Assembly: GCF_023509015.1 (NCBI RefSeq)
Contig: NZ_CP094975.1
Location: forward strand, 5,387,501-5,451,500
Length of the DNA stretch: 64,000 nucleotides
Source of the DNA: Pseudomonas abieticivorans
GTDB lineage: Bacteria; Pseudomonadota; Gammaproteobacteria; Pseudomonadales; Pseudomonadaceae
Direction of reading: 5' to 3'
Of the stretch, positions 1-64,000 are shown in pieces. A model generated the notes under the pieces. It was not told the DNA's origin. It ran no database searches and was given only the letters and a program-made list of their open reading frames with translations. Position numbers and translations under genes: made by a program. Each line of letters opens with the position of its first letter. Position 1 is the stretch's first letter.

Positions 1-340
1 TGTTGTCCGGCACCTGGGTGGCTTCAGGGGCAAGGAGGGTGGGACCTTGCTCGGCGTACCATTCGCACAGGCCGGCGCATTTCTCGACTTCAGCGCGGGC
101 CTGGGCGATCGGCTTGCCCATTTCCAGGGTCATCATGCGCGCCATCGGCTCGCTGACGCTGCGCAGCACGGCGGCCATTTTGACCAACACGGCGGCACGT
201 TCAGCCACGGGGGTGGTGCGCCATTGTTGGTAGGCCGTGTGGGTACGGGCCAGCGCCTGGTCCAATTGCTCGGCGGTCTGGAAGGGGTAGCGCGCCAGTT
301 CTTCGCCAGTGGCGGGGTTCAACGACAGTGCATAAGACAT
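1..340 (-). CDS. NAD(P)-dependent aldehyde dehydrogenase, succinate-semialdehyde type (N-terminal part, cut by window edge)
   Basis: About 113 N-terminal residues are readable on the minus strand from an ATG at 340; the rest lies outside the window. The start MSYALSLNPATGEELARYPF and the following MTLEMGKPIAQARAEVEKC segment are typical of the aldehyde dehydrogenase superfamily, in the branch of succinate-semialdehyde dehydrogenases (Sad/YneI). Catalytic Cys and Glu lie beyond the edge, so the substrate is inferred. A LysR gene starts about 100 bp away in the opposite direction, like the E. coli yneI (sad)/ptrR arrangement, which favours a role in putrescine/GABA breakdown. The family is well supported; the exact substrate is moderate. 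Confidence 0.8.
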   Translation of the reverse strand, partial: MSYALSLNPATGEELARYPFQTAEQLDQALARTHTAYQQWRTTPVAERAAVLVKMAAVLRSVSEPMARMMTLEMGKPIAQARAEVEKCAGLCEWYAEQGPTLLAPEATQVPDN

Positions 341-446
341 GATCAGTATTCCCTAGGAAGTGCAAGTAGATGGCGCCACGATAGACTGGCAGGTCTTTCC
401 TGAATAATGAATAATAAAGACACAAATGCTCACGTTTGGAGAATGT

Positions 447-1325
447 ATGGACCTGACACAGCTGGAGCTGTTCAAAGCCGTGGCCGAGGAGGGCAGCATC
501 ACTGCGGCCGCTGCCCGGGTGCACCGGGTGCCGTCCAACCTGACCACGCGCATCAAGCAACTGGAAAGTGAATTGGGTGTGGACTTGTTTATCCGCGAGA
601 AACTGCGCCTGCGCCTGTCAGCCAACGGCTACAGTTTTTTGGACTACACCAAGCGCATCCTCGACCTGGTGGCAGAGGCCAAGCAGGCAGTGTCGGGCGG
701 CGAGCCTGCGGGTGTGTTCACCCTGGGGTCGCTGGAAAGCACCGCCGCGGTGCGTATCCCACCGTTGCTGGCGGCCTACCACCAACGCTTTCCCAAGGTA
801 GAGCTGGGCCTGTCCACCGGGCCTTCCGGTGAGATGATCGACGGCGTGTTGGCCGGTCGGTTTGCCGCCGCCTTCGTCGATGGCCCGCTCAACCCGTTAC
901 TCGATGGCGTGGTGGTGTACGACGAAGAGATGTTGCTGGTTACCGCCAAGGGCCATGCCCCGGTAACTTGCGCCCGTGACGTGCACGGTGAAACCATCTA
1001 CGCCTTTCGCGCCAACTGTTCGTACCGGCGGCATTTTGAAAAATGGTTCGTGGACGACGATGCCGCGCCGGGGAAAATTTTCGAGATGGAGAGCTACCAC
1101 GGCATGCTCGCCTGCGTCAGCGCAGGTGCCGGGCTTGCGCTGATGCCGCGCAGCATGCTGGAAAGCATGCCGGGCAGTTTCAACGTGAGCGCCTGGCCGC
1201 TGAAGGAAGCGTTCCGCGGCATGCAGACGTGGCTGACGTGGCGGCGCGGGCTGCGTTCGCCTAATTTGCTGGCGATGCTGGAGTTGCTGGAAACCTTGCC
1301 GCGAACCTTGCCACCGCAAGTGTAG
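447..1325 (+). CDS. LysR-family transcriptional regulator (PtrR-like)
   Basis: About 292 residues, normal for LysR regulators. An N-terminal winged helix-turn-helix (residues 1-60, with [20 protein letters not shown] as the recognition region) is followed by a periplasmic-binding-protein-like effector domain. ATG 447 is preferred over the in-frame ATG at 426 because GGAGA lies just upstream at good spacing and LysR proteins usually begin MDLxQLxLF. It is divergent from the aldehyde dehydrogenase and probably controls it; this rests on arrangement only. The E. coli PtrR/Sad pair is the closest remembered precedent. Confidence 0.9.
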
Positions 1326-1346
1326 CGCCGGTCACGCTGTGGGCAT

Positions 1347-2753
1347 TCATACCTTGGGTGGAAATACCGGGATGATCGGCGTGCTGCCAACACCTTGAGC
1401 AATCCAATGCCACCACTGGCAGGTGGAAAAGTGCTGTTGGTAGTAGGCGGTTTTTTCCGCCTTGCGTTGTTGATACGTTTCATCGGTACGGCCAAACACT
1501 TCCATGGGGGTCGGTGTTTGGGTGTCGCTAAGGATGAAGTCAGGGAATATGAGGTCGGTGGCGGCGTCATACCTCAAGGGCTTTATGAAGTGGCGTTTTT
1601 GCTGAACCAACTCATCGCTTACCTGTAGTTCGAAACTGCTCGCATAGGGAATCCAGTGGGCGCTGACGGGCATGATCGCGGCATCAACGACGTTGGCAAC
1701 AACGCCCGATGCGGTTTTTTCCAGGTACGCCAGGCAGCAGAATATGGCGTGGGGTGCTTTCGCGGATCTTGCGTGGGCGGCATCCAGCGCGAGTTGTTCG
1801 CTGGGTGTAAAGGCGGGCCGATTCTCATCGTACTTTTGCTTGTTAAGGCGGACCACATCCGCGCGAGCGGCCTTTCTCGTAGCCAGTGCTGTCAACGCCT
1901 GGGCGCTAATGCCCCCAGCGACCTTCAGTGCCTTGCTCAGAGCGCTGGTCATGACCAACTGGAGTTCGAGCTGCTTGGCACCCGTGCAGGTTATTTGAGT
2001 GGCATAGAGGTCTGAGAGGTGACCGACAATAATGCACAGGGTGCGGTCTTTGTCGGTCTTGAGTGCCGTTTGGCGTTCGACCAGTTTCTCTAAACGATCA
2101 CGGTGTTCCTTGGTGGGCGCCGTAGGCAGTGCGAGGAAATGATCACTGACCGATTCATCACCCGCGCTGATGTGTTGCGTGGCGTTTTGCAAACGCCAGA
2201 TAACCGAGGCTTCCTTTCGTTCTTTGGCCAACAGGTCCCCTGAGTCATGCAGGTTTGCCTGTTCCCACAGAAAATTGAGAAATCCAAGGGTGGTCATCTT
2301 GTTTTTTCGCGGTGTTCCCGGCCCGGTATGCGTGGCTGGCGTGGAAGCAGGAGCCTTTTGGGTACCTTTGGCTAGCCTGGAAACCAGTGGGTGGGCAAGC
2401 CGAATGCTGAAGCCGTCCTCGGTTTCCTCAATGACGCTGTCGGTATACCCGGCACGGCCACTGGCCTCGTTGGGCAGGGCGTAGAACCAGCACTTGACGT
2501 GTTTGTCGGATGTTTTTGGATAACGCGCCAGATAATAGCGGGTAGTGCCATCCGATCGATTACGCTGCCTGATGGTCAGCTTGAGGCGGGGCGTCACGTT
2601 GCAATTGCACAGGATAGGGTTTTTATCCTTCGTGACTTGGAGGTAGACCTTTTCAAGGTGCTCCTGGAACACCGCATCCGTCATCCCGTCGCTCGCCTGT
2701 GCACACAGCACGATGCGCGAAGGTAGCGTTACTTTCGTATTGAACACAGACAT
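1347..2753 (-). CDS. DUF1173-like protein with possible nuclease-like C-terminus
   Basis: 468 residues. The ATG at 2753 is chosen because GAGGCGAGG directly precedes it and the DUF1173-like N-terminus begins there; the frame stays open further upstream but runs into mscS. Near the N-terminus a C49-x-C51 and a later H85-x2-C88 (KHVKCWFY) look like a small metal-binding unit, as in DUF1173 proteins. The C-terminal region holds PDFILSDTQTPTPMEVFG followed by a basic, tyrosine-rich helix, resembling the Asp...Glu core of PD-(D/E)xK nuclease folds; that reading is inference. Base composition is visibly less GC-rich than its neighbours, suggesting transfer. It is convergent with the LysR gene and sits downstream of mscS. 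Function is unknown. Confidence 0.6.
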   Translation of the reverse strand: MSVFNTKVTLPSRIVLCAQASDGMTDAVFQEHLEKVYLQVTKDKNPILCNCNVTPRLKLTIRQRNRSDGTTRYYLARYPKTSDKHVKCWFYALPNEASGRAGYTDSVIEETEDGFSIRLAHPLVSRLAKGTQKAPASTPATHTGPGTPRKNKMTTLGFLNFLWEQANLHDSGDLLAKERKEASVIWRLQNATQHISAGDESVSDHFLALPTAPTKEHRDRLEKLVERQTALKTDKDRTLCIIVGHLSDLYATQITCTGAKQLELQLVMTSALSKALKVAGGISAQALTALATRKAARADVVRLNKQKYDENRPAFTPSEQLALDAAHARSAKAPHAIFCCLAYLEKTASGVVANVVDAAIMPVSAHWIPYASSFELQVSDELVQQKRHFIKPLRYDAATDLIFPDFILSDTQTPTPMEVFGRTDETYQQRKAEKTAYYQQHFSTCQWWHWIAQGVGSTPIIPVFPPKV

Positions 2754-2809
2754 CCTCGCCTCTGAGCCTCCATGAGTAGGCCGCCAGCTTACCAAAGCCT
2801 GCGGGCTGC

Positions 2810-3937
2810 TCAAACCGGCGGTTGGCGCGCCACGTCCACCGCCGCCTCGGGCTCCTGCACCTGCGGCACGCTCTTGCTGGCGATCTCTGCCCGCAGCATG
2901 GGCAGGCAATTGGGGTAGTGGCCATTGATAAAGGCGATCAGCCGCTCGCGCAGGTGGCAGCGTGCATCCCAGTTGCGCGACGAGTCGACGGAGCTGAGCA
3001 GCACTCGCAATTGCATCGCCCGTTCGTTGCTGTCGGTCACCTGCAACACGCACACGCGCCCGTCCCACAAGTGCGGGATCTCTTCGCAGATGCGTTGCAC
3101 CTCATCGCGCAAAGGCTCCAGCGGCACGGTGTAGTCCACCCAGAGAAACACTGAGCCGATCAGCCGCGAAGTGGCCCGGGTCCAGTTCTGGAAGGGCTTT
3201 TCGATGAAGTATTGCAGGGGCACCACCAGCCGGCGTTCGTCCCAGATCTTGACCACCACGTAGGTGCCGCTGATTTCCTCGATACGGCCCCATTCACCTT
3301 CCACGATCACCACGTCGTCCAGTCGAATAGGCTGGGAAATGGCGATCTGCAGCCCGGCGATCAGGTTGCCCAGCACAGGTTTTGCGGCAAAACCGGCCGC
3401 CAGGCCCGCCAGCCCCGCCGAGGCCAGCAGGCTGGTGCCGATCTGGCGCACGGCCGGGAAGCTCATCAGGATCAGGCCGGTGCCGAAAATCAATACCAGC
3501 GAATTGAGGCAGCGCACCAGTACCCGCACTTGGGTCTGGATGCGCCGGGCGTTGAGGTTGTCCTCGATGTCCAAGGGGTGGCGGATGCTCACGGTGTCGG
3601 CGATCGCCGTAACGCAGCGCAGGCCCAGCCAGGTCACCAGGGCCACCACCAACAGGCCGTTGAGGTGTTGCACGCTGCGGATCATGGGCAGGTCATCGGG
3701 GGCCGAGGTCCATACCGCTTGCAGGGTGAGGGCCGGCATCAGCCACAGCGAGGGTTGTTCGGCACGCAGGATCAGTTGGCGAGCCAGGATAAAACCGTTG
3801 GCCACCTTGCGCAGGATCGCCAGGCCCACCCAGCGCACCAGCAGGGTCACGGCCACGGCCACCAGCGCCACCATCAGGGTGTTGAGCCAGGTTTCGGACA
3901 GGCGCGAGAGCCATTCCTCAGGCAATAGTTTTTCCAT
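2810..3937 (-). CDS. MscS-family mechanosensitive ion channel
   Basis: 375 residues, inner membrane. Several hydrophobic helices occupy about residues 15-165, followed by a glycine/alanine-rich pore helix (ASAGLAGLAAGFAAKPVLGN) and the MscS beta domain with the IAISQPIRLDDVVIVEGEWG stretch and the NWTR region. This order is diagnostic of small-conductance mechanosensitive channels, which open under membrane tension to release solutes on hypo-osmotic shock. It resembles the shorter YbdG/YnaI-type members rather than giant MscK. The C-terminal tail is proline-rich. It is the gene upstream of the DUF1173-like gene on the same strand, without obvious functional linkage. Confidence 0.93.
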   Translation of the reverse strand: MEKLLPEEWLSRLSETWLNTLMVALVAVAVTLLVRWVGLAILRKVANGFILARQLILRAEQPSLWLMPALTLQAVWTSAPDDLPMIRSVQHLNGLLVVALVTWLGLRCVTAIADTVSIRHPLDIEDNLNARRIQTQVRVLVRCLNSLVLIFGTGLILMSFPAVRQIGTSLLASAGLAGLAAGFAAKPVLGNLIAGLQIAISQPIRLDDVVIVEGEWGRIEEISGTYVVVKIWDERRLVVPLQYFIEKPFQNWTRATSRLIGSVFLWVDYTVPLEPLRDEVQRICEEIPHLWDGRVCVLQVTDSNERAMQLRVLLSSVDSSRNWDARCHLRERLIAFINGHYPNCLPMLRAEIASKSVPQVQEPEAAVDVARQPPV

Positions 3938-4016
3938 GAGAGGGTTCGCTCTTTGCCAGGGTATGAACTTGAGTCGACCCCCGTAAAGCGTGTGAGGTTC
4001 CCCGCCGAAGGGGTAT

Positions 4017-4577
4017 TTAGCGTGCCAGGCGTCGCAGGGTGTCCAATAGTTGCGGGCGCTTTGCCTGCCATTCGGGCGCGGTGATGCCCAGTAGCATCAC
4101 GTCGATGCGCTCACCGTGCTTGAGCACGTTCTGGCGGCGCACACCTTCAAGGTTGAAGCCGAATTTCTGATGCAGGCGGATCACCGCCGGGTTGCTGGCC
4201 AAGACTTCGCAATTGAGTTTGGCAAGGCCCGCCTCGCCGAATGCATGGTCCAGCAGCCAGCATTCCACTTGGCTGCCATAGCCTTTGCCCTGAAGCGCGC
4301 TGTCGAGGTAGAACGCCCAGTCGGCGGTGTGGTGGACGCGGTTGATGGCATTGAGCGAGACAACACCCGCCGGCTGCTCGTCAACCATCACCACGAACAC
4401 CGATTGCCTTTCATTGCCCCGTAGCGAATTGAGCCAGGCCTGATGCTCGGCCTCGCTGATTTCATGTTCGGTGTACATGAATTGCCGCACTTGGGGTTGG
4501 TTGCGCAGGTCGCGCACGTGCGCTTGTACAGCCACGGAGCAATCGAGCAGGGGGGTAAACGTCAGCGCGGTGGGCAT
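4017..4577 (-). CDS. GNAT-family N-acetyltransferase, PseH-like
   Basis: 186 residues with a GNAT fold. The acetyl-CoA binding loop is around LQGKGYGSQVECWLL, and the C-terminal motif KLNCEVLASNPAVIRLHQKFGF followed by GVRRQNVLKHGERIDVMLLG closely resembles PseH, the UDP-4-amino-sugar N-acetyltransferase of pseudaminic acid synthesis. No other pseudaminic acid or flagellar glycosylation genes are near, so the substrate here is open; RimJ/RimL-type protein acetylation is the alternative. Monocistronic in appearance. Confidence 0.8.
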   Translation of the reverse strand: MPTALTFTPLLDCSVAVQAHVRDLRNQPQVRQFMYTEHEISEAEHQAWLNSLRGNERQSVFVVMVDEQPAGVVSLNAINRVHHTADWAFYLDSALQGKGYGSQVECWLLDHAFGEAGLAKLNCEVLASNPAVIRLHQKFGFNLEGVRRQNVLKHGERIDVMLLGITAPEWQAKRPQLLDTLRRLAR

Positions 4578-4663
4578 GGTGGCTCTCGCAAGCTGCAGGC
4601 TGTGAACGATAGGCTCAAGACTACATCAGCTTGCAGCGTGTAGCTCACAACTTGCAGCGGCCT

Positions 4664-4888
4664 TCATGCCTGCCGCCAAGTCACCGATTCAATGCCGAAC
4701 TTTTCCGCCACCGGCTTGCTGGTTTTTTTCACCTGGTCCCGGCCGAATTTTCCAATGCGGCCCACGCCCGCGTCACAGCTCGCCCAATGCCAGGCTTCGC
4801 CGTTGTCCATGTTGGGCGCGCGGATGATGAATGACTTCGCCGCCCCGTGCAGGGTGTAGTCGATGACGTAGAGTTTAGCGTTGTTCAT
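4664..4888 (-). CDS. small conserved Pseudomonas protein (DUF6555-like)
   Basis: 74 residues, soluble, with no signal peptide or membrane helix. Conserved-looking patches are KLYVIDYTLHGAAKSFIIRA and GEAWHWASCDAGVGRIGKFG. I associate this pattern with a Pseudomonas-restricted family annotated as DUF6555, but the number is from memory. Function is unknown. Upstream, GGAAGGATTTCGG lies close to the ATG at 4888 and may serve as ribosome binding site. Confidence 0.65.
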   Translation of the reverse strand: MNNAKLYVIDYTLHGAAKSFIIRAPNMDNGEAWHWASCDAGVGRIGKFGRDQVKKTSKPVAEKFGIESVTWRQA

Positions 4889-4986
4889 AAATACCGAAAT
4901 CCTTCCAGTGACCCTTCAAATGATCCTGTGGTGCTGGAAAAATTCAGTTGGATTGTCCTACACGCCGCTCGAAGGTCGTGGCGGCG

Positions 4987-5544
4987 CTATTCGCCGCTGA
5001 CTTTCCAGTGAATGGCATCTTCGGGGAACACGATCTGTTCCACGCGATGGGCGATGCCACACGACACTGCATCGTCGGGTGCAATGACCTTTTCTTCGGC
5101 CGACAGGCATTTGAAAATATCGAGCTTTTGCGCGGCGTCACGGGTTTCTTCGGTGAAGATATTCACGTAGCGCTCAAGGTCGTTGTTTAAGCTGGAGAGG
5201 TATTCGCGCAAGCGTGAATGGTCCACCGAACTCTGGTTGAAATACCAGTTCATGGGGTGGATCAGAAAGCGCGAATGGGGGGCTGTGAGGCGTTCGCCAC
5301 CGGCCAGGTACATGACGATGCCCATGGACTCGATATTGCCGGTATTGATCACCCGTACCGGTACGCGCAGGGATTTGATGAAGTTATACGCGGCGAACCC
5401 ATAACTGGTGCTGCCGCCGGAGCTGGACATGTTCAGCCACAACGAAGTGGCGCCTTGGTCAATGGCTTCCAGGCAACGGTCACGCAGGCGTTCGTGGGTA
5501 CTTTGATCGATCTGGCAATGGAAATGGACAATGTGTTGGCTCAC
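4987..5544 (-). CDS. ClpP-like serine protease (ClpP/crotonase fold)
   Basis: 185 residues, close to ClpP length. The fold markers are present: NMSSSGGSTSYGFAAYNFI (oxyanion-loop region), NTGNIESMGIVMYLAGG with the probable nucleophile Ser73, and RFLIHPMNW with the probable catalytic His96. The Asp of the triad is probably in the following helical region (TRDAAQKLD or APDDAV). Sequence outside these motifs diverges from housekeeping ClpP, and no ClpX/ClpA ATPase or AAA partner is adjacent, so this is probably an accessory ClpP paralogue. Its target is unknown. Confidence 0.85.
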   Translation of the reverse strand: MSQHIVHFHCQIDQSTHERLRDRCLEAIDQGATSLWLNMSSSGGSTSYGFAAYNFIKSLRVPVRVINTGNIESMGIVMYLAGGERLTAPHSRFLIHPMNWYFNQSSVDHSRLREYLSSLNNDLERYVNIFTEETRDAAQKLDIFKCLSAEEKVIAPDDAVSCGIAHRVEQIVFPEDAIHWKVSGE

Positions 5545-5602
5545 TGTGCATCCCCCGGCATTGATGCGGCCGGAGCATGATGCCCCGGCCCTGACTCAGT
5601 GG

Positions 5603-5806
5603 TTAGCTGCGGCCACCACCGTGGCTGCCTTGGCCGCCTTTTTTCGAAGTGTCGGCGCGGTCTTTGTCCGCCGTTTTGGCGCGGTCATTACTCATGTTGC
5701 CTGCATTTTCCGCACCTGATGCCTGGCCACCTTTTTTGCCGGCTTGCGATGCTTTTTCGCGGTCGTTAGAGAAATTGCCTGGGTTGGACTTGCCTGTGTT
5801 AGCCAT
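5603..5806 (-). CDS. KGG-motif stress-induced small protein
   Basis: 67 residues from the ATG at 5806, which is preferred over the ATG at 5815 because AGAGGA lies about 8 bases upstream. It is very hydrophilic and glycine-rich, with a KKGGQASG motif near residue 25, a degenerate second repeat (NAGNMSNDRAKTADKDRADT) and a terminal SKKGGQGSHGGGRS. These are hallmarks of the KGG domain of general stress proteins such as YciG and GsiB. Probably induced in stationary phase or by osmotic stress; disordered in solution. Confidence 0.85.
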   Translation of the reverse strand: MANTGKSNPGNFSNDREKASQAGKKGGQASGAENAGNMSNDRAKTADKDRADTSKKGGQGSHGGGRS

Positions 5807-6001
5807 GATGCACATCCTCTTTTTATTGAGTGTGAGCGTTAGGTCTCACACTGTTTGTGAAAGGAGGGCGAAGCAAAAGTTTAGTCAGTTTTGATCGGCA
5901 TGACGAGCGGCACTCATAGCTTGGGTTCGATTATTTGGTGCTCAAAAAAACCTGTTTGCTACCGTTTGATCTGTGTCGATGTTTTCCAGATGTTCCACCC
6001 C

Positions 6002-6089
6002 TGTAGGAGCGGATTTATCCGCGAAGAAATCCTTCGCGGTGTAGCAGGCCCACCGCATCGCATTCTTCGCGGATTAATCCGCTCCTACA
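6002..6089. repeat. REP doublet (REPIN), TGTAGGAGCGG type
   Basis: TGTAGGAGCGGATTTATCC at 6002 faces its inverted partner GGATTAATCCGCTCCTACA ending at 6089; both carry the CGCGAA core and are separated by about 40 bp. This is a typical Pseudomonas REP pair mobilised by RAYT-type transposases. It lies just past the 3' end of the egtBD gene and could also act as an mRNA 3' stabiliser. Confidence 0.85.
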
Positions 6090-6103
6090 GGGCTAACGCC
6101 GCC

Positions 6104-8248
6104 TTAACACAAGCAAAACAACGCGACCTGCGGCGCCTCGCTCACCCACTGCTGGCACACCCGCCAGCCGCCCAGGGCGGCGATTTCGGTAAAGGACTCC
6201 ACCGTGAACTTGTGCGAGTTCTCGGTGTGCAGCCGTTCGCCCTCGCTGAAGTGAAACGCTTGCCCGGCCACCTGCACCACCTGTTCGCGGCGGCTGACCA
6301 GGTGCATCTCCATGCGCTGCAGTTCGGCGTTCCACTGCGCCAGGTGATCGAAATCATCCAACTGGAAGTCACCGTGCAACTCGCGGTTCATGCGCTTGAG
6401 CAGGTTCTTGTTGAATGCTGCGGTCACGCCTTGGGCATCGTCATAGGCCGCCACCAGGGTGGCAGGCTCCTTGACCATGTCCACGCCGATAATGAAGCGG
6501 GCGTTGCGCCCCAGCAGCGTGTGGGCCGAGCGCAAAAATTGCACGGCCTGGCTGCGGGTGAAATTACCAATCGTGGAACCGGGAAAAAAGCCGACCCGGG
6601 CGCGCCCCTTGGCGGCAGGCGGCAAGTGCAGGGCGCGGGTAAAGTCGTCGACCTGGGGGGCAATGACCACGTTGGGGTACAGCGCGTGCAGGCCGCTGGC
6701 AGCCTTGTCCAGTGCGTCCTGGCAGATGTCGATGGGCACGTACACGCCGATCTGCGGGGCTGCGTCCAGCACCATGCGGGTCTTGTCGCTGGCACCGCTG
6801 CCAAACTCCACCAGGGCGGCGCCCTCGGGGATGTTGGCCGAGATCTTGCGGGCTACGGCGGTCAGCAGTGCGGTTTCGGCGCGGGTCGGGTAGTACTCCG
6901 GGGTCTTGCAAATGTCTTCGAACAACTGCGAGCCAGCCGCATCGTAGAAGTACTTGGGCGACAGCGACTTCTGCGGCGCCGACAGGCCGGCGATCACGTC
7001 GCGGGCGAACTCGGTGTTGCCCTCAAAGGCCCCAGGTTGCCGGGCGTCGCGGGCCAGGCGCAGGCCTGAAAACATCCAGCGCGAGGCTGGGGTGAAGAAA
7101 TTGCGGTAGGTGGGCCGGCAATGGCCGGGCGAGGTGATGCTGGCGCCTCCACGAAGCACCATCTGGTTGACCATGAATTTGCCGTTGTACTCGCCCACCG
7201 CGCTTTCGGCGGGGCGAAAGCCTGGGTAGGCGCAGTAGGCGGTGTGGGTCCATTGCCAGGCCACGTCGTCGACTTGCTCAAGCAGGCCGCTGCAGGCCGC
7301 CAGTTCCCACTCCGCCTCGCTGGGCAGGCGTGCGTCGGCCCACTGGGCGAAAGCGCAGGCCTCGTAGTAACTGAGGTGCGTCACCGGCGCGTTCGGGTCC
7401 AGCGGGTGCAGGCCGCGCAACGTCAACTCCACCCAGCCGTCACCGTCGCGCTGCCAGTACAGCGGCGCCTGCCAGCCTTGTGCCTGCACCTGGGCCCAGC
7501 CGTCGGACAGCCATAAACCGACCTGCTGGTAGCCGCCGGCCTCGATAAAGGCCAGCCATTGCTGATTGGTTACCAGCCGGTCGCTGATCTCGAAGGGTTG
7601 CAGGTAGGTCTTGTGCCGCGGCCCTTCGTTGTCGAAGGCAAAGCCGTCGCCGTCGTGGCCGATCTCCACCAGCCCGCCGTGCAGCGGCTTGAAGCGGCCC
7701 TGGCGGCCAGCGGCATCACGTGGCCATTGGGCATCGTAGGTGGGTTTGATGGCCGAGCGGCTGAACAGGTGCAGGATGTCCATCAACAGCAGTTCCTGGT
7801 GTTGCTGTTCATGATTCAGGCCCAGTTCGACCAGCGCCAGGGTCTGATCGTCCAGGTCTTGCGCCAGCAAACTGTGCATGTGCAGGTCCACGTACTGGCG
7901 GTAAGCGGTGATCTGCTCCATTGCCGGGCGGGTCATCAAGCCCCGTTCAGGGCGCGGTTGGCGCGGGCCCAAGGCTTCGTAATAAGAGTTGAACAGGTAG
8001 GCGAAGGCCGCATCGAAGGGCCGATAATCTGGATGCAGTGCCTGCAGCAAGAAGGTCTCGAAAAACCAGGTAGTGTGCGCCAGGTGCCATTTGGTCGGGC
8101 TGGCATCGGGCATCGACTGCACCACCATGTCCTCGGGGCTCAGGGGGCTGGCAAGCCGTTCGCTGTGCTGGCGGATGTCGCGGTAGCGCTGCTGGCGGTC
8201 TTCAAGGGTCGACAAGGGCAGCAGCATTTCGTTGGCAAGATTGGTCAT
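6104..8248 (-). CDS. egtBD: EgtB-EgtD fusion: ergothioneine sulfoxide synthase plus histidine N-methyltransferase
   Basis: About 714 residues from the ATG at 8248 (GGAG upstream; an alternative GTG at 8305 adds 19 residues). Residues 1 to about 420 are EgtB: a DinB-like domain with iron-ligand histidines (KWHLAHTTWFFE, H55/H58; NHEQQHQE, H145 and H149) and a formylglycine-enzyme-like domain ending MFSGLRLARD. Without a stop, residues about 425-714 are EgtD: FARDVIAGLSAPQKSLSPKY, the SAM loop VEFGSGASDKT and FFPGSTIGNF. EgtD trimethylates histidine to hercynine; EgtB joins it to a thiol donor with oxygen. Together they make the core of ergothioneine. Usually these are two genes; fungal Egt1 is fused in the opposite order. 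No C-S lyase (egtE) is adjacent. Confidence 0.9.
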   Translation of the reverse strand: MTNLANEMLLPLSTLEDRQQRYRDIRQHSERLASPLSPEDMVVQSMPDASPTKWHLAHTTWFFETFLLQALHPDYRPFDAAFAYLFNSYYEALGPRQPRPERGLMTRPAMEQITAYRQYVDLHMHSLLAQDLDDQTLALVELGLNHEQQHQELLLMDILHLFSRSAIKPTYDAQWPRDAAGRQGRFKPLHGGLVEIGHDGDGFAFDNEGPRHKTYLQPFEISDRLVTNQQWLAFIEAGGYQQVGLWLSDGWAQVQAQGWQAPLYWQRDGDGWVELTLRGLHPLDPNAPVTHLSYYEACAFAQWADARLPSEAEWELAACSGLLEQVDDVAWQWTHTAYCAYPGFRPAESAVGEYNGKFMVNQMVLRGGASITSPGHCRPTYRNFFTPASRWMFSGLRLARDARQPGAFEGNTEFARDVIAGLSAPQKSLSPKYFYDAAGSQLFEDICKTPEYYPTRAETALLTAVARKISANIPEGAALVEFGSGASDKTRMVLDAAPQIGVYVPIDICQDALDKAASGLHALYPNVVIAPQVDDFTRALHLPPAAKGRARVGFFPGSTIGNFTRSQAVQFLRSAHTLLGRNARFIIGVDMVKEPATLVAAYDDAQGVTAAFNKNLLKRMNRELHGDFQLDDFDHLAQWNAELQRMEMHLVSRREQVVQVAGQAFHFSEGERLHTENSHKFTVESFTEIAALGGWRVCQQWVSEAPQVALFCLC

Positions 8249-8323
8249 CAGGTGTGGCTCCGACGGCTCCGTCGATGGCGACGATGGGGGACGAGGGTGG
8301 CTCACCGAGTTTCAGGCCTGGCA

Positions 8324-8701
8324 TCAACCTGCGGGGTCGGCGTGTTCTTGTATCTCAAAGCTGACCTTGTCGGGGTAAAACGCCAGGTAACCCTTGATGG
8401 CCTGCATGGCCGGGTAGGGGGCCTCGTAACTCCACGCCACATTGGCGCTTCGCTGTTCGCCTGCCATGAGGTCGTAGTAACTGGCGTCGCCCTTGTAAGG
8501 ACAGTGAGTCTGATGTTGTGACTGCTGGTAAAGCGCCAGGTTCGCACTTTCTCGCGGCAGGTAGAAAACCGGCGGGTAACTGGCTTCCTGTAGCTTGATG
8601 GCCTGGTCGCTTTGGGCCACCACCTCATCGGCAAAGCGCACGGTAATGCGGCCCTTGAACGGGGTCAGGGTGATGGGGTGGTCGGGGCCTGGGGTTTTCA
8701 T
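8324..8701 (-). CDS. DUF427 domain protein
   Basis: 125 residues, the usual length of a single DUF427 domain. The pattern HPITLTPFKGRITVRFADEV, then YPPVFYLPRESANLALYQQS, the CPYKGDASYYDLMAG core and a final WSYEAPYPAMQAIKGYLAFY is the standard DUF427 signature. The biochemical role is not established. It is upstream of egtBD on the same strand with a short gap, so the two are probably co-transcribed; a link to ergothioneine metabolism is inference from order only. Confidence 0.9.
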   Translation of the reverse strand: MKTPGPDHPITLTPFKGRITVRFADEVVAQSDQAIKLQEASYPPVFYLPRESANLALYQQSQHQTHCPYKGDASYYDLMAGEQRSANVAWSYEAPYPAMQAIKGYLAFYPDKVSFEIQEHADPAG

Positions 8702-8842
8702 GGGGTGCCTTGGGGGGGTGAATTGATGAGGCTTAAGACTAGTTAGTGTTATCGAGGTGCGCGTACCGCAGGTCAGATAATCCGCTGAACCTCTGTTTGC
8801 CGGGATCGGTCACAGCGTTATCAAGGCAAGGCGGGCGCGGCG

Positions 8843-9772
8843 ATGAATCACGTGCACATCGGTATGTCGGGCTGGCGCTACGCGCCTTGGCGCGGTGACT
8901 TTTACCCCGAAGGGCTGACCCACAAGGACGAGTTGAAGTTTGCCTCGCGGGCAGTGGGCAGCATCGAGATCAACGGCTCGTTCTATGCGCTGCAAACCCC
9001 GGATCGCTACGCGCACTGGTACGCCGACACACCCAAGGGGTTCATCTTCAGCGTCAAGGGGCCGCGGTTCATCACCCACGTCAAACGGCTGCGGGAGGTG
9101 GAAACACCGCTGTCGAACTTTTTTGCTTCGGGGGTTTTCCAGTTGAGGGAAAAACTGGGGCCGATCCTTTGGCAATTTCCGCCCAGCTTCAAGTTCGACC
9201 CGGCGCTGTTCGAGCACTTCCTCAGCTTGCTGCCCCACACCTGCAAGGCCGCGCTGGCCTGCGCCAAGGGTTGCGATGCGCGCATGCGCAAACCCGGCTA
9301 CCTGGATTTGGGCAAAGCGCGGGGCACGCTGCGCCATGCCGTGGAGATTCGCCATGAAAGCTTCGCGGTGCCTGAGTTCATCGCGCTGCTGCGGCGCTAC
9401 AAGGTAGCCTTGGTGATGGCTGACACGGCAGGCAAGTGGCCCTATGCCGAGGACTTGACCGCCGACTTCATCTATATGCGCCTGCATGGCGACGCCGAAC
9501 TTTATGCCAGCGGCTACACGCCCAAGGCGCTCAAGCATTGGCAGGCGCGCATCGAATGTTGGCAGCAGGGCGGGCAGCCTGAGGATGCGGTGTTGATCGA
9601 GCGCAAAACCCCGCGCAAGCGCGCCGGGCGCGAGGTGTATTGCTATTTCGATAATGACCTGAAAGTGCGCGCGCCGTATGACGCGCGGCAGTTGATTGAT
9701 GCGTTGGGGGTGGAGGATACATTGACCGAGCGACCAGGCGAGGGGCCCACTGGGGTAAGCGATTTTGTATAA
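8843..9772 (+). CDS. DUF72 domain protein
   Basis: 309 residues starting MNHVHIGMSGWRYAPWRGDFY, the DUF72 opening. Later family blocks include EINGSFYALQTPDRYAHWYADTP, FSVKGPRFITHVKRL, the WQFPPSF segment, VEIRHESF and the C-terminal EVYCYFDNDLKVRAPYDA. DUF72 proteins adopt a TIM-barrel fold; their reaction is unknown. Divergent from the DUF427 gene across about 140 bp. Length and motifs are complete, so it is intact. Confidence 0.9.
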   Translation: MNHVHIGMSGWRYAPWRGDFYPEGLTHKDELKFASRAVGSIEINGSFYALQTPDRYAHWYADTPKGFIFSVKGPRFITHVKRLREVETPLSNFFASGVFQLREKLGPILWQFPPSFKFDPALFEHFLSLLPHTCKAALACAKGCDARMRKPGYLDLGKARGTLRHAVEIRHESFAVPEFIALLRRYKVALVMADTAGKWPYAEDLTADFIYMRLHGDAELYASGYTPKALKHWQARIECWQQGGQPEDAVLIERKTPRKRAGREVYCYFDNDLKVRAPYDARQLIDALGVEDTLTERPGEGPTGVSDFV

Positions 9773-9977
9773 GGGTGGTTCGGGTTAGATAAGCATAGGA
9801 ATGTATGTCCGCTTTTGTTGGTGGGGTCGTGTGGCTCAATCGTGTACTTTTTGAGAGCTGTTTCGTTTTGAGGTGTTTTGTGTGTTTTGGCGTTAATGTG
9901 TAGTGTTCATTTTTCCCGTTCTGCAAACAAGTTTTTTCAGCGCTCAGCAAAGGAAAGTGAATTGATCGCTCACGTGA

Positions 9978-10736
9978 TCAGGGATAGTCTATTCGCGTAT
10001 TGGGTTGCTCTATGTAATGTCCTTCATGGTTTGCAAACTCCAGTACTATTTGCTTGTCATGGAGTTGGCTGTATTCTAAAACCTTTCCGTTTCGGGTGAG
10101 TCGCTCTGGGTCAAAAACTACCTTGCTGACAGTGATCTTCCTATCTGTCAGTTCGGCGTCGCGGATATGGACGGTTCCCTCGTTATTGTACCATGTTGAA
10201 ATATTGTCGATATAATCTAGAGGCATTCCTTCGTCGTTATAAAAAGCGGCTGAGAGGTTGATTGTATGTCCCGTGCCATCAGCTTCCTTGTAACCTTTAT
10301 ATAGATAAATTACGGCAAAGCCGTTGTCGGTTCGCCATGCTTTTATTGGGTTGAGGTCGCGAGCGTTGCCATTGTGTGATATTCCTCCTGTTTCGATGAT
10401 GAAGCTTAGAGGGGTTTGCTCTAGGCATTTTTCTGTGATACTTATTTTTTTTACTTTTGATAGGTCAACGCTGTGTGGGTCTAAGTCAACACCAGGGGTC
10501 GGTGGGTAATGATTAAACTCCCGAAAAGCGCTTACGTTCCTCGCTTTCGTGTCGGATGCCGCTGTTTTTAAATCGGAAAGGCAGAGTTTGGTATGTTCGT
10601 TGGGCTGCATCTTTTCTGATTTTTCAGTGGCGACAAAAACCGTGCTCACTGAACGCTCATTGTGTTCTGTATGTGCGCTGCATTCCATTACTATTGCTAG
10701 TGAGATGCTGGTCGCGAGCAAGAAGATGGCTTTCAT
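9978..10736 (-). CDS. secreted hypothetical protein, candidate immunity protein of the upstream hydrolase
   Basis: 252 residues from the ATG at 10736, which overlaps the TGA of the upstream hydrolase gene by 4 bp (ATGA), so translation is coupled. An N-terminal signal peptide (MKAIFLLATSISLAIVMECS) predicts periplasmic location; the Cys is not a clean lipobox. No domain is recognised in the remainder. It is clearly AT-richer than the flanking genome. A periplasmic protein coupled to a peptidoglycan hydrolase fits an immunity or inhibitor role; this is inference from position, export signal and composition. Confidence 0.6.
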   Translation of the reverse strand: MKAIFLLATSISLAIVMECSAHTEHNERSVSTVFVATEKSEKMQPNEHTKLCLSDLKTAASDTKARNVSAFREFNHYPPTPGVDLDPHSVDLSKVKKISITEKCLEQTPLSFIIETGGISHNGNARDLNPIKAWRTDNGFAVIYLYKGYKEADGTGHTINLSAAFYNDEGMPLDYIDNISTWYNNEGTVHIRDAELTDRKITVSKVVFDPERLTRNGKVLEYSQLHDKQIVLEFANHEGHYIEQPNTRIDYP

Positions 10737-13378
10737 TTTTTTATTTCTTTTATGGCGGGGGCGTACTTGCCCACGTGTAGGTGATGATGGTGGTTTTCGA
10801 AATGTATCGTTCGGGGCAGAGTTTTTGGTTTCTTGTCTTTTAAGTAGGTCCATGCCAGTTGTTGTTTCCAGCCGAACTTGTAAAGCGCTTCGCTCATGTT
10901 GGTTTGCCTGGCTTCATCCAAGGCGGCGACGCCGTCTGGAAGGCTTAAATCGGTTCCTTGACTCCAATCGTGATCTGTTCTTAGAAACCTAAAGTCGCCG
11001 TTTTCTCCATTTATATGGGACTTGCTTGCGCCAGGTGATCCATCGGAATCGCTAAATCCTGTCGATGCTACATCCTGATAGTTTAACTCCATTAGCACGC
11101 CAATAAAGCTGGCAAGGGCGGATTGGCTAAGGTATGTTCTCGAAGTACCAGTGACAAATCTGAATCCAAACTGCCTCTCCGGATTTCGACCTAAATCTGA
11201 GGCATCCATCAGATAAATGGTTTCAGTGCCCTTGATATCTTTTTTTGTCCAGCGGGTAGCCTGGGTACCTTTAAATATCCCAAAGTCAAACTCCCGCCCT
11301 GTGTTGTCAGTATAAAGATAGCGGGCATCTCTTAGCTGCGCCTCAGTCGCATTACCCGGCACTACTTTTTCAATCAATCCGTTATGATAGATCCGGTAGG
11401 TGATGATATTGATAACCTTTGAGCCAAAACGCCCAGACAGCCCAATGGGATGAAAGTGATACACCTTCCCATCCACCGGCAAACCGACTTTCGCCGCCAC
11501 CTCACCCCACCAACTCAACGCCTTGATCCGCGTCTTTTCCGCCAACCAGTTCAAGTGCGGCGTGGAGCCGCTATGGCCGAGCATTTCATCCAGTGCGTCC
11601 CACTTGCGCGGTTTGTCGAACCACTCGCTTTCAATCTGAACGATCAGTTGTGAAATGGACTGGGCGTGGGCGGGCAATTGGATCGCCGCCTGAATTTTCT
11701 CTGCGCTCATTGCGCCATCACGCTGCGGATCGATCAACGCGTGGAGGCGATTTTTGATAGCGCAGTTATCACCGCTGTCGGCCAAGGGGAAGCGGGCATC
11801 GGTCAAGGAGTTGATGCCGCGTAGGAACGAGGCCAGTAGGGTGCGAGGTGGGGTGTAGTCGTGGACGACATCGTAGCCGTCCCATGACCACGGGCTGACC
11901 CAAGGGGTGATGCCCACGTCTTCACGTACCCAGCCGTCGAGCGGGTGCTTGTCGGCGCCATGGAACAGCCCCTCCAGGCGATACCAGCAGTGTGCTTCCC
12001 GACCCGGTGTGGCTGGTACACTAATTTTTTGATCGGCAGGCAAGTCGTCGAGCAGGCTCTTGGGTAGGAGCAGGTCGGCATCGCTTTGTGGGCTGCTTGG
12101 CGAAATGCTGGGAGGCTGCTTTGCGCTGTAATGGGCTTGATGGGGTACCACGGCAGTACCTTTGGTCAACTTGAGCCAGGTCATTTCTTTATCAGGCAGC
12201 TCTTTGGCCCACGTGCGGCTGGACTCGAGGAATGCTTCGACGTCGTCGTCGCTGAACATTTCCAGGTGCAATTTTTTTTCCGGCTGTTCGGCCAGGCCGC
12301 AGTGGTATTGGCCGAGGTGGCCGATCAGGTCGCCAGCCTTGATTGCGATCGGTTCATCCGGCACCACCACCCGGTCTGTGGCCAGGGGCTCGCGGATACC
12401 TTGCAAGGCGTCGAAATGAACATACTGGTTGACCCGCTCCAGCTAGCGAAACTCGCCCTCGCCACGCACGGCCACCTGCGTGCCGGCCGGCAGCCGACCG
12501 ATGCTGGCGCTGTGGATATTGGCTTCGGCGCGCACATTCAGTTCACGCAGCAGGCGATACTCGTCACCTTCCACGGGCTGTAGAAAGCTCATGGACAGGT
12601 AGCCGCGCAGGGCCCCCGGCTCATCCAGCAAAACGTGCGGGCCGAGCACGTTTTCCAATTTGCGATACTCGCCGGTGCCGCTCACTTTTATCTGCGCCCC
12701 TGGCGGCAAGCTGCCGATGACCGTCCCTTGGAGGGCCTGGTGGCGCAGGTTTAGGCCCTTGCGCTCGGGGTCGCGCGGAAAGGCGTCATTGGCCGTTGCC
12801 TTGACATGGCGCACAGCCCCCTCGGGCCAATACACCGGCCGAGCTTGAGCCGCATCTGCCTGATACTCCCCCCAGCCCTGGATGTGCATGTACAGGCTGT
12901 AAACGATCAGGCTGGGCGGTTGCTGCGGGTTGCCGTTTATTTTTGGAGGTTGCAGGCGATGGCGCACTAGCACGAAATTGCGCGAAAAGGGCTTATTGAC
13001 CGAGAGCTTGTTGACGAAATAGGCGGTGGTTGGTGCTTGGGTGTCGAACCGGTATGCCACCACCTCGCCATCAGCCACGGAGTGCACGCTGGATTGGTCC
13101 AGGGTGCCTGCGGTGCCGCCGTCGAAATGCACGCCACCGTGCCACAGGCCGTTGAACCCTAATGGGTAGGTGCCCGCCATAGCCTTGGCCAAATGGGTCA
13201 ACTGCAGCAGCGGGTGGCGCGAATCCTTGAACGGATGGCTCCAGTTTTTTACCACTGGTAACGGGTTGGCGTTGCTCTGCACGGATGCGGGTGGGATCGG
13301 GCGAGTGTCGGGGGCTGGGTATACCGGGGGAGGCGGCGCGCTGGGACGGCCGAGCAGCCAATTGAAGAGTTCACCCAT
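10733..13378 (-). pseudogene. peptidoglycan hydrolase, candidate antibacterial effector, interrupted by an in-frame TAG
   Basis: A single reading frame from ATG 13378 (MGELFNWLLGRP) to TGA 10733, broken by TAG at 12445-12443. Protein before the stop ends ...GEFR and continues in the same frame as LERVNQYVHFDALQG, exactly where an earlier internal repeat reads GEYRKLENV; one base change (AAG to TAG) explains it. The N-terminal part has an M23-like unit (LWHGGVHFD, SLYMHIQGW) and two SH3-like repeats. The C-terminus has the LAS metallopeptidase pattern HINGENGD near 11000 and HHHHLHV near 10785, as in M15/MepA peptidases. The last ~700 bp are AT-richer. Readthrough, restart at ATG 12406 or a sequencing error are alternatives to true loss. 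Confidence 0.7.
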
Positions 13379-13523
13379 GGCCGTGGAATCCTTTCTCTTG
13401 AGGGGAAGGGCACGGTACGGCTTCAGACAGCATAAATATGTAGGGCATTTCGCTACGCAATGAGGGAGATTCTGAAACTGGAAAAGCGCCCTGACCAAGG
13501 GCACTGGTCAAATATTTGCCAAT

Positions 13524-13541
13524 GGAGTACAAATGTACTCC
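13524..13541. promoter_or_regulatory. LexA2-type operator overlapping the lexA2 start
   Basis: GGAGTAC-AAAT-GTACTCC is a perfect 18-bp palindrome. It differs from the E. coli SOS box (CTGT-N8-ACAG) and matches the GTAC-centred sites reported for LexA2 of P. putida, as remembered. The GGAG half is also the only plausible ribosome binding site for the lexA2 ATG at 13533, which lies inside the palindrome. Repressor binding would therefore cover the translation start region. Confidence 0.8.
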
Positions 13542-14147
13542 ATGACTATTTTATCTCCCAAACGCAGTGCCATCCTGTCTTTCATCCGCGAGCGCATCGG
13601 CGATCGGGGGCAGCCGCCGAGCCTGGCGGAAATATCCGAGGCCTTCGGGTTTGCCTCGCGCAGCGTGGCGCGCAAGCACATCGTGGCGCTGACCGAGGCC
13701 GGGTTTATTGCGGTCACCGCCAATCAGGCGCGGGGCATTCGGCTGGTAGAGCACGGCAGCAAGCCGCAACTTCTGGAAATCCCCCTGCTGGGCCGGGTGG
13801 CGGCCGGCATGCCCATCGACCCGGATGTGGGCGTGCGCGATCACCTGGTGTTCGACTCGCGCATGTTTGCCCGTGTACCGGACTTTTTGCTGCAGGTAGA
13901 GGGTGACTCGATGATCGGCGACGGCATCCTCGACGGCGACCTGGTGGGCGTGAAGCGCCAGTTTGATGCGCGCAACGGCCAGATCGTGGTCGCCCGGCTG
14001 AACGGCGAGGTGACCATCAAGCGCTTCGAACTCAAGGGCGAGCACCTGCGCCTGTTGCCGCGCAACCCGGCCTATGAGCCGATCGTGGTCGACCCCGAGC
14101 AAGAATTCATGATCGAAGGCATCTTCTGCGGCCTGGTGCGCCGCTGA
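13533..14147 (+). CDS. lexA2: LexA2 SOS repressor
   Basis: 204 residues with an N-terminal winged helix (SLAEISEAFGFASRSVARKH), self-cleavage Ala91-Gly92 (GRVAAGMP), catalytic Ser126 (EGDSMIGDGI) and Lys163 (EVTIKRFE). It is therefore a full RecA-responsive LexA. ATG 13533 (MYSM) uses GGAG at 13524; ATG 13542 is possible but has worse spacing. It is the first gene of the lexA2-imuA-imuB-dnaE2 cassette and represses it through the palindrome over its own start; DNA damage cleaves it and induces mutagenic repair. It is distinct from the housekeeping LexA1. Confidence 0.95.
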   Translation: MYSMTILSPKRSAILSFIRERIGDRGQPPSLAEISEAFGFASRSVARKHIVALTEAGFIAVTANQARGIRLVEHGSKPQLLEIPLLGRVAAGMPIDPDVGVRDHLVFDSRMFARVPDFLLQVEGDSMIGDGILDGDLVGVKRQFDARNGQIVVARLNGEVTIKRFELKGEHLRLLPRNPAYEPIVVDPEQEFMIEGIFCGLVRR

Positions 14148-14764
14148 TGGGCGCCGTGGTCAGCCTCGACGGCCTGCTGGACGAGCGGCGGGTCTGGAAA
14201 GGCCGCGCGCCGGCCCAGCCGGTCAGCGCCCAGCCGACCGGCCATGCGCTGTTGGACCGGGCCTTGCCCACGGCAGGCTGGCCGGCGGGGGCCTTGAGTG
14301 AAATCCTCATCCCCAGCGACGGCAGCGGCGAGTTGCGCCTGCTGTGGCCAACCCTGGCGCGGCTGACCCAGGCCGGTGAGCGCATCGTGTTGGTGGGCGC
14401 CCCGTTCATTCCCTACCCTCAGGCCTGGGCGGCGGCGGGGGTGGACCTGCGCCAGGTGTCATTGATCAGCGCCAGTGGCACCGACGCCCTGTGGGCGGCC
14501 GAGCAATGCCTGCGTTCGGGCAGTTGCGGCGCGGTGTTGTGCTGGCCGAAAACCGTCGACGACCGCGCCTTGCGTCGCTTGCAGGTGGCCGCCGAAACCG
14601 GGCAAACCCTGGCCTTTGCCTGCCGCCCGCAGCAGGCCGCGCACAACCCGTCCCCGGCGGCCCTGCGCATCGCCATCGATGTGCGCCCGGCGCAGTTGCG
14701 CGTGCTCAAGTGCCGTGGCGGCCTGGCCCCGGCCTTGCCGCTGGCTTTTGCCGGCGGGGCTTGA
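14147..14764 (+). CDS. imuA: ImuA, SOS mutagenesis accessory protein
   Basis: 205 residues. The ATG at 14147 shares a base with the lexA2 TGA (TGATG), so translation is coupled. ImuA proteins are RecA/SulA-like factors that act with ImuB and DnaE2 in damage-induced mutagenesis. Family features are the N-terminal VWKGRAPAQP segment, LPTAGWPAGALSEIL (RecA-fold lead strand) and the SISASGTDALWAAEQCLRSG-like helix region. It lacks a canonical Walker A, as expected for this group. The gene position between lexA2 and imuB is decisive. Confidence 0.9.
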   Translation: MGAVVSLDGLLDERRVWKGRAPAQPVSAQPTGHALLDRALPTAGWPAGALSEILIPSDGSGELRLLWPTLARLTQAGERIVLVGAPFIPYPQAWAAAGVDLRQVSLISASGTDALWAAEQCLRSGSCGAVLCWPKTVDDRALRRLQVAAETGQTLAFACRPQQAAHNPSPAALRIAIDVRPAQLRVLKCRGGLAPALPLAFAGGA

Positions 14765-14771
14765 GGTTGCC

Positions 14772-16184
14772 ATGCTCTGGGCCTGTATCGTATTGCCACA
14801 ACTGGCGCTCGACGGGGTGTTGCGCCGCCGCGACACGCCCCAGGCGCCGTTGGCGCTGGTCACCGGCCCCGCGCAGCGGCGCGTGCTGCAGGCGGTGAAC
14901 CCGGCGGCCCGCGCCCTGGGCCTCAAGCCTGGGCAGCTATTGACTGCGGCCCATGCCATGACCCGCGACTTTGCCACCGAGGAGTACGACGCGGCGCAGG
15001 TCGAGCACTGGCAGCAATTCCTGGCCGCCTGGGCCTACCGCTTCAGCTCCCAGGTCAGCCTGCATTACCCCCGGGTGCTGTTGCTGGAGGTGGGTGCAAG
15101 CCTTGGCCTGTTCGGGCCTTGGCCGGTGTTCGAGGCCCGCTTGCGCGCCGAGCTGACCGAGCTTGGGTTTAGCCATCGCATCAGCCTGGCGCCCAACCCT
15201 GCGGCGGCGCGCATGCTGGCCAATGCCCGTGACGGCCTCGCCATCGACAGCCCCCACGCCTTGGGCCATGCCCTGGCGCCTTTGGCGATCGAGCGCATCG
15301 GTTTGCCCCGCGATGCGGCCACCGCCTTTGCGCGCATGGGCCTGCGCACGTTGGGCCAGGTGCTGGCCTTGCCCCGTGACACCCTGGCCCGGCGCTTCGG
15401 CGCAGGCGTGCTGGCACACCTGAACACCTTGACCGGGCTGCGCCCCATGCCACTGGAGTACTACCTGCCACCGGACTTTTTCGAGCAGCGCATCGAGCTT
15501 AACTTCGATGTCGAGTCCCATCAGGCGCTGCTGTTCCCCTTGCGCCGGTTGATCACTGACCTTGCCACCTTCCTGGCCGGGCGTGACGGCGGCGTGCAGC
15601 GCTTCACCCTGCACCTGGAGCATGCCGAAGGCGAAGACACCCTGGTGCCGGTGGGCCTGCTGGGGGCCGAGCGCGACCCCAACCTGCTGTTCGAACTGGC
15701 CCGTGGGCGTTTCGAACAACTGCAGGTGCCGCGCCCGGTGCGCTGCCTGCGCTTGATGGCGCGCGACCTGCCGGCCTTTGTGCCCACCCACCAGGAGCTG
15801 TTCGACGAGCGCCCGCAGCAAACCCAGCCCTGGGAGCAGTTGCGCGAGCGCCTGCGGGCGCGGCTGGGCGATGAGGCGCTCACGGGGTTGTGCGCCCAGG
15901 GCGATCACCGGCCCGAATGCGCCTGGGGCTCGACCCCCGAGCGCAAGGCCGCACCGCTCGCCCACCACGGCCTGCGCCCCGGCTGGCTGTTGCCACAGGC
16001 CCAGCTCTTGGGCGACCTGTTCGCGCACATCCTTGCCGGGCCCGAGCGCATCGAGTCGGGCTGGTGGGACGGCGGCGATGTGCGCCGCGACTACTACCTG
16101 ATTGAAACCCCCAACGGCCAGCGCGCCTGGGCCTACCGCAGCGTCGGCGAAGACGGCCTGTGGCTGCAGGGCTGGTTCGGATGA
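14772..16184 (+). CDS. imuB: ImuB, catalytically inactive Y-family polymerase-like protein
   Basis: 470 residues starting [19 protein letters not shown], 7 bp after imuA. The frame is open further upstream, but that region codes for imuA. It has Y-family polymerase palm/fingers, thumb (helix-hairpin-helix around [20 protein letters not shown]) and little-finger regions, but the metal-binding DxD acidic residues are replaced, as in all ImuB. ImuB is thought to bridge the beta clamp and DnaE2. It ends WLQGWFG, and its TGA overlaps the dnaE2 ATG by 4 bp. Confidence 0.93.
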
Positions 16185-19100
16185 GCGGCGGCTACGCAGA
16201 ACTGCACTGCCTGTCCAACTTCAGTTTCCAGCGCGGTGCTTCCAGCGCCCAGGAGCTGTTCGAACGGGCCAAGCGTCATGGCTACCAGGCCCTGGCGATC
16301 ACCGATGAGTGCACCCTGGCCGGTATCGTGCGTGCCTGGCAGGCCGCTAAAAACACTGGCCTGGCGCTGATCATCGGCAGTGAAATGCGCCTGCACGAGG
16401 GGCCCAAGATCGTCCTGCTGGTGCAAGACCTGGGCGGCTACCAGGCCCTGTGCCGGTTGATCACCCTGGCCCGGCGTCGGGCCGAGAAGGGCAGCTACCA
16501 ACTGCTTGGCGAGGACTTGGCCGAGGTCGCCCTGGAAGGCCTGCTGGCGTTGTGGTTGCCCGACAGCCCCCAAGACAAGCAACCCGGCCATTGGCTGCGC
16601 GGCCTGTTTGGCGAGCGGCTATGGTTGGGCGTGCAACTGCACCGCGGCCCGGACGACGCCCAGCGCCTGCAGCAACTGCTGGCCCTGGCCGCCGAACTCA
16701 AGATCAGGGCGGTGGCCAGCGGCGACGTGCACATGCACGCCCGTGGCCGCCGCGCCCTGCAAGACACCATGACCGCGATCCGCCACCACGTCACGGTGGC
16801 CGATGCCGGGCACCGGCTGTTCCCCAATGGCGAGCGTCATTTGCGCCCGCTGGTGCAGTTGGCCGAGCTGTACCCCCAGGCCCTGCTGGATGAAACCCTG
16901 GTCATTGCCCAGCGCTGCCAGTTCGACCTCAGCCAATTGCGCTACCACTACCCCCGCGAGCTGGTGCCCGAGCAGCACAGCGCCACCAGTTGGCTGCGCG
17001 AACTCACCCTGCAGGGCATGCGCTGGCGCTGGCCCGATGGCGCGCCGGCCAAGGCAGTGGAGCAAATCGACAAGGAACTGGCGCTGATCGCAGAGCTGGG
17101 CTACGAGAGTTATTTTCTGACCGTGCATGACATCGTGCGCTTTGCCCGCGAGCAACGCATCCTGTGCCAGGGCAGGGGCTCGGCGGCCAACTCGGCGGTG
17201 TGTTTCGCCTTGGGGATCACCGAGATCGACCCGGTGCGCATGAACATGCTGTTCGAACGTTTCATCTCCAAGGAGCGCAAGGAGCCGCCCGACATCGACG
17301 TGGACTTCGAGCACGAGCGCCGTGAAGAAGTGCTGCAGTACGTGTTCAAGCGTTATGGCCGCAGCCGCGCCGCGCTCACGGCGGTGGCCAGCAGCTACCG
17401 CGGCGCCGGTGCGGTGCGTGATGTGGCCAAGGTGCTGGGCCTGCCGCCGGACCAGATCAACGCCCTGGCCGATTGCGTGGGCCGTTACAGCGACCGCATC
17501 CCGCCGGTGGAGCGCCTGGTGGAGGTGGGTTTTGACCCCGACAGCCCGATATTGCGCCGGGTGCTGGCGCTCACCGGCGAGTTGATCGGCTTCCCCCGGC
17601 ACCTGTCGCAGCACCCTGGCGGCTTCGTGATTTCCGAGTATTCGCTGGACACCCTGGTGCCGGTGGAAAACGCCGCCATGGCCGACCGCACCATCATCCA
17701 GTGGGACAAGGACGATCTGGACCTGGTGGGCCTGCTTAAGGTCGACATCCTGGCCTTGGGCATGCTCAGCGCCTTGCGTCGCAGCTTCGACCTGGTGCGC
17801 GGTTATCGCGGCGTGGAGCTGACCCTGGCCACCCTCCCTGCCGAAGACAAGGCCACCTACACCATGATCGGCCGCGCCGACACGGTGGGGGTGTTCCAGA
17901 TCGAATCGCGCGCGCAGATGGCCATGCTGCCACGGCTCAAGCCCAAGAACTTCTACGACCTGGTGATCGAGGTTGCGATCGTGCGCCCGGGGCCCATCCA
18001 GGGCGACATGGTGCACCCCTACCTGCGCCGGCGTAATGGCGAGGAGGAGGTGGTGTACCCCTCCGAGGCCCTGAAAAAAGTGTTCGAGCGCACCTTGGGC
18101 GTGCCGTTGTTCCAGGAACAGGTGATGGAACTGGCCATCGTCGCGGCCGACTACACGCCCGGCGAGGCCGACCAATTGCGCCGCTCCATGGCCGCCTGGA
18201 AGCGCCACGGCGGCCTTGAACCGCATCAGATCCGCCTGACCGAAGGCATGCTGCGCAACGGCTACAGCCTGGAATTTGCCCAACGCATCTTCGAACAGAT
18301 CAAGGGCTTTGGCAGCTACGGCTTTCCCGAGTCCCACGCCGCCAGCTTCGCCTTGCTCACCTACGCCAGTTGCTGGCTCAAGTGCCACGAACCGGCGGCC
18401 TTTACCTGCGCGTTGATCAACAGTTGGCCGATGGGCTTCTACAGCCCCGACCAGTTGTTACAGGACGCGCGCCGCCACCGCCTGGAGATACGCCCGGTGG
18501 ACGTGTGCATCAGTGGCTGGGACTGTTCGCTGGAAGACGGCGGCCAACAGCAACCGGCCATTCGCCTGGGGTTGCGGATGATTCGCGGCTTTCGCGAGGA
18601 GGACGCGACGCGTATCGACAGTGTGCGCCAGCAGCAACCGTTCAGCGACGTGACCGACCTGTGCCTGCGCGCCCGCCTGGACAACCGTGCCCGCGAGCAA
18701 CTGGCCGATGCCGGTGCCTTGAAAGGCCTGGCCGGGCACCGCCACCAGGCGCGCTGGGAAGTGGCCAGCGTGCAGGCGCAACTGCCGCTGTTTGAAGGCC
18801 TGCCCACCCGCCAAGAGGCCCCGGTGGCCTTGCCCAAGCCCAGCGTGGGCGAAGACCTGTACGCCGACTACGCCACGGTCGGCACCACCCTGGGCCCACA
18901 CCCCCTGGCGCTGTTGCGCCCGGCGCTGGATACCCTGCGCTGTCGCAGTTCGCAAGACCTGCCGGGCATCGACCACGGTCGGCACGTGAACGTGGCCGGC
19001 ATCGTGGTCGGCCGTCAACGGCCGCAAACCGCCAGCGGGGTGACCTTCGTGACCCTGGAAGATGAGTTCGGGATGATCAACGTGGTGGTGTGGAAAACCC

Positions 19101-19261
19101 TGGCCGACCGCCAGCGGCGCATCCTGGTGGGTGCGCAGTTGATGCAGGTGCAGGGGCGTCTGGAGCGCGAAGGGCAGGTGCGGCATGTGATTGCCGGCAA
19201 TCTGCTGGACCGCAGTGATCTGTTGATGGGGCTGGATGTGCGCAGCCGGGATTTTCAGTGA
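16181..19261 (+). CDS. dnaE2: DnaE2 (ImuC) error-prone DNA polymerase III alpha
   Basis: 1026 residues, the usual DnaE2 length and shorter than replicative DnaE1. It opens with the PHP domain ([18 protein letters not shown]), followed by the C-family polymerase core with metal-binding Asps in [15 protein letters not shown], fingers ([11 protein letters not shown]), helix-hairpin-helix and a C-terminal OB-fold ([20 protein letters not shown]). It performs damage-induced translesion synthesis with ImuA/ImuB. The start ATG 16181 overlaps the imuB stop; the few upstream in-frame codons belong to imuB. The gene is intact and convergent with the next operon. Confidence 0.96.
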
Positions 19262-19267
19262 GCACCG

Positions 19268-20209
19268 TCACTCAGGCCCCAACCCCGCCATAATCCGACG
19301 CGCCCCTTCTTCGCTTAACGCATAGCCAAAGAAGCGCCGATAAAAGTCCATCGTCCGTTCCACCATTCGCACGTCGGCAAACGCCTGCGGATGCAACTGC
19401 TGCGCCGCCCACGGCACCTGCAGCGCCAACTCCGTGCCGTAGCGGTCCCAGGGGAATACTCCGTCGGGGTTGCGCAGCACGTGCCCGGCTTTCACCGCGC
19501 GCAATTGCTGCAACAGCCCTGGGCCGATCTCGCCGGCATTAGCCGCCACGATGACCACGTCCGGGTCCCAGGCCAGCACCTGTTCGGCCGACACCACCTG
19601 CAAATTGCCCTTCAGGCCCGTAGCGGCATTGCGCCCGCCGGCAAGGCCGATCCAGGTATCGACCAGGGTGTCGGCACCGTCCACTTTCAAGGGGTTGAGG
19701 GAGGCGATGTGCAGCACCCGTGGCCGCTGGGCTTGGGGCAGCGATGCAAGGCGCGCGTGCACGGCGCGCAGTTGCTCATCCAGGTAGGCGTTGTAGGCGT
19801 GGGCGCGCGCCATTGCCTGGGGCGAGCCCAGCGCTTGCGCGGTGTCGAGCATCGCCTGCTGCATGGAGGGGATGTCGGTGAAACCGACGTACACCACCGC
19901 GATGCCGGCCTGCTGGTAGGCCAGGGCATTGCGATCGCCTTGGGTGGTGAACACCAGGTCGACCTGGCGTGCCAGCAGGTCCTCGACGTTGAACGCTGTG
20001 CCATTGACCGCCTGGGCCTGGTTCAACGAAGGCTGCACCTTGAACATCCACGGGCGGCTTTGCGGATGGTTGACCGTGGCGACGATGCGATCACCCGCGC
20101 CCAAGGTCATCAGCAAGGCATGGTGGGCATACCACGCATCGGCGATGCGCTCTGCGCTGGCAAAGGCGGCGCTGCTGCCCAGCGCCACCAGCAGCCACAG
20201 CCACCTCAC
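19268..20209 (-). CDS. periplasmic substrate-binding protein of FecCD-type ABC importer (MolA/BtuF-like)
   Basis: 313 residues with a signal peptide (MRWLWLLVALGSSAAFASA). The two-lobe class III binding-protein pattern is visible: LMTLGAGDRIVATV, NVEDLLARQVDLVFTT, GIAVVYVGFTD, the long connecting helix, and EQVLAWDPDVVIVAA. It is the last gene of a four-gene operon and overlaps the TonB receptor gene by 4 bp. Members of this class bind ferric siderophores, heme, cobalamin or, in H. influenzae MolA, molybdate/tungstate. The ModE-like operator of the operon favours the last option; the sequence alone does not decide. Confidence 0.85.
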   Translation of the reverse strand: MRWLWLLVALGSSAAFASAERIADAWYAHHALLMTLGAGDRIVATVNHPQSRPWMFKVQPSLNQAQAVNGTAFNVEDLLARQVDLVFTTQGDRNALAYQQAGIAVVYVGFTDIPSMQQAMLDTAQALGSPQAMARAHAYNAYLDEQLRAVHARLASLPQAQRPRVLHIASLNPLKVDGADTLVDTWIGLAGGRNAATGLKGNLQVVSAEQVLAWDPDVVIVAANAGEIGPGLLQQLRAVKAGHVLRNPDGVFPWDRYGTELALQVPWAAQQLHPQAFADVRMVERTMDFYRRFFGYALSEEGARRIMAGLGPE

Positions 20210-22329
20210 AGGTCCACCTGGATCGAGGCCTGCAGCATGCGCGGTGCGCCCAACGAGGCGCTGGTGGTACCGGTGCCGGTATAGCCATTGAGGGCGCCGG
20301 GCACGATGTTGGTCCAGTAGCGTTGGTTGGTGACGTTGGTCATTTCCAGGCGGTAGACGGTGTCGCGGTGCATCAATTGGGTGGCGAAACTGGCGCCGAT
20401 GTCGAAGGTTTCATAGCTGCTCACCCAGTGGTCATTACTGTTGTCGGTGGGGCGTGCGCCCATGTAGCGGGCGTTGAGGTTCAGCGCCAGGCCCTTGACC
20501 TGCGGCACCTGGTACTCGGTCAACAGGCTGGCGGTGTACTTGGACAGGCCGACGATGCGCGTGTCCTCGGTGCTGGCGTTGCCGGTATCGAGCAGTTTGG
20601 GGTCCAGCCAGACCAGGCCACCGTACAGCCGCACGTTGTCGCTGACCTTGCCGTCGGCCATGAACTCCACGCCGCGGTTGCGCTGTTCACCGGCAATGGC
20701 ATAGCTGCCGTCATCCTGCGTAAAAGCGTAAGGCCGCTTGATCTGGAACGCGGCCAGCGACAGGTTCACGCCGTCCAGCGCTAGCTTGCCGCCTAGCTCC
20801 CACTGCTTGCTGCGGTAAGGGGCGAGGATGTTGCCGGCGTTGGTGGTGCCGGTGGGGGCGCTGTCGCCCTGCTGCAGGCTGTCGGCATAGGTGAGGTACA
20901 GCGTCAGGTTGTCGACTGGCTTGTACATCAAGCTGCCGGCGCCGCTCAGGCCGTGATCGTCGGAATGGCTGCTGCGCGCCCCGGTCTTGGCCCAGTTGCT
21001 GACGGACATCTGGCTTTGGCTGCCGGTGACCATCAGGCTCCACTGCGGGGTGAAGGTCAGGGTGTCACCGAAGATCAGCGACTGTTGGGTGCTGTGGGCC
21101 GACTGGTAGCGGTCGGTGAAGTCGGGGTAGTTGGGCTCGGCAAAATTGACCGGCGCCGCCAGGTTAGCGCTGCCCAGGGTTTGGGTGCTGCCGTTGACCG
21201 GGTTGTAGTTGCGCCAGTCAAACCCACTCAAACCAAAGCTTAGATCGTGGCGCACCGGCCCGGTCCATACGCTGCCATTGAGGTTGGCCAGGTAGCTGTT
21301 AATGGTGAAGCGGCTGGCCGTGGCGCTGGAAGTGGTGCTGGTGTAAGCGCCGCGGCTATTGGTCAGGGTGTTGGTGACGGCGGTGGATTCGCGGTCGGCG
21401 ATTTGCCGCAGCAGTCCGACGTCCAGCTTCCAGTTGCCGTCCAAATCGTGCTTGAAGTGCACGCTGGCGGTGTCGGTGGTGTTGTCGTCGCCGGCGTAGT
21501 TTTGGCCCAGGTTGCTTTTGGTCGGGTCCAGCGCGCTGGGCAGGCCGACGCCGCTGGCCACTGCGAACTTGCCCGGCAGGCCCTTGGCCAGGTAGTTGTA
21601 GTGGGTGAAATTGGTTTCCAGCACGCTGCTGTCGCTGAGCTGGAAGTCCAGTGCCAGGCTGATCAATTGCCGGCGCAAGGTGCTGCCCGGCGCGTAGCTA
21701 TGGCCTTGTTCGTCCATCAGGTTGAGGCGGTACTTGACCTTGCCGTCGGGGTCGAAGGGGCCGCTCAGGTCGGCAGCCTTGAGCCACGACAAACCCGTGC
21801 CGATGCCCGCGGTCACGCGGTTGCGGGTTTCATCGGTGGGCCGCTTGGAGATGAAATTGAACGTACCCGCTGGGTTCGCCGGGCCGTACAACGAGCCCGC
21901 CAGGCCGTTGAGCACCTCGACGCTGGCCAGTTGTTCGGCTGGGTAGTCGGTGGTGGACACCACGTTCAGCCCGTCCAGCCTGCTGTTTTGCACCACGCTG
22001 CCTTGCATGCCACGGCTCTGCGGGCGCGCGCCATCGCCTTGTACCGAGGGCAGGTAGCGCAAGATATCCTTCACGCTTTTGAGTTGCTGGTTCTCGATCA
22101 GGTCGTGGGGCACCACGCTCACCGAGTAGGGCGTGTCGAGCAAGCGCCGCTCGCCCAAGGGGCCTAGATGGGCGCTTTTGTTCAGCGCTGCGTCGGCGTC
22201 GCTTTCACGGCTGCTGACCTGGACCGGCGCCAGTTGCACGGTCGCGCCGTCATCGGCATGGGCAAGGCTTGTGGCTACGGCCAGCAACAGCGGGGCAAAG
22301 GGCAAGCGGGGCATGGACGGACTACTCAT
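20206..22329 (-). CDS. TonB-dependent outer-membrane receptor
   Basis: 707 residues. After a signal peptide ending around SLAHADD come the plug domain (RRLLDTPYSVSVVPHDLIEN, LPSVQGDGARPQSRGMQG, VEVLNGLAGSLYGPANPAG) and a 22-strand-type barrel ending in a C-terminal Leu after aromatic alternating strands. There is no N-terminal signalling domain, so no sigma/anti-sigma control is expected. It is embedded between the ATPase and binding-protein genes with overlaps, tying it to the same substrate. Siderophore-type receptors share this plug, so its ligand could be a metal chelate. ATG 22329 overlaps the ATPase end; ATG 22314 is also possible. Confidence 0.92.
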   Translation of the reverse strand: MSSPSMPRLPFAPLLLAVATSLAHADDGATVQLAPVQVSSRESDADAALNKSAHLGPLGERRLLDTPYSVSVVPHDLIENQQLKSVKDILRYLPSVQGDGARPQSRGMQGSVVQNSRLDGLNVVSTTDYPAEQLASVEVLNGLAGSLYGPANPAGTFNFISKRPTDETRNRVTAGIGTGLSWLKAADLSGPFDPDGKVKYRLNLMDEQGHSYAPGSTLRRQLISLALDFQLSDSSVLETNFTHYNYLAKGLPGKFAVASGVGLPSALDPTKSNLGQNYAGDDNTTDTASVHFKHDLDGNWKLDVGLLRQIADRESTAVTNTLTNSRGAYTSTTSSATASRFTINSYLANLNGSVWTGPVRHDLSFGLSGFDWRNYNPVNGSTQTLGSANLAAPVNFAEPNYPDFTDRYQSAHSTQQSLIFGDTLTFTPQWSLMVTGSQSQMSVSNWAKTGARSSHSDDHGLSGAGSLMYKPVDNLTLYLTYADSLQQGDSAPTGTTNAGNILAPYRSKQWELGGKLALDGVNLSLAAFQIKRPYAFTQDDGSYAIAGEQRNRGVEFMADGKVSDNVRLYGGLVWLDPKLLDTGNASTEDTRIVGLSKYTASLLTEYQVPQVKGLALNLNARYMGARPTDNSNDHWVSSYETFDIGASFATQLMHRDTVYRLEMTNVTNQRYWTNIVPGALNGYTGTGTTSASLGAPRMLQASIQVDL

Positions 22330-23077
22330 TGGAGATGAAAAAACGATGGGAATGCGCTTGGACCTGGCGCACCTTGACCGCGTACAGGCGCTCGATCAGC
22401 GCACTGTCGATCACCGCGGTGGGCGTGCCATCGGCGATCAGTTGGCCTTGATGCAGCACCAGTACCCGGTTGCAGGACGCCAGGGCGTGCTCGGGGCGAT
22501 GGGTGCTGGCCAGCACGCTCAAGCCGCGTTCGGCCAGGCGTTGCAGGCGGTCGAGCAAGCGCAGTTGATGGCCGAAATCCAGGCCCGTGGTCGGCTCGTC
22601 AAGGATGATCAGGCGGGCCTGCTGCACCAGCGCACGGGCGATCAGCACCAGTTGCCGTTCGCCACCGGAAAGCTCGGTGTACACCCGCTCGGCCAGCGTT
22701 TGGATGCCCATCTCGCTCAGCGCCTGGGCCACCGCGTCGCGGTCCTCGCGGCCCAGTGCTCGGCCCAGCCCGGCAATCGGCAAGCGGCCCTGGCCGATGA
22801 TCTGGCGCACGGTAAAGGGAAAGCTCGGCACATGGCTTTGTGGCACATAGGCCAGGTGCCGGGCGATGTGCCGGCGATCCAGGCCGGCCAGGTCCTGACC
22901 GTTGAGCAGCACCTGGCCCGCCGAAGGCTTGAGCAGGCCCAGCAACAACTTCAGGAGGGTGCTTTTGCCCGCGCCGTTGGCGCCCAGCAGGGCGATGCAG
23001 TCGCCGGGCGCAATACTCAGGTCGATCTGCTTGAGGATGTGCAGGTACGTCAGGTTGCGGCTGGCCAACACGCTCAT
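22322..23077 (-). CDS. ABC transporter ATP-binding protein (FecE/MolC-like)
   Basis: 251 residues. Walker A ([14 protein letters not shown]), Q-loop (AYVPQSH), signature (ELSGGERQLVLIARAL), Walker B (RLIILDEPTTGLD) and H-loop (LASTHRPEHAL) are all present. The ATG at 23077 overlaps the permease TGA (ATGA) and is preferred to the GTG at 23083. It energises import by the adjacent FecCD permease and belongs to the iron-chelate/B12/molybdate type II importer group. Confidence 0.92.
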   Translation of the reverse strand: MSVLASRNLTYLHILKQIDLSIAPGDCIALLGANGAGKSTLLKLLLGLLKPSAGQVLLNGQDLAGLDRRHIARHLAYVPQSHVPSFPFTVRQIIGQGRLPIAGLGRALGREDRDAVAQALSEMGIQTLAERVYTELSGGERQLVLIARALVQQARLIILDEPTTGLDFGHQLRLLDRLQRLAERGLSVLASTHRPEHALASCNRVLVLHQGQLIADGTPTAVIDSALIERLYAVKVRQVQAHSHRFFISNE

Positions 23078-24075
23078 AGCCACCCCCGGCGCACGCGGTG
23101 CAGCACCAGCACGAAGGCCACGGCGCCGAGCAGTTCGGTGATGATGCCCAAGGGGATTTCACCGGCACTGACGCTGCGCGCCGCGGCATCGGCCGCCAGC
23201 AAAAAGCAGCCGCCCAGGCACGCACTGACCGGCAGCAGCCGGGCGTTGCCAGGGCCAACCAGCAGCCTGGCCAGGTGCGGCACCAACAAGCCAACCCAAC
23301 CGACCATGCCGGCAATGCTCACGGTCAGCGCCGAGATCAACGTGGCCAGCACGATCACCCCGTAACGGATGCGTTGCACCGGCACGCCCAGGCTGTGGGC
23401 TTCGTCGTCGCTGAGGGACAAGGCGTCGATCACGCGGCCCGACAGGCACAGGCTGACGATGGCGACCAGCAGCACCGGGGCAATCACCGCCAGTGCCTGG
23501 GCGTCGACCGCACTCAGGCTGCCGAGCATCCAGTAAACGATGGCCGGCAACTGGTCGAGGGGGTCGGCGATGTACTTGACCATCGACAGCAGTGAGGTGA
23601 ACAGCGCGTTGGCGACGATGCCGCCAAGCACCAGCATCAGGATCGACGGTGCAGGGAACAGGTTGGCGATGCCTACCCCTACGGCCACCGCGGCAAGCCC
23701 GGTGGCGCAGGCCAGGGCCGGCACCCAGAGCCCGTGCAGGTTGCCGACAATGGCCAAGGCTGCGCCAAACGCACAGCCGCTGAGTACGCCGAGCAGGCCT
23801 GGCGATACCAGCGGGTTGCGAAACACCGCCTGGTAGGCCGCGCCCGACACGGACAACCCGGCGCCCACCAGCATGGCCGCCAATACACGGGGCCAGCGGG
23901 TGTCGATGATCAGGCTGTGCAGCAGGGCGTATTGGCTGGCCGGCAGGTGGCTGATGCCCAGCCAGGCGCCGAGAAAATCCACGATCTGCGACAAGGGCAG
24001 GGGATAGCGGCCCAGGGTCAGGGCCAGCAGCGCAGCCAGCACCAGGGCGGCGGCACTGAGAAGAAAGGTGGGCAA
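23074..24075 (-). CDS. FecCD-family ABC transporter permease (MolB-like)
   Basis: 333 residues with about ten membrane helices. Family blocks include VLAAMLVGAGLSVSGAAYQA, the FRNPLVSPGLLGV loop, the LGGIVANALFTSLLS stretch and the C-terminal VGWVGLLVPHLARLLVGPGN contact loop for the ATPase. It is the first gene of the operon, 16 bp downstream of a perfect 12-bp dyad. Type II importers of this group carry chelates or oxyanions. Confidence 0.92.
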   Translation of the reverse strand: MPTFLLSAAALVLAALLALTLGRYPLPLSQIVDFLGAWLGISHLPASQYALLHSLIIDTRWPRVLAAMLVGAGLSVSGAAYQAVFRNPLVSPGLLGVLSGCAFGAALAIVGNLHGLWVPALACATGLAAVAVGVGIANLFPAPSILMLVLGGIVANALFTSLLSMVKYIADPLDQLPAIVYWMLGSLSAVDAQALAVIAPVLLVAIVSLCLSGRVIDALSLSDDEAHSLGVPVQRIRYGVIVLATLISALTVSIAGMVGWVGLLVPHLARLLVGPGNARLLPVSACLGGCFLLAADAAARSVSAGEIPLGIITELLGAVAFVLVLHRVRRGWL

Positions 24076-24091
24076 GGGGACGCTCGAATCG

Positions 24092-24121
24092 ATTCGCTGT
24101 ATATAAAACTATACAGCGAAT
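24092..24121. promoter_or_regulatory. ModE-like operator upstream of the TonB/ABC operon
   Basis: ATTCGCTGTATA-N6-TATACAGCGAAT is a perfect inverted repeat with 12-bp arms. The remembered E. coli ModE consensus is two CGNTATATA-type half-sites in inverted order with a 6-7 bp spacer; each arm here matches nearly all of those positions. It sits immediately before the first operon gene (24075), where a bound repressor would block transcription. It is also between sulP and the operon. Assignment to ModE is inference. Confidence 0.55.
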
Positions 24122-24161
24122 TGATAAGGTGAACCAGTTGGTTAAAAGCTTTCGGCAGCCT

Positions 24162-25616
24162 TCACTGCATTTCTATGCCGACCCCAGCCCGCTGCAGCAA
24201 TCGCTCGTTGCGTTCGCTCAACCCTTGCAGCACAAACGCCTTGCCGAACTTCTCGTAGCGCCCCGCCAGCGACTCCAGCGCGGCAATGGCCGAATGATCG
24301 GCCATGTGCAGGAAGCGGCAATCCACCACCACCTGCCTTGGATCATTGGCCGGGTCGAACAATGCCTGGAAGTGTGTGGTCGAGGCGAAGAACAGCGTGC
24401 CGTGGGGCGTGTACACCTTGCGCCCTTTGCCGTTGTCGTCGACGTCGGCGCGAATCTCGCGGGCGTGCTGCCAGGCGAACGCCAGCGCGGCGATGAGGAT
24501 GCCGCAGATCACGGCGGTGGCCAGATCGGTGAACACGGTGATCAGGGTCACGGCGACGATCACGATGGCGTCCTGCTTGGGCACTTTGCCCAAGACCCGC
24601 AACGAGCCCCAGGCAAAGGTCTGCTGGGCCACCACGAACATCACCCCGGCCAGGGCCGCCAGCGGGATGCGCTCGATCAAGGGCGACAAGAACAGGATAA
24701 ACAGCAAAATCATGAGGCCGCTGACCACCCCGGACAAGCGTTGGCGGCCACCGGAGCTCAGGTTGATCACGGTCTGGCCGATCATGGCGCAACCGCCCAT
24801 GCCGCCAAACAGCCCGGAAGCAATGTTGGCCACGCCCAAGGCCATGCACTCGCGATTCGGCTGGCCGCGGGTTTCGGTGATCTCGTCGGTCAGGTTGAAG
24901 GTCAGCAAGGTTTCCAGCAGGCCCACCATCGACATCAGCAGCGCATAGGGCAGGATGATCTTCAGGGTGTCCAGGGTCATGGGCAAGGCGGGCCAGTGCA
25001 CGCTGGGCAGGCCGCCGGCGATCTGCGCCATGTCGCCCAGGGTGCGGGTGGGCAGGCCGAACACGAACACCAGCAGGCTTACGCCGACGATCGCCACCAG
25101 TGCCGGCGGGACGGCCCGCGTCAGGCGTGGCAGCACGTACACCACGGCCATGGTCAAGGCCACCAGGCCGAGCATCACCCACAGCGGTTCACCGCTGAGC
25201 CAGCCACCGCCCGCAGCCTTGAAGTGCTCCAGTTGTGACAGCGCGATGATGATGGCCAGGCCGTTGACGAAACCGAGCATGACCGGGTGCGGCACCATGC
25301 GGATCAGCTTGCCCAGGCGTAGCGCGCCGAACAGCACCATGAAAACCCCGCCCAGCACCACCGTGGCCAGCAGGTACTCCACGCCGTGTTGCACCACCAA
25401 GGCCACGATCACCACGGCCATGGAGCCGGCGGCTCCGGAAATCATCGCCGGGCGCCCGCCAAACAGCGCGGTAATCGTGCAAATGATAAAGGCGCCGTAC
25501 AGGCCCATCAGTGGGTTGACCTGGGCCACCAAAGCGAAGGCGATGCACTCGGGCACCAACGCGAACGAAGACGTAAGCCCCGCCAGGACGTTGTTGCGGA
25601 TAGCGGACACGGACAT
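24162..25616 (-). CDS. SulP/SLC26-family anion transporter with STAS domain
   Basis: 484 residues from ATG 25616 (upstream in-frame codons run into REP DNA and are not coding). The membrane domain begins MSVSAIRNNVLAGLTSSFAL with VPECIAFALVAQVNPLMGLY, the SulP signature. A long series of helices ends near residue 385, then a cytoplasmic STAS domain (VYTPHGTLFFASTTHF, VVVDCRFLHMADHSAIAAL). SulP proteins move sulfate, bicarbonate, dicarboxylates or, in the MOT1 branch, molybdate; the substrate is not readable here. Its nearness to the putative molybdate operon is suggestive only. Confidence 0.9.
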   Translation of the reverse strand: MSVSAIRNNVLAGLTSSFALVPECIAFALVAQVNPLMGLYGAFIICTITALFGGRPAMISGAAGSMAVVIVALVVQHGVEYLLATVVLGGVFMVLFGALRLGKLIRMVPHPVMLGFVNGLAIIIALSQLEHFKAAGGGWLSGEPLWVMLGLVALTMAVVYVLPRLTRAVPPALVAIVGVSLLVFVFGLPTRTLGDMAQIAGGLPSVHWPALPMTLDTLKIILPYALLMSMVGLLETLLTFNLTDEITETRGQPNRECMALGVANIASGLFGGMGGCAMIGQTVINLSSGGRQRLSGVVSGLMILLFILFLSPLIERIPLAALAGVMFVVAQQTFAWGSLRVLGKVPKQDAIVIVAVTLITVFTDLATAVICGILIAALAFAWQHAREIRADVDDNGKGRKVYTPHGTLFFASTTHFQALFDPANDPRQVVVDCRFLHMADHSAIAALESLAGRYEKFGKAFVLQGLSERNERLLQRAGVGIEMQ

Positions 25617-25761
25617 GGGTTTCCTTGACTCAGCACAAACACCCTCGCGACCGGCTGCGCCAAGGCAGCCAGGTATGAAGGCAGATTTAAAATTGGAAGG
25701 CGACCATTTTAGGCAGTGGAGCCAACTGTGACCAGTTTTTTCTGGCCGTGGGAGCGCTTTA

Positions 25762-26648
25762 TGTGGGAGCAAGCTTGCTTGCGATGGGCTTGGTTGGCGA
25801 CTCAATAGCGGCCACTACCGGCCGCCCGCGCGGCCTATCGCAAGCAAGGCTTGCTCCCACATTTGCTGCAACGTGCCGCGGTCTGGTGGGGAGGGGTTGA
25901 CTGCCTTGGGTGTACTGCAGGTGCATTTTTGGGGCTTGGTGTGGGAGCAAGCTTGCTTGCGATGGGCTTGGTTGGCGACTCAATAGCGGCCACTACCGGC
26001 CGCCCGCGCGGCCTATCGCAAGCAAGGCTTGCTCCCACATTGGTTGCAACGTGCCGCGGTCTGGTGGGGAGGGGTTGACTGCCTTGGGTGTACTGCAGGT
26101 GCATTTTTGGGGCTTGGTGTGGGAGCAAGCTTGCTTGCGATGGGCTTGGTTGGCGACTCAATAACTGCCACTACCGGCCGCCCGCGCGGCCTATCGCAAG
26201 CAAGGCTTGCTCCCACATTGGTTGCAACGTGCCGCGGTCTGGTGGGGAGGGGTTGACTGCCTTGGGTGTACTGCAGGTGCATTTTTGGGGCTTTGTGTGG
26301 GAGCAAGCTTGCTTGCGATGGGCTGGCTGGCGACTCAATAACGGCCACTACCGGCCGCCCGCGCGGCCTATCGCAAGCAAGGCTTGCTCCCACATTTGCT
26401 GCAACGTGCCGCATTCTGGTGGGGAGGGGTTGACTGCCTTGGGTGTACTGCAGGTGCATTTTCGGGGCTTTGTGTGGGAGCAAGCTTGCTTGCGATGGGC
26501 TTGTGAAGGCGACTCAATAACGGCCACTACCGGCCGCCCGCGCGGCCTGTCGCAAGCAAGGCTTGCTCCCACATTTGCTGCAACGTGCCGCGGTCTGGTG
26601 GGGAGGGGTTGACTGCCTTGGGTGTACTGCAGGTGCATTTTTGGGGCT
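25762..26648. repeat. tandem array of five ~178-bp REPIN-containing units
   Basis: Units begin with TGTGGGAGCAAGCTTGCTTG at 25762, 25940, 26118, 26296 and 26473, giving periods of 178, 178, 178 and 177 bp. Each unit holds one REPIN (the REP, a ~50-bp spacer containing CCGGCCGCCCGCGCGGCC, then the inverted REP ending GCTTGCTCCCACA) and a ~75-bp unique linker (around GGGGAGGGGTTGACTGCC). Copies differ at only a few positions, which shows recent tandem duplication. No coding function is evident, despite long open frames created by the repeat. Confidence 0.95.
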
Positions 26649-26797
26649 CACTACCTATCAAAAGCGAACGTCAAAAGTTGACAGATGGCTCTGCTCCACC
26701 TGAAAGGGAGCGGGTGTGCGAACAACACCTTGAGCTTGGCGCACGGATTGGTCATTCTCGGCACAAACAACAATCACCCTGCCGACAGGAGCGCTGC

Positions 26798-27724
26798 ATG
26801 GAACCCATCAAACTGGCCTTGACCGGATACGGCAAAATCGCCCAAGACCAGCACGTGCCGGCCATTCTCGGCAATTCAGCGTTCGATCTCACTGCGGTGG
26901 CAACCCTGGGCAACCCCTGCCCAGACGTGGCCCACTACACAAGCCTTGACGCGCTGCTGGCCGAACAGCCCGAGGTGCAAGCCGTCTCGTTCTGTACGCC
27001 GCCCCAAGGCCGCTACGCCCAAGTGCGCCAGGCACTGCTGGCCGGCAAACACGTGCTGGTGGAAAAGCCGCCCTGCGCGAGCCTGGGCGAAGCCATGGCG
27101 CTGGTGGAACTGGGCCGCAGCCAGGGCGTGACTTGCTTGTTCGCCTGGCACTCGCGCTTTGCCCCGGCCGTGGAGGTTGCCCGCCAATGGTTGCTAGGTC
27201 GCAGCTTGCGCTCGGTGCAAATCGTCTGGAAAGAAGACGTGCGCAAATGGCACCCCGGCCAGCAGTGGATCTGGCAGGCAGGCGGGCAGGGGGTGTTTGA
27301 CCCCGGCATCAACGCACTGTCGATCGCCACCGCGCTGTTGCCTGAGCCGCTGTTCGTCACCGCTGCCGAGCTGCGCTTTCCCGGCAACCGCCAGGCGCCC
27401 ATCGCGGCCAGCCTGAGCATGACCGACGCACGCGGCCTGGCCGTAAGCGCCGAGTTCGACTGGGACCACACCAGCGAAGACATCTGGCGCATCGTGATCG
27501 AAACCGAAGATGGCACCTTGCGCCTGGAAAAAGGCGGCGCGGCGTTGTACATCAACAATAGCGCCCAGCCATTGCCCGACGAAGGTGAGTACCCCTCGGT
27601 GTACCGGCATTTCCACCAACTGATCGGCGATGGCCAAAGCGATGCCGACCTGCAACCGCTGCGCCTGGTGGCGGATGCGTTCATGGCTGGGCGCCGGGAA
27701 ACCGTGGCGCCGTTTATTGATTGA
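26798..27724 (+). CDS. gal: D-galactose 1-dehydrogenase (Gfo/Idh/MocA family)
   Basis: 308 residues from ATG 26798, with AGGAGCG upstream; the longer open frame runs back into the REPIN array and is rejected. An N-terminal Rossmann motif (ALTGYGKIAQDQHVPAI), the family EKP motif (HVLVEKPPC, Lys90) and the C-terminal beta sheet domain are present. The sequence closely follows Pseudomonas D-galactose 1-dehydrogenase, which oxidises galactose to galactonolactone with NAD(P) in the De Ley-Doudoroff route. No dgo genes are nearby. A hairpin terminator directly follows the stop. Confidence 0.88.
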   Translation: MEPIKLALTGYGKIAQDQHVPAILGNSAFDLTAVATLGNPCPDVAHYTSLDALLAEQPEVQAVSFCTPPQGRYAQVRQALLAGKHVLVEKPPCASLGEAMALVELGRSQGVTCLFAWHSRFAPAVEVARQWLLGRSLRSVQIVWKEDVRKWHPGQQWIWQAGGQGVFDPGINALSIATALLPEPLFVTAAELRFPGNRQAPIAASLSMTDARGLAVSAEFDWDHTSEDIWRIVIETEDGTLRLEKGGAALYINNSAQPLPDEGEYPSVYRHFHQLIGDGQSDADLQPLRLVADAFMAGRRETVAPFID

Positions 27725-27726
27725 CG

Positions 27727-27767
27727 GGTGTCGGGCCATACCCGCCAGGTATGGCCCGACACCTTTT
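27727..27767 (+). terminator. rho-independent terminator after gal
   Basis: GGTGTCGGGCCATAC pairs perfectly with GTATGGCCCGACACC across a 7-base loop, followed by TTTT. It starts 3 bp after the gal stop codon, so the downstream AraC gene probably has its own promoter. Confidence 0.9.
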
Positions 27768-27819
27768 GCGTATTGGCACCCCTGGCCGAAACGCCGCACA
27801 ATCAAACCTTATAAAAACA

Positions 27820-28797
27820 ATGAGTACTCCCGTGATGGAGAGCCAATTGCTGGGCGAGCGCAGCCAGGTCTTTGCGCACGCCGACCCCCATGCCGTGTCC
27901 GACTACGTCAACCGCCACGTCGGTAATCACTGCATCGTACTGCCGCGCCGCGGCCAGCCGCTGTCGAGCCTGAACCACAAGGCCTTCGCCAGCCTGGACC
28001 TGTGCCGCATCAGCTACGGCGCCAGCGTGCGCGTCACCTCCCATGCGCTGGAAACCATTTATCACCTGCAAGTGCTGTTGCGCGGCCACTGCGTGTGGCG
28101 CAGCGCCCAGGGCGAGCAGTGCCTGGGGCCGGGCGAGCTGTTGGTGATCAACCCGCACGATCCGGTCGACCTGACCTATTCGGCCGACTGCGAGAAATTC
28201 ATCCTCAAGGTGCCCACGCGCCTGCTCGAGGCGGTGTGTGAGGAGCAACGCTGGCACACCGAGGGCGCCGGCGTGCGGTTTGTCGGCAATCGTTATAGGC
28301 TCGACCAGTTGGATGGCTTCGATCGCCTGCTGGGCATGCTCTGCAACGAGGCCGAAAGCCGCGATCCGCTGCTGCGGGTGCAAGAGCATTACGCGCAGAT
28401 CGTCGCCAGCAAGATGCTCACCGCCATGCCCAGCAACCTGCGCCGTGAGGCATCGGGCTCGGCGGCGATGACCTTCGAGCGCATTGCCGATTACATCCAG
28501 CGCCACCTCAAGCACGCCATCGACAGCAACGCCTTGGCGAAGGTGGCCAACATGAGCCAGCGCTCGCTGTATGCGCTGTTCGAACGCCATGCCGGCACAA
28601 CGCCTGGGCAGTACATTCGCCAGCAGAAACTGCAACGCATCCAAGCCTGCCTCAAAGACCCGGCCTGCAACGTGCGTAACGTGACGGAGCTTGCGCTCGA
28701 CTACGGTTTTGCCCACCTGGGGCGGTTCGCCGAGCAGTACCGCCAGGCGTTTGGGGAGCTGCCGTCGCACACGCTGCAACAGCGCCGGTGTGCCTAG
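27820..28797 (+). CDS. AraC/XylS-family transcriptional regulator
   Basis: 325 residues from ATG 27820 (MSTPVMESQLLG). The N-terminal half is the AraC_binding_2-type sensor fold (HCVWRSAQGEQCLGPGELLV). The C-terminal half carries two helix-turn-helix units: NALAKVANMSQRSLYALFER and RNVTELALDYGFAHLGRFAE, with RQAFGELPSHTL. This sensor type is common in regulators of aromatic degradation (BenR/XylS/AntR) but the target is not apparent; the neighbouring gal gene is separated by a terminator. Confidence 0.9.
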   Translation: MSTPVMESQLLGERSQVFAHADPHAVSDYVNRHVGNHCIVLPRRGQPLSSLNHKAFASLDLCRISYGASVRVTSHALETIYHLQVLLRGHCVWRSAQGEQCLGPGELLVINPHDPVDLTYSADCEKFILKVPTRLLEAVCEEQRWHTEGAGVRFVGNRYRLDQLDGFDRLLGMLCNEAESRDPLLRVQEHYAQIVASKMLTAMPSNLRREASGSAAMTFERIADYIQRHLKHAIDSNALAKVANMSQRSLYALFERHAGTTPGQYIRQQKLQRIQACLKDPACNVRNVTELALDYGFAHLGRFAEQYRQAFGELPSHTLQQRRCA

Positions 28798-28850
28798 GCG
28801 GGGGGGAGGGCGTAACTGATGGCGCGGCGAACGCGGATAAAGCCGCCCCC

Positions 28851-28874
28851 TGTAGGAGCGGATTCATCCGCGAA
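28851..28874. repeat. single REP sequence, TGTAGGAGCGG type
   Basis: TGTAGGAGCGGATTCATCCG followed by CGAA matches the REP family seen at 6002. No close inverted partner is present. It lies in the convergent gap between the AraC gene and the DUF934 gene. Confidence 0.8.
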
Positions 28875-28888
28875 GCCGCCACCGCCGT

Positions 28889-29383
28889 TTAGCGGCGGCG
28901 GAACAACGGCAACGGCTCGTCGGTAGCCGCCTGGTAGGTCACCGAGAAATCCTTGAGGCTTTCAAGGGCTTCGTACGGGTCTTTGTCGGCGCGCAGGGCA
29001 AAAGCGTCGAAACCGCAGCGGTGCAGGTAGAACAACTGGTCGCGCAGCACGTCGCCGATCGCCCGCAACTCGCCCGTGTAACCATAGCGGTCACGCAACA
29101 GGCGGGCGTTGGAGTAGTTGCGACCGTCGGTGAACGCCGGGAAGTTCAGCGCGATGACCTGGAAAAACTCGACGTCGACGCCGATTTCCTCGGCTTCTTC
29201 GTCGGCGTCCAGCCACACGCCCAGGCCGCCGTCACGGGCTTTCAGGGCGTGGGCGTGGTCGCGCCACAGGGCCAGCGGCACGATCAGGTCGTCGCAGTTG
29301 CTGATGCCATCGAGGGTCGCGTCCTTGGGCAGCAAGTGCCAGGTTTCGTCGACCACCGCGTTGTTTTTAATGATTCGCTGCAT
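28889..29383 (-). CDS. DUF934 family protein (CysH-linked)
   Basis: 164 residues from the ATG at 29383 (MQRIIKNNAVVDETWHLL), which overlaps the end of the sulfite reductase gene by 17 bp. Family blocks are GVWLDADEEAEEIG, VIALNFPAFTDGRNYSNARLLRDRYGY, GELRAIGDVLRDQLFYLHRCGFDAF. DUF934 proteins are found next to sulfite or nitrite reductase genes in many proteobacteria and are presumed accessory to sulfur assimilation; the reaction is unknown. Co-transcribed with cysI. Confidence 0.92.
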   Translation of the reverse strand: MQRIIKNNAVVDETWHLLPKDATLDGISNCDDLIVPLALWRDHAHALKARDGGLGVWLDADEEAEEIGVDVEFFQVIALNFPAFTDGRNYSNARLLRDRYGYTGELRAIGDVLRDQLFYLHRCGFDAFALRADKDPYEALESLKDFSVTYQAATDEPLPLFRRR

Positions 29384-31025
29384 AGACGCGCTCCTTGAAC
29401 AGGTCGATGCCGATACGCTGGTAGGTATCGATAAAACGCTCATCTTCGGTACGTTGTTCGATGTACACGTCGATCAGCTTGGAAATTACGTCCGGCATGG
29501 CGTCCTGGGCAAACGAAGGGCCGAGGATTTTGCCCAGGCTGGCATCGCGGCTGGCGCTGCCACCCAGAGAGACCTGGTAGAACTCTTCGCCTTTCTTGTC
29601 CACGCCCAGGATGCCGATGTGGCCCACGTGGTGGTGACCACAGGCGTTCATGCAGCCAGATATGTTCAGGTCCAGTTCGCCGATGTCGAACAGGTAGTCC
29701 AGGTCGTCGAAACGGCGCTGGATGGATTCGGCGATCGGGATCGACTTGGCGTTGGCCAGGGAGCAGAAGTCACCGCCCGGGCAGCAGATGATGTCGGTCA
29801 ACAGGCCGATGTTCGGCGTGGCGAAACCACCTTCGCGCAGTTCCAGCCAGAAGGCGTGCAGTTTTTGCTGCTCGACGTCGGCCAGGATGATGTTCTGCTC
29901 GTGGGAGGTACGCAGTTGGCCGAAGCTGTAGCGGTCGGCGAGGTCCGCCACGGCGTCCAGCTGCTTGTCGGTCAGGTCGCCCGGGGCAACGCCGGTCGGT
30001 TTCAGTGACAGGGTCACGGCCACGTAGCCTGGCTTCTTGTGCGCCAGGGTATTGCGGGTACGCCAGCGGGCGAAACCTGGGTGCTCGGCATCCAATGCGC
30101 TCAGTTCGGCGGCGAAGTCCGGCAGGGCCAGGTACTCGGGGTCGACGAAGTGCTTGGCGACACGCTCAAGTTCGGCTTCGGTCAGCGTGGTGCTGCCGCC
30201 GCGCAGGTGTTCCATCTCGGCGTCCACCTTCTGGGCGAAGACCTCGGGGGTGAGGGCCTTGACCAGGATCTTGATGCGCGCCTTGTACTTGTTGTCCCGA
30301 CGGCCATAGCGGTTGTACACGCGCAGGATGGCGTCCAGGTAGCTCAACAGGTCTTGCCACGGCAAGAACTCGTTGATGAAGGCGCCCACCACCGGGGTAC
30401 GGCCCAGGCCGCCACCCACCAAGACGCGGAAACCCAGTTCGCCGGCCGCGTTGTGCACCGGCTCCAGGCCAATGTCGTGCACTTCGATGGCCGCGCGGTC
30501 AGTGTTGGCACCGTTGACGGCAATCTTGAACTTGCGCGGCAAGTAGGCGAATTCCGGGTGGAAAGTGGTCCACTGACGCACGATTTCGCACCACGGCCGC
30601 GGATCGATCACTTCGTCTGCCGCCACACCAGCGAACTGGTCGGTGGTGACGTTGCGCAGGCAGTTGCCGCTGGTCTGGATCGCGTGCATCTGCACGGTGG
30701 CAAGCTCGGCCAGAATGTCCGGGATGTCTTCCACCGCCGGCCAGTTGAACTGTACGTTCTGGCGGGTACTGATGTGCGCGTAGCCTTTGTCGAAGTCGCG
30801 GGCAATCTTGGCCATCATCCGCGTCTGGCGCGAGGTCAGTTGGCCATAGGGCACGGCGACTCGCAGCATGGGCGCGAAGCGTTGGATATAAAGACCGTTC
30901 TGCAGGCGCAGCGGGCGGAACTCTTCTTCGCTGAGTTCACCTGCCAGGTAGCGTCGGGTCTGATCACGGAACTGCTTGACGCGGTCCTCGATGATCCGTT
31001 GATCGTACTCGTCGTAAACGTACAT
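29367..31025 (-). CDS. cysI: assimilatory sulfite reductase hemoprotein (nitrite/sulfite reductase family)
   Basis: 552 residues from the ATG at 31025. It has two ferredoxin-like half domains and two siroheme-binding halves. The Fe4S4-siroheme cysteines are in CCPGGDFCSLANAKS (about residue 417) and NISGCMNACGHHHVGHIG (about residue 457). The enzyme reduces sulfite to sulfide with six electrons for cysteine synthesis. The fused-NADPH flavoprotein partner (CysJ) is absent, as usual in Pseudomonas, where ferredoxin or another donor is likely. The AT-rich upstream region probably holds a promoter; a CysB site could not be defined. Confidence 0.92.
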   Translation of the reverse strand: MYVYDEYDQRIIEDRVKQFRDQTRRYLAGELSEEEFRPLRLQNGLYIQRFAPMLRVAVPYGQLTSRQTRMMAKIARDFDKGYAHISTRQNVQFNWPAVEDIPDILAELATVQMHAIQTSGNCLRNVTTDQFAGVAADEVIDPRPWCEIVRQWTTFHPEFAYLPRKFKIAVNGANTDRAAIEVHDIGLEPVHNAAGELGFRVLVGGGLGRTPVVGAFINEFLPWQDLLSYLDAILRVYNRYGRRDNKYKARIKILVKALTPEVFAQKVDAEMEHLRGGSTTLTEAELERVAKHFVDPEYLALPDFAAELSALDAEHPGFARWRTRNTLAHKKPGYVAVTLSLKPTGVAPGDLTDKQLDAVADLADRYSFGQLRTSHEQNIILADVEQQKLHAFWLELREGGFATPNIGLLTDIICCPGGDFCSLANAKSIPIAESIQRRFDDLDYLFDIGELDLNISGCMNACGHHHVGHIGILGVDKKGEEFYQVSLGGSASRDASLGKILGPSFAQDAMPDVISKLIDVYIEQRTEDERFIDTYQRIGIDLFKERVYAANH

Positions 31026-31263
31026 GATGATCCTGTTCAGGGCTGTCTTTTGCAGCAAAAAATCGCGCGCACGGCCGCGCACCCCCTGCGGAGCCGTGGA
31101 AAGATACCTGTTTTTAGTTATGCGCAAAAGTGCCGTTTGAGTATATGCAAAGAACTAAAAGTACTAACGTTGCAACTTTAGTCGCAATTCCCTACTTGCC
31201 GTCCGGTCAATGCTGGACTTTACTGCCTGTGCAGCCTGATAAAAACCACAAGAGGCAATGCAC

Positions 31264-31377
31264 ATGAGCAACCCCGTGAAAGCGCCAAAAGCCGATAGCA
31301 GCGTCGATGCCTGGGCCATTTTGTTCTTGATCATACTCGTGGTGGGCACGGCCGTTTTCTGGGTCAGCCACCAGTAG
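31264..31377 (+). CDS. 37-residue single-helix membrane protein
   Basis: ATG 31264 to TAG 31377 encodes 37 residues: a polar start MSNPVKAPKADSSVDAW and one hydrophobic helix AILFLIILVVGTAVFWVSHQ. AGAGG lies 8 bases upstream of the ATG. A clear ribosome binding site, a complete transmembrane helix and sensible codon use make it a likely real small membrane protein of the kind conserved in Pseudomonas. Function is unknown. It sits between divergently placed cysI and the orphan binding-protein gene. Confidence 0.75.
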   Translation: MSNPVKAPKADSSVDAWAILFLIILVVGTAVFWVSHQ

Positions 31378-31497
31378 TACTTTAGCCGCACACCCCCCTT
31401 TGCAATGCGCTCCAGTCCGACTGGCGGTTGCCATGTGCCTGCATGTCAGACTGCCATCAGGCTATACTGATCGGCTTTGCGCGAAGGGTCGGTTGGC

Positions 31498-32583
31498 ATG
31501 TGGGTGGGTGTTTTCAGGTCGTTGGTGCTGGGGCTGTGTATTTTCGTGGGCAGCGCCCATGGGTCGACCGTGCTGTTTCTCAATCCGGGGCATGCGGCCG
31601 AGCCGTTTTGGTCGAGCTATTCACAGTTCATGCAGGTGGCTGCCGATCAGTTGGGCATGGACCTTACGATCCAGTACTCCGAGCGCGTACCGTCCTTGAC
31701 CGTGGACAATGCCCGTGCAGCCCTGCATTCGGCCCGGCCGCCGGATTACCTGGTGTTCGTCAACGAGCAATCGGTGGGCCCGCAGATCTTGCGCATGGCC
31801 CAAGGCACCCAGGTCAAGGTGTTCATGGTCAACAACGGCCTGACCCCCGGCCAGGCCCAACTCATCAGCGAAAACCAACGCCACTACGCCCCCTTGCTCG
31901 GCAGCCTGCTGACCAACGATGAGCAGGCCGGCTACCTGATGCTCAATCAACTGGTCGCGGCCCATGGGCCCTTGGCGCCTGGCCAGGCGCTGGACTTGCT
32001 GGCGTTCAGCGGCGTCGCGCAGACACCGGCCTCGATCCTGCGCGAGCAGGGCATGCGCCGGGCCCTGGCCGAACACCCGCAGGTGCACCTGCGCCAACGG
32101 GTCTACGGTGCCTGGGACCGGGAGCGGGCCTACCAACAGGCCGGGCAATTGCTCAAGCGCTACCCGCGCACCGCGCTGGTGTGGTCGGCCAATGACGAGA
32201 TGGCCTTCGGCGCCATGCGCGCGCTTCAGGAGCAGGGGCGCATGCCCGGCAAGGACGTCCTGTTCAGCGCCGTGAACACCTCGCCCCAGACGCTGCAGGC
32301 GCGCATCGACGGGCGCTTGAGCGTGTTGTTCGGTGGCCATTTCACCTTGGGCGGTTGGGCGCTGGTGCTGCTGCATGACGATGCGCTGGGCGTGGACTTC
32401 AGCCGTCACGGCGGGCGCGACCGATCGGTCGAAAGCCTGCGCAACCTTGATCCGGCCACGGCGCGGCAGTTGCTGGCCCACGGCGTTGGCCCTGGGCACC
32501 CCATCGATTTTAACGCCATGAGTGCCAAGGGCAAACCGGCGGGCTACCGCTACCCGTTCAGCCTGGACGCCGTGCTGCCCTGA
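31498..32583 (+). CDS. orphan periplasmic sugar-binding-like protein
   Basis: 361 residues from ATG 31498. An N-terminal signal peptide (MWVGVFRSLVLGLCIFVGSA) is followed by a type I periplasmic binding fold: NPGHAAEPFWSSYSQFMQVA, PDYLVFVNEQSVGPQI, RTALVWSANDEMAFGAM, and VLFSAVNTSPQTLQ. There are no ABC permease or ATPase genes beside it. Such orphans often feed a sensor kinase or chemoreceptor rather than a transporter; that is inference. The ligand is unknown, possibly a sugar or autoinducer-like molecule. Confidence 0.8.
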   Translation: MWVGVFRSLVLGLCIFVGSAHGSTVLFLNPGHAAEPFWSSYSQFMQVAADQLGMDLTIQYSERVPSLTVDNARAALHSARPPDYLVFVNEQSVGPQILRMAQGTQVKVFMVNNGLTPGQAQLISENQRHYAPLLGSLLTNDEQAGYLMLNQLVAAHGPLAPGQALDLLAFSGVAQTPASILREQGMRRALAEHPQVHLRQRVYGAWDRERAYQQAGQLLKRYPRTALVWSANDEMAFGAMRALQEQGRMPGKDVLFSAVNTSPQTLQARIDGRLSVLFGGHFTLGGWALVLLHDDALGVDFSRHGGRDRSVESLRNLDPATARQLLAHGVGPGHPIDFNAMSAKGKPAGYRYPFSLDAVLP

Positions 32584-32793
32584 TCAGGGCAGCGCCAGGT
32601 GCAGCACCAGTTGCACCACGCCAAACAGCAACAAGGCAAACACCACCGTAAAAGCAATGCCCAGGGCGATGAAGTGCACCGGCTTGCCGTGGGTGAAATC
32701 GCGCTCGCGGTTCTTGTTGCTCTGCACGCCGAAGGCGGCGGCCAGCACGCTGTGCAGCATTTGCCAGAGGGTAGGGGGCTTGGGGTCGGTCAT
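32584..32793 (-). CDS. DUF2970 small membrane protein
   Basis: 69 residues. The N-terminal segment PPTLWQMLHSVLAAAFGVQS followed by NKNRERDFTHG and one membrane helix (FIALGIAFTVVFALLLFGVV) is the DUF2970 layout. Function is unknown. Its stop abuts the convergent binding-protein gene with no gap. AGGTAGGAG precedes the ATG. Confidence 0.88.
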   Translation of the reverse strand: MTDPKPPTLWQMLHSVLAAAFGVQSNKNRERDFTHGKPVHFIALGIAFTVVFALLLFGVVQLVLHLALP

Positions 32794-32851
32794 GGTGTTC
32801 TCCTACCTCATACTGTAGCAGCCGCCGAAATGGGTGCCGGGTCACCGTTCC

Positions 32852-34054
32852 CTAATGTGCTGGCAAGAATCGCTGATGTAAGTCGGGGAACAATTGCTGC
32901 GCGAACCAGATGGGTAAGCCTGGCTCCAATTCCCGCGATTTTGGCGTGGCGCTTTTAACCAGGCCCAAGTCAATCAGCTTTTTCAATTGCTCGGTCGCGG
33001 TGCGGTCGCCTTGCCCGGTGTAAATTTTGAAATCTGCGCGCGTAACCACGCCTTGGGTTAGAAGAATATGTATGGCACGAGCCGAATCGGGCTTTACCCC
33101 GGCTAGATGCAGTCGTTGGTCGAAGGCGAATATTCGACCCAGTCTTTCGCGCATGTTGCTCACCTGCATGGCCTGTTCGGTGTAGCGCATCTGATCCAGG
33201 CAGGTATCGAGCATGAAGCTGACGAATTCAAACAATCCGGCTTGCGTCAGTTGGCCACGCCCATCGAGGTCTCCACGACGGGGCTGATCGGCATTGGCAA
33301 GATGGGCGTAATAGCTCTGTTGGGCTCTGGCCAGGCCTCTGGAAAGAGACCAAAGCGGTGACGATAATCCCAATTTGTGGAGCTGAAGATGAGTAATCAT
33401 CCGCACCACGCGACCGTTGCCATCCACAAAGGGGTGAACCCAAGCCAAGCGGTGATGATAGATCATCGTGGCGAGAAGTCGTGCGCGCGTATCGGCCAGG
33501 CGCCCAAAAACCTGTTGCATACGGGTCAGCATGGGGCTTACGCACGTCCAGGCGGGTGCCGCGTGTTGGCCAACCAACACGTCTTTTTCGGCCGCATCAC
33601 GAAGCTGCCCGGGGACCAAGTGAGTGCCGTCGCTGAGCAGCAGTTGGCTTTCGCTGGCACCCTCGAACAACCGGCGATGTACCCGGGATACAAACGCGGG
33701 TGCAAACAGGTCTGGCCACGATAAGTCCTGGCGGATAGATACAGCCCGCTCGAAAGCCTGCTGGGCGCCAATGTGGGTGCTAGCCAATTCTGTCAGTTCT
33801 TTGCGGTGGCGTTTGGGGGCAGTGGGGGCCAGGCTTACAGGTTCGGTAAACTGGCCTTCGATCAGGTTGCTGTAAAAACTGCTGGTCACACGCAATAGCC
33901 CGCCTACCAATGTCGCGGTCTGGGGCGCCAACATACCTGCCAATTTTCCGGCTTGATAAGGCATCTGCTCGGCCATCGCGATGATTTGCGAAGGAAATGT
34001 CGCTGGTAGCAGGGGTTCCAGCCAGTGGTTCCCGGTGATCATGGAGTCGGCCAT
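32852..34054 (-). CDS. Fic/DOC family protein (class II, N-terminal inhibitory helix)
   Basis: 400 residues. The catalytic motif HPFVDGNGRVVR spans residues 207-218 with the AMP-transfer base His207. The N-terminal helix holds SNLIEG (62-67), matching the inhibitory (S/T)xxxE(G/N) motif, with Glu66 predicted to block ATP. A DUF4172-like N-terminus and a C-terminal winged-helix region (ARAIHILLTQGVVTRADFKI) complete the common stand-alone Fic architecture. It would AMPylate (or de-AMPylate) a protein target once inhibition is relieved; the target is unknown. No antitoxin gene is adjacent, as expected for intramolecular inhibition. Confidence 0.93.
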   Translation of the reverse strand: MADSMITGNHWLEPLLPATFPSQIIAMAEQMPYQAGKLAGMLAPQTATLVGGLLRVTSSFYSNLIEGQFTEPVSLAPTAPKRHRKELTELASTHIGAQQAFERAVSIRQDLSWPDLFAPAFVSRVHRRLFEGASESQLLLSDGTHLVPGQLRDAAEKDVLVGQHAAPAWTCVSPMLTRMQQVFGRLADTRARLLATMIYHHRLAWVHPFVDGNGRVVRMITHLQLHKLGLSSPLWSLSRGLARAQQSYYAHLANADQPRRGDLDGRGQLTQAGLFEFVSFMLDTCLDQMRYTEQAMQVSNMRERLGRIFAFDQRLHLAGVKPDSARAIHILLTQGVVTRADFKIYTGQGDRTATEQLKKLIDLGLVKSATPKSRELEPGLPIWFAQQLFPDLHQRFLPAH

Positions 34055-34242
34055 TTCGTGTTCACTTTGCGGATTTTTTTAAAGATTTATTTTTACAGTT
34101 AAACCCTTACAGATAAAGGCTTTTGTCGGATTTAAATTTTATTAGGTTGGAAGCTTTTGCGGATTTTATTTCGCATTTTTTTCCGGTAAGTAAAGTACAT
34201 GATCCTGCGCCCAAATACGAATTCATGAAACATCTCGACAAA

Positions 34243-34260
34243 CTGTCATGAAACGGAAAT
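34243..34260 (+). promoter_or_regulatory. Pho box upstream of pstS
   Basis: CTGTCAT-GAAA-CGGAAAT: the first half is a perfect PhoB half-site, and the second matches at 4 of 7 positions at the correct 11-bp repeat. It lies about 75 bp before the pstS start in an AT-rich leader, so PhoB-dependent induction by phosphate starvation is likely. Confidence 0.65.
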
Positions 34261-34335
34261 GTTCAGGGCATTAAATCGTCACGGCTGGTCCCATGGAGGG
34301 GCCGGCACTCTCAATCCTTATACCGAGGTGTTGCC

Positions 34336-35355
34336 GTGACGCTGCTGAATAAAAACCGTTTGTCGCTTCTGCTGGCCTCCCTGTGTTTGAGCGGCCTGGC
34401 CCATGCGACCGATGTGACCGGTGCGGGCTCCAGCTTTGTGTACCCGGTGCTGTCCAAGTGGTCCCAGGACTACAGCAAGGACTCGCAAAACCGCATCAAC
34501 TATCAGTCGATCGGTTCTGGCGGCGGCATTGCCCAGATCAAGGCGGCCACCGTTGACTTCGGCGCCTCCGACGCCCCGTTGAGCGCCGAAGACCTGAAAG
34601 CCGGTGGCCTGGGCCAGTTCCCGAGCGTGATCGGCGGTATCGTGCCGGTGATGAACATCGACGGCGTGGAAAACGGCAAGCTCAAGCTTGATGGCGAAAC
34701 CCTGGCCAAAATCTTCATGGGCAAGATCACCAAGTGGGATGACGCGGCCATCGTTGCGCTGAACCCTGGCGTGAAACTGCCGTCGGGCGCCATCACCGTG
34801 GTCCACCGTTCGGACGGTTCGGGCACCTCGTTCAACTTCACCAACTACCTGTCCAAAGTCAGCCCTGAGTGGAACGACAGCCTGAAGTTCGGCACCACCG
34901 TGGCCTGGCCTGCCGGTGTCGGCGGCAAGGGTAACGAAGGTGTGGCCGCCTACGTGAAGCAGATCAAGGGCTCGATCGGCTACGTCGAGTACGCCTACGC
35001 CCTGCAGAACAAGATGAACACCGCGCAACTGAAAAACGCCGCTGGCAAGTTCGTTACGCCTAACGCCAAGGCCTTCCAGGCCGCAGCCGACACCGCCGAT
35101 TGGGGCAATGCCAAAGACTTCAACCTGATCATGACCAACGCCCCGGGCGAAGGCGCGTGGCCGATTACTGCCACCACCTGGATCATCATGTACAAGCAGC
35201 CTAAAAACGCCGAGCAAAGCGCGGCGGCGTTCCACTTCTTCAAATGGTCCCTGGAAAACGGCCAGCAACAGGCCAGCGCCCTGGACTACGTAGCACTGCC
35301 AAGCTCGCTGGTACAGAAGATCGAAGGCTACTGGAAATCCGATTTCGCCCATTGA
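34336..35355 (+). CDS. pstS: PstS phosphate-binding protein
   Basis: 339 residues with a GTG start at 34336 (GAGG upstream) and a signal peptide ending SGLAHATD. The phosphate-binding loops are GAGSSFVYPVLSKW, GSGGGIAQIKAATVDFGASD and RSDGSGTSFNFTNYL. It captures phosphate in the periplasm for PstCAB. This is the E. coli-type PstS (about 340 residues) rather than the shorter PstS known from other Pseudomonas loci, so it may be a second Pst system. A hairpin follows the gene and should raise pstS transcript over the permease genes. Confidence 0.96.
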   Translation: MTLLNKNRLSLLLASLCLSGLAHATDVTGAGSSFVYPVLSKWSQDYSKDSQNRINYQSIGSGGGIAQIKAATVDFGASDAPLSAEDLKAGGLGQFPSVIGGIVPVMNIDGVENGKLKLDGETLAKIFMGKITKWDDAAIVALNPGVKLPSGAITVVHRSDGSGTSFNFTNYLSKVSPEWNDSLKFGTTVAWPAGVGGKGNEGVAAYVKQIKGSIGYVEYAYALQNKMNTAQLKNAAGKFVTPNAKAFQAAADTADWGNAKDFNLIMTNAPGEGAWPITATTWIIMYKQPKNAEQSAAAFHFFKWSLENGQQQASALDYVALPSSLVQKIEGYWKSDFAH

Positions 35356-35373
35356 TCTAAACCGCCAGCAGCC

Positions 35374-35406
35374 CCCCGGTTAACCACGTCGGTTAGCCGG
35401 GGTTCG
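35374..35406 (+). terminator. pstS-pstC intercistronic hairpin, attenuator-like
   Basis: CCCCGGTTAACC (35374-35385) pairs with GGTTAGCCGGGG (35391-35402) with one G-T wobble and a 5-base loop, followed by a T-rich run further downstream. It probably stops a share of transcripts or protects the pstS mRNA, giving more binding protein than permease. Confidence 0.65.
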
Positions 35407-35425
35407 TGTTTTGCGAGTGGATGAT

Positions 35426-36418
35426 ATGACAGAGAACACGCAGTACATGAGCACCCAAGCCCGTAAAGTCGATGAGTCTGAAGCGCGCGCCGCGCGCGAC
35501 CAGCGTCACGACCTGTGGTTTCGCCGCTCGATGATGGGCGCCGCGATGCTGGTGTTGCTCCTTTTGCTGAGCATCGCAGGCTCTACCCTGTGGGGCGGCA
35601 GTGAAGCCTTCCGTACCTTCGGCTGGAGCTTTTTGACCAGCACCGATTGGGACGTGGTCAACGGAAAATTCGGCGCCGTGGTCCCCATCTACGGGACCCT
35701 GGTGACCTCGTTGCTGGCCCTGCTGATTGCAGTGCCGGTGAGTTTTGGCATTGCCATCTTCCTTACCGAAGTGGCGCCGCCGTGGTTGCGCATGCCGATT
35801 GCCTCGGCGGTGGAGCTGCTGGCCGGCATCCCTTCGATCATCTACGGCATGTGGGGCCTGTTCGTGTTCGGCCCGTTCATGGCCGCGCACCTGGCGCCGT
35901 GGATCAACGACTACCTGGGCGCCTTGCCGCTGATCGGCACGCTGTTCCAGGGCCCGCCGCTGGGCATCGGCATGCTGACTGCCGGCATCGTGCTGGCGAT
36001 CATGATCATCCCGTTCATTACCTCGGTGATGCACGAGGTGTTTCGCAGCGTGCCCACCACCCTCAAAGAGTCGGCGTATGCCTTGGGCAACACGACCTGG
36101 GAAGTGGTGTGGGACATCGTGCTGCCCTACACCCGCTCGGCTGTGGTAGGCGGGGTATTCCTGGGCCTGGGCCGCGCCTTGGGCGAAACCATGGCGGTGA
36201 CCTTCGTGTTGGGCAACGCGCAACAATTCTCGGCCTCGTTGTTGATGCCCAGCAGCTCGATCGCCTCGGTCATCGCCAACGAATTCAGCGAAGCCTACAC
36301 CGACCTGCACCGCTCGGCGCTGATCGGGCTGGGCTTCTTGCTGTTTGTCGTCACTTTCATCGTGCTCGCCCTGGCGCGGCTGATGCTGATGCGCTTGTCG
36401 CGTAAAGAGGGTCTATGA
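35426..36418 (+). CDS. pstC: PstC phosphate ABC permease
   Basis: 330 residues from ATG 35426 (the next in-frame ATG is 35447). Six membrane helices with the type I permease loop MHEVFRSVPTTLKESAYALG and GRALGETMAVTFVLGNA match PstC. The GIPSIIYGMWGLFVFGPF block is also a PstC hallmark. It pairs with PstA to form the inner-membrane channel. The TGA overlaps the pstA ATG by 4 bp. Confidence 0.95.
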   Translation: MTENTQYMSTQARKVDESEARAARDQRHDLWFRRSMMGAAMLVLLLLLSIAGSTLWGGSEAFRTFGWSFLTSTDWDVVNGKFGAVVPIYGTLVTSLLALLIAVPVSFGIAIFLTEVAPPWLRMPIASAVELLAGIPSIIYGMWGLFVFGPFMAAHLAPWINDYLGALPLIGTLFQGPPLGIGMLTAGIVLAIMIIPFITSVMHEVFRSVPTTLKESAYALGNTTWEVVWDIVLPYTRSAVVGGVFLGLGRALGETMAVTFVLGNAQQFSASLLMPSSSIASVIANEFSEAYTDLHRSALIGLGFLLFVVTFIVLALARLMLMRLSRKEGL

Positions 36419-37287
36419 ACGACAGCGAACGGCTGTACCGCGTACGCCGCTACAAAAACTGGGTGGCAATGGGCTTGAGCTGCGGCGCCACCGCGTTCGG
36501 CCTGCTGTGGCTGATCTGGATTCTGCTGACCACGGTGATCAACGGCTTCCAGGCCTTGAACCTGGCACTGTTCACCCAGATGACTCCGCCACCGGGCACC
36601 GAGGGCGGCCTGGCCAACGCCTTTTACGGCAGCGCCTTGATGTCGGCGTTGGCCCTGGTGATCGGCACTCCCATCGGCCTGATGGCCGGCGTGTGGCTGG
36701 CCGAGTTCGCCCGCCACAGCAAGCTGGGCAATACCGTGCGGTTCGTCAACGACATCCTGTTGTCGGCGCCGTCCATCGTGCTGGGCCTGTTTATCTATAC
36801 CGGGGTGATCTTGCCCCTGAACCACTTCAGCAACCACCAGATGGGTTTCTCGGCCATCGCCGGTGCCCTGGCCCTGGCCTTGCTGGTGATTCCGGTGGTG
36901 GTGCGCACCACCGATGAAATGCTCCAGCTGCAACCGTCGACCATGCGCGAAGCCGCGCTGGCCCTGGGTGTACCCCAGTGGAAACTGACCCTGCAGATCG
37001 TGCTGCGCGCGGCCAAGGCCGGCGTGGTGACCGGGGTCCTGCTGGCGCTTGCGCGCATCACCGGTGAAACCGCGCCGCTGCTGTTCACCGCCTTTGGCAA
37101 CCAGTTCTGGAGCAGCAACCTGCTCAAGCCGATCGCCAGCGTGCCGGTGGTGATCTTCCAGTACGCCATGAGCCCCTTTGATGACTGGCACGCCCTGGCC
37201 TGGGCCGGCGCCCTGGTGCTGACCCTGTTCGTGCTGGTGCTGAGCCTGCTCTCCCGTTTGATTCTTTTGCGCAATAGGTCCCATTGA
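36415..37287 (+). CDS. pstA: PstA phosphate ABC permease
   Basis: 290 residues, starting [20 protein letters not shown]. Six helices are visible; family motifs are [40 protein letters not shown] and the [20 protein letters not shown] loop. It forms the heteromeric permease with PstC. The ATG overlaps pstC and the TGA overlaps pstB (TGATG), so the three are translationally coupled. Confidence 0.95.
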
Positions 37288-38060
37288 TGACGAGCCTTGC
37301 CCAAGAACGCACCAAGATCCGTGTGCGCAACCTGGAATTTTTCTACAACGATCAGCGTTCGCTGAAGTCCATCGACATGGACATCCCCGAAAAGCGCGTG
37401 ACCGCCATCATCGGCCCGTCGGGCTGCGGCAAGTCGACCCTGCTGCGGGTGTTCAACCGTATCTACGCGATGTACCCCAAGCAGGAAGCCAAGGGTGAAG
37501 TGCTGCTCAACGGCGAAAACATCCTGGCGCCGGGCTATTCGATGAACCGCCTGCGCAGCCACGTGGGCATGGTGTTCCAAAAGCCCGTGCCGTTCCCGAT
37601 GTCGATCTACGACAACATCGCCTACGCGGTGCGCCACCACGAAAAACTCGGCCGCCGCGAGATGGACGAGCGTGTGGAGCAGGCCTTGCACGGCGCGGCG
37701 CTGTGGGGCGAAGTGAAAGATAAACTCAAGCAAAGCGCCCAAAGCCTCTCGGGTGGCCAACAGCAGCGCCTGTGCATCGCGCGTACCATTGCGCTCAAGC
37801 CACAAGTGCTGCTGCTGGATGAACCGACCTCGGCGCTGGACCCGATTTCCACCGGGCGCATCGAGCAGTTGATCACCGAGCTCAAAGAGCAGTTCACGGT
37901 GATCATCGTGACCCACAACATGCAACAGGCGGCGCGCTGTTCCGATTACACGGCGTTCATGTTCATGGGTGAGCTGATCGAGCATGGGGACACGGACACG
38001 TTGTTTACCAACCCGGCCAAGTCGCAAACCGAAGACTACATCACTGGGCGTTTCGGCTGA
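37287..38060 (+). CDS. pstB: PstB phosphate ABC ATP-binding protein
   Basis: 257 residues from ATG 37287 (shared with the pstA stop). Walker [19 protein letters not shown], signature [17 protein letters not shown], Walker [14 protein letters not shown] and the H-loop [14 protein letters not shown] are intact; the Cys in CSD is a PstB feature. The PstB-specific [17 protein letters not shown] segment is present. No phoU follows; the next gene is convergent. Confidence 0.96.
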
Positions 38061-38067
38061 GCCCCGT

Positions 38068-38089
38068 GGGCGCGGCCAACGCCGCGCCC
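38068..38089. terminator. GC-rich hairpin between convergent pstB and permease genes
   Basis: GGGCGCGGC pairs perfectly with GCCGCGCCC around a CAAC loop, 8 bp after the pstB stop and 13 bp before the end of the convergent permease gene. There is no U tract on either side, so termination efficiency is uncertain; it could act in both directions. Confidence 0.45.
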
Positions 38090-38101
38090 GCCCCCTGGGC
38101 A

Positions 38102-39784
38102 TCAGGCATGGGTGGCGATGTAATGCGTCACGAACACCACCACCACGCCCGCCACCAACGCCACGTACGGCAACACCCCCGCCCGTTTCTGCGCCGCATC
38201 CTGCAAATACAGATCCTCTGCCGCTTCAGCCGGGAACTGGCCCTTGTCTTGCCCATAATGGCGGAACAAGAACACCGGGATGATCAACAGTGCCAGCACC
38301 AAACCCGTCACCAGCGTGCCGCTGCCCCAGATGTCGGCGCCCAGGCCCATGCACGCCAGGTTGACAAAGCTCAACAGGGCACCTGCCGCCAGCAGCAAGG
38401 TCGGCGCCTTGTAGGGGCGTTCCCATTTTGGTCGGTCCAGGCGGTGAATCCAGCCGGCGTTCAGGTTCAGGAAGTTGAAGATGATGTAGCTGACGTTCGA
38501 CGCCGCCAGCACGAACACGTAGTCCGACATCAACAGCAGCACCAGGTTGAAGCACAGGTCGGTCCACATGGCCGCCGTGGGGGCGCCGTGTTCGTTGGCG
38601 CGGCCCAGGTAGCGCGGCAGCCAGCCATCGCGAGAGGCCTGGTACAGGGTGCGCGAGGAGCCGGCCATGGAGGTCATGATCGCAAGCAGGGTGGCCAGCA
38701 CCAGCATGATCAGCACCACGTTCTGCACCAGCTTGCCGCCGCCGATGCTCTGGGCCATGACCGTGCCCACGCCCATGCCACTGTAGATGTCCGGCGCGAG
38801 CATGCCGCTGTAGACCGCAGGCGTGGTGATCACGCCTGCAGCGTCGGTGACGGCCGGGGTGACCAGTTGGCCCAGGCCCAGGTTGGCCTGGAACGCCAGG
38901 GGCACCAGGGTGAACACGGCGATGCACAACAGGCCTGCGTAGAAAATGGCCTTGAAGGTGTCGCGTTTCGGGTCCTTGAATTCGCGGGTGTAGCACACCG
39001 CGGTTTCAAAGCCGTAGGTCGACCAGGCGGCCATGAACAGCCCGCCGGCCATCAGCGTCCAACCCGAAATATCCCAGGCGCCGTCTACCACATTGCCAGC
39101 GGCATCATGGGCCAGGGGCGCCAGGGGCAGGAAGTTGATGTGCGGTACGTCGCCGGTGATCAGCGGCACGATGCCCACCAGCACCAGCGGGATCAGCGCG
39201 GTCACGCCCAGTACTAACGTCAGGCGCGCCGAGCGCAGGATGCCGCCGTGCTGGATGGCGAACACCCCCAGCAAGATGGCCGCACCGAGCACGAAGGTGG
39301 CGTTGATGCGCAGCGCCAGGCCGCCCTTGAGCATGCCCAGGTCCACCAGGGTCAGTTGCCAGGTGTTGATCACCGCGTCCGGGGCAAACAGTGCGCTGAG
39401 CATGTAGCCCGCCGCCAGGCCCGAGCCGATGGACAATACCGGCGACCAGGCCAACCAATTGCACCATACCGACAGCGGCGCGATCAGCTTGCTGTAGCGC
39501 ACCCAGGCCACGGCGCCGTACACCGAGGCGCCGCCGGACTTGTTGGGGAACAGGCCGGCGATCTCGGCGTAGGTGAAGGCTTGGATAAAGCCGAAACTGA
39601 TCGACAGAATCCACACGATCCAGGCCGGTTTGCCCACCGTGGCGGCAATCGCGCCGATGGAAAACAGCACCAGCGCGGGCACGCCACTGGCGACCCAGAA
39701 TGCCCCGCGCCAATCGATTTTGCGTTGCAGTGAGCCGGATGCCTGGGCGGCCGGCGCGATCTGATCAAGCGTTGCAGCGTCCAT
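38102..39784 (-). CDS. APC-superfamily amino acid/amine permease, candidate methylamine-cluster transporter
   Basis: 560 residues with about 12-14 membrane helices. The first helices carry GVPALVLFSIGAIAATVGKP and FGFIQAFTYAEIAGLFPNKS, the APC family pattern. Start ATG 39784 has AAGGGGA upstream. It is transcribed in the same direction as and just after tdm (78 bp gap), so it probably imports a methylated amine or amine oxide. In Rhodobacterales the TMAO importer is the ABC system TmoXWV, absent here; replacement by an APC carrier is inferred from position only. Confidence 0.82.
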   Translation of the reverse strand: MDAATLDQIAPAAQASGSLQRKIDWRGAFWVASGVPALVLFSIGAIAATVGKPAWIVWILSISFGFIQAFTYAEIAGLFPNKSGGASVYGAVAWVRYSKLIAPLSVWCNWLAWSPVLSIGSGLAAGYMLSALFAPDAVINTWQLTLVDLGMLKGGLALRINATFVLGAAILLGVFAIQHGGILRSARLTLVLGVTALIPLVLVGIVPLITGDVPHINFLPLAPLAHDAAGNVVDGAWDISGWTLMAGGLFMAAWSTYGFETAVCYTREFKDPKRDTFKAIFYAGLLCIAVFTLVPLAFQANLGLGQLVTPAVTDAAGVITTPAVYSGMLAPDIYSGMGVGTVMAQSIGGGKLVQNVVLIMLVLATLLAIMTSMAGSSRTLYQASRDGWLPRYLGRANEHGAPTAAMWTDLCFNLVLLLMSDYVFVLAASNVSYIIFNFLNLNAGWIHRLDRPKWERPYKAPTLLLAAGALLSFVNLACMGLGADIWGSGTLVTGLVLALLIIPVFLFRHYGQDKGQFPAEAAEDLYLQDAAQKRAGVLPYVALVAGVVVVFVTHYIATHA

Positions 39785-39862
39785 CGTGATCCCCTTTCTT
39801 TGAATGATGGTGGCGGGGCAGATATCGCAAGGGTTAAGGCCGATCTAATTGTTAGGGGCGTT

Positions 39863-42205
39863 TCAAGCGCGGACCCGGCTCTTGGTCGGGTCGTGGAAAA
39901 TCGGTGCGGTGACGGTGGCGGCGATGCGCTTTTGCTGGCCGTCCAGCTTGCCCACCTCCACCTGCGTGCCCAGTTCGGCATGGCCGATGTCGATGCGGCA
40001 CAGGGCAATGCTCTTGCCCAGCAGCGGTGAACGACAGGCGCTGGTGACCACGCCCACCTGGGCCCGGCCCACGCGCACGCAGTCGCCGTGGGCGGCCACC
40101 TCGTTGCCTTCAAGTTCCAGGCCAACCAGCCGGTGCTGTGGGTGCTCGCTGCGGCGCAGCAGGGCGTCGCGGCCGATAAAGTCACAGGTCTTGCTTTTGA
40201 GCGGCACGCAAAAACCGATGCCGGCCTCGAACGGGTCGGTCTGGTCGTCGAACTCATGGTCGGCAAACACCAGCCCCGCTTCGATGCGCAACATGTCCAG
40301 GGCGTCCAGGCCTAGCGGGGTCAGGCCCAGCGGCTGGCCTGTTTCCCACACCCGTTGCCACAGTTGCGCGGCATCGCTTGGGTGGCACCAGATCTCATAG
40401 CCCAGCTCGCCGGTATAGCCGGTGCGGGTGACCATCAGCGGGCAACCGTCGTAGCCTTCCAGGCGGCCATTGAGCAGGCGAAACCAGCCCAGCTCCTCGA
40501 TGCCGGGCTGGGTGGCCGGGGTCCAGATCAGTTGGCTGAGCAACTCGCGGGCCCGCGGGCCTTGCACGGCAATGTTATGGACCTGCTCGCTGGCGGACTT
40601 GACCCACACCTTCATGCCCAGCTTCTGTGCCTGTTCGCGCAGCCACACACCGGCGTAGTCTTCGCCGCAAACCCAGCGGAAAGTGTCCGGGCCCAGGCGC
40701 AGCAGGGTGCCGTCGTCGAGCATGCCACCGTGCTCGTAGCACATCGCCGAATACACCACCTGGCCCACGGCCAAACGCGTCACGTCGCGGGTCAGGCAGT
40801 ACTGCAGCAGGGCTTCGGCGTCGGGGCCCAGCACGTCGAATTTGCGTAAGGCCGAGAGGTCCATCACCGCCACCTGCTCGCGGCAGGCCAGGTATTCCTC
40901 GGTGGCGCCGTACCCCGCGTAGTGGCTGGGCAGCCAGTAGCCGCGGTAGTCGATGAAGTGGCGGGTCAAGTTCGCCAGTTGCGGGTGGAAGCCGCTTTCG
41001 CGGGTGAGCTGTGGTTCTGCGTCTGGGGTTTTTCGGCTGGCCATGGCGATCGAAAAGCGCTCCTTGGCGCCGTACACACGAATGTGGATGTCGGTAGGGT
41101 CCCAGCCATTGGCCGGGTCGATGTCGTCGGGGCAAGCGCTGCTGGCGCAGACCAGGTCGCTGGTGGCGCGCATCAGCACGTAGTCGCCGGGGCGTGACCA
41201 AGGTTCGTCCAGGGCGATGCGCTGGTGCGCGGTGACCTGGGTGTTGAAGAAAAAGTTGATCGCCGGCCAGCCACTGCGCGGTGCCACGCCATAGGGCGCC
41301 AAGGCGCGGCTGAGGTTGTCGCTGCAGTTGTCATGGCCAAAATAGCCTTGGCTCTCGTAGTAGCGCGCGGTGCAGGCCAGCGAGAACGAATCGTGGCGCC
41401 CGACGGTGTCGCGCAGCACTTCCAGCATCGGCTGCATCTGGCGGTCGAAGAATTTGCTGAACAGCCCGGGCGCGGGGTAGGCGCTGCCATTGAGGGTGCG
41501 GGTGGCGGTCTGGTCCAGGTCCAGCTCCAGGCCGTTCTCAAGCTCTGCCAAGCGCAAGGCGACAAAGTCCGAGCATTGCCGGCCGGCCACGTCCAGTACC
41601 TGGATGTACTCGCCGGCGCGCACCGTGTAGCTGTGGGCGGTGCCGGCGCGTACCACGAATTCGTCGATGGGGTCGGCCAGTGGGTCGGGCAACGGCGGCA
41701 CCCAGATCTCAGGGGTGCGCGCCCGTTCGATAATCAGCGCCAAATCCGTTGCCGCACCTTGCACGTCCACTGGGGTGGGCCCCCCGGGCGCGGCGGCGAT
41801 CAGCAGCAGGGCGCTGTCGGTCACAAAGCGCCGGCGCTGCCCGGCCGGGGTTTGCTGGCCCCACAGGCTTGCCGCCGCAGGCAAATGGCGCACATCCACC
41901 TGGTGTGCCTGCAGGCGTTTGCGGGCCAGGGCAAAGGGGTATTCGGGGCGTTGCAACTGGCCGGCCACAAACAGGCTGGCCGCCGAGCCCTGCAAGCCCA
42001 GGGCGCCCAGGGCGTCGCGGCCCTGAGCATCGAAGGCCAGCAGTTCGCAGGCTTGCAGGCCTTCCAGGTCGACGATTTCGAGGTGGTCGCCGGCGGCCAG
42101 CTCGATCAACAGGAAACCGCCGCCACGCACAATATGCCGCTCGATGCCCGGGCTGCGCCGGTACAGGCCAGGCTCTCGCGGGCGGCTGATCAGGGGAGCG
42201 TTCAT
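39863..42205 (-). CDS. tdm: trimethylamine N-oxide demethylase (DUF1989 + GcvT-like)
   Basis: 780 residues from ATG 42205, with GAGGGGGG upstream. Residues to about 390 contain DUF1989, the zinc-binding domain (VRAGEYIQVLDVAGRQCSDF, GHDNCSDNLSRALAPYGV, ASSACPDDIDPANG), and the rest is a GcvT/tetrahydrofolate-binding domain (MDLSALRKFDVLGPDAEALL, VTRTGYTGELGYEIWCHP). This two-domain order is that of characterised TMAO demethylase (Tdm) of Methylocella. It converts TMAO to dimethylamine and formaldehyde, the latter captured as methylene-THF. Adjacency to tmm and folD supports the call. An additional N-terminal ~190-residue region precedes the conserved core. Confidence 0.88.
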   Translation of the reverse strand: MNAPLISRPREPGLYRRSPGIERHIVRGGGFLLIELAAGDHLEIVDLEGLQACELLAFDAQGRDALGALGLQGSAASLFVAGQLQRPEYPFALARKRLQAHQVDVRHLPAAASLWGQQTPAGQRRRFVTDSALLLIAAAPGGPTPVDVQGAATDLALIIERARTPEIWVPPLPDPLADPIDEFVVRAGTAHSYTVRAGEYIQVLDVAGRQCSDFVALRLAELENGLELDLDQTATRTLNGSAYPAPGLFSKFFDRQMQPMLEVLRDTVGRHDSFSLACTARYYESQGYFGHDNCSDNLSRALAPYGVAPRSGWPAINFFFNTQVTAHQRIALDEPWSRPGDYVLMRATSDLVCASSACPDDIDPANGWDPTDIHIRVYGAKERFSIAMASRKTPDAEPQLTRESGFHPQLANLTRHFIDYRGYWLPSHYAGYGATEEYLACREQVAVMDLSALRKFDVLGPDAEALLQYCLTRDVTRLAVGQVVYSAMCYEHGGMLDDGTLLRLGPDTFRWVCGEDYAGVWLREQAQKLGMKVWVKSASEQVHNIAVQGPRARELLSQLIWTPATQPGIEELGWFRLLNGRLEGYDGCPLMVTRTGYTGELGYEIWCHPSDAAQLWQRVWETGQPLGLTPLGLDALDMLRIEAGLVFADHEFDDQTDPFEAGIGFCVPLKSKTCDFIGRDALLRRSEHPQHRLVGLELEGNEVAAHGDCVRVGRAQVGVVTSACRSPLLGKSIALCRIDIGHAELGTQVEVGKLDGQQKRIAATVTAPIFHDPTKSRVRA

Positions 42206-42216
42206 AGGCACCCCCC

Positions 42217-43578
42217 TCAGGCGCGCTTGGCGGTGGCAGGTTCGGCCAGGTACGCGGCCATGGAATCGTCCAGTGCATCCAGCCACGGCGTGTGGTGCCC
42301 GGGCGACTGGGTGCCGGTCATCAACGAGCGGTAGGACTTGTTGCGGTAGCCCATGATGTCTTCGTACTTGTCGTGCTTCCAGGCCAGGAAGGTGGCGTTG
42401 ACGCCGGCAATGTCGAAGCTGGGGTAGTCGGTGGCGTCCACCAGGTCCTGGATGTAGGCGCCCTGGAACTCGAACATCTGTTTGGCGGTTTCCAGGGTTT
42501 CTTCCTGGGCGCGCAGGGCCAGGTTCTGCGCCTGCATGGTGGCCTTGTCGGGCACCACGATGCGCCCCAGGATCACGTCGCGGGCATACCAGGCCTGGGC
42601 GTCGAACATGTTGAAGGAATACCACTGGTCTTGCATGCCCAGGTACATGAAGCGTGGGTTGTCTTCCCACAACACGCCCTTGTACAGCTGCAACGGCCAC
42701 AGGCGGTTGGTGGTTTTCAGCGCCAGGTCGTCAGGCAGGAAGGGGAAATGATGCTGGTAGCCGGTGCACAAAATCACCGCGTCCACGGACTTGTGGGTGC
42801 CGTCGGCAAAGTGCGCCACCTTGCCTTCCAGGCGCTGCAACATGGGCTTTTCTTCCCAGTTGGCTGGCCATTGGTAGCCCATGGGCGCACTGCGGTAGCA
42901 ACTGGTGATGCTGCGCGCACCGTACTTGTAGCATTGCGAGCCGATGTCTTCGGCCGAGTAGCTGGCGCCGATGATCAATACGTCGCGGCCTTTGAATTCC
43001 AGCGCGTCGCGAAAGTCATGGGCGTGCAGGATACGCCCGCCAAAGCTGGCAAAGCCTTGCAGCTCCGGCACGTTGGGGGTGCTGAAGTGCCCGCAGGCGT
43101 TGATCACGTAGTCAAAGTCCGAGGTGTCGGTCACGCCGCTGGCGTGGTCGTGCGCGGTCACGCTGAACACCTTGCGGGCCTGATCCCAGACAACGCTGCG
43201 CACCGCGGTTTGGAAACGGATATAGGGGCGCACGCCGGCCTTGTTCACCCGGCCCTGAATGTAATCCCAGAGCACTTCGCGCGGCGGGTAGGAGGCAATC
43301 GGCCGGCCGAAGTGTTCGTCGAAGCTGTAGTCGGCGAACTCCAGGCATTCCTTCGGCCCGTTGGACCACAGGTAGCGGTACATGCTGCCGTGCACTGCCT
43401 CGCCATGTTCATCCAGACCGGTGCGCCAGGTGTAGTTCCACATGCCGCCCCAGTCTTTCTGTTTTTCGAAGCAGACGATCTCGGGAATCTCGGCGCCCCT
43501 GTCCCGTGCCGATTGGAAGGCCCGCAGTTGCGCCAGCCCGCAAGGGCCGGCACCGATGATAGCGACACGTGTGTTCAT
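42217..43578 (-). CDS. tmm: trimethylamine monooxygenase (bacterial FMO)
   Basis: 453 residues; AAGGAG precedes the ATG at 43578. The FAD motif GAGPCG (9-14), the FMO signature [11 protein letters not shown] (179-189) and the NADP motif GASYSAED (204-211) are in order. The sequence follows Methylophaga/Roseobacter Tmm closely, including [20 protein letters not shown] and [17 protein letters not shown]. The enzyme oxidises trimethylamine to TMAO with NADPH and oxygen, and can also act on dimethylsulfide and indole. It lies 11 bp upstream of tdm, whose substrate it makes. Confidence 0.94.
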
Positions 43579-43590
43579 GGCTGCATCTCC

Positions 43591-44481
43591 TTAAAGGGTG
43601 CCTTGCGCGGCCCACTGTTGGCGCGCGGCGATCAGGGTGTTGTTCATTAGCAAGGCAATGGTCATCGGGCCGACGCCGCCGGGTACCGGGGTGATGGCGG
43701 ATGCTTTGGTCAACGCGCTGGCATAATCGACGTCACCCACCAGGCGGCTGCTGCCGCCCACGCTGAGGCGGTTGATGCCCACGTCGATCACCACGCAGCC
43801 GGTTTTCAGCCAACTGGCATCGATCAGGTTCGGTCGGCCCACGGCGGCCACCACAATGTCGGCCTGGCGGCACAGGGCGGCGGCATCCAGGCTGCGCGAG
43901 TGCACCACGGTCACGCTGCAATCGGCCTGTAACAACAGGGCGGCCATGGGCTTGCCAACGATGTTGGAGCGCCCGACCACCACCGCATGTTTGCCGCGCA
44001 AGTCGCCCAGGGTGTTTTTCAGCAAGCGCAGGCACCCGGCGGGGGTGCAAGGCGTGAGCACGTTGCGACCTTGGCTCAGGCCACCGACGTTCTCGCTGTG
44101 GAAGCCGTCCACGTCCTTGGCCGGGTCGACGCTTTGCAGCACGGCGTTCTCATCGATGTGGGCCGGCAAGGGCAGTTGCACCAGGATGCCGTTGACCGTG
44201 CTATCGGCGTTCAATTGGGCGATCAGGTCCAGCAGTTCGGCAAGGGTGCAGGTGGCGGGCAGGGCATATTCCAGTGAGGCGATGCCCACTTCGCCGGCGC
44301 GCAGGATCTTGTTGCGCACGTACACTTGGCTGGCCGCATCGCTGCCCACCAGGACCACGGCCAGGGCCGGTTGCAAGCCTTGCTCCTTGAGGCCTAGCAC
44401 TTGCTCGCGCACCTCGGCCAACACTTGGGCGGCCGCCGCCTTGCCATCGATGACCTGGGGCAATGCCTGGGCGCCGGTCAT
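43591..44481 (-). CDS. folD: FolD bifunctional methylene-THF dehydrogenase/cyclohydrolase
   Basis: 296 residues. The catalytic Lys58 is in [15 protein letters not shown]; the folate motif [15 protein letters not shown] motif [13 protein letters not shown] and the C-terminal [15 protein letters not shown] are intact. It converts methylene-THF to formyl-THF. Located between purU and tmm with a 4-bp overlap with purU, it is probably a C1-catabolic paralogue that handles formaldehyde released by amine demethylation, distinct from the housekeeping copy expected elsewhere. Confidence 0.95.
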
Positions 44482-45344
44482 GGGAAAATCACCGTCTTGT
44501 CGACGTTGATGAACACCCGGTGTTGCAGGTGGTATTTGAGCGCCTTGGACAGGGCGATGGTTTCGGTGTCACGGCCAATGGCGACCAGGTCATCGGGCAG
44601 GCAGGCGTGGTCCACACGCTGGATTTCCTGCTCGATGATCGGGCCCTCGTCCAGGTCGCTGGTGACGTAGTGGGCGGTGGCACCGATCAGTTTCACGCCG
44701 CGTGCATAGGCCTGGTGGTAGGGCTTGGCGCCCTTGAAGCCGGGCAAAAACGAATGGTGGATGTTGATCGCCCGGCCGCTGAGCTGCTTGCACAGGTCGT
44801 CGGAGAGAATCTGCATGTAGCGCGCCAACACCACCAGGTCGGTCTGGGTGTCGTTGACGATGCGCATCAACTCCGCCTCTTGGGCGGCCTTGGTCTCCTT
44901 GGTCACGGGCAGGTAGATGAAGCGGATGCCTTCGCGTTCCACCATGGGCCGCAGGTCCAGGTGGTTGGACACGATGGCTGTGATGGTCATGTCCATCTCG
45001 CCCTTGTGGTGGCGGTACAACAGGTCGGCCAGGCAGTGGTCGAACTTGCTGACCATCAGTAACACCCGGGTGTGTTGGGTGCTGCTGTGCAACTGCCAGT
45101 CCATGTCGAAGGGCACGCCGACGTCGTCGAAGCCCTGTTTCAACGCCTCGAAATCACCGGCCACGCCGGCGTTGAAACGGAACACCGCGCGCATGAAAAA
45201 GCGGCCGGTGAACTCGTCGTCGAACTGCGACAGCTCGCTGATGTAGCAGGCGTGATCCGCCAGGTAGGTGGTCACCGCGGCGACAATGCCAGAGCGGGCC
45301 GGGCAGCTGACGGTGAGGATGTAGTGGGGTGCTGCAGTGTTCAT
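44478..45344 (-). CDS. purU: PurU formyltetrahydrofolate deformylase
   Basis: 288 residues from ATG 45344, AGAGG upstream; a TTG at 45353 is less likely. The N-terminal ACT domain ([20 protein letters not shown]) is followed by the formyltransferase fold with [20 protein letters not shown] and [17 protein letters not shown], holding the catalytic Asn-His-Asp set. It hydrolyses 10-formyl-THF to formate and THF, which closes the THF cycle of demethylation. Overlaps folD by 4 bp. Confidence 0.94.
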
Positions 45345-45451
45345 CAAGATCAACCTCTGTGCGTAATTGGCCTGGGGGAGCGGCGGTCCGGCATCCTGGT
45401 TTCATTCGCGAAAACGGCGCCGCGGTGCATCAGGTGTTCGGCGGTGCTCGT

Positions 45452-45475
45452 TTCGCGGATTAATCCGCTCCTACA
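45452..45475. repeat. single REP sequence, TGTAGGAGCGG type (inverted)
   Basis: TTCGCGGATTAATCCGCTCC followed by TACA is the inverted form of the REP found at 6002. It lies in the gap between the GcvT-like gene and purU, so it interrupts the amine cluster and may separate two transcripts. Confidence 0.8.
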
Positions 45476-45490
45476 GGGGGCGGGGCGTGG

Positions 45491-46621
45491 TCAGCCTTTG
45501 GCGGTGCGCTTCTTTTTCTCGGGGTCATCGAAGGGCAGGGTGTGGGTCACGGCCTTGACGTGCAGGCTGCCGCGCACTTCAAGGGCGATGTCCGAGCGGG
45601 CGAACCCAGGCTCCAGGCGCGCAATGGCCATGGAGCGTTCGGTCAGGCGCGAGTACATGCCGCAGGTGATCAGCCCCACCTGGCGGCCGTCATGCCACAA
45701 GGTGTCGCCACCTTGGGCGGCGAGGTGGCCGTCCAGCAGCACGCCGAAGATCTTGAAGCGCTCCTGGCCCTGGCGCCGGTAGTGTTCGCCGGCGCCACGA
45801 AAGGCTTGCTTGCCCGGTGACACGGTGAAGTCCAGGCCAAGCTCCCACAGGGTGTCGCCCGCCTTCTGGTCGGCGAAGGGGTACATCTGCGAGTTGTCGT
45901 AGGGGAAGAACAACAGGTAGCTTTCCACCCGCAGCCAGTCCAGGGCGGTAAAGGCGCAGGGGATGATGCCGTGGCCCTGGCCCTTGTCCAGGATGGTGTC
46001 CCAGATCAGCGGTGCATCGGCGGCCTTGCAGAAGATTTCGTAGCCGCGCTCGCCGGTGTAGCCGGTGCGCGAAATCATCACCGGGCGGTCGAACAGCTTG
46101 GTTTGCAGGTGATGGAAGTACGGCAGGTCACGAATGCCCGGCACGTGTTCGGCCAGAAAATCCACCGCCTGCGGGCCTTGCAACGACAGGTCGTGCAGGT
46201 CGTCGTCGAACAGCACCGCCACCTGGCGGCCCTGGGCCGAACGAATCAGCATCTCGTAGCCGGTGCCGGCGCCGTGCACCACCAAAAAGGCGTTGGGGCC
46301 AGTGCGGTAGACGATGCAGTCGTCGACGAAGGTGCCGTCTTCATCCAGCATGCTGGCGTATACCGACTTGCCGGGGTACAGCTTGCTCATGTCGCGGGTG
46401 GTGGCGTAGTCCAGCAGGCTCTCGGCGTGGGGGCCCACGTAGTGGACCTTTTTCAGGCCCGAGACGTCCATCAGCCCTGCGTGGGTGCGGATCGCCTGGT
46501 GGTGGTCGGCAAGGTCCGATGCGTAGGTCCAGGCGGTGGGCATGCCGTTCCAGTCTTCCAACTGGGAGCCTAGGGCCAGGTGCCTTTCACGCAGTGCGCT
46601 GGTGCGCCAGGAGTGAGCCAT
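45491..46621 (-). CDS. GcvT-like THF-dependent methyltransferase/demethylase of the dimethylamine operon (DmmD-type)
   Basis: 376 residues with the aminomethyltransferase fold: MDVSGLKKVHYVGPHAESLL, DCIVYRTGPNAFLVVHGAGT, SLQGPQAVDFLAEHV and ISRTGYTGERGYEIFCKAAD. GcvT-type proteins bind tetrahydrofolate and capture a methyl-derived C1 unit. It is the last gene of the dimethylamine monooxygenase set, as in the dmm operons of marine bacteria, and presumably accepts formaldehyde from DMA demethylation. It resembles DMSP demethylase DmdA in fold, but context favours amine metabolism. The subunit letter is from memory. Confidence 0.8.
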   Translation of the reverse strand: MAHSWRTSALRERHLALGSQLEDWNGMPTAWTYASDLADHHQAIRTHAGLMDVSGLKKVHYVGPHAESLLDYATTRDMSKLYPGKSVYASMLDEDGTFVDDCIVYRTGPNAFLVVHGAGTGYEMLIRSAQGRQVAVLFDDDLHDLSLQGPQAVDFLAEHVPGIRDLPYFHHLQTKLFDRPVMISRTGYTGERGYEIFCKAADAPLIWDTILDKGQGHGIIPCAFTALDWLRVESYLLFFPYDNSQMYPFADQKAGDTLWELGLDFTVSPGKQAFRGAGEHYRRQGQERFKIFGVLLDGHLAAQGGDTLWHDGRQVGLITCGMYSRLTERSMAIARLEPGFARSDIALEVRGSLHVKAVTHTLPFDDPEKKKRTAKG

Positions 46622-46651
46622 GGGGGTGTCCTCTTCTTGGGTAATGGGGGG

Positions 46652-47662
46652 TCAGGCGTCGTACTGGCTGAGCCAGTCGACCAGGGTCTGGCGGTAGCGG
46701 GTCATGCCCTTGTAATCGGCGATCGGCGCCGGCAGGTCGCGCAGCACGCGGTGCAGGCGGGTGGCCCACTGCGGTTGGGTGGCAAGCTCGGCCATGCTGA
46801 TCAGGTAGGTGCGGATGCTGAACATCAGCGCGTTGCTGCGGGGCAGGCGCACCATCAGTTGCAGCTCCACGCGCAGGTGCACCAATTGCCCGACGTTTTC
46901 AGGCGTCACGCTGCCGCGCTCGGCGCCCCACTGGTGGTAGGTTTCCGGCGAGGTGTCCAGGCGCGGGTTGATGGTCAGGGTCCAGTTCAGCCGGCGTACC
47001 GGCTGCTCGACCTGGATGTGCAGCAGGTATTTCAGGGCCCGGTCGAACACGCCCAGTTGATGGGCCATGGGCACCGGCGAATGCCATTGCTTGAAGCTCA
47101 TGCCGGCATCGAAGGCCAGGGACCAGTCGGCGGGGCCGGTGACGATGCCGGCGTCCATGTACAGGTCATTGTCGCGTTGGTCGAGCAGGGCGAAATCGCC
47201 TTGTGCCTGGCGGCCGATGAACTCCAGTGGCTCGCACGGCAGGGTGCTGGCGTCGCCGAAGGTGAACGCCTGGTCAATGCCCAGTGCCAGGTTGCGCCAG
47301 TGCCAGCGGTCGCCGTCGCAGCGCAGTTGGTACCACTGCGGGTAGTCGCTGGCCAGTTGCTCCATGATCATCTGCAGGGCGTCCCAGGCGGCGGTCTGCA
47401 TGTGCGGCATGACCAGGCAGCGGCGTGGGTCTTTGTCCAGTACCAAGGCGCGTTCGGCCATTTCCGAGCGGTAATGTTCGTCGATGTCGAAGCGGTGCTC
47501 GAACACCGAGCCCGGGTCGCGCGACACCGCAGGCTCCAGGTTCACCGAGTACATGTACTCGTCTTGCGGGAACGGAAACGGGAAGCGCTGGATGGCCGCG
47601 GCGCTGTTGGCGAAGGTGAAGCCGTCGCGGTAACTTTCCTGGGGCTTGAAGGTCAGGCTCAT
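46652..47662 (-). CDS. heme-dependent oxidative N-demethylase (DUF3445), dimethylamine monooxygenase catalytic subunit
   Basis: 336 residues. The sequence from KPQESYRDGFTFANSAAAIQ through CLVMPHMQTAAWDALQMIME and WHSPVPMAHQLGVFDRALKY to TYLISMAELATQPQWATRLH is the DUF3445/HODM family pattern. These enzymes use a PAS-fold heme site to demethylate secondary amines oxidatively; in Dmm they turn dimethylamine into methylamine and formaldehyde. It is preceded by its electron-transfer subunits in one operon. Published letter naming of dmm subunits is not certain to me, so no symbol is given. Confidence 0.88.
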   Translation of the reverse strand: MSLTFKPQESYRDGFTFANSAAAIQRFPFPFPQDEYMYSVNLEPAVSRDPGSVFEHRFDIDEHYRSEMAERALVLDKDPRRCLVMPHMQTAAWDALQMIMEQLASDYPQWYQLRCDGDRWHWRNLALGIDQAFTFGDASTLPCEPLEFIGRQAQGDFALLDQRDNDLYMDAGIVTGPADWSLAFDAGMSFKQWHSPVPMAHQLGVFDRALKYLLHIQVEQPVRRLNWTLTINPRLDTSPETYHQWGAERGSVTPENVGQLVHLRVELQLMVRLPRSNALMFSIRTYLISMAELATQPQWATRLHRVLRDLPAPIADYKGMTRYRQTLVDWLSQYDA

Positions 47663-47672
47663 GGCGCAATTC

Positions 47673-48596
47673 CTAAAGGTCGAGAAGCAAAGGGCCGGCG
47701 CAGCGCGACACGCAAGGCATCAGGCTGTCGGCATGCTGGGTGGCGTCGAGCACGTGGTCGCGGTGCTCCACGGTGCCTTTCAGGTAGCGGGTGTGACACT
47801 GGCCGCACACCCCGCCACGGCACAGGTTGGGCACCTCCACGCCGCAGGCTTCCAGGGCTTCGAGCAGGCTTTGTTCGGCGCCCACCTGCAACTGGCGGCC
47901 GCTGCGGGCCAGTTCCACCAGGAACGGTTGGCCGGCGGCGGGTGCGGTAAACGCCTCCCAGTGCACGCGGTCGTCTGGCCAGCCTTGCAGGCGCGCCTGT
48001 TCGCGCAGGCTGAGCAACAGGCTCTGCGGGCCGCAGGCGTACACGTGGCTGCCCAGTGGGCGATTTTTAAACAGCTGCGCGGGGTCCAGGCGCCGTTGCA
48101 CACTGTCGTAGGTGTGCAAGCGCGCGCCCAACTGTTCGCGCAGTTGCGGCAGGTAGGCGTCACTCACCCCGGTGCGGTAGGCGTAGTGCAGTTCGAATTC
48201 GGCGCCGCGGCGTTGCAACTCGGTGCAGTAGGCCAGGAACGGCGTGATGCCGATGCCGCCGGCCACCAGGATGTGCAACTGCGCGGTGCCGTGCAGGGCG
48301 AACAGGTTGGCCGGTGGCGACAGGCGCAGCGTTTGGCCCACCTGCAGTTGGTCGTGCACATAGTGCGAGCCGCCGCGTGATTGCTCCTGTCGGCGCACGG
48401 CGATGCGATAGTGGCGGGTGTCGGCCGGGTCGCTGAGCAGCGAATAGGCATTGCGCAGGCCCGGCAGGTGAACTTGCACGTGGCTGCCGGCCGAGAACCC
48501 CGGCAAGCGCCCGTTGAGCGGCTCGAAGGTGACCTCGCGCACGGCGCTGGTAAGGTCGCGCAAGGCGGCCACGCGCACCTCCAGAAATGCGCTCAT
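47673..48596 (-). CDS. ferredoxin-NAD(P) reductase subunit of dimethylamine monooxygenase
   Basis: 307 residues from ATG 48596. An FMN/FAD barrel (RNAYSLLSDPADTRHYRIAV), the nucleotide domain (ILVAGGIGITPFLAYCTELQ, VYACGPQSLL) and a C-terminal plant-type 2Fe-2S domain with LCRGGVCGQCHTRYLKG and a last Cys in MPCVSRC give a phthalate dioxygenase reductase/VanB architecture. It passes electrons from NAD(P)H to the heme subunit encoded next. The start overlaps the preceding stop by 4 bp. Confidence 0.9.
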   Translation of the reverse strand: MSAFLEVRVAALRDLTSAVREVTFEPLNGRLPGFSAGSHVQVHLPGLRNAYSLLSDPADTRHYRIAVRRQEQSRGGSHYVHDQLQVGQTLRLSPPANLFALHGTAQLHILVAGGIGITPFLAYCTELQRRGAEFELHYAYRTGVSDAYLPQLREQLGARLHTYDSVQRRLDPAQLFKNRPLGSHVYACGPQSLLLSLREQARLQGWPDDRVHWEAFTAPAAGQPFLVELARSGRQLQVGAEQSLLEALEACGVEVPNLCRGGVCGQCHTRYLKGTVEHRDHVLDATQHADSLMPCVSRCAGPLLLDL

Positions 48597-49033
48597 GGCC
48601 GTGCCTCGGCAAACGGCTGGTCGGCGTCGCGGCACACGCCCAGGTAGGCGCCCAGTCGCTGGGAAAAATGCGTGCGTACCTCCAGCCCCACGCCGCAGTG
48701 CTGGCAGGTCAAGGTGTCGGCCAAGGGGCTGTTCTGGGTGGTGGTGCAATGCACGCAGTACACCGGGCGGGTGCTGGCGTCGGTCAACAGCAGGTCGATT
48801 TCGTTTGCCTGCAAGCCGTGCTCGCGGGCCAGGCGGTGGCCTTTCCAGATAAAGGCTTCATCGCCTTCAATAATCAGGTGCAGCCCCATGTGCGCCTGTT
48901 TCAGGCGCTCTTGCAGAGGTTGTCCGTCGCCCTGGCGCACCACCAGTGGCTGGCTGCCGGGGCGCTGGCGAGTGGGGCGATAGCACGGCACGCTCGGCAA
49001 GGTCTTGTGCTGATTGCGGGGTGCGTCGGCCAT
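48593..49033 (-). CDS. small DmmA-family subunit of dimethylamine monooxygenase
   Basis: 146 residues from ATG 49033 (AGGA 8 bases upstream; ATG 49039 is too close to it). The C-terminal half has a zinc-ribbon-like CVHCTTTQNSP...CQHCGVGLEVRTHFSQRLGA, matching the family annotated as dimethylamine monooxygenase subunit DmmA (name from memory). It is the first gene of the dmm transcript and coupled to the reductase gene. Its role may be assembly or electron transfer. The divergent region before it contains a CCTAC...GTAGG dyad. Confidence 0.8.
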   Translation of the reverse strand: MADAPRNQHKTLPSVPCYRPTRQRPGSQPLVVRQGDGQPLQERLKQAHMGLHLIIEGDEAFIWKGHRLAREHGLQANEIDLLLTDASTRPVYCVHCTTTQNSPLADTLTCQHCGVGLEVRTHFSQRLGAYLGVCRDADQPFAEARP

Positions 49034-49170
49034 GGGCATCTTCCTGTGCTTGCTCGTTAATGACGCGCCCGGTGGCCGCATGGCCTTGTGTTGGTGCGCG
49101 TCGGCAGGCTTTCCTGCTGGGGATAATAATTTCCCATGGTGAATTTTTGCTCAATCCACCACAGGAGATA

Positions 49171-49186
49171 CCTACAAAGGGGTAGG
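49171..49186. promoter_or_regulatory. possible operator between the dmm operon and the kinase gene
   Basis: CCTAC-AAAGGG-GTAGG is an inverted repeat whose complement contains TACCCCT, fitting the NarL heptamer TACYYMT. It sits in the divergent gap (49034-49255) of a cluster encoding a NarL-type regulator, so it is a candidate binding site. Single occurrence and short arms keep confidence low. Confidence 0.35.
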
Positions 49187-49255
49187 GGGCGTTCAATGGG
49201 CCGGCAGGGCATGGAAGTTGCTGTCTAAAAGCCAACGAAGGCTGGGAGCATTGGC

Positions 49256-50362
49256 ATGATCGAACAGGCGGGCACGTGGCGGATGCATCGGTGGGCAGGC
49301 GGCTGGTTCGCGCCTGCCGTCGACCCCGTGCGCCTGGGTGAACTGCAGGCCGAACTGCTGCTGGCGTTGCTGGACGAACCGGGTTCGTGGGAACCTTTGG
49401 TGCGCTTTATTCAGGCGCTGGCCGCCTTGATCGGTGCGCCCCTGACCCTGGTGCAGGACATGGAAGGGCTGCCCGCGCCGCTGCAATGTCCGCACGAAAC
49501 CTGCGAGCAAGGCGACTGCCCGTTGCGCCTGGCCACGCCAGCCAGTGGGGCCTGCGGGCGGTGCCGCGGCCAGGGGCGCCAACGGCAATTGTGTGTGCTG
49601 CCGGGCACCGGCGTGCTGGTGCTGCACGGGCGCGGGCAGCGCATCGTGCACGCCTTGCAGCGCTTGGCGCCGATGCTGGCGGCGGCCTGCCAGGGCGTGC
49701 GCCGCCAGCGTGCCCGCCAACACTTGCAGCGCCATGGCCACAACAGCGCGCTGGCCCGCGAGCTGCACGATTCGGTGGCCCAGCAACTGGGTTTTCTGTC
49801 GTTCCAGGCCAGCCGCCTGCAAACCCAATTGCAACAGCCGCAGCAGGCCCAGGCACTGCTGCGTGAACTGCGCCGCAGCCTTACTGGCCTGCAGCGCCAG
49901 GTGCGCGAACTGATCACCAATGCCCGCCTGACCATGGACGGGCGTTCGCTGCGCCAGGCCCTGGCCGATTCGCTGGACGAGTTCGGCCGCCGTTGCCAGA
50001 TCGCCTTCGAACTGGACAACCGTGTGCCCGAGGGCCTGCTGGACCCGGATCACGAATTGCAGATCCTGCAGATCGTGCGCGAAGCGCTGGCCAATATCGT
50101 GCGCCACTCCCATGCCCGCACTGCACGGGTCGAGCTGCGCCAAGGCCAGGATGGCGTGCTGCAGGTGCAAGTCGATGACGATGGCACCGGCCTGCGCCCA
50201 GCCTCGACCGAACACAACCATTACGGGCTGTCGATCATGCGCGAACGCGCGGCGGCCATCGGCGCCACCTTGCGTATCGAGTCGCTGCAGCCCCACGGTA
50301 CCCGCATCGCATTGTCCCTGGCCTGCCGTGTGCAGGCCCATCAGGAGGATCAGGTTGGATAA
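49256..50362 (+). CDS. soluble histidine kinase with a cysteine-rich sensor region (NarX/NreB-like)
   Basis: 368 residues, GGAG before ATG 49256. There is no membrane helix. Residues 30-130 look GAF-like and contain Cys78, 83, 88, 100, 103 and 113 (QCPHETC, GDCPLR, GACGRC). The HisKA_3 helix has phosphoacceptor His171 (ARELHDSVAQQLGFL), followed by the HATPase (REALANIVRHSHART, DDDGTGL, GLSIMRERAA). The cysteines could hold an Fe-S cluster or zinc, as in oxygen-sensing NreB; that is inference. It overlaps the response regulator gene and is divergent from the dmm operon. Confidence 0.9.
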   Translation: MIEQAGTWRMHRWAGGWFAPAVDPVRLGELQAELLLALLDEPGSWEPLVRFIQALAALIGAPLTLVQDMEGLPAPLQCPHETCEQGDCPLRLATPASGACGRCRGQGRQRQLCVLPGTGVLVLHGRGQRIVHALQRLAPMLAAACQGVRRQRARQHLQRHGHNSALARELHDSVAQQLGFLSFQASRLQTQLQQPQQAQALLRELRRSLTGLQRQVRELITNARLTMDGRSLRQALADSLDEFGRRCQIAFELDNRVPEGLLDPDHELQILQIVREALANIVRHSHARTARVELRQGQDGVLQVQVDDDGTGLRPASTEHNHYGLSIMRERAAAIGATLRIESLQPHGTRIALSLACRVQAHQEDQVG

Positions 50363-50978
50363 CGCTACCCTGCTGCTGATCGACGACCACCCGCTGTTCC
50401 GCCGCGGCCTGGCCGAACTTTTTGCCCACAGCGGTGATTTCACTGTGGTGGGCCAAGCCTCCAGCGGGCGCGAGGGCATCAACCTGGCCTGCCGGCTGGC
50501 ACCCGAACTGATCCTGCTCGACCTGCACATGCCGGGCTTGGGCGGCTTGCAGGTGCTCGACGAGTTGCGCCAGTTGGAGCTGGGTTGCCAGGTGATCATC
50601 CTGACCGCGTCCCTTGAGCGCGGCGAGTTGATGACCGCCCTGCGCTTGGGCGCCGAAGGCTACTTGCTCAAGGACACCGAGCCTGAGGCGCTGCTCGATT
50701 ACGTGCGTGGCTGCAGCAAGGGCTCGGTGGTGCTCGACGACGCCCTGGTGGCGCTGCTCGCCGACCAGTCGCCATTGCCCATGCCACCGGCCGATCTCAC
50801 TGAACGCGAAGCCCAGACCCTGGCGTTGATCGCCAGCGGCCTGAGCAACAAGCTGATCGCCCGCGAGCTGGGCATCAGTGACGGCACGGTGAAAATCTAT
50901 GTGAAGAACCTGCTGCGCAAGTTCGACGTCAACAGCCGCCTGGAACTCGCCGCCCGAGTTCACCGGGCCGGTGCCTGA
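50355..50978 (+). CDS. NarL/FixJ-family response regulator
   Basis: 207 residues. The start is TTG 50355, with AGGAGG at good spacing (50344-50349), and it overlaps the kinase stop; no ATG/GTG gives a full receiver domain. The receiver has acidic pocket IDDHPLF, phospho-acceptor Asp56 (LLDLHMPGLGG) and Lys near YLLKDTEPE. A C-terminal LuxR-type HTH reads LTEREAQTLALIASGLSNKL and ELGISDGTVKIYVKNLLRKF. It probably activates the adjacent methylated-amine operon. Confidence 0.93.
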   Translation: MDNATLLLIDDHPLFRRGLAELFAHSGDFTVVGQASSGREGINLACRLAPELILLDLHMPGLGGLQVLDELRQLELGCQVIILTASLERGELMTALRLGAEGYLLKDTEPEALLDYVRGCSKGSVVLDDALVALLADQSPLPMPPADLTEREAQTLALIASGLSNKLIARELGISDGTVKIYVKNLLRKFDVNSRLELAARVHRAGA

Positions 50979-50996
50979 CCTGACAGGAGCTGCCTG

Positions 50997-51731
50997 ATGG
51001 CCCAGTTGTTCCCCACGCTTGAACGGCCCGCCAGTGCGCTGGACGGTTTCCCCATCGCCTTGTTGCGCCTGGATCGCCATGGCCGCATTCGCGAGCACAA
51101 CCCGGCCTGGTGCGCGTTGATGGAAGCCAGCCGTGTTGGCACTGAGCTGTCAGCCTATTTGCATCAGGAAGACCAGGCACTGTGGCGCAGTTGGCTGGAG
51201 GATCCGGCCGAGTCGCACGAACCGCGACGCCTGCGCTTCATCCGCCCCCAAGGTGATCTGCGCTGGTTTGACCTGCACGCCCGGCGCCAAGGCAGCGACT
51301 GGTTTTTGGCCATCACCGACGCCACCGCGCAGCGCCGCCAAGAGCTACAGCGCGAAGCCCACCACCGCGGCGCCGCCAGCTTGCTCAACGGCCTGCCGGG
51401 GCTGCTGTACCGGGGGCGCAACAACCGCCACTGGACCATGGAGTTCGTCAGCGACGGCTGCCTGCAACTGACCGGCTACCCGGCCGCCTACCTCACCAAC
51501 ACCCATGAGCACAGCTTCAGCTCACTGATCTTGCCCGAGCACGCCGACTATGTTTGGGCCGGCGTGCAATGCGCCCTGCTCAAGCGCCAAGCGTTCGAGC
51601 TGACCTACCGCATCCGCTGCGCAAACGGGCAGGTCAAGGACGTGTGGGAGAAGGGCGTGGGCATTTATGCCGACACGGGCGAAGTGCTGGGGATAGAAGG
51701 CGCCATCTTCGAAATCAGCGCTGCGCCGTAG
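50997..51731 (+). CDS. tandem PAS-domain protein without output domain
   Basis: 244 residues. Two PAS domains are visible: residues 15-115 (GFPIALLRLDRHGRIREHNP) and 130-240 (MEFVSDGCLQLTGYPAAYLT, FELTYRIRCANGQVKDVWEK). No kinase, GGDEF or HTH follows. It is 18 bp after the response regulator gene, so probably co-transcribed; it may sense a ligand or redox state and modulate the kinase by protein contact. Function is inferred from position. Confidence 0.85.
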   Translation: MAQLFPTLERPASALDGFPIALLRLDRHGRIREHNPAWCALMEASRVGTELSAYLHQEDQALWRSWLEDPAESHEPRRLRFIRPQGDLRWFDLHARRQGSDWFLAITDATAQRRQELQREAHHRGAASLLNGLPGLLYRGRNNRHWTMEFVSDGCLQLTGYPAAYLTNTHEHSFSSLILPEHADYVWAGVQCALLKRQAFELTYRIRCANGQVKDVWEKGVGIYADTGEVLGIEGAIFEISAAP

Positions 51732-51765
51732 GCACGTCGGGCCGGCGCCCTGGGGTATCGGCTTG

Positions 51766-51928
51766 CACCTGTGGGAGCACAGCTTGCTTAACCTATAACC
51801 GCAGTGCCCTTCGCGGATAAATCCGCTCCTACACCTGTGGGAGCTCAGCTTGCCTAACCTATTACCGCAGTGCGTCCTTCGCGGATAAATCCGCTCCTAC
51901 ACCTGTGGGAGCACAGCTTGCTTGCGAG
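51766..51928. repeat. tandem mosaic of two REP families
   Basis: CACCTGTGGGAGC starts units at 51766, 51832 and 51900. Each unit has a half REP of the TGTGGGAGC type joined to GGATAAATCCGCTCCTACA of the other type; two full units of 66 and 68 bp and one partial unit are present. The AACCTAT(A/T)ACCGCAGTGC linker is shared by the two full units. It lies between the PAS gene and a decayed oxidoreductase. Confidence 0.85.
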
Positions 51929-51956
51929 AGGCCCTCAAGCCGAACGCATACTTCAC

Positions 51957-52737
51957 CTATTGTTCAAGGTGTGCCGCGAACCCGCTGCTGCCCGGTGCAA
52001 TCTGGGGTATCAGCGTCAACGCCGGGATGCTGTACGCGCCGTCATTCTGCGCGCGGAAGGGGATCGGCGCCGTGCTCCACAACTCATCCAGGCCGTTGCC
52101 CCAACGCAGTGCTGATTTGCGCATAGGCCTGGGCATCGACCCGGCTGGTGCGATAGATGACGAAGGGCGGCAGCACTGCAAAACCTGGGTAAAACAGCAC
52201 GCCGTGCTGGATCGGGAACAGCACGTCATCGATCGGGCCGTTGATGCCGCGTGGGCTGTAGTGGGATTCCCAGCCACCGGCCGTCACCATCAACATCGCG
52301 CGCTTACCGGCCATCGCGCCTTCGCCGTAGCGCTCGCCCCAACGCGCATCGGAGTGCTCGCCCACGCCGTAGGCGAACCCGTAGGCGTATACCCGCTCCA
52401 CCCAACCCTTGAGGATGGCTGGCATCGAAAACCACCACAGCGGGAATTGCAAAATCACCGTGTCGGCCCAGCGCAGCTTGGCCTGTTCGGCGGCGATGTC
52501 AGGGCTTTGCAGGTCGTGGGCAAAAGCCGATTTTGAGGCCGATGATGGGTTCAAGCGTTCGCCGGCCAAGGGCTCCTGGCTGTCGTCGGCGTCCAGCGCG
52601 GCTTTCCACTGCATGGCGTACAGGTCTGACACCTGGACCTGATGCCCGGCGGCCTGCAAGTGCTGCACGGCAAAGTCTTTCAGCGAGCCGTTCAGCGAGC
52701 GGGGTTCGGGGTGTGCGTAAACGATCAAAACATTCAT
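51957..52737 (-). pseudogene. flavodoxin-fold NAD(P)H-dependent oxidoreductase, frameshifted near the C-terminus
   Basis: From ATG 52737 (GGAGG upstream) the protein is a MdaB/Kef-ancillary-type quinone reductase: NVLIVYAHPEPRSLNGSLKD, QFPLWWFSMPAILKGWVERV, MVTAGGWESHYSPRGINGPI. The frame ends early at GQRPG (52084). In another frame the text continues at once as LDELWSTAPIPFRAQNDGAY to a stop at 51957, matching the normal family tail. One extra base near 52096-52100 explains both. It is either a recent pseudogene with a short C-terminal loss or a sequencing error. Divergent from a LysR gene that likely controls it. Confidence 0.75.
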
Positions 52738-52823
52738 GGTCAAACCTCCAAGTGCGTGTAGCGAGCACTCTGAGGTGTACGCGGGTATAGTTGAAATGAA
52801 TGTCTGACATGCCAGGTATAGCC

Positions 52824-53723
52824 ATGAATAATCTCAGGCGGTTGGACCTCAACCTGCTGGTGACGCTGGACGTGCTGCTGGCCGAGCTCAATGTGACCCG
52901 CGCCGCGCAACGCCTGAACTTTTCCCAGCCCTCGGTCAGCGTGCACCTGGCCAAGCTGCGCGACATCTTCGATGACCCGCTGCTGCTACCGGGCCCTCGG
53001 GGCATGCGCGCCACGGCCAGGGCCGACGCGTTGCGCGAGCCATTGCGCCAGGCGTTGGCAGCCCTTGAGTTCGCGGTGGCGCCGGCCAGCCCCTTCGACC
53101 CGGCGCAGGCGCGCGACACGTGGCGGGTGGCTGCCTCGGACTACAGCGAGTCGACGATCCTGCTGCCCGCGCTCAATGGCTTGCGCCGCCAGGCACCGGG
53201 CACTCGGCTGGCGGTGGTGCACGTGGTTCCCGCGCGGCTGGCCCGGCAAGCAGAGCAGGGCGAGGTAGACCTGGCGTTTCACACCAGCGATGACGCACCT
53301 GCCGGGCTGCATCGCAGGTTGTTGTTCAAGGAGCGCTACGTGTTGGCTGGCCGGGCAGGGCACCCGCGTTTGAGCGCGGCGCCGACGCTGGCGCAGTTCT
53401 GCGCGCTTGATCACGTGATCGTCTCGCCGGATGGCGCAGGTTTCAGCGGTGTCACCGACCAGGCACTGGCCCATGCCGGCCTGACCCGCAAGGTGGCCTT
53501 GTCGGTGCCGCATTTTCTGTTCGTGCTGTCGGCGCTGGCCAGCACCGACCTGGTGGCGATGGTGCCGGCGCGATTGGTGCGCGGCAATCCGGCGCTGCAA
53601 GTAGCCGAACCACCGGTGACGGTGCCCGGCTACGAGATGGCCATGCTCTGGCCTGAACGCTGCCATCGCGACCCGGCGCACCAGTGGTTGCGTGAATTCA
53701 TCGCCCAGGCGGCGCTGGCCTGA
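52824..53723 (+). CDS. LysR-family regulator (NodD/LinR-like)
   Basis: 299 residues from ATG 52824. The HTH (VTRAAQRLNFSQPSVSVHLA) follows the RRLDLNLLVTLDVLL opening typical of the NodD/SyrM/LinR branch. The effector domain includes FCALDHVIVSPDGAGFSGVT and a complete C-terminus. It is divergent from the frameshifted oxidoreductase across an 86-bp gap, a standard regulator/target pair. An in-frame ATG at 52800 is possible. Confidence 0.9.
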   Translation: MNNLRRLDLNLLVTLDVLLAELNVTRAAQRLNFSQPSVSVHLAKLRDIFDDPLLLPGPRGMRATARADALREPLRQALAALEFAVAPASPFDPAQARDTWRVAASDYSESTILLPALNGLRRQAPGTRLAVVHVVPARLARQAEQGEVDLAFHTSDDAPAGLHRRLLFKERYVLAGRAGHPRLSAAPTLAQFCALDHVIVSPDGAGFSGVTDQALAHAGLTRKVALSVPHFLFVLSALASTDLVAMVPARLVRGNPALQVAEPPVTVPGYEMAMLWPERCHRDPAHQWLREFIAQAALA

Positions 53724-53787
53724 GCGAGGCCCTCTGAAACAATATCAAGCTTGCGAGCAACCGCTCACATCAGTAACCTTCGCGCCG

Positions 53788-53974
53788 TTGTCGAATCATC
53801 GACAAACAGGTTTAGCGACCTGGAAACTAGAAACCGCAGCACCGTACCTCTCGCTTGGGTTTACTGACCTTGAGCGAGCGTTATGGCGGCTGTGTGTGGG
53901 AGGCTTTCGGGCCTGCCGGTTCCTAGTACCGGTTCGCTAACCTGCGCACAGCCGCCACCCATTGGTTTAGCGAC
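53788..53974. other. repeat-rich structured leader upstream of the Bro-N gene
   Basis: Several paired elements are seen: TTGTCGA-ATCA-TCGACAA (53788-53805); GGTTTAGCGAC as direct repeats (53809-53819, 53964-53974) with an inverted relative TTCGCTAACC at 53933; a long stem GGCGGCTGTG/CACAGCCGCC (53885-53894, 53947-53956) enclosing CCGGT-TCCTAGT-ACCGG (53916-53932). Nothing coding fits. It resembles a structured RNA or a small mobile-element leader. Confidence 0.5.
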
Positions 53975-54012
53975 TTCTGGTGGTGGTTTTGACCTTACTA
54001 GGAACTGTTGCC

Positions 54013-54513
54013 ATGGACGCCTTTACCCCCTTTGTCTTCACCCGCCACACACTGCCCCTGCGCACCGTGATGCAAGACGGCCACGCGTGGCTCTGCGTCA
54101 AAGACCTGGGCCGCTTGATGGGCCTGCCTTACCCCGAGCGCCGTGCGCAAAAACTCGACACCGACCAAGTGCGCCACCAGTGGCTGCAGATCGATGGCCA
54201 ATGGCACAAACGCCTGCTGGTCAGCGAGTCCGGTGCGCTGGCCTTGATGATTTACCACCACGCCCCCGAAAACCGCGCCCTGCGCTATTGGTTGACCCAT
54301 GAGGTGTTACCGGTGATGCGCAGCCAGCAACCGGAGCAGCATCCCAGCTTGACCCAGATGAGTTGGCAGGGCGTGGGCATCAAGGTGTTGTATTGGCAGG
54401 ATGAGCCCTGGGTGCGGATGCGGGACATGCCCCAGGTGTTGCCCAGGGCTGCAAGCGGGACAGCGCGGCGTGGGTGGCGAAGTGCATTTGGGGTGTTCAG
54501 GACTGGCGTTTAG
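54013..54513 (+). CDS. Bro-N domain (phage antirepressor-like) protein
   Basis: 166 residues from ATG 54013 with AGGAA upstream. Residues 8-100 form a Bro-N domain: LRTVMQDGHAWLCVKDLGRL, a DTDQVRHQWLQIDGQWHKRL segment and SESGALALMIYHHAPENRAL followed by LRYWLTHEVLPVMR. Bro-N proteins bind DNA and act as antirepressors in phages and viruses. There are no other phage genes nearby. The C-terminal part is short and ends in an Arg-rich tail that looks eroded. Preceded by an unusual repeat-rich leader. Confidence 0.82.
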   Translation: MDAFTPFVFTRHTLPLRTVMQDGHAWLCVKDLGRLMGLPYPERRAQKLDTDQVRHQWLQIDGQWHKRLLVSESGALALMIYHHAPENRALRYWLTHEVLPVMRSQQPEQHPSLTQMSWQGVGIKVLYWQDEPWVRMRDMPQVLPRAASGTARRGWRSAFGVFRTGV

Positions 54514-54538
54514 CCCGCAGGCACTCACCCCGGCCCGC

Positions 54539-55015
54539 TCAATCCTCCGGCAAGTTATTGAAGATCTTCTCCAGCGTCGCATTCAACTTGCCGATCTGCA
54601 CCGGTGTCAGCCCCGTGAAGCTGTTGTTGAAGATGTGGCTGGTGGCCGCCTGTACCTCGTGGATCATCTCGTGCCCGCGTTCGGTCAACGAGACCTTGGT
54701 CACGCGCCCGTCGCTTTCGCTGACGCCGGTATCCACCAGCCCATCGGCCTTCATGCGGTAGACGATCTTGGTGATGGTCGACAGCTTGGCGATGGCGTGG
54801 ATGGAGATTTCCGAGATGCTCGATTCGCCGTTATCCAGCAGGATAAACAGGATGCGGTAGCGCGGGATGTCCATGTCGATCTTTTTCAGGGCCTTTTCCA
54901 TGGCCATGGCATAACGCCCATTGAGTCGCGCGAGCCAATAAAAAGGAAATTCCTCTTTCTTGAAGTGCTCGCTGGCAGGGTTGTAACGGCTGAGGCGTTT
55001 TTTGGGGGTGCTCAT
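54539..55015 (-). CDS. MarR-family transcriptional regulator
   Basis: 158 residues from ATG 55015 (MSTPKKRLSRYNPASEHFKK). The winged helix contains DIPRYRILFILLDNGESSIS, AIAKLSTITKIVYRMKADGL and the wing SESDGRVTKVSLTERG. It is the first regulator beside the aldolase/ABC-transporter region, which it may repress in response to a small aromatic or organic acid; this is inferred from order alone. Confidence 0.88.
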   Translation of the reverse strand: MSTPKKRLSRYNPASEHFKKEEFPFYWLARLNGRYAMAMEKALKKIDMDIPRYRILFILLDNGESSISEISIHAIAKLSTITKIVYRMKADGLVDTGVSESDGRVTKVSLTERGHEMIHEVQAATSHIFNNSFTGLTPVQIGKLNATLEKIFNNLPED

Positions 55016-55124
55016 GCAGGCTTTTCTTGTGGGTTTAACCAAGTGAGGGTGGATTTATAGGGGATTGAGCCGACGCTGTCGACTCTCCCTCCTCATGGCA
55101 TTGACGAAAAACGACCCGCAGGGT

Positions 55125-55877
55125 TTACCAGGGCTGGCCGCGCTCGGCGTGCAGCTTGCGCACCATGGCGTCGAAAAACTTCGTGGCAAAGCCACTTTCG
55201 CGGATCAGCATGGCGGTCAGGTCGGCGCATTTGGCGCTGATGGCTTCGGGCAGCGGGTTGTCTTCGCCGCCCAGTGCGCCGGCCTGGCACTGGATCTCGG
55301 CGGCGCGCTGCACGGTCCAGAGCAGGAAAAACGCCTTGGCGATGCTGCTTTCACCCACCGCGATGCCGTGGTTGCGCAGCACCAGGATGTGCTTGTCGCC
55401 CAGGCTGTGGATCATCCGCACCTTCTCGTCGTCGAACAGGGTGATGCCCTCGAAGGTGTGGTAACCGATGCGCCCGTGCAACTGCGCGCCGTAGAAGTTG
55501 TGGTGATTGAACCCGGCTTTTTTCTGCACGATGGCCGAGATCGGCGTGGTGTGGGTATGGATCAGGCATTGGATGTCGTCGCGGGCGCCGTGCACGGCGC
55601 TGTGCAGGGCAAAGCCGGCCGGGTTGGCGTCAAAGGGACTGTCGTCCAGTTTGTTCCCGGTCAGGTCGACCTTTAGCAGGTTGGCCGGGGTGACCTCGGT
55701 GTAGTTCAGGCCGAACGGGTTCACCAGGTAATGGTGGGCGGGGCCGGGCAGGCGCGCCGAGATATGGTTGAAGATGGTTTCGGTCCAGCCAAAAAAGTCC
55801 ACCAGGTGGTAGCAGTGCGCAAGCTGAACGCGCAGCGCCCACTCTTCGGCGCTGCAGGTGTCGGGGCGTTGGCTCAT
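55125..55877 (-). CDS. class II aldolase/adducin family protein
   Basis: 250 residues from ATG 55877. The metal-binding site pattern is present: HISARLPGPAHHYLVNPFGL, then LIHTHTTPISAIV with the HxH pair and LRNHGIAVGESS with a third His. The family includes fuculose-phosphate aldolase, but members of this longer subtype act on varied sugar or keto acids. The start is 1 bp from the end of the preceding ketopantoate-reductase-like gene, so the two form one operon. Confidence 0.9.
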   Translation of the reverse strand: MSQRPDTCSAEEWALRVQLAHCYHLVDFFGWTETIFNHISARLPGPAHHYLVNPFGLNYTEVTPANLLKVDLTGNKLDDSPFDANPAGFALHSAVHGARDDIQCLIHTHTTPISAIVQKKAGFNHHNFYGAQLHGRIGYHTFEGITLFDDEKVRMIHSLGDKHILVLRNHGIAVGESSIAKAFFLLWTVQRAAEIQCQAGALGGEDNPLPEAISAKCADLTAMLIRESGFATKFFDAMVRKLHAERGQPW

Positions 55878-55878
55878 G

Positions 55879-56871
55879 TCAGGCTCCTTGAGGGGTAGGG
55901 TGGGCGCCGCGAAAGCGTGCCAGGGCAATGATGTTGCGGGTAACGGGCATGGGCACCGCCATGTGTTCGGCCAGCTCCAGCACGGCGTCGCCGATGGCGG
56001 CGAGCTCCAGCGGCCGGCCCTTGTCGAAGTCTTGCAGCATGGAGGTGCGCACCGCACCCATGCCGGCGCCCAGCTCCAGGAAGGTGTGCGGGTCGATGCT
56101 CACCCGCGCGCCGTGGGCGGCGGCGGTCAACAGGGTTTCGTGCAGGGTGCTGCTGACCAGCTCGCGCAACTCGGGCAGGCCGTAGAGTTGTTCGAGCGTG
56201 GCGCCGGTGACCACCGACAACGGGTTGGAGGTCAGGTTGGCAATGATCTTGGTCCACAGCGAATCGCGGATGCGATCGGTGCTGCGCGCCTCGATGCCGG
56301 CGCGTTCGATCACATCGCGCAGTTGCTCCAGGCGTGGGCTCAGGCTGTTGTCAGGCTCGCCAACGATCATCAGGTGCGGGTTGCGCGATTCCACCACGCA
56401 GGGCTGTGGGCACTGGGCGGTGATGAACACCACGCAGCCGATCACGTGGCTCAGGTCCAGGGCGCGAGCCAGTTGCCCATCGACGTCCAGGGCTTTGATC
56501 GGTTGCCCGGCAAAGCGCCCGCCCTCGCCATGGAAGTACCACCAGGGCACGCCGTTGACCACCGGTACCACCACGGTGTGGGGGCCGACCATGGGTGGGA
56601 TCTGGGCCAGCACTGCCGGCAATGCCGGGGCCTTGGTGCAGATGAAAATCAGGTCTTGCTCGCCCAGTTCATGGGCGTTGTCGCTGGCGGTAACCCGAAC
56701 GTGATGCTCGCCTTGCAGGTCGCTCAGGCGGATGCCGTCGCGCTTCAGGGTGGCCAGGGTGTCGCCGCGCGCCAGCAGCTTGACCGGCTGGCCGCTGCCG
56801 ACCAAGCGGGCCGCCAGGGTGCAGCCAATCGCGCCGGCACCGACGATGGCGATGCGCAGGGTTGGGGTCAT
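55879..56871 (-). CDS. 2-dehydropantoate 2-reductase family protein
   Basis: 330 residues. An N-terminal Rossmann motif (IAIVGAGAIGCTLAARLVGS), the KAPALPAVLAQI helix, the NGVPWWYFHG segment and the conserved catalytic Lys region SLWTKIIANLTSNPLSVVTG identify the ApbA/PanE family. True PanE is about 300 residues and makes pantoate; here, next to an aldolase and an importer, it is more likely a catabolic 2-oxo/2-hydroxy acid reductase. The start is ATG 56871. Confidence 0.9.
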   Translation of the reverse strand: MTPTLRIAIVGAGAIGCTLAARLVGSGQPVKLLARGDTLATLKRDGIRLSDLQGEHHVRVTASDNAHELGEQDLIFICTKAPALPAVLAQIPPMVGPHTVVVPVVNGVPWWYFHGEGGRFAGQPIKALDVDGQLARALDLSHVIGCVVFITAQCPQPCVVESRNPHLMIVGEPDNSLSPRLEQLRDVIERAGIEARSTDRIRDSLWTKIIANLTSNPLSVVTGATLEQLYGLPELRELVSSTLHETLLTAAAHGARVSIDPHTFLELGAGMGAVRTSMLQDFDKGRPLELAAIGDAVLELAEHMAVPMPVTRNIIALARFRGAHPTPQGA

Positions 56872-56908
56872 GTGGGCTCCATGTTCCGGTTCAATAGGGC
56901 CTGCGCGC

Positions 56909-57652
56909 TCAACTGGCGAGCAGTTCCTGATGCTTGCTGGCCAGGCCCAGGTAGGCCTCGATCACCCGCGGGTCGTCGGCCAGTTGCGCAGCCGGGCCGT
57001 GCATGGCGATCTGCCCGGTTTCCAGCACGTAGGCGTAATCGGCCACGCGCAGGGCGGCGCGGGCGTTCTGCTCCACCAGCAGGATCGAGACGCCGGTCTG
57101 GCGCAGGGCGGTGATGATGCGAAAGATCTCCCGGGTGATCAGCGGGGCCAGGCCCAGGCTGGGCTCATCGAGCATCAGCAGGCGCGGCTTGGCCATCAGC
57201 GCGCGGCCGACGGCGAGCATTTGCCGCTCACCGCCAGACAGCGTCATGGCCAACTGGTCGCGGCGCTCCCACAAGCGAGGGAACAACTCGTAGACCTCTT
57301 TGAGCGTTTGCCCATGGTCGCGCTCGCCACGGCGGTGGCGCGCAAAGGCGCCCAGCAGCAGGTTGTCGGCCACGCTCATGCTGGTGAACAGCTCACGCTT
57401 TTCCGGCACCAGGCCCAGGCCGCGGCCGACCATCACCTCCACCTGCGGCACGGCCTCCAGTTGCCCATCGAACTGCACCTGGCCGCGCGAGTCCAGTACG
57501 CCCATGATCGCCGACAGCAGGGTGGTCTTGCCGGCGCCGTTGGGGCCGATCACCGTGACGATCTGCCCTTGGCCGACGTGCAGGCTGGCATTGCTCAGGG
57601 CCTCGACCTTACCGTAGGCGACGCTCAGGTTGTTGATTTCCAGCAGGTTCAT
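56909..57652 (-). CDS. livF: branched-chain-amino-acid-type ABC ATPase (LivF-like)
   Basis: 247 residues from ATG 57652. Walker [20 protein letters not shown], signature [17 protein letters not shown], Walker [15 protein letters not shown] and the H-loop [11 protein letters not shown] are present. The start shares one base with the stop of the upstream LivM-LivG gene (TAATG). LivF is one of two ATPases in the HAAT-type importer; the substrate here need not be leucine. Confidence 0.92.
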
Positions 57653-59448
57653 TATTCGGCCCCTCCAAGGTAGGCTTCCAATACTGCGGGGTTTTTCTGT
57701 ACGTCTTCGGGCAACCCGTGGGCGATGCGTTGGCCAAACTCCATGACCACCACGCGGTCGACCAGGCCCATGACGAAGTCCATGTCGTGCTCTACCAATA
57801 GAATGGCCATGCCTTCGCTGCGCAGGCGGCTGAGCAGCACCCCCAGGGCCTCTTTTTCTTTGTGGCGCAGACCGGCGGCGGGCTCGTCGAGCAGCAGCAG
57901 GCAGGGGTCGGCGCACAGTGCGCGGGCGATTTCCAAAATGCGCTGTTGGCCCAGGGCCAGGCTGCCGGCTTGCTCGAACAGGCAATCGCCCAGGCCCACG
58001 CGTTCCAGCTGGCGCTTGGCTTCGGCCAGCAGGTCGGCTTCTTCGGCGCGCTCCAGGTGCAGGCTGGCGGCCAAGACCCCCTGATGGCCGCGCAAGTGGG
58101 CGCCCAGTGCGACGTTCTCCAGCACACTCATGGTGGGCAGCAATTTCACGTGCTGGAAGGTGCGGCTCATGCCCATGTGCGCCACCTTGCGTGAGCGTTG
58201 GCCGTTGATGCGCTGGCCCATGAACAGCACGTCGCCGCTAGTGGGCGTGTCGACCCCGGACAGCTGGTTGAACAGGGTACTTTTGCCGGCGCCGTTGGGG
58301 CCGATCAGGGCCAGGATTTCGCCAGCGTGGACCTCAAGGTTCATGTCGTTGTTGGCCACCAGGCCACCGAAGCGCCGGGTAACGTGGCGAGCTTCCAGTA
58401 TCACCTGGCCGTGGGCCGGCAGGGTGCGCCGGGGCAGTTCGCGGCGGCTGACGGGCAGCTCGCGTACCGGGGGCTTGGCGCGACGCTTGAACAGCCCGCT
58501 GAGCATCGGCCACAAACCGCCCGGTGCACGCTGCATCAGCACCACGATCAGCACGCCGAACACAATGGTTTCATAGTTGCCGGCATCGCCTAACAACAGG
58601 GGTAACCAATCCTGCAGCCATTGCTTGAGCACGGTCAGTACGCCAGCCCCCAACAATGCGCCCCACACGCTGCCCACCCCGCCGATCAGCGCCATGAACA
58701 GGTAGTCGATGCCCATGCTCAGGCCGAACGGCGTTGGGTTGACGAAGCGTTGGGTATGGGCGTACAGCCAGCCAGACACCGAGGCGAACACCGCCGAGAT
58801 GACGAAGATCACCAGCTTGGAACGGAAGGTGTCCACGCCCATGGACTCGGCCATCAACTGCCCACCCTTGAGCGCGCGAATCGCCCGGCCTTCCCGGGAG
58901 TCGAGCAGGTTGCGGGTCAGCAGCATGGCCACCAGCAGCACCGCCCAGATCAAGTAATAAATGTGCTCGCCGCGCGCCAGGGAAAAGCCCAGCAGCGAAA
59001 TCGGCGGCAGGCCGCTGACCCCGGTGTGCCCGCCCAAGGACTCCACGGTGCCGAAGGCGTAATACAGCGACAGGCCCCAGGCGATGGTGCCCAGCGGCAG
59101 GTAATGGCCCGACAGGCGCAAGGTCAGGGTGCCCAGGATCAGCGCCACGCACACGGTCAATGCCACGCCCACCAGCAGCGTCAGCCAAGGCGACGCGCTG
59201 GCCCAGGCCAGCCAGGCGGGCAGTTGTTGGGCGGTGGTCAGCCAAGCGGTGGTGTAGGCGCCCACGCCCACGAACGCGGCCTGGCCGAAACTGGTCATGC
59301 CGCCCACCCCGGTCAGCAACACCAGGCCCAGCACCACCAAGGTGTACAGGCCGATGTAGTTGAGCAGGGTGACGTAGAACGCCGGCAGCAACAGCGGGGC
59401 GACGCCCAGCACGGCCACCAGGGCCAGGATCAGGTAGCGCGGCTTCAT
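57652..59448 (-). CDS. LivM-LivG fusion: HAAT-type ABC permease joined to ATPase
   Basis: 598 residues from ATG 59448, overlapping livH by 4 bp. Residues 1 to about 325 are a LivM permease ([60 protein letters not shown]). After a basic linker, residues about 350-598 are a LivG ATPase with Walker [21 protein letters not shown], signature [16 protein letters not shown] and Walker [14 protein letters not shown]. Fused LivMG exists in several proteobacteria. With LivH, LivF and the binding protein it completes an importer. Confidence 0.92.
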
Positions 59449-60482
59449 TGTTCTTCCTCCACGTGACGGGTGGTCAGCGAGCGCCAGAGCAGGAACGGGA
59501 TGATCAGGGTGAACACGATGATCTCTTTGTAGGCGCTGGCCCAGAACATCGAGAACGCCTCGATCATGCCCACGGCCAGGGCGCCGATGGCGGCGACCGG
59601 GTAGCTGGCCAGGCCGCCGATGATGGCGCCGACAAAGCCCTTGAGGCTGATGATGAAGCCGGAGTCGAAATACAGCGTGGTGATGGGCGCGATCAGGATC
59701 CCCGACAGCGCGCCGATGAAGGCTGCCAGGGTGAACGTGGCCTTGCCCGCAAGGTTGGGCGAGATGCCCATCAGCCGCGCGCCCATGCGGTTCACCGCCG
59801 TGGCGCGCAGGGCCTTGCCATACAGCGTGCGCTCGAAGAACAGAAACAGCAGCACGATCAACGCCAGCGACACGGCGATCACCCATAGGGTCTGACTGTT
59901 GAACATCACCGGGCCGATCTCCAGGCCTTGCTCGGAGAACGGCTGGGTGCGTGCGCCCTCGGCGCCGAACAGCAGCAGGCCGATGCCGACCATGCTCACG
60001 TGCACGGCGATCGACACGATCAGCAGCACCAGTGAACTGGCCGCGGCAATCGGCTGGAACACCAGCCGGTAGATCTGCGGCCCCAAGGGCACCACCAGGG
60101 CCAGGGTCAGCAGCGCCTGGGCCGCCATGGGCAGTTCGGCCAGGGGCAGGGTGCGCACGGCAACCACCAGCAGCAGCGCATAGCCGAGCTTGATAAGCAC
60201 CGTTTTTGGAAAGCGCCAGGCACGGCCGGCGCGCAGCGGGGCGATCAGGTCCAGCGCGCAGTCGGCCACGCTCAGGGCCAGCACCAGCCACACCAGCGCC
60301 GTCGGGTGGCCCGACTGCACGCCGGCCATGGTCAAGGCGCCATAGGTCACAAACTCGCCCTGGGGGATCAGCAGGATGCGGGTCACGGTAAACACCAGCA
60401 GGATCGACAGGGCCAGCAGCGCATAGATCGCGCCATTGGTCAGGCCGTCTTGCCCCAGCAGCAAGGCTATCTGGAAATTCAT
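59445..60482 (-). CDS. livH: branched-chain-amino-acid-type ABC permease (LivH-like)
   Basis: 345 residues, inner membrane, with about eight to nine helices. The N-terminal LTNGAIYALLALSILLVFTV and ILLIPQGEFVTYGALT, and the C-terminal ATFTLAAFIGALSGILIAPI region are LivH features, as is GFVGAIIGGLASYPVAAIGA. A central insert of roughly 60 residues lengthens it compared with E. coli LivH (308). It partners the fused LivMG. Confidence 0.92.
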   Translation of the reverse strand: MNFQIALLLGQDGLTNGAIYALLALSILLVFTVTRILLIPQGEFVTYGALTMAGVQSGHPTALVWLVLALSVADCALDLIAPLRAGRAWRFPKTVLIKLGYALLLVVAVRTLPLAELPMAAQALLTLALVVPLGPQIYRLVFQPIAAASSLVLLIVSIAVHVSMVGIGLLLFGAEGARTQPFSEQGLEIGPVMFNSQTLWVIAVSLALIVLLFLFFERTLYGKALRATAVNRMGARLMGISPNLAGKATFTLAAFIGALSGILIAPITTLYFDSGFIISLKGFVGAIIGGLASYPVAAIGALAVGMIEAFSMFWASAYKEIIVFTLIIPFLLWRSLTTRHVEEEQ

Positions 60483-60559
60483 GGTCGGGCTCTTCTACAG
60501 GGTCATCAGGGTTGCGCGCCGGGCGGTCACGATGGCCGCCGGGCGCTGGGCAAGCCGCC

Positions 60560-61708
60560 TCAGTGGCTGAGCAAGGTCCAGGTGCCGTTCTTCACCTGGA
60601 TCAGCTCGCGGCCACGTTCATCAAAGCCGCTGTGGTCTTCGGCGCTCATGGTGTAGACGCCTTGGGTGCCCGCCAGCTCGTGCGTCTGCTCCAAGGCATC
60701 GCGCAGTGCCTGGCGGAAGGCCGGGGTGCCGGGCGCGGCCTTGGCCGCCGCCACGGGGATGGCCGCTTGCAGCAGCAGCCCGGCGTCATAGGTGTTGGCG
60801 CCGAAGGTGGCCGGCTTGCTGCCATTGAGTTTTTCGTAAGCGGCGATGTAGTCGCTGGCGACCTTCTTGGACGGGTTGCTGTCGGGGATTTCGTCGAGTA
60901 CCAGCATGGCGCTGGCGGCCAGGATAGTGCCTTCGACTTTCTTGCCGCCCAGCTTCAGGTAGTCGGGCAGGGCGGCGCCGTGAGTCTGGTACACCTGGCC
61001 GCGAAAGCCCTGGTCGAACAGGGTGGTTTGTGGCATCACCGCAGAGCTGCCAGGGGCGGCGATCAACACTGCATCGGGGCGGCTGGCCAGCACTTTCAGG
61101 CTTTGCCCGGTGACCGAGGTGTCCTGGCGCTGGAAGCGCTCGCTGGCGACGATCTTGATGCCGTGCTCGGCGGCCAGGGCGCTGGTGACCTTGGCCCAGT
61201 TTTCACCGTAGGGGTCGGCGGTGCCAATCAACGCGAGGGTCTTGATGCCCTTGGCGTCCATGTTCTGGAACAGCGCCTTGGCAATCAGGTCGTCGTTCTG
61301 GGTGGTCTTGAATACCCACTTCTTGTCGGCCGTCATCGGCACCACCACGGCGGCCGTGCCTACCGGTGCCAGCAGCGGCACCCCGGCTTCGGCGGCGAAC
61401 TGGATCACGCCCATGGCGTTGGGCGAGCCACTCGGGCCGATGATCGCATCCACATTGTCTTCGCTGATCAGCTTCTTCAGCGCCTTGACCGTGGCAGTGG
61501 GGTCGCTGCCGTCATCCAGGTCGATGTAGGTGATCTTCTGGTCGCCCGCCATGCGCGGCAACAGCGCCACGGTGTTCTTCTGCGGGATGCCAACCAGGGC
61601 GATGGGCCCGGTGGCCGAGGTGATCACGCCCACCTTCACGTCGGCCTGGGCAAGGCCTGCACAGGCGGCACTCAACAACAAGGTAGACACAGCTTTCTTC
61701 AAGCGCAT
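60560..61708 (-). CDS. HAAT-family periplasmic substrate-binding protein
   Basis: 382 residues with a signal peptide (MRLKKAVSTLLLSAACAGLA). The Leu/Ile/Val-binding fold appears in VGVITSATGPIALVGIPQKN, DAIIGPSGSPNAMGVIQFAA, AVVVPMTADKKWVFKTTQND and TLALIGTADPYGENW. It is the first gene of the livK-like/livH/livMG/livF transcript (78 bp before livH). Ligands of this family include amino acids, amides, urea and aromatic acids; the ligand is not readable. Confidence 0.9.
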   Translation of the reverse strand: MRLKKAVSTLLLSAACAGLAQADVKVGVITSATGPIALVGIPQKNTVALLPRMAGDQKITYIDLDDGSDPTATVKALKKLISEDNVDAIIGPSGSPNAMGVIQFAAEAGVPLLAPVGTAAVVVPMTADKKWVFKTTQNDDLIAKALFQNMDAKGIKTLALIGTADPYGENWAKVTSALAAEHGIKIVASERFQRQDTSVTGQSLKVLASRPDAVLIAAPGSSAVMPQTTLFDQGFRGQVYQTHGAALPDYLKLGGKKVEGTILAASAMLVLDEIPDSNPSKKVASDYIAAYEKLNGSKPATFGANTYDAGLLLQAAIPVAAAKAAPGTPAFRQALRDALEQTHELAGTQGVYTMSAEDHSGFDERGRELIQVKNGTWTLLSH

Positions 61709-62377
61709 GGGTTTCTCCGAAGCGTGAGGAGGGCGAAGCCGGGTTCGGGAACTGACTTCAGCAAAGGTGACAGGGCGATAGCAGGTTGCATGCCAGCAAC
61801 GGGCTGTGCGCCGTGCCGAGGCGGTGCCCGGCGTAGTAGTTGAGCCGGGTCGGCTGTGCGGAATTTCTTACGATGCGCGCGTGGGCAAAGGTCGAGTGAA
61901 AACCCCTTGGAGGCGAGCAGGGGCAAGGCTTTGCCGAGCGGTGGATGGCGATAAAAAGCGCTTTGTTTTTTTGAATTTATTTAGCGATTTTTACCGTAAA
62001 AATCCGCTTATTTTTTACGGTAAATTTCCATTAAATATTTATCCAGTTCAGGGCTCGTCTACCTAGGTTCGAGCACGGTGGTAGCGGCGTTATTAAGTAT
62101 AGATATCTCTATAAAAAACATATAAAACAGCTAGTTAAGTCAATTTTTTGCGAGATTAAAGGCATTTCGGCCAGCTTTTGTGCTGTTACCAAAATGCACG
62201 TGAACGGTGCATTCGGTAAAAAATTGCACCCAAAATACTCACTTATTTTTTGCCAAAAAATTAATTGACAATTCACGTAAAAATTACGATTTTAGATTTA
62301 AGCGCTCGGCAGGCCACGGTCCGTTGAGCTCATGGTGTGTGGCGCCATCGGCGTCGTCTTATTCAATAGGTGATGGC
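61709..62377. other. AT-rich divergent control region with palindromes
   Basis: 669 bp without a credible gene between the divergent binding-protein and amidase genes; about 61965-62300 is strongly AT-rich. Two dyads stand out: TTTACCGTAAAAA/TTTTTTACGGTAAA (within 61988-62025) and TTACC-AAA-ATGCAC/GTGCAT-TC-GGTAA (62186-62219). They are probable operators or promoter elements for the two transcripts. No recognised riboswitch or ncRNA was seen. Confidence 0.6.
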
Positions 62378-63490
62378 ATGACAATCGTCGTCCAAGATTT
62401 GGCCCTAGGTGGCAACGGCCTGAGTGTGATGATCAAGGACACCCTTGATATCGCAGGCCACCCTACCTGTGCTGCGAGTGCGGCCCTGGCCGATGCACCT
62501 GCCGCCCTGGCGCATGCCCAGGTGGTCAAGGATGTGTTGGCCGCAAACTGCCGAATCATCGGCAAGACCAGCCTGCATGAACTGGCCTTTGGTACCACCG
62601 GCATCAACCAGTGGGCCGGTACCGCGCTCAACCCGCTGTACCCGGCGCGCATCCCCGGGGGCTCGTCCAGCGGTTCGGCCGCTGCCGTGGCCGCGGGCCT
62701 GGCGGACTTTTCCATCGGCACCGACACCGGGGGTTCGGTGCGCATTCCGGCCGCCTGCTGCGGCGTATGGGGCTTGAAGCCGACCTTCGGCCGGGTCAGT
62801 CGCCAAGGTGTGATGCCAGCCGTCAGCAGCCTGGATTGCGTGGGCCCGTTTGCCGCTGATAGCGAGCGGCTGATTGCCGCGATGCAGGCCATTGATCCCA
62901 GTTTCAAGGCACTGCCAGCGGTGGCCCACCTGAACATTGGCGTGGTGCCGGTGCAGGCCCACCCTGAAGTACAAGCGGCCGTGGATGCAGCCCTGCAAGG
63001 CAGCGGTTTTGCCTTGCATGAGCAGCCGTTGCCCGGCATGGCCGCGGCCTACGACGCGGGCCTGGTGGTGATCAATCGCGAAACCTGGAACGCCTGTGGC
63101 CACCTGCTGGCCACCGGCAAGGTAGGCGCCGACATCGCCGGGCGCCTGCAAGCGGCGGCCGACACCTCGGATGCAGCTCTGGCCACCGCCGAACAGGTGC
63201 GCCAGGCGTTTACCGCCCAAGTCGATGCGGCCCTGGCGCGCTTCCCGATCCTGGCCATGCCGACCATGCCCGACTACCCGCTGCTGCTCAGCGAAGCGGC
63301 TGACACCCGCGCCGTGATCGGCATGACCGCCTTCGTGCGGCCCTTCAACCTTTCCGGCCACCCGGCCCTGACGCTGCCGTTGATCGGCGCTTCAGGCTTG
63401 CCGGTGGGCCTCCAACTGATCGCCGCCAAAGGCGCGGACGAACTGCTGTGCGCAGTCGCCCGCGAACTGTCGCGCCGCCTAGCAAGGTAA
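62378..63490 (+). CDS. amidase-signature family hydrolase
   Basis: 370 residues from ATG 62378 (AGGTGATGG upstream; the longer open frame lies in AT-rich DNA and is rejected). The catalytic triad is complete: Lys20 (SVMIKDTLDIAGHPT), cis-Ser in PGGSSSGSAAAVAAG (about residue 96) and nucleophile Ser120 (GTDTGGSVRIPAACCG). It is shorter than GatA (about 480), so it is probably a small catabolic amidase acting on the imported compound. The flanking flavoprotein and importer suggest one pathway. Confidence 0.9.
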   Translation: MTIVVQDLALGGNGLSVMIKDTLDIAGHPTCAASAALADAPAALAHAQVVKDVLAANCRIIGKTSLHELAFGTTGINQWAGTALNPLYPARIPGGSSSGSAAAVAAGLADFSIGTDTGGSVRIPAACCGVWGLKPTFGRVSRQGVMPAVSSLDCVGPFAADSERLIAAMQAIDPSFKALPAVAHLNIGVVPVQAHPEVQAAVDAALQGSGFALHEQPLPGMAAAYDAGLVVINRETWNACGHLLATGKVGADIAGRLQAAADTSDAALATAEQVRQAFTAQVDAALARFPILAMPTMPDYPLLLSEAADTRAVIGMTAFVRPFNLSGHPALTLPLIGASGLPVGLQLIAAKGADELLCAVARELSRRLAR

Positions 63491-63496
63491 TCCTGC

Positions 63497-64000
63497 ATGT
63501 CTATTCCAGAGAGCCCCATGACTGCACTCAGCGCGTTGGAACGCCCAAACCCGGTGGCCATCACCCAGAGCGACGCTTTCGTGCAACTGCTGGGTGAGAT
63601 TCGCCAGCGCGCGCGCACCGGCGAGTTCGATGAGCAAAAGCACATCAGCCAGGACATCATCGAGCGCTTTCGCACCCTGGGCGTGTATCGCGCCCTGGTG
63701 CCCAAGCGCTTTGGTGGCGAGGAACGCTCGCCCGGCGAATTCTGCCGCATGGTCGAGGACATCGCCCACGCCGACGGCTCCGCCGGCTGGGTGGCCAGCT
63801 TTGGCATGAGCCCGGTGTACCTGGCTGCGCTGCCGTTGGCCACGCTTGAAAAAATCTATGCCGATGGGCCCGACGTGGTGTTTGCCGGCGGCATCTTCCC
63901 GCCGCAGCCTGCGCAGTTCGTCGACGGTGGCCTGGAGGTCAATGGCCGCTGGAAGTTTTCCAGCGGCTGCATGGGCGCTTCGCTGATCGGCGTGGGCATT
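63497..64000 (+). CDS. acyl-CoA dehydrogenase-fold flavoprotein (5' part, cut by window edge)
   Basis: 168 residues are readable from ATG 63497; ATG 63518 (MTALSALERPNP) is an alternative start. The segment LGVYRALVPKRFGGEERSPG, then DIAHADGSAGWVASFGMSPV and ADGPDVVFAGGIFPPQPAQF followed by VNGRWKFSSGC is typical of the acyl-CoA-dehydrogenase-like monooxygenases (DszC/HsaA/HpaB-type), which are group D flavin-dependent enzymes. The rest is outside the window. Only 6 bp separate it from the amidase gene, so they form one operon. Confidence 0.82.
   Translation, partial: MSIPESPMTALSALERPNPVAITQSDAFVQLLGEIRQRARTGEFDEQKHISQDIIERFRTLGVYRALVPKRFGGEERSPGEFCRMVEDIAHADGSAGWVASFGMSPVYLAALPLATLEKIYADGPDVVFAGGIFPPQPAQFVDGGLEVNGRWKFSSGCMGASLIGVGI

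Follow-up and report, generated by a model that had tools for sequence, protein, structure and literature searches.

We found that the minus-strand genes between positions 38102 and 49033 of the window (the whole 64,000-nucleotide stretch of the Pseudomonas abieticivorans chromosome that was analyzed) very probably encode a catabolic pathway for methylated amines, as judged from their families. A divergent operon beside them, encoding a histidine kinase, a response regulator and a PAS protein, probably serves as the pathway's switch. Overall, we place a probability of about 0.8 on a methylated-amine catabolic operon accompanied by a divergent kinase-regulator-PAS switch.

The probable catabolic operon

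Nine open frames in the order dmmA-dmmB-dmmC-dmmD-purU-folD-tmm-tdm-permease occupy the minus strand from 38102 to 49033. Open frames, curated models and solved homologues all bear out the contiguous, one-strand cluster proposed in a preliminary description of this DNA, and they establish its gene content and family membership (model scores in bits, followed by the cut-off where given):

38102..39784, minus strand: tmoP-type permease of the APC superfamily (NCBIfam NF053774, 847, cut-off 690; PF13520)
39863..42190, minus strand: tdm, TMAO demethylase with DUF1989 and GcvT domains (NF053776, 1172, cut-off 1100; start codon picked by eye within a longer frame)
42217..43578, minus strand: tmm, trimethylamine monooxygenase (NF058570, 821, cut-off 675)
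43591..44481, minus strand: folD, methylene-THF dehydrogenase/cyclohydrolase (NF010790, 519, cut-off 508)
44478..45341, minus strand: purU, formyl-THF deformylase (TIGR00655, 322.5, cut-off 286; start picked by eye)
45491..46621, minus strand: dmmD, GcvT-like protein (GCV_T, 206.6)
46652..47662, minus strand: dmmC, haem-dependent oxidative N-demethylase alpha subunit, DUF3445 (PF11927, 242.7, cut-off 25)
47673..48602, minus strand: dmmB, reductase subunit with a 2Fe-2S domain (Fer2, 45; marginal DmmA-like_N, 35.9, cut-off 33)
48593..49033, minus strand: dmmA, small DMA monooxygenase subunit (NF041259, 112.7, cut-off 60; PF22289, 70.3)

An alternative upstream ATG for dmmA is possible at 49081. 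Tmm and the two-domain Tdm exceed their cut-offs and are joined by DmmABC and DmmD, the gene content of the TMA oxidation pathway; the operon is a known kind of TMA-breakdown gene set. Comparisons with solved structures agree: Tmm matches the flavin monooxygenases 6hns (871 bits over residues 1-451) and 2xve (780 bits), as well as 6kbw, whose chain is named trimethylamine monooxygenase (587 bits), while Tdm aligns with the solved Tdm 9q59 over residues 10-774 (936 bits) and DmmC with the haem-dependent oxidative N-demethylase 5lte over residues 1-335 of 336 (624 bits). At residue 273, Tdm carries a metal-site-like C-x12-H-x2-C motif, whose residues presumably have that role. Among what we take to be the active-site positions of Tmm, the protein has Y207 and W319, but Ser occupies position 72 and Cys position 78, with the nearest Asn at 73. 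The dmmB and dmmD genes were assigned from domain and position rather than from a named model, and the dmmD product scored below the cut-offs of all NCBIfam models listed; in an excerpt of PMC5520151, DmmD designates the GcvT-domain partner of dmmABC.

The preliminary description also noted an APC permease in place of an ABC transport system. The permease is indeed there, but its reading as an unusual swap was rejected, because its score above the NF053774 cut-off (847 versus 690 bits) identifies a known, Methylocella-type TMAO permease; 'tmoP, TMAO permease' is named in a figure legend of PMC5520151, seen in the same excerpt.

Family membership supports the previously proposed route in a Pseudomonas, which leads from TMA through TMAO and DMA to MMA and in which C1 oxidation is linked to folate. 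The permease would import TMAO, Tmm would convert TMA to TMAO, and Tdm would cleave TMAO, giving DMA plus a formaldehyde unit, with the latter passed to tetrahydrofolate by the GcvT domain of Tdm. DmmABC would then convert DMA to MMA, with DmmD capturing the released C1 unit on folate, and FolD and PurU would carry C1 units to formate. We infer the enzymes' activities in the strain, and the transcription of these genes as an operon, from this gene content.

A remote monomethylamine module

Genes for monomethylamine use had been described as missing, with partial use of TMA or release of methylamine as the suggested outcome. Within the window, only tdm and dmmD exceeded the threshold in searches for gmaS-type and SoxA/MgdC-type genes. 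A genome search for gmaS, mgs and mgd nevertheless overturned the claim: a full gmaS-mgsABC-mgdABCD-purU-folD-amt module (locus L109), containing the genes of the N-methylglutamate pathway together, lies at 1.749-1.763 Mb of the same chromosome, 3.68 Mb from the tmm cluster. It carries a second purU-folD pair, an ammonium transporter and an HTH_3-cupin gene. Its GmaS scores 669 bits against the TIGR03105 cut-off of 470, and the best solved match, a protein named glutamate-methylamine ligase, scores 662 bits. The Mgs proteins have Glu_synthase, GXGXG and GATase domains, and the Mgd proteins are SoxB-like (462 bits, cut-off 529), a SoxD domain protein (100.8, cut-off 27), SoxA-like (857, cut-off 1164) and SoxG-like (37, cut-off 144); these names rest on domains and gene order, and the listed NCBIfam models include none so named.

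Because the module is on the same chromosome, it is predicted that the strain takes TMA completely to ammonium and C1 units, rather than releasing methylamine, and methylamine excretion as the default outcome was rejected. GmaS, MgsABC and MgdABCD would convert MMA to ammonium, yielding one more C1 unit, the third.

The divergent operon and the intervening DNA

The plus-strand genes at 49256-51731 fall outside the range covered by the preliminary description, where they were overlooked, yet they belong to the picture. They and two conserved motifs in the DNA between the operons are as follows:

49256..50362, plus strand: histidine kinase with a NarQ/NarX-like catalytic half and a Cys-rich N-terminus (HisKA_3, HATPase_c)
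50346..50978 (start approximate), plus strand: NarL-like response regulator, REC and LuxR-type HTH (Response_reg, 88.5; GerE, 65.8)
50997..51731, plus strand: double-PAS protein without an output domain, candidate sensor (PAS_3, 63 bits at 150-236; PAS_8, 24 bits)
49169..49184, no strand assigned: NarL-like palindrome TACCTACAAAGGGGTA, candidate response-regulator operator (strict pattern and matrix)
49207..49222, plus strand: sigma-54-like -24/-12 promoter GGGCATGGAAGTTGCT, ahead of the regulator operon (conserved pattern)

The kinase scores 176 bits against the curated NarQ model (cut-off 553) and 144 against NarX (578), and the regulator scores 217.6 against NarL (cut-off 250); both are thus below the cut-offs for membership of the NarX/NarQ-NarL families. 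Residues H171, N280, G310, G312 and G324 of the kinase are invariant among 36 sequences (alignment A2, with 35 of the 50 locus kinases and the window sequence), as is D59 of the regulator in 53 sequences. In the PAS protein, W146, W187 and Y204 are among the residues invariant in 43 sequences (alignment A1, built from the window sequence and 42 of 48 PAS sequences listed from the loci), and the comparison with solved structures gave only a marginal match, 3icy (E 0.0033). The kinase's hydropathy plot peaks at 1.88, with one weak 19-residue window above 1.6 versus 96 in the permease. Its N-terminus has five cysteines, which 28 to 34 of the 52 kinases aligned retain; a universal metal site was rejected, as Marinobacterium-type, Methyloversatilis and L044/L054 kinases have none of these residues. 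A scan of the open frames around L109 and the tmm cluster found no AraC gene beside mgd and no GntR gene beside tmm. A LysR gene lies near the cluster at 52800-53723.

Both DNA motifs are conserved. The strict operator pattern occurs in 20 of 66 inter-operon regions (about 0.8 expected) and the sigma-54-like pattern in 45 of 66 (0.6 expected from shuffles, or 1.2 from other segments of the same loci), where the strict patterns were composed after viewing the commonest words in the same regions, and shuffle-based expectations, including the matrix percentiles below, use mononucleotide shuffles. The 66 regions include the Methyloversatilis loci L061-L063, whose regulator matches are doubtful and which contain neither motif. 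With a matrix built from the 21 strict sites of those 20 regions, 31 of the remaining 46 regions score above the shuffle 95th percentile, and the total of 51 of 66 is hence partly circular. The palindrome at 49169..49184 is the top matrix site of the window, scoring 21.9 against 8.3 for the next. Genome-wide, there were 5 sites versus 4 for a reversed control, an absence of enrichment, and therefore the pattern does not point to a larger regulon; good operator sites are also lacking at the MMA module (best matrix score 9.5). Two features of the dmm leader count against a switch: a terminator-like hairpin at 49132-49166 (1 found, 0.4 expected) and the lack of a listed promoter.

In the proposed mechanism, the sigma-54 promoter would lift the level of the three proteins when nitrogen is limiting. 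A pathway compound, or its oxidation state, would be sensed by the PAS protein together with the kinase. The NarL-like regulator would bind the inter-operon palindrome and activate the dmm-to-tmoP operon. The direction of regulation and the kind of ligand proposed here are inferred.

Distribution, known systems and alternative readings

Although the gene set was described as best known from marine Rhodobacterales and methylotrophs, it is also frequent in Pseudomonas, with Tmm above its cut-off in 76 of 398 genomes of the genus. The PAS gene, counting stand-alone and fused forms, was found in 54 of the 398 (at least 140 bits, a threshold set once the scores had shown a gap from 144.2 down to 91.6 bits). 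It lies within 10 kb of tmm in 51 of these 54 genomes, on the opposite strand to tmm in all 51. All 54 have gmaS, compared to 3 of 26 tmm-positive genomes without the PAS gene, while 48 of the 102 gmaS genomes in the genus sample lack the PAS gene. Tmm, the PAS gene and gmaS occur together in 50 of 398 genomes, and in 36 of those 50, no more than 50 kb separates tmm from gmaS. Fisher P-values for the PAS-gene counts in these genomes are about 3e-39 and 1e-38, ignoring shared ancestry.

Among loci fetched as the best-scoring 80 of at least 591 relatives, a sample that favors close relatives and whose counts are not independent because of common ancestry, the regulator flanks 62 of 73 loci with tmm and tdm (an ordered, same-strand triad in 48, an HTH-PAS fusion in 14). 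Where both flanks are whole, it is found at 53 of 60 tdm loci; of the 5 uncut loci that lack tdm, none has it, a comparison set that excludes L039 (a 4.2 kb contig cutting through a tdm) and L091 (9.9 kb only). In 12 of the 62, tmm and the PAS gene share a strand. Eleven of the 73 have no ordered regulator, including L061-L063 of Methyloversatilis with weak, rearranged matches, and two loci (L120 and L122) have relatives of the regulator without tmm. In a class-wide sample, just 2 of 11 tmm genomes have a stand-alone PAS protein. Run at E 1e-30 over 369 genomes of the class, the A1 profile matched 33, for the most part within long frames with many domains, and consequently it is no measure of spread beyond the genus.

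The operon resembles NarQ/NarX-NarL systems in its kinase catalytic half, NarL-like regulator and TACY-N8-RGTA palindrome, and differs in its sub-cut-off scores, PAS partner, linkage to methylamine genes and fused HTH-PAS variants. NreABC also adds a separate sensor protein, NreA, which is a GAF rather than a PAS protein. The alpha subunit resembles that of HODM (PDB 5lte), presumably from P. mendocina, over residues 1-335, and no alpha-subunit difference was seen; the title of Ortmayer's 2016 study of HODM speaks of a PAS-fold haem enzyme. In Methylocella silvestris BL2, tmm, tdm and the permease presumably adjoin the methylamine genes Msil_3605 and Msil_3607-3609. Similarly to that strain, dmmD accompanies dmmABC, and both tdm and the permease score above the cut-offs of NCBIfam models with 'Msil' in their names; here, however, dmmD is directly after dmmABC, purU and folD are in the same run, and there is a divergent NarL-type operon. 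The excerpt of PMC5520151 names these Msil genes. Ruegeria pomeroyi DSS-3 (SPO1548-1588; excerpts of PMC5520151 and PMC13390433) has the same enzyme steps, DmmD with DmmABC and the GmaS/Mgs/Mgd route. Its genes are clustered, with a TmoXVW ABC transporter, the AraC regulator TmaR, whose effector the excerpted authors call unidentified (PMC13390433), and the GntR regulator TmoR, whereas in the Pseudomonas the transporter is an APC permease, the genes form two modules far apart, and the kinase-regulator-PAS system is present.

Several readings would compete with a catabolic pathway under a dedicated switch. That the pathway ends at MMA, with partial use of TMA and methylamine released, would fit a window without gmaS- or MgdC-type genes, but it is very improbable given the same-chromosome module with its high-scoring GmaS, and given gmaS in 50 of 50 genus genomes that have tmm and the PAS gene, P. 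abieticivorans included. Slighter still is the chance that Tmm works not in catabolism but in making the osmolyte TMAO or in N-oxidation of a broad kind: Pseudomonas does have a separate Tmm lineage, on a long branch and lacking tdm (L075, L085, L086 and L089), but the window's Tmm falls outside that clade and is clustered with tdm, dmm and C1 genes.

The more serious competitor, though unlikely, is that the divergent operon senses redox state, oxygen or nitrate and is a chance neighbor or a secondary input, rather than a methylamine switch. The likeness of the kinase and regulator to NarQ and NarL, the frequently kept kinase cysteines and the oxygen requirement of Tmm and Dmm all point in that direction. 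Against it, linkage to tmm and tdm across several gene orders and co-occurrence with gmaS favor a pathway function, and Marinobacterium-type kinases do without the cysteines. The sensor system conserved beside the cluster is probably the pathway's switch, and it is apparently unnamed; among the CC0, CC BY and CC BY-SA papers of PubMed Central that were listed, no title or abstract opening deals with control of tmm, tdm or dmm by a kinase-regulator pair or a PAS protein. We give roughly even odds to a more specific version of the switch, in which the three proteins are a dedicated methylated-amine sensor of Pseudomonas and Oceanospirillales-type bacteria, replacing the alphaproteobacterial TmaR/TmoR, whose C-terminal PAS domain binds a methylated amine or intermediate, and which apparently collapsed at least twice into one-component HTH-PAS fusions.

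These results correct the claim of partial TMA use, with ammonium as the predicted end point, and the aerobic TMA route, being frequent in the genus Pseudomonas, is more than a marine or methylotroph trait. If the dedicated-sensor reading is true, the sensor and DmmC, which we take to be a PAS-fold haem enzyme, would share a fold. The conserved regulator, with its natural two-component and one-component forms, would let amine sensing in these gammaproteobacteria be tested.

The catabolic cluster and a distant monomethylamine module

The preliminary description placed Tmm, Tdm, FolD, PurU, a GcvT-like protein and dimethylamine (DMA) monooxygenase subunits on one strand, and all nine genes of this cluster are confirmed at 38102-49033. 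Their predicted enzyme steps are assigned from family membership.

Genes of the catabolic cluster and the families identifying them
Permease (tmoP), minus strand: NCBIfam NF053774, trimethylamine N-oxide (TMAO) permease
Tdm, minus strand: NF053776
Tmm, minus strand: NF058570
FolD, minus strand: Pfam/NCBIfam
PurU, minus strand: Pfam/NCBIfam
GcvT-family protein (dmmD), minus strand: Pfam family; named after PMC5520151
DUF3445 protein, one of dmmABC, minus strand: PF11927, now the haem-dependent oxidative N-demethylase (HODM) alpha subunit family
2Fe-2S reductase, one of dmmABC, minus strand: Pfam
DmmA-family protein, minus strand: Pfam/NCBIfam

Solved relatives were found for Tdm (9q59, 936 bits), for Tmm (flavin monooxygenase 6hns, 871 bits, along with other bacterial FMO chains) and for the DUF3445 protein (HODM 5lte, 624 bits). 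In E. coli, dmmABC was reported sufficient for DMA turnover, and the abstract of the same paper states that R. pomeroyi needs dmmD to grow on methylated amines; a passage of its text adds that the dmmD disruption may be polar and proposes a role against formaldehyde toxicity (PMC5520151). Elsewhere in the window, genes resembling a pst phosphate-uptake operon by eye (34336-38060) adjoin a gene for a Fic/DOC-domain protein (32852-34054, minus strand).

Monomethylamine (MMA) genes had been described as missing. A search of the genome, a single contig of 6,715,763 bases, instead matched gmaS, mgsABC and mgdABCD on the same chromosome, all within the 20 kb around gmaS.

MMA module
L109:5398-19078 (G000:C1, about 1.749-1.763 Mb): gmaS, mgsABC, mgdABCD, purU, folD, amt

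One protein in this genome exceeds the TIGR03105 (gmaS) cut-off, and a TIGR01372 search of the genome located a second SoxA-like protein near gmaS. The genes gmaS-mgsA-mgsB-mgsC-amt diverge from purU-folD-mgdA-mgdB-mgdC-mgdD, with an HTH_3-cupin gene between the two halves. The Mgs and Mgd names derive from domains and gene order; the SoxA-, SoxB- and SoxG-like proteins fall short of sarcosine-oxidase cut-offs, as expected of relatives. By coordinate, gmaS lies 3.68 Mb from tmm. Fifty genomes of the genus (P. abieticivorans included) combine Tmm, gmaS and the PAS gene of the adjoining regulator; in these, gmaS is at most 50 kb from tmm in 36, farther away on the same contig in 4 (including P. 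abieticivorans) and on another contig in 10. The layout in P. abieticivorans is therefore a dispersed form of a mostly joined locus.

Tmm lineages in Pseudomonas

Across a sample of 398 Pseudomonas genomes, 76 encode Tmm and 102 encode gmaS above cut-off; 50 combine both with the PAS gene, 26 have Tmm without the PAS gene (gmaS in 3 of these) and 49 have gmaS without Tmm. Of the best 80 among at least 591 relatives, the one closest to the window's Tmm comes from P. panipatensis (83%); its locus (L014) has near-identical gene order and carries amt and mgs genes behind the permease, on the other strand. A complete trimethylamine (TMA) pathway in Pseudomonas sp. GX19020 is already mentioned in a passage of PMC13390433. 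When the 80 fetched Tmm proteins and the window's own are placed on a tree, four Pseudomonas proteins (L075, L085, L086, L089) form a long-branched clade, and their flanks gave no match to tdm, dmm or the regulator. Because of this clade without flanking tdm, the genus seems to hold two kinds of Tmm, the long-branched lineage perhaps serving TMAO formation only.

A probable sensor system associated with tmm loci

Beside the cluster, a divergent operon (49256-51731, plus strand) encodes a histidine kinase, a NarL-like response regulator and a two-PAS-domain protein without an output domain. We searched 80 Tmm loci (L014-L093, the best of at least 591 relatives) with these three proteins using tblastn. 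The triad, in order and on one strand, occurs in 48 of the 80 loci, and a fused form occurs in 14 more; tdm is present in 73 of the 80 loci, and these include all 62. The ordered regulator was not found by tblastn in 11 of those 73 (L031, L041, L057, L065, L067, L069, L061-L063 and the short contigs L076 and L078). Three of these 11 loci, L061-L063 from Methyloversatilis, have kinase and response regulator relatives (35% and 45%) adjoining an opposite-strand PAS match and were left out of the triad count. The regulator occurs in 0/7 loci scored as lacking tdm, or 0/5 once two cut contigs are removed. Pseudomonas, Nitrincola and Marinobacterium-type loci place the regulator genes in different orders with respect to tmm, tdm and dmm, and the PAS gene is opposite to tmm in 50 loci and on the same strand in 12. 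Since gene order and strand vary between lineages, the link between regulator and pathway is not one frozen synteny block.

In the fused form (L021, L037, L038, L040, L042, L043, L046, L055, L056, L058, L064, L068, L080 and L093), a LuxR-type HTH and the C-terminal PAS domain share a single frame of 208-259 codons (468 in L040). The response regulator match begins at residue 112 or later, beyond most of the receiver domain, and no kinase match was found in these 14 loci. The only fusion checked with Pfam (L037) contains GerE and PAS_3. In a weakly supported PAS-domain tree, 13 fusions cluster and L038 is separate; by parsimony, at least two changes would have produced the fusion. Its joining of PAS to a DNA-binding domain suggests that the PAS domain is the signal input.

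The 398-genome sample gives a less biased view than the 80 best-scoring loci. The PAS gene, fused or not, is present in 54 genomes (Tmm above cut-off in 50), and in 51 it lies within 10 kb of a tmm, always on the opposite strand. One of these tmm genes (G359:C1:5732823-5734045) is interrupted by a stop, so that the match falls into two pieces; the PAS gene still adjoins it. The PAS gene is away from tmm in the other three genomes. At L121, an HTH-PAS fusion adjoins dmmABCD without tmm, suggesting that what is sensed may relate to the use of DMA and not only to TMA; here dmmB and dmmD matches are each split over two frames (L121:10916-14032), perhaps because the genes are damaged or the sequence contains errors. 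At L120, response regulator and PAS relatives adjoin an MMA module. At L122, a divergent triad (PAS identity 36%) lies next to SoxB-like and GcvT-like genes in a genome (G323) with no tmm above cut-off, possibly a sister system for another N-methyl compound. Within the class sample, 2 of 11 tmm genomes encode a PAS protein standing alone, as recognised by a frame length of about 250 residues, so other lineages of the class may use different regulators.

Intergenic motifs and a proposed switch

We compared 66 intergenic regions, comprising the window's (49034-49255, dmmA to kinase) and those of 65 loci. A sigma-54-like -24/-12 site faces the regulator gene in 45, where shuffled sequence predicts 0.6 and other stretches taken from these loci predict 1.2. 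The site is found in 12/14 fusion loci, and in 44/52 regions from the window and loci up to L069, L092 and L093, compared to 1/14 in the remainder. A palindrome, TACY-N8-RGTA, which resembles the NarL 7-2-7 site, occurs in 20 of the 66 regions (0.8 expected). It is the window's top matrix site, is also present in Marinobacterium loci without the sigma-54 site (L074, L079, L082, L084), and fits a candidate operator of the NarL-like regulator.

By eye, a putative dmmA promoter (TTGAGC-N17-AATTAT, minus strand) follows the palindrome. Of 27 regions viewed, 16 have dmm first, and 15 of these retain GATTGA behind the palindrome. A promoter scanner did not list this promoter in the intergenic region, reporting instead a promoter-like site at 49101 (plus strand) and, over the same bases in the dmmA leader, a terminator-like hairpin (49132-49166, minus strand; one found, 0.4 expected). 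The dmm promoter is thus unproven, and the hairpin could reflect chance or attenuation.

We propose that a nitrogen-gated sigma-54 promoter would supply the sensor operon, and that amine-dependent activation of the response regulator would turn on the catabolic operon. In its N-terminal part the kinase has cysteines at 83, 88, 100, 103 and 113 (49502-49594, residues 83-113), conserved in 28 to 34 of the 52 kinases aligned; they resemble a redox or metal site, leaving room for such an input. In the C-terminal PAS domain, W146, W187 and Y204 are invariant and Y138 nearly so; together, these residues might enclose a methylated ammonium group in a cage. The catabolic cluster is fairly ordinary for Pseudomonas, and its interest lies mainly in the adjoining sensor.
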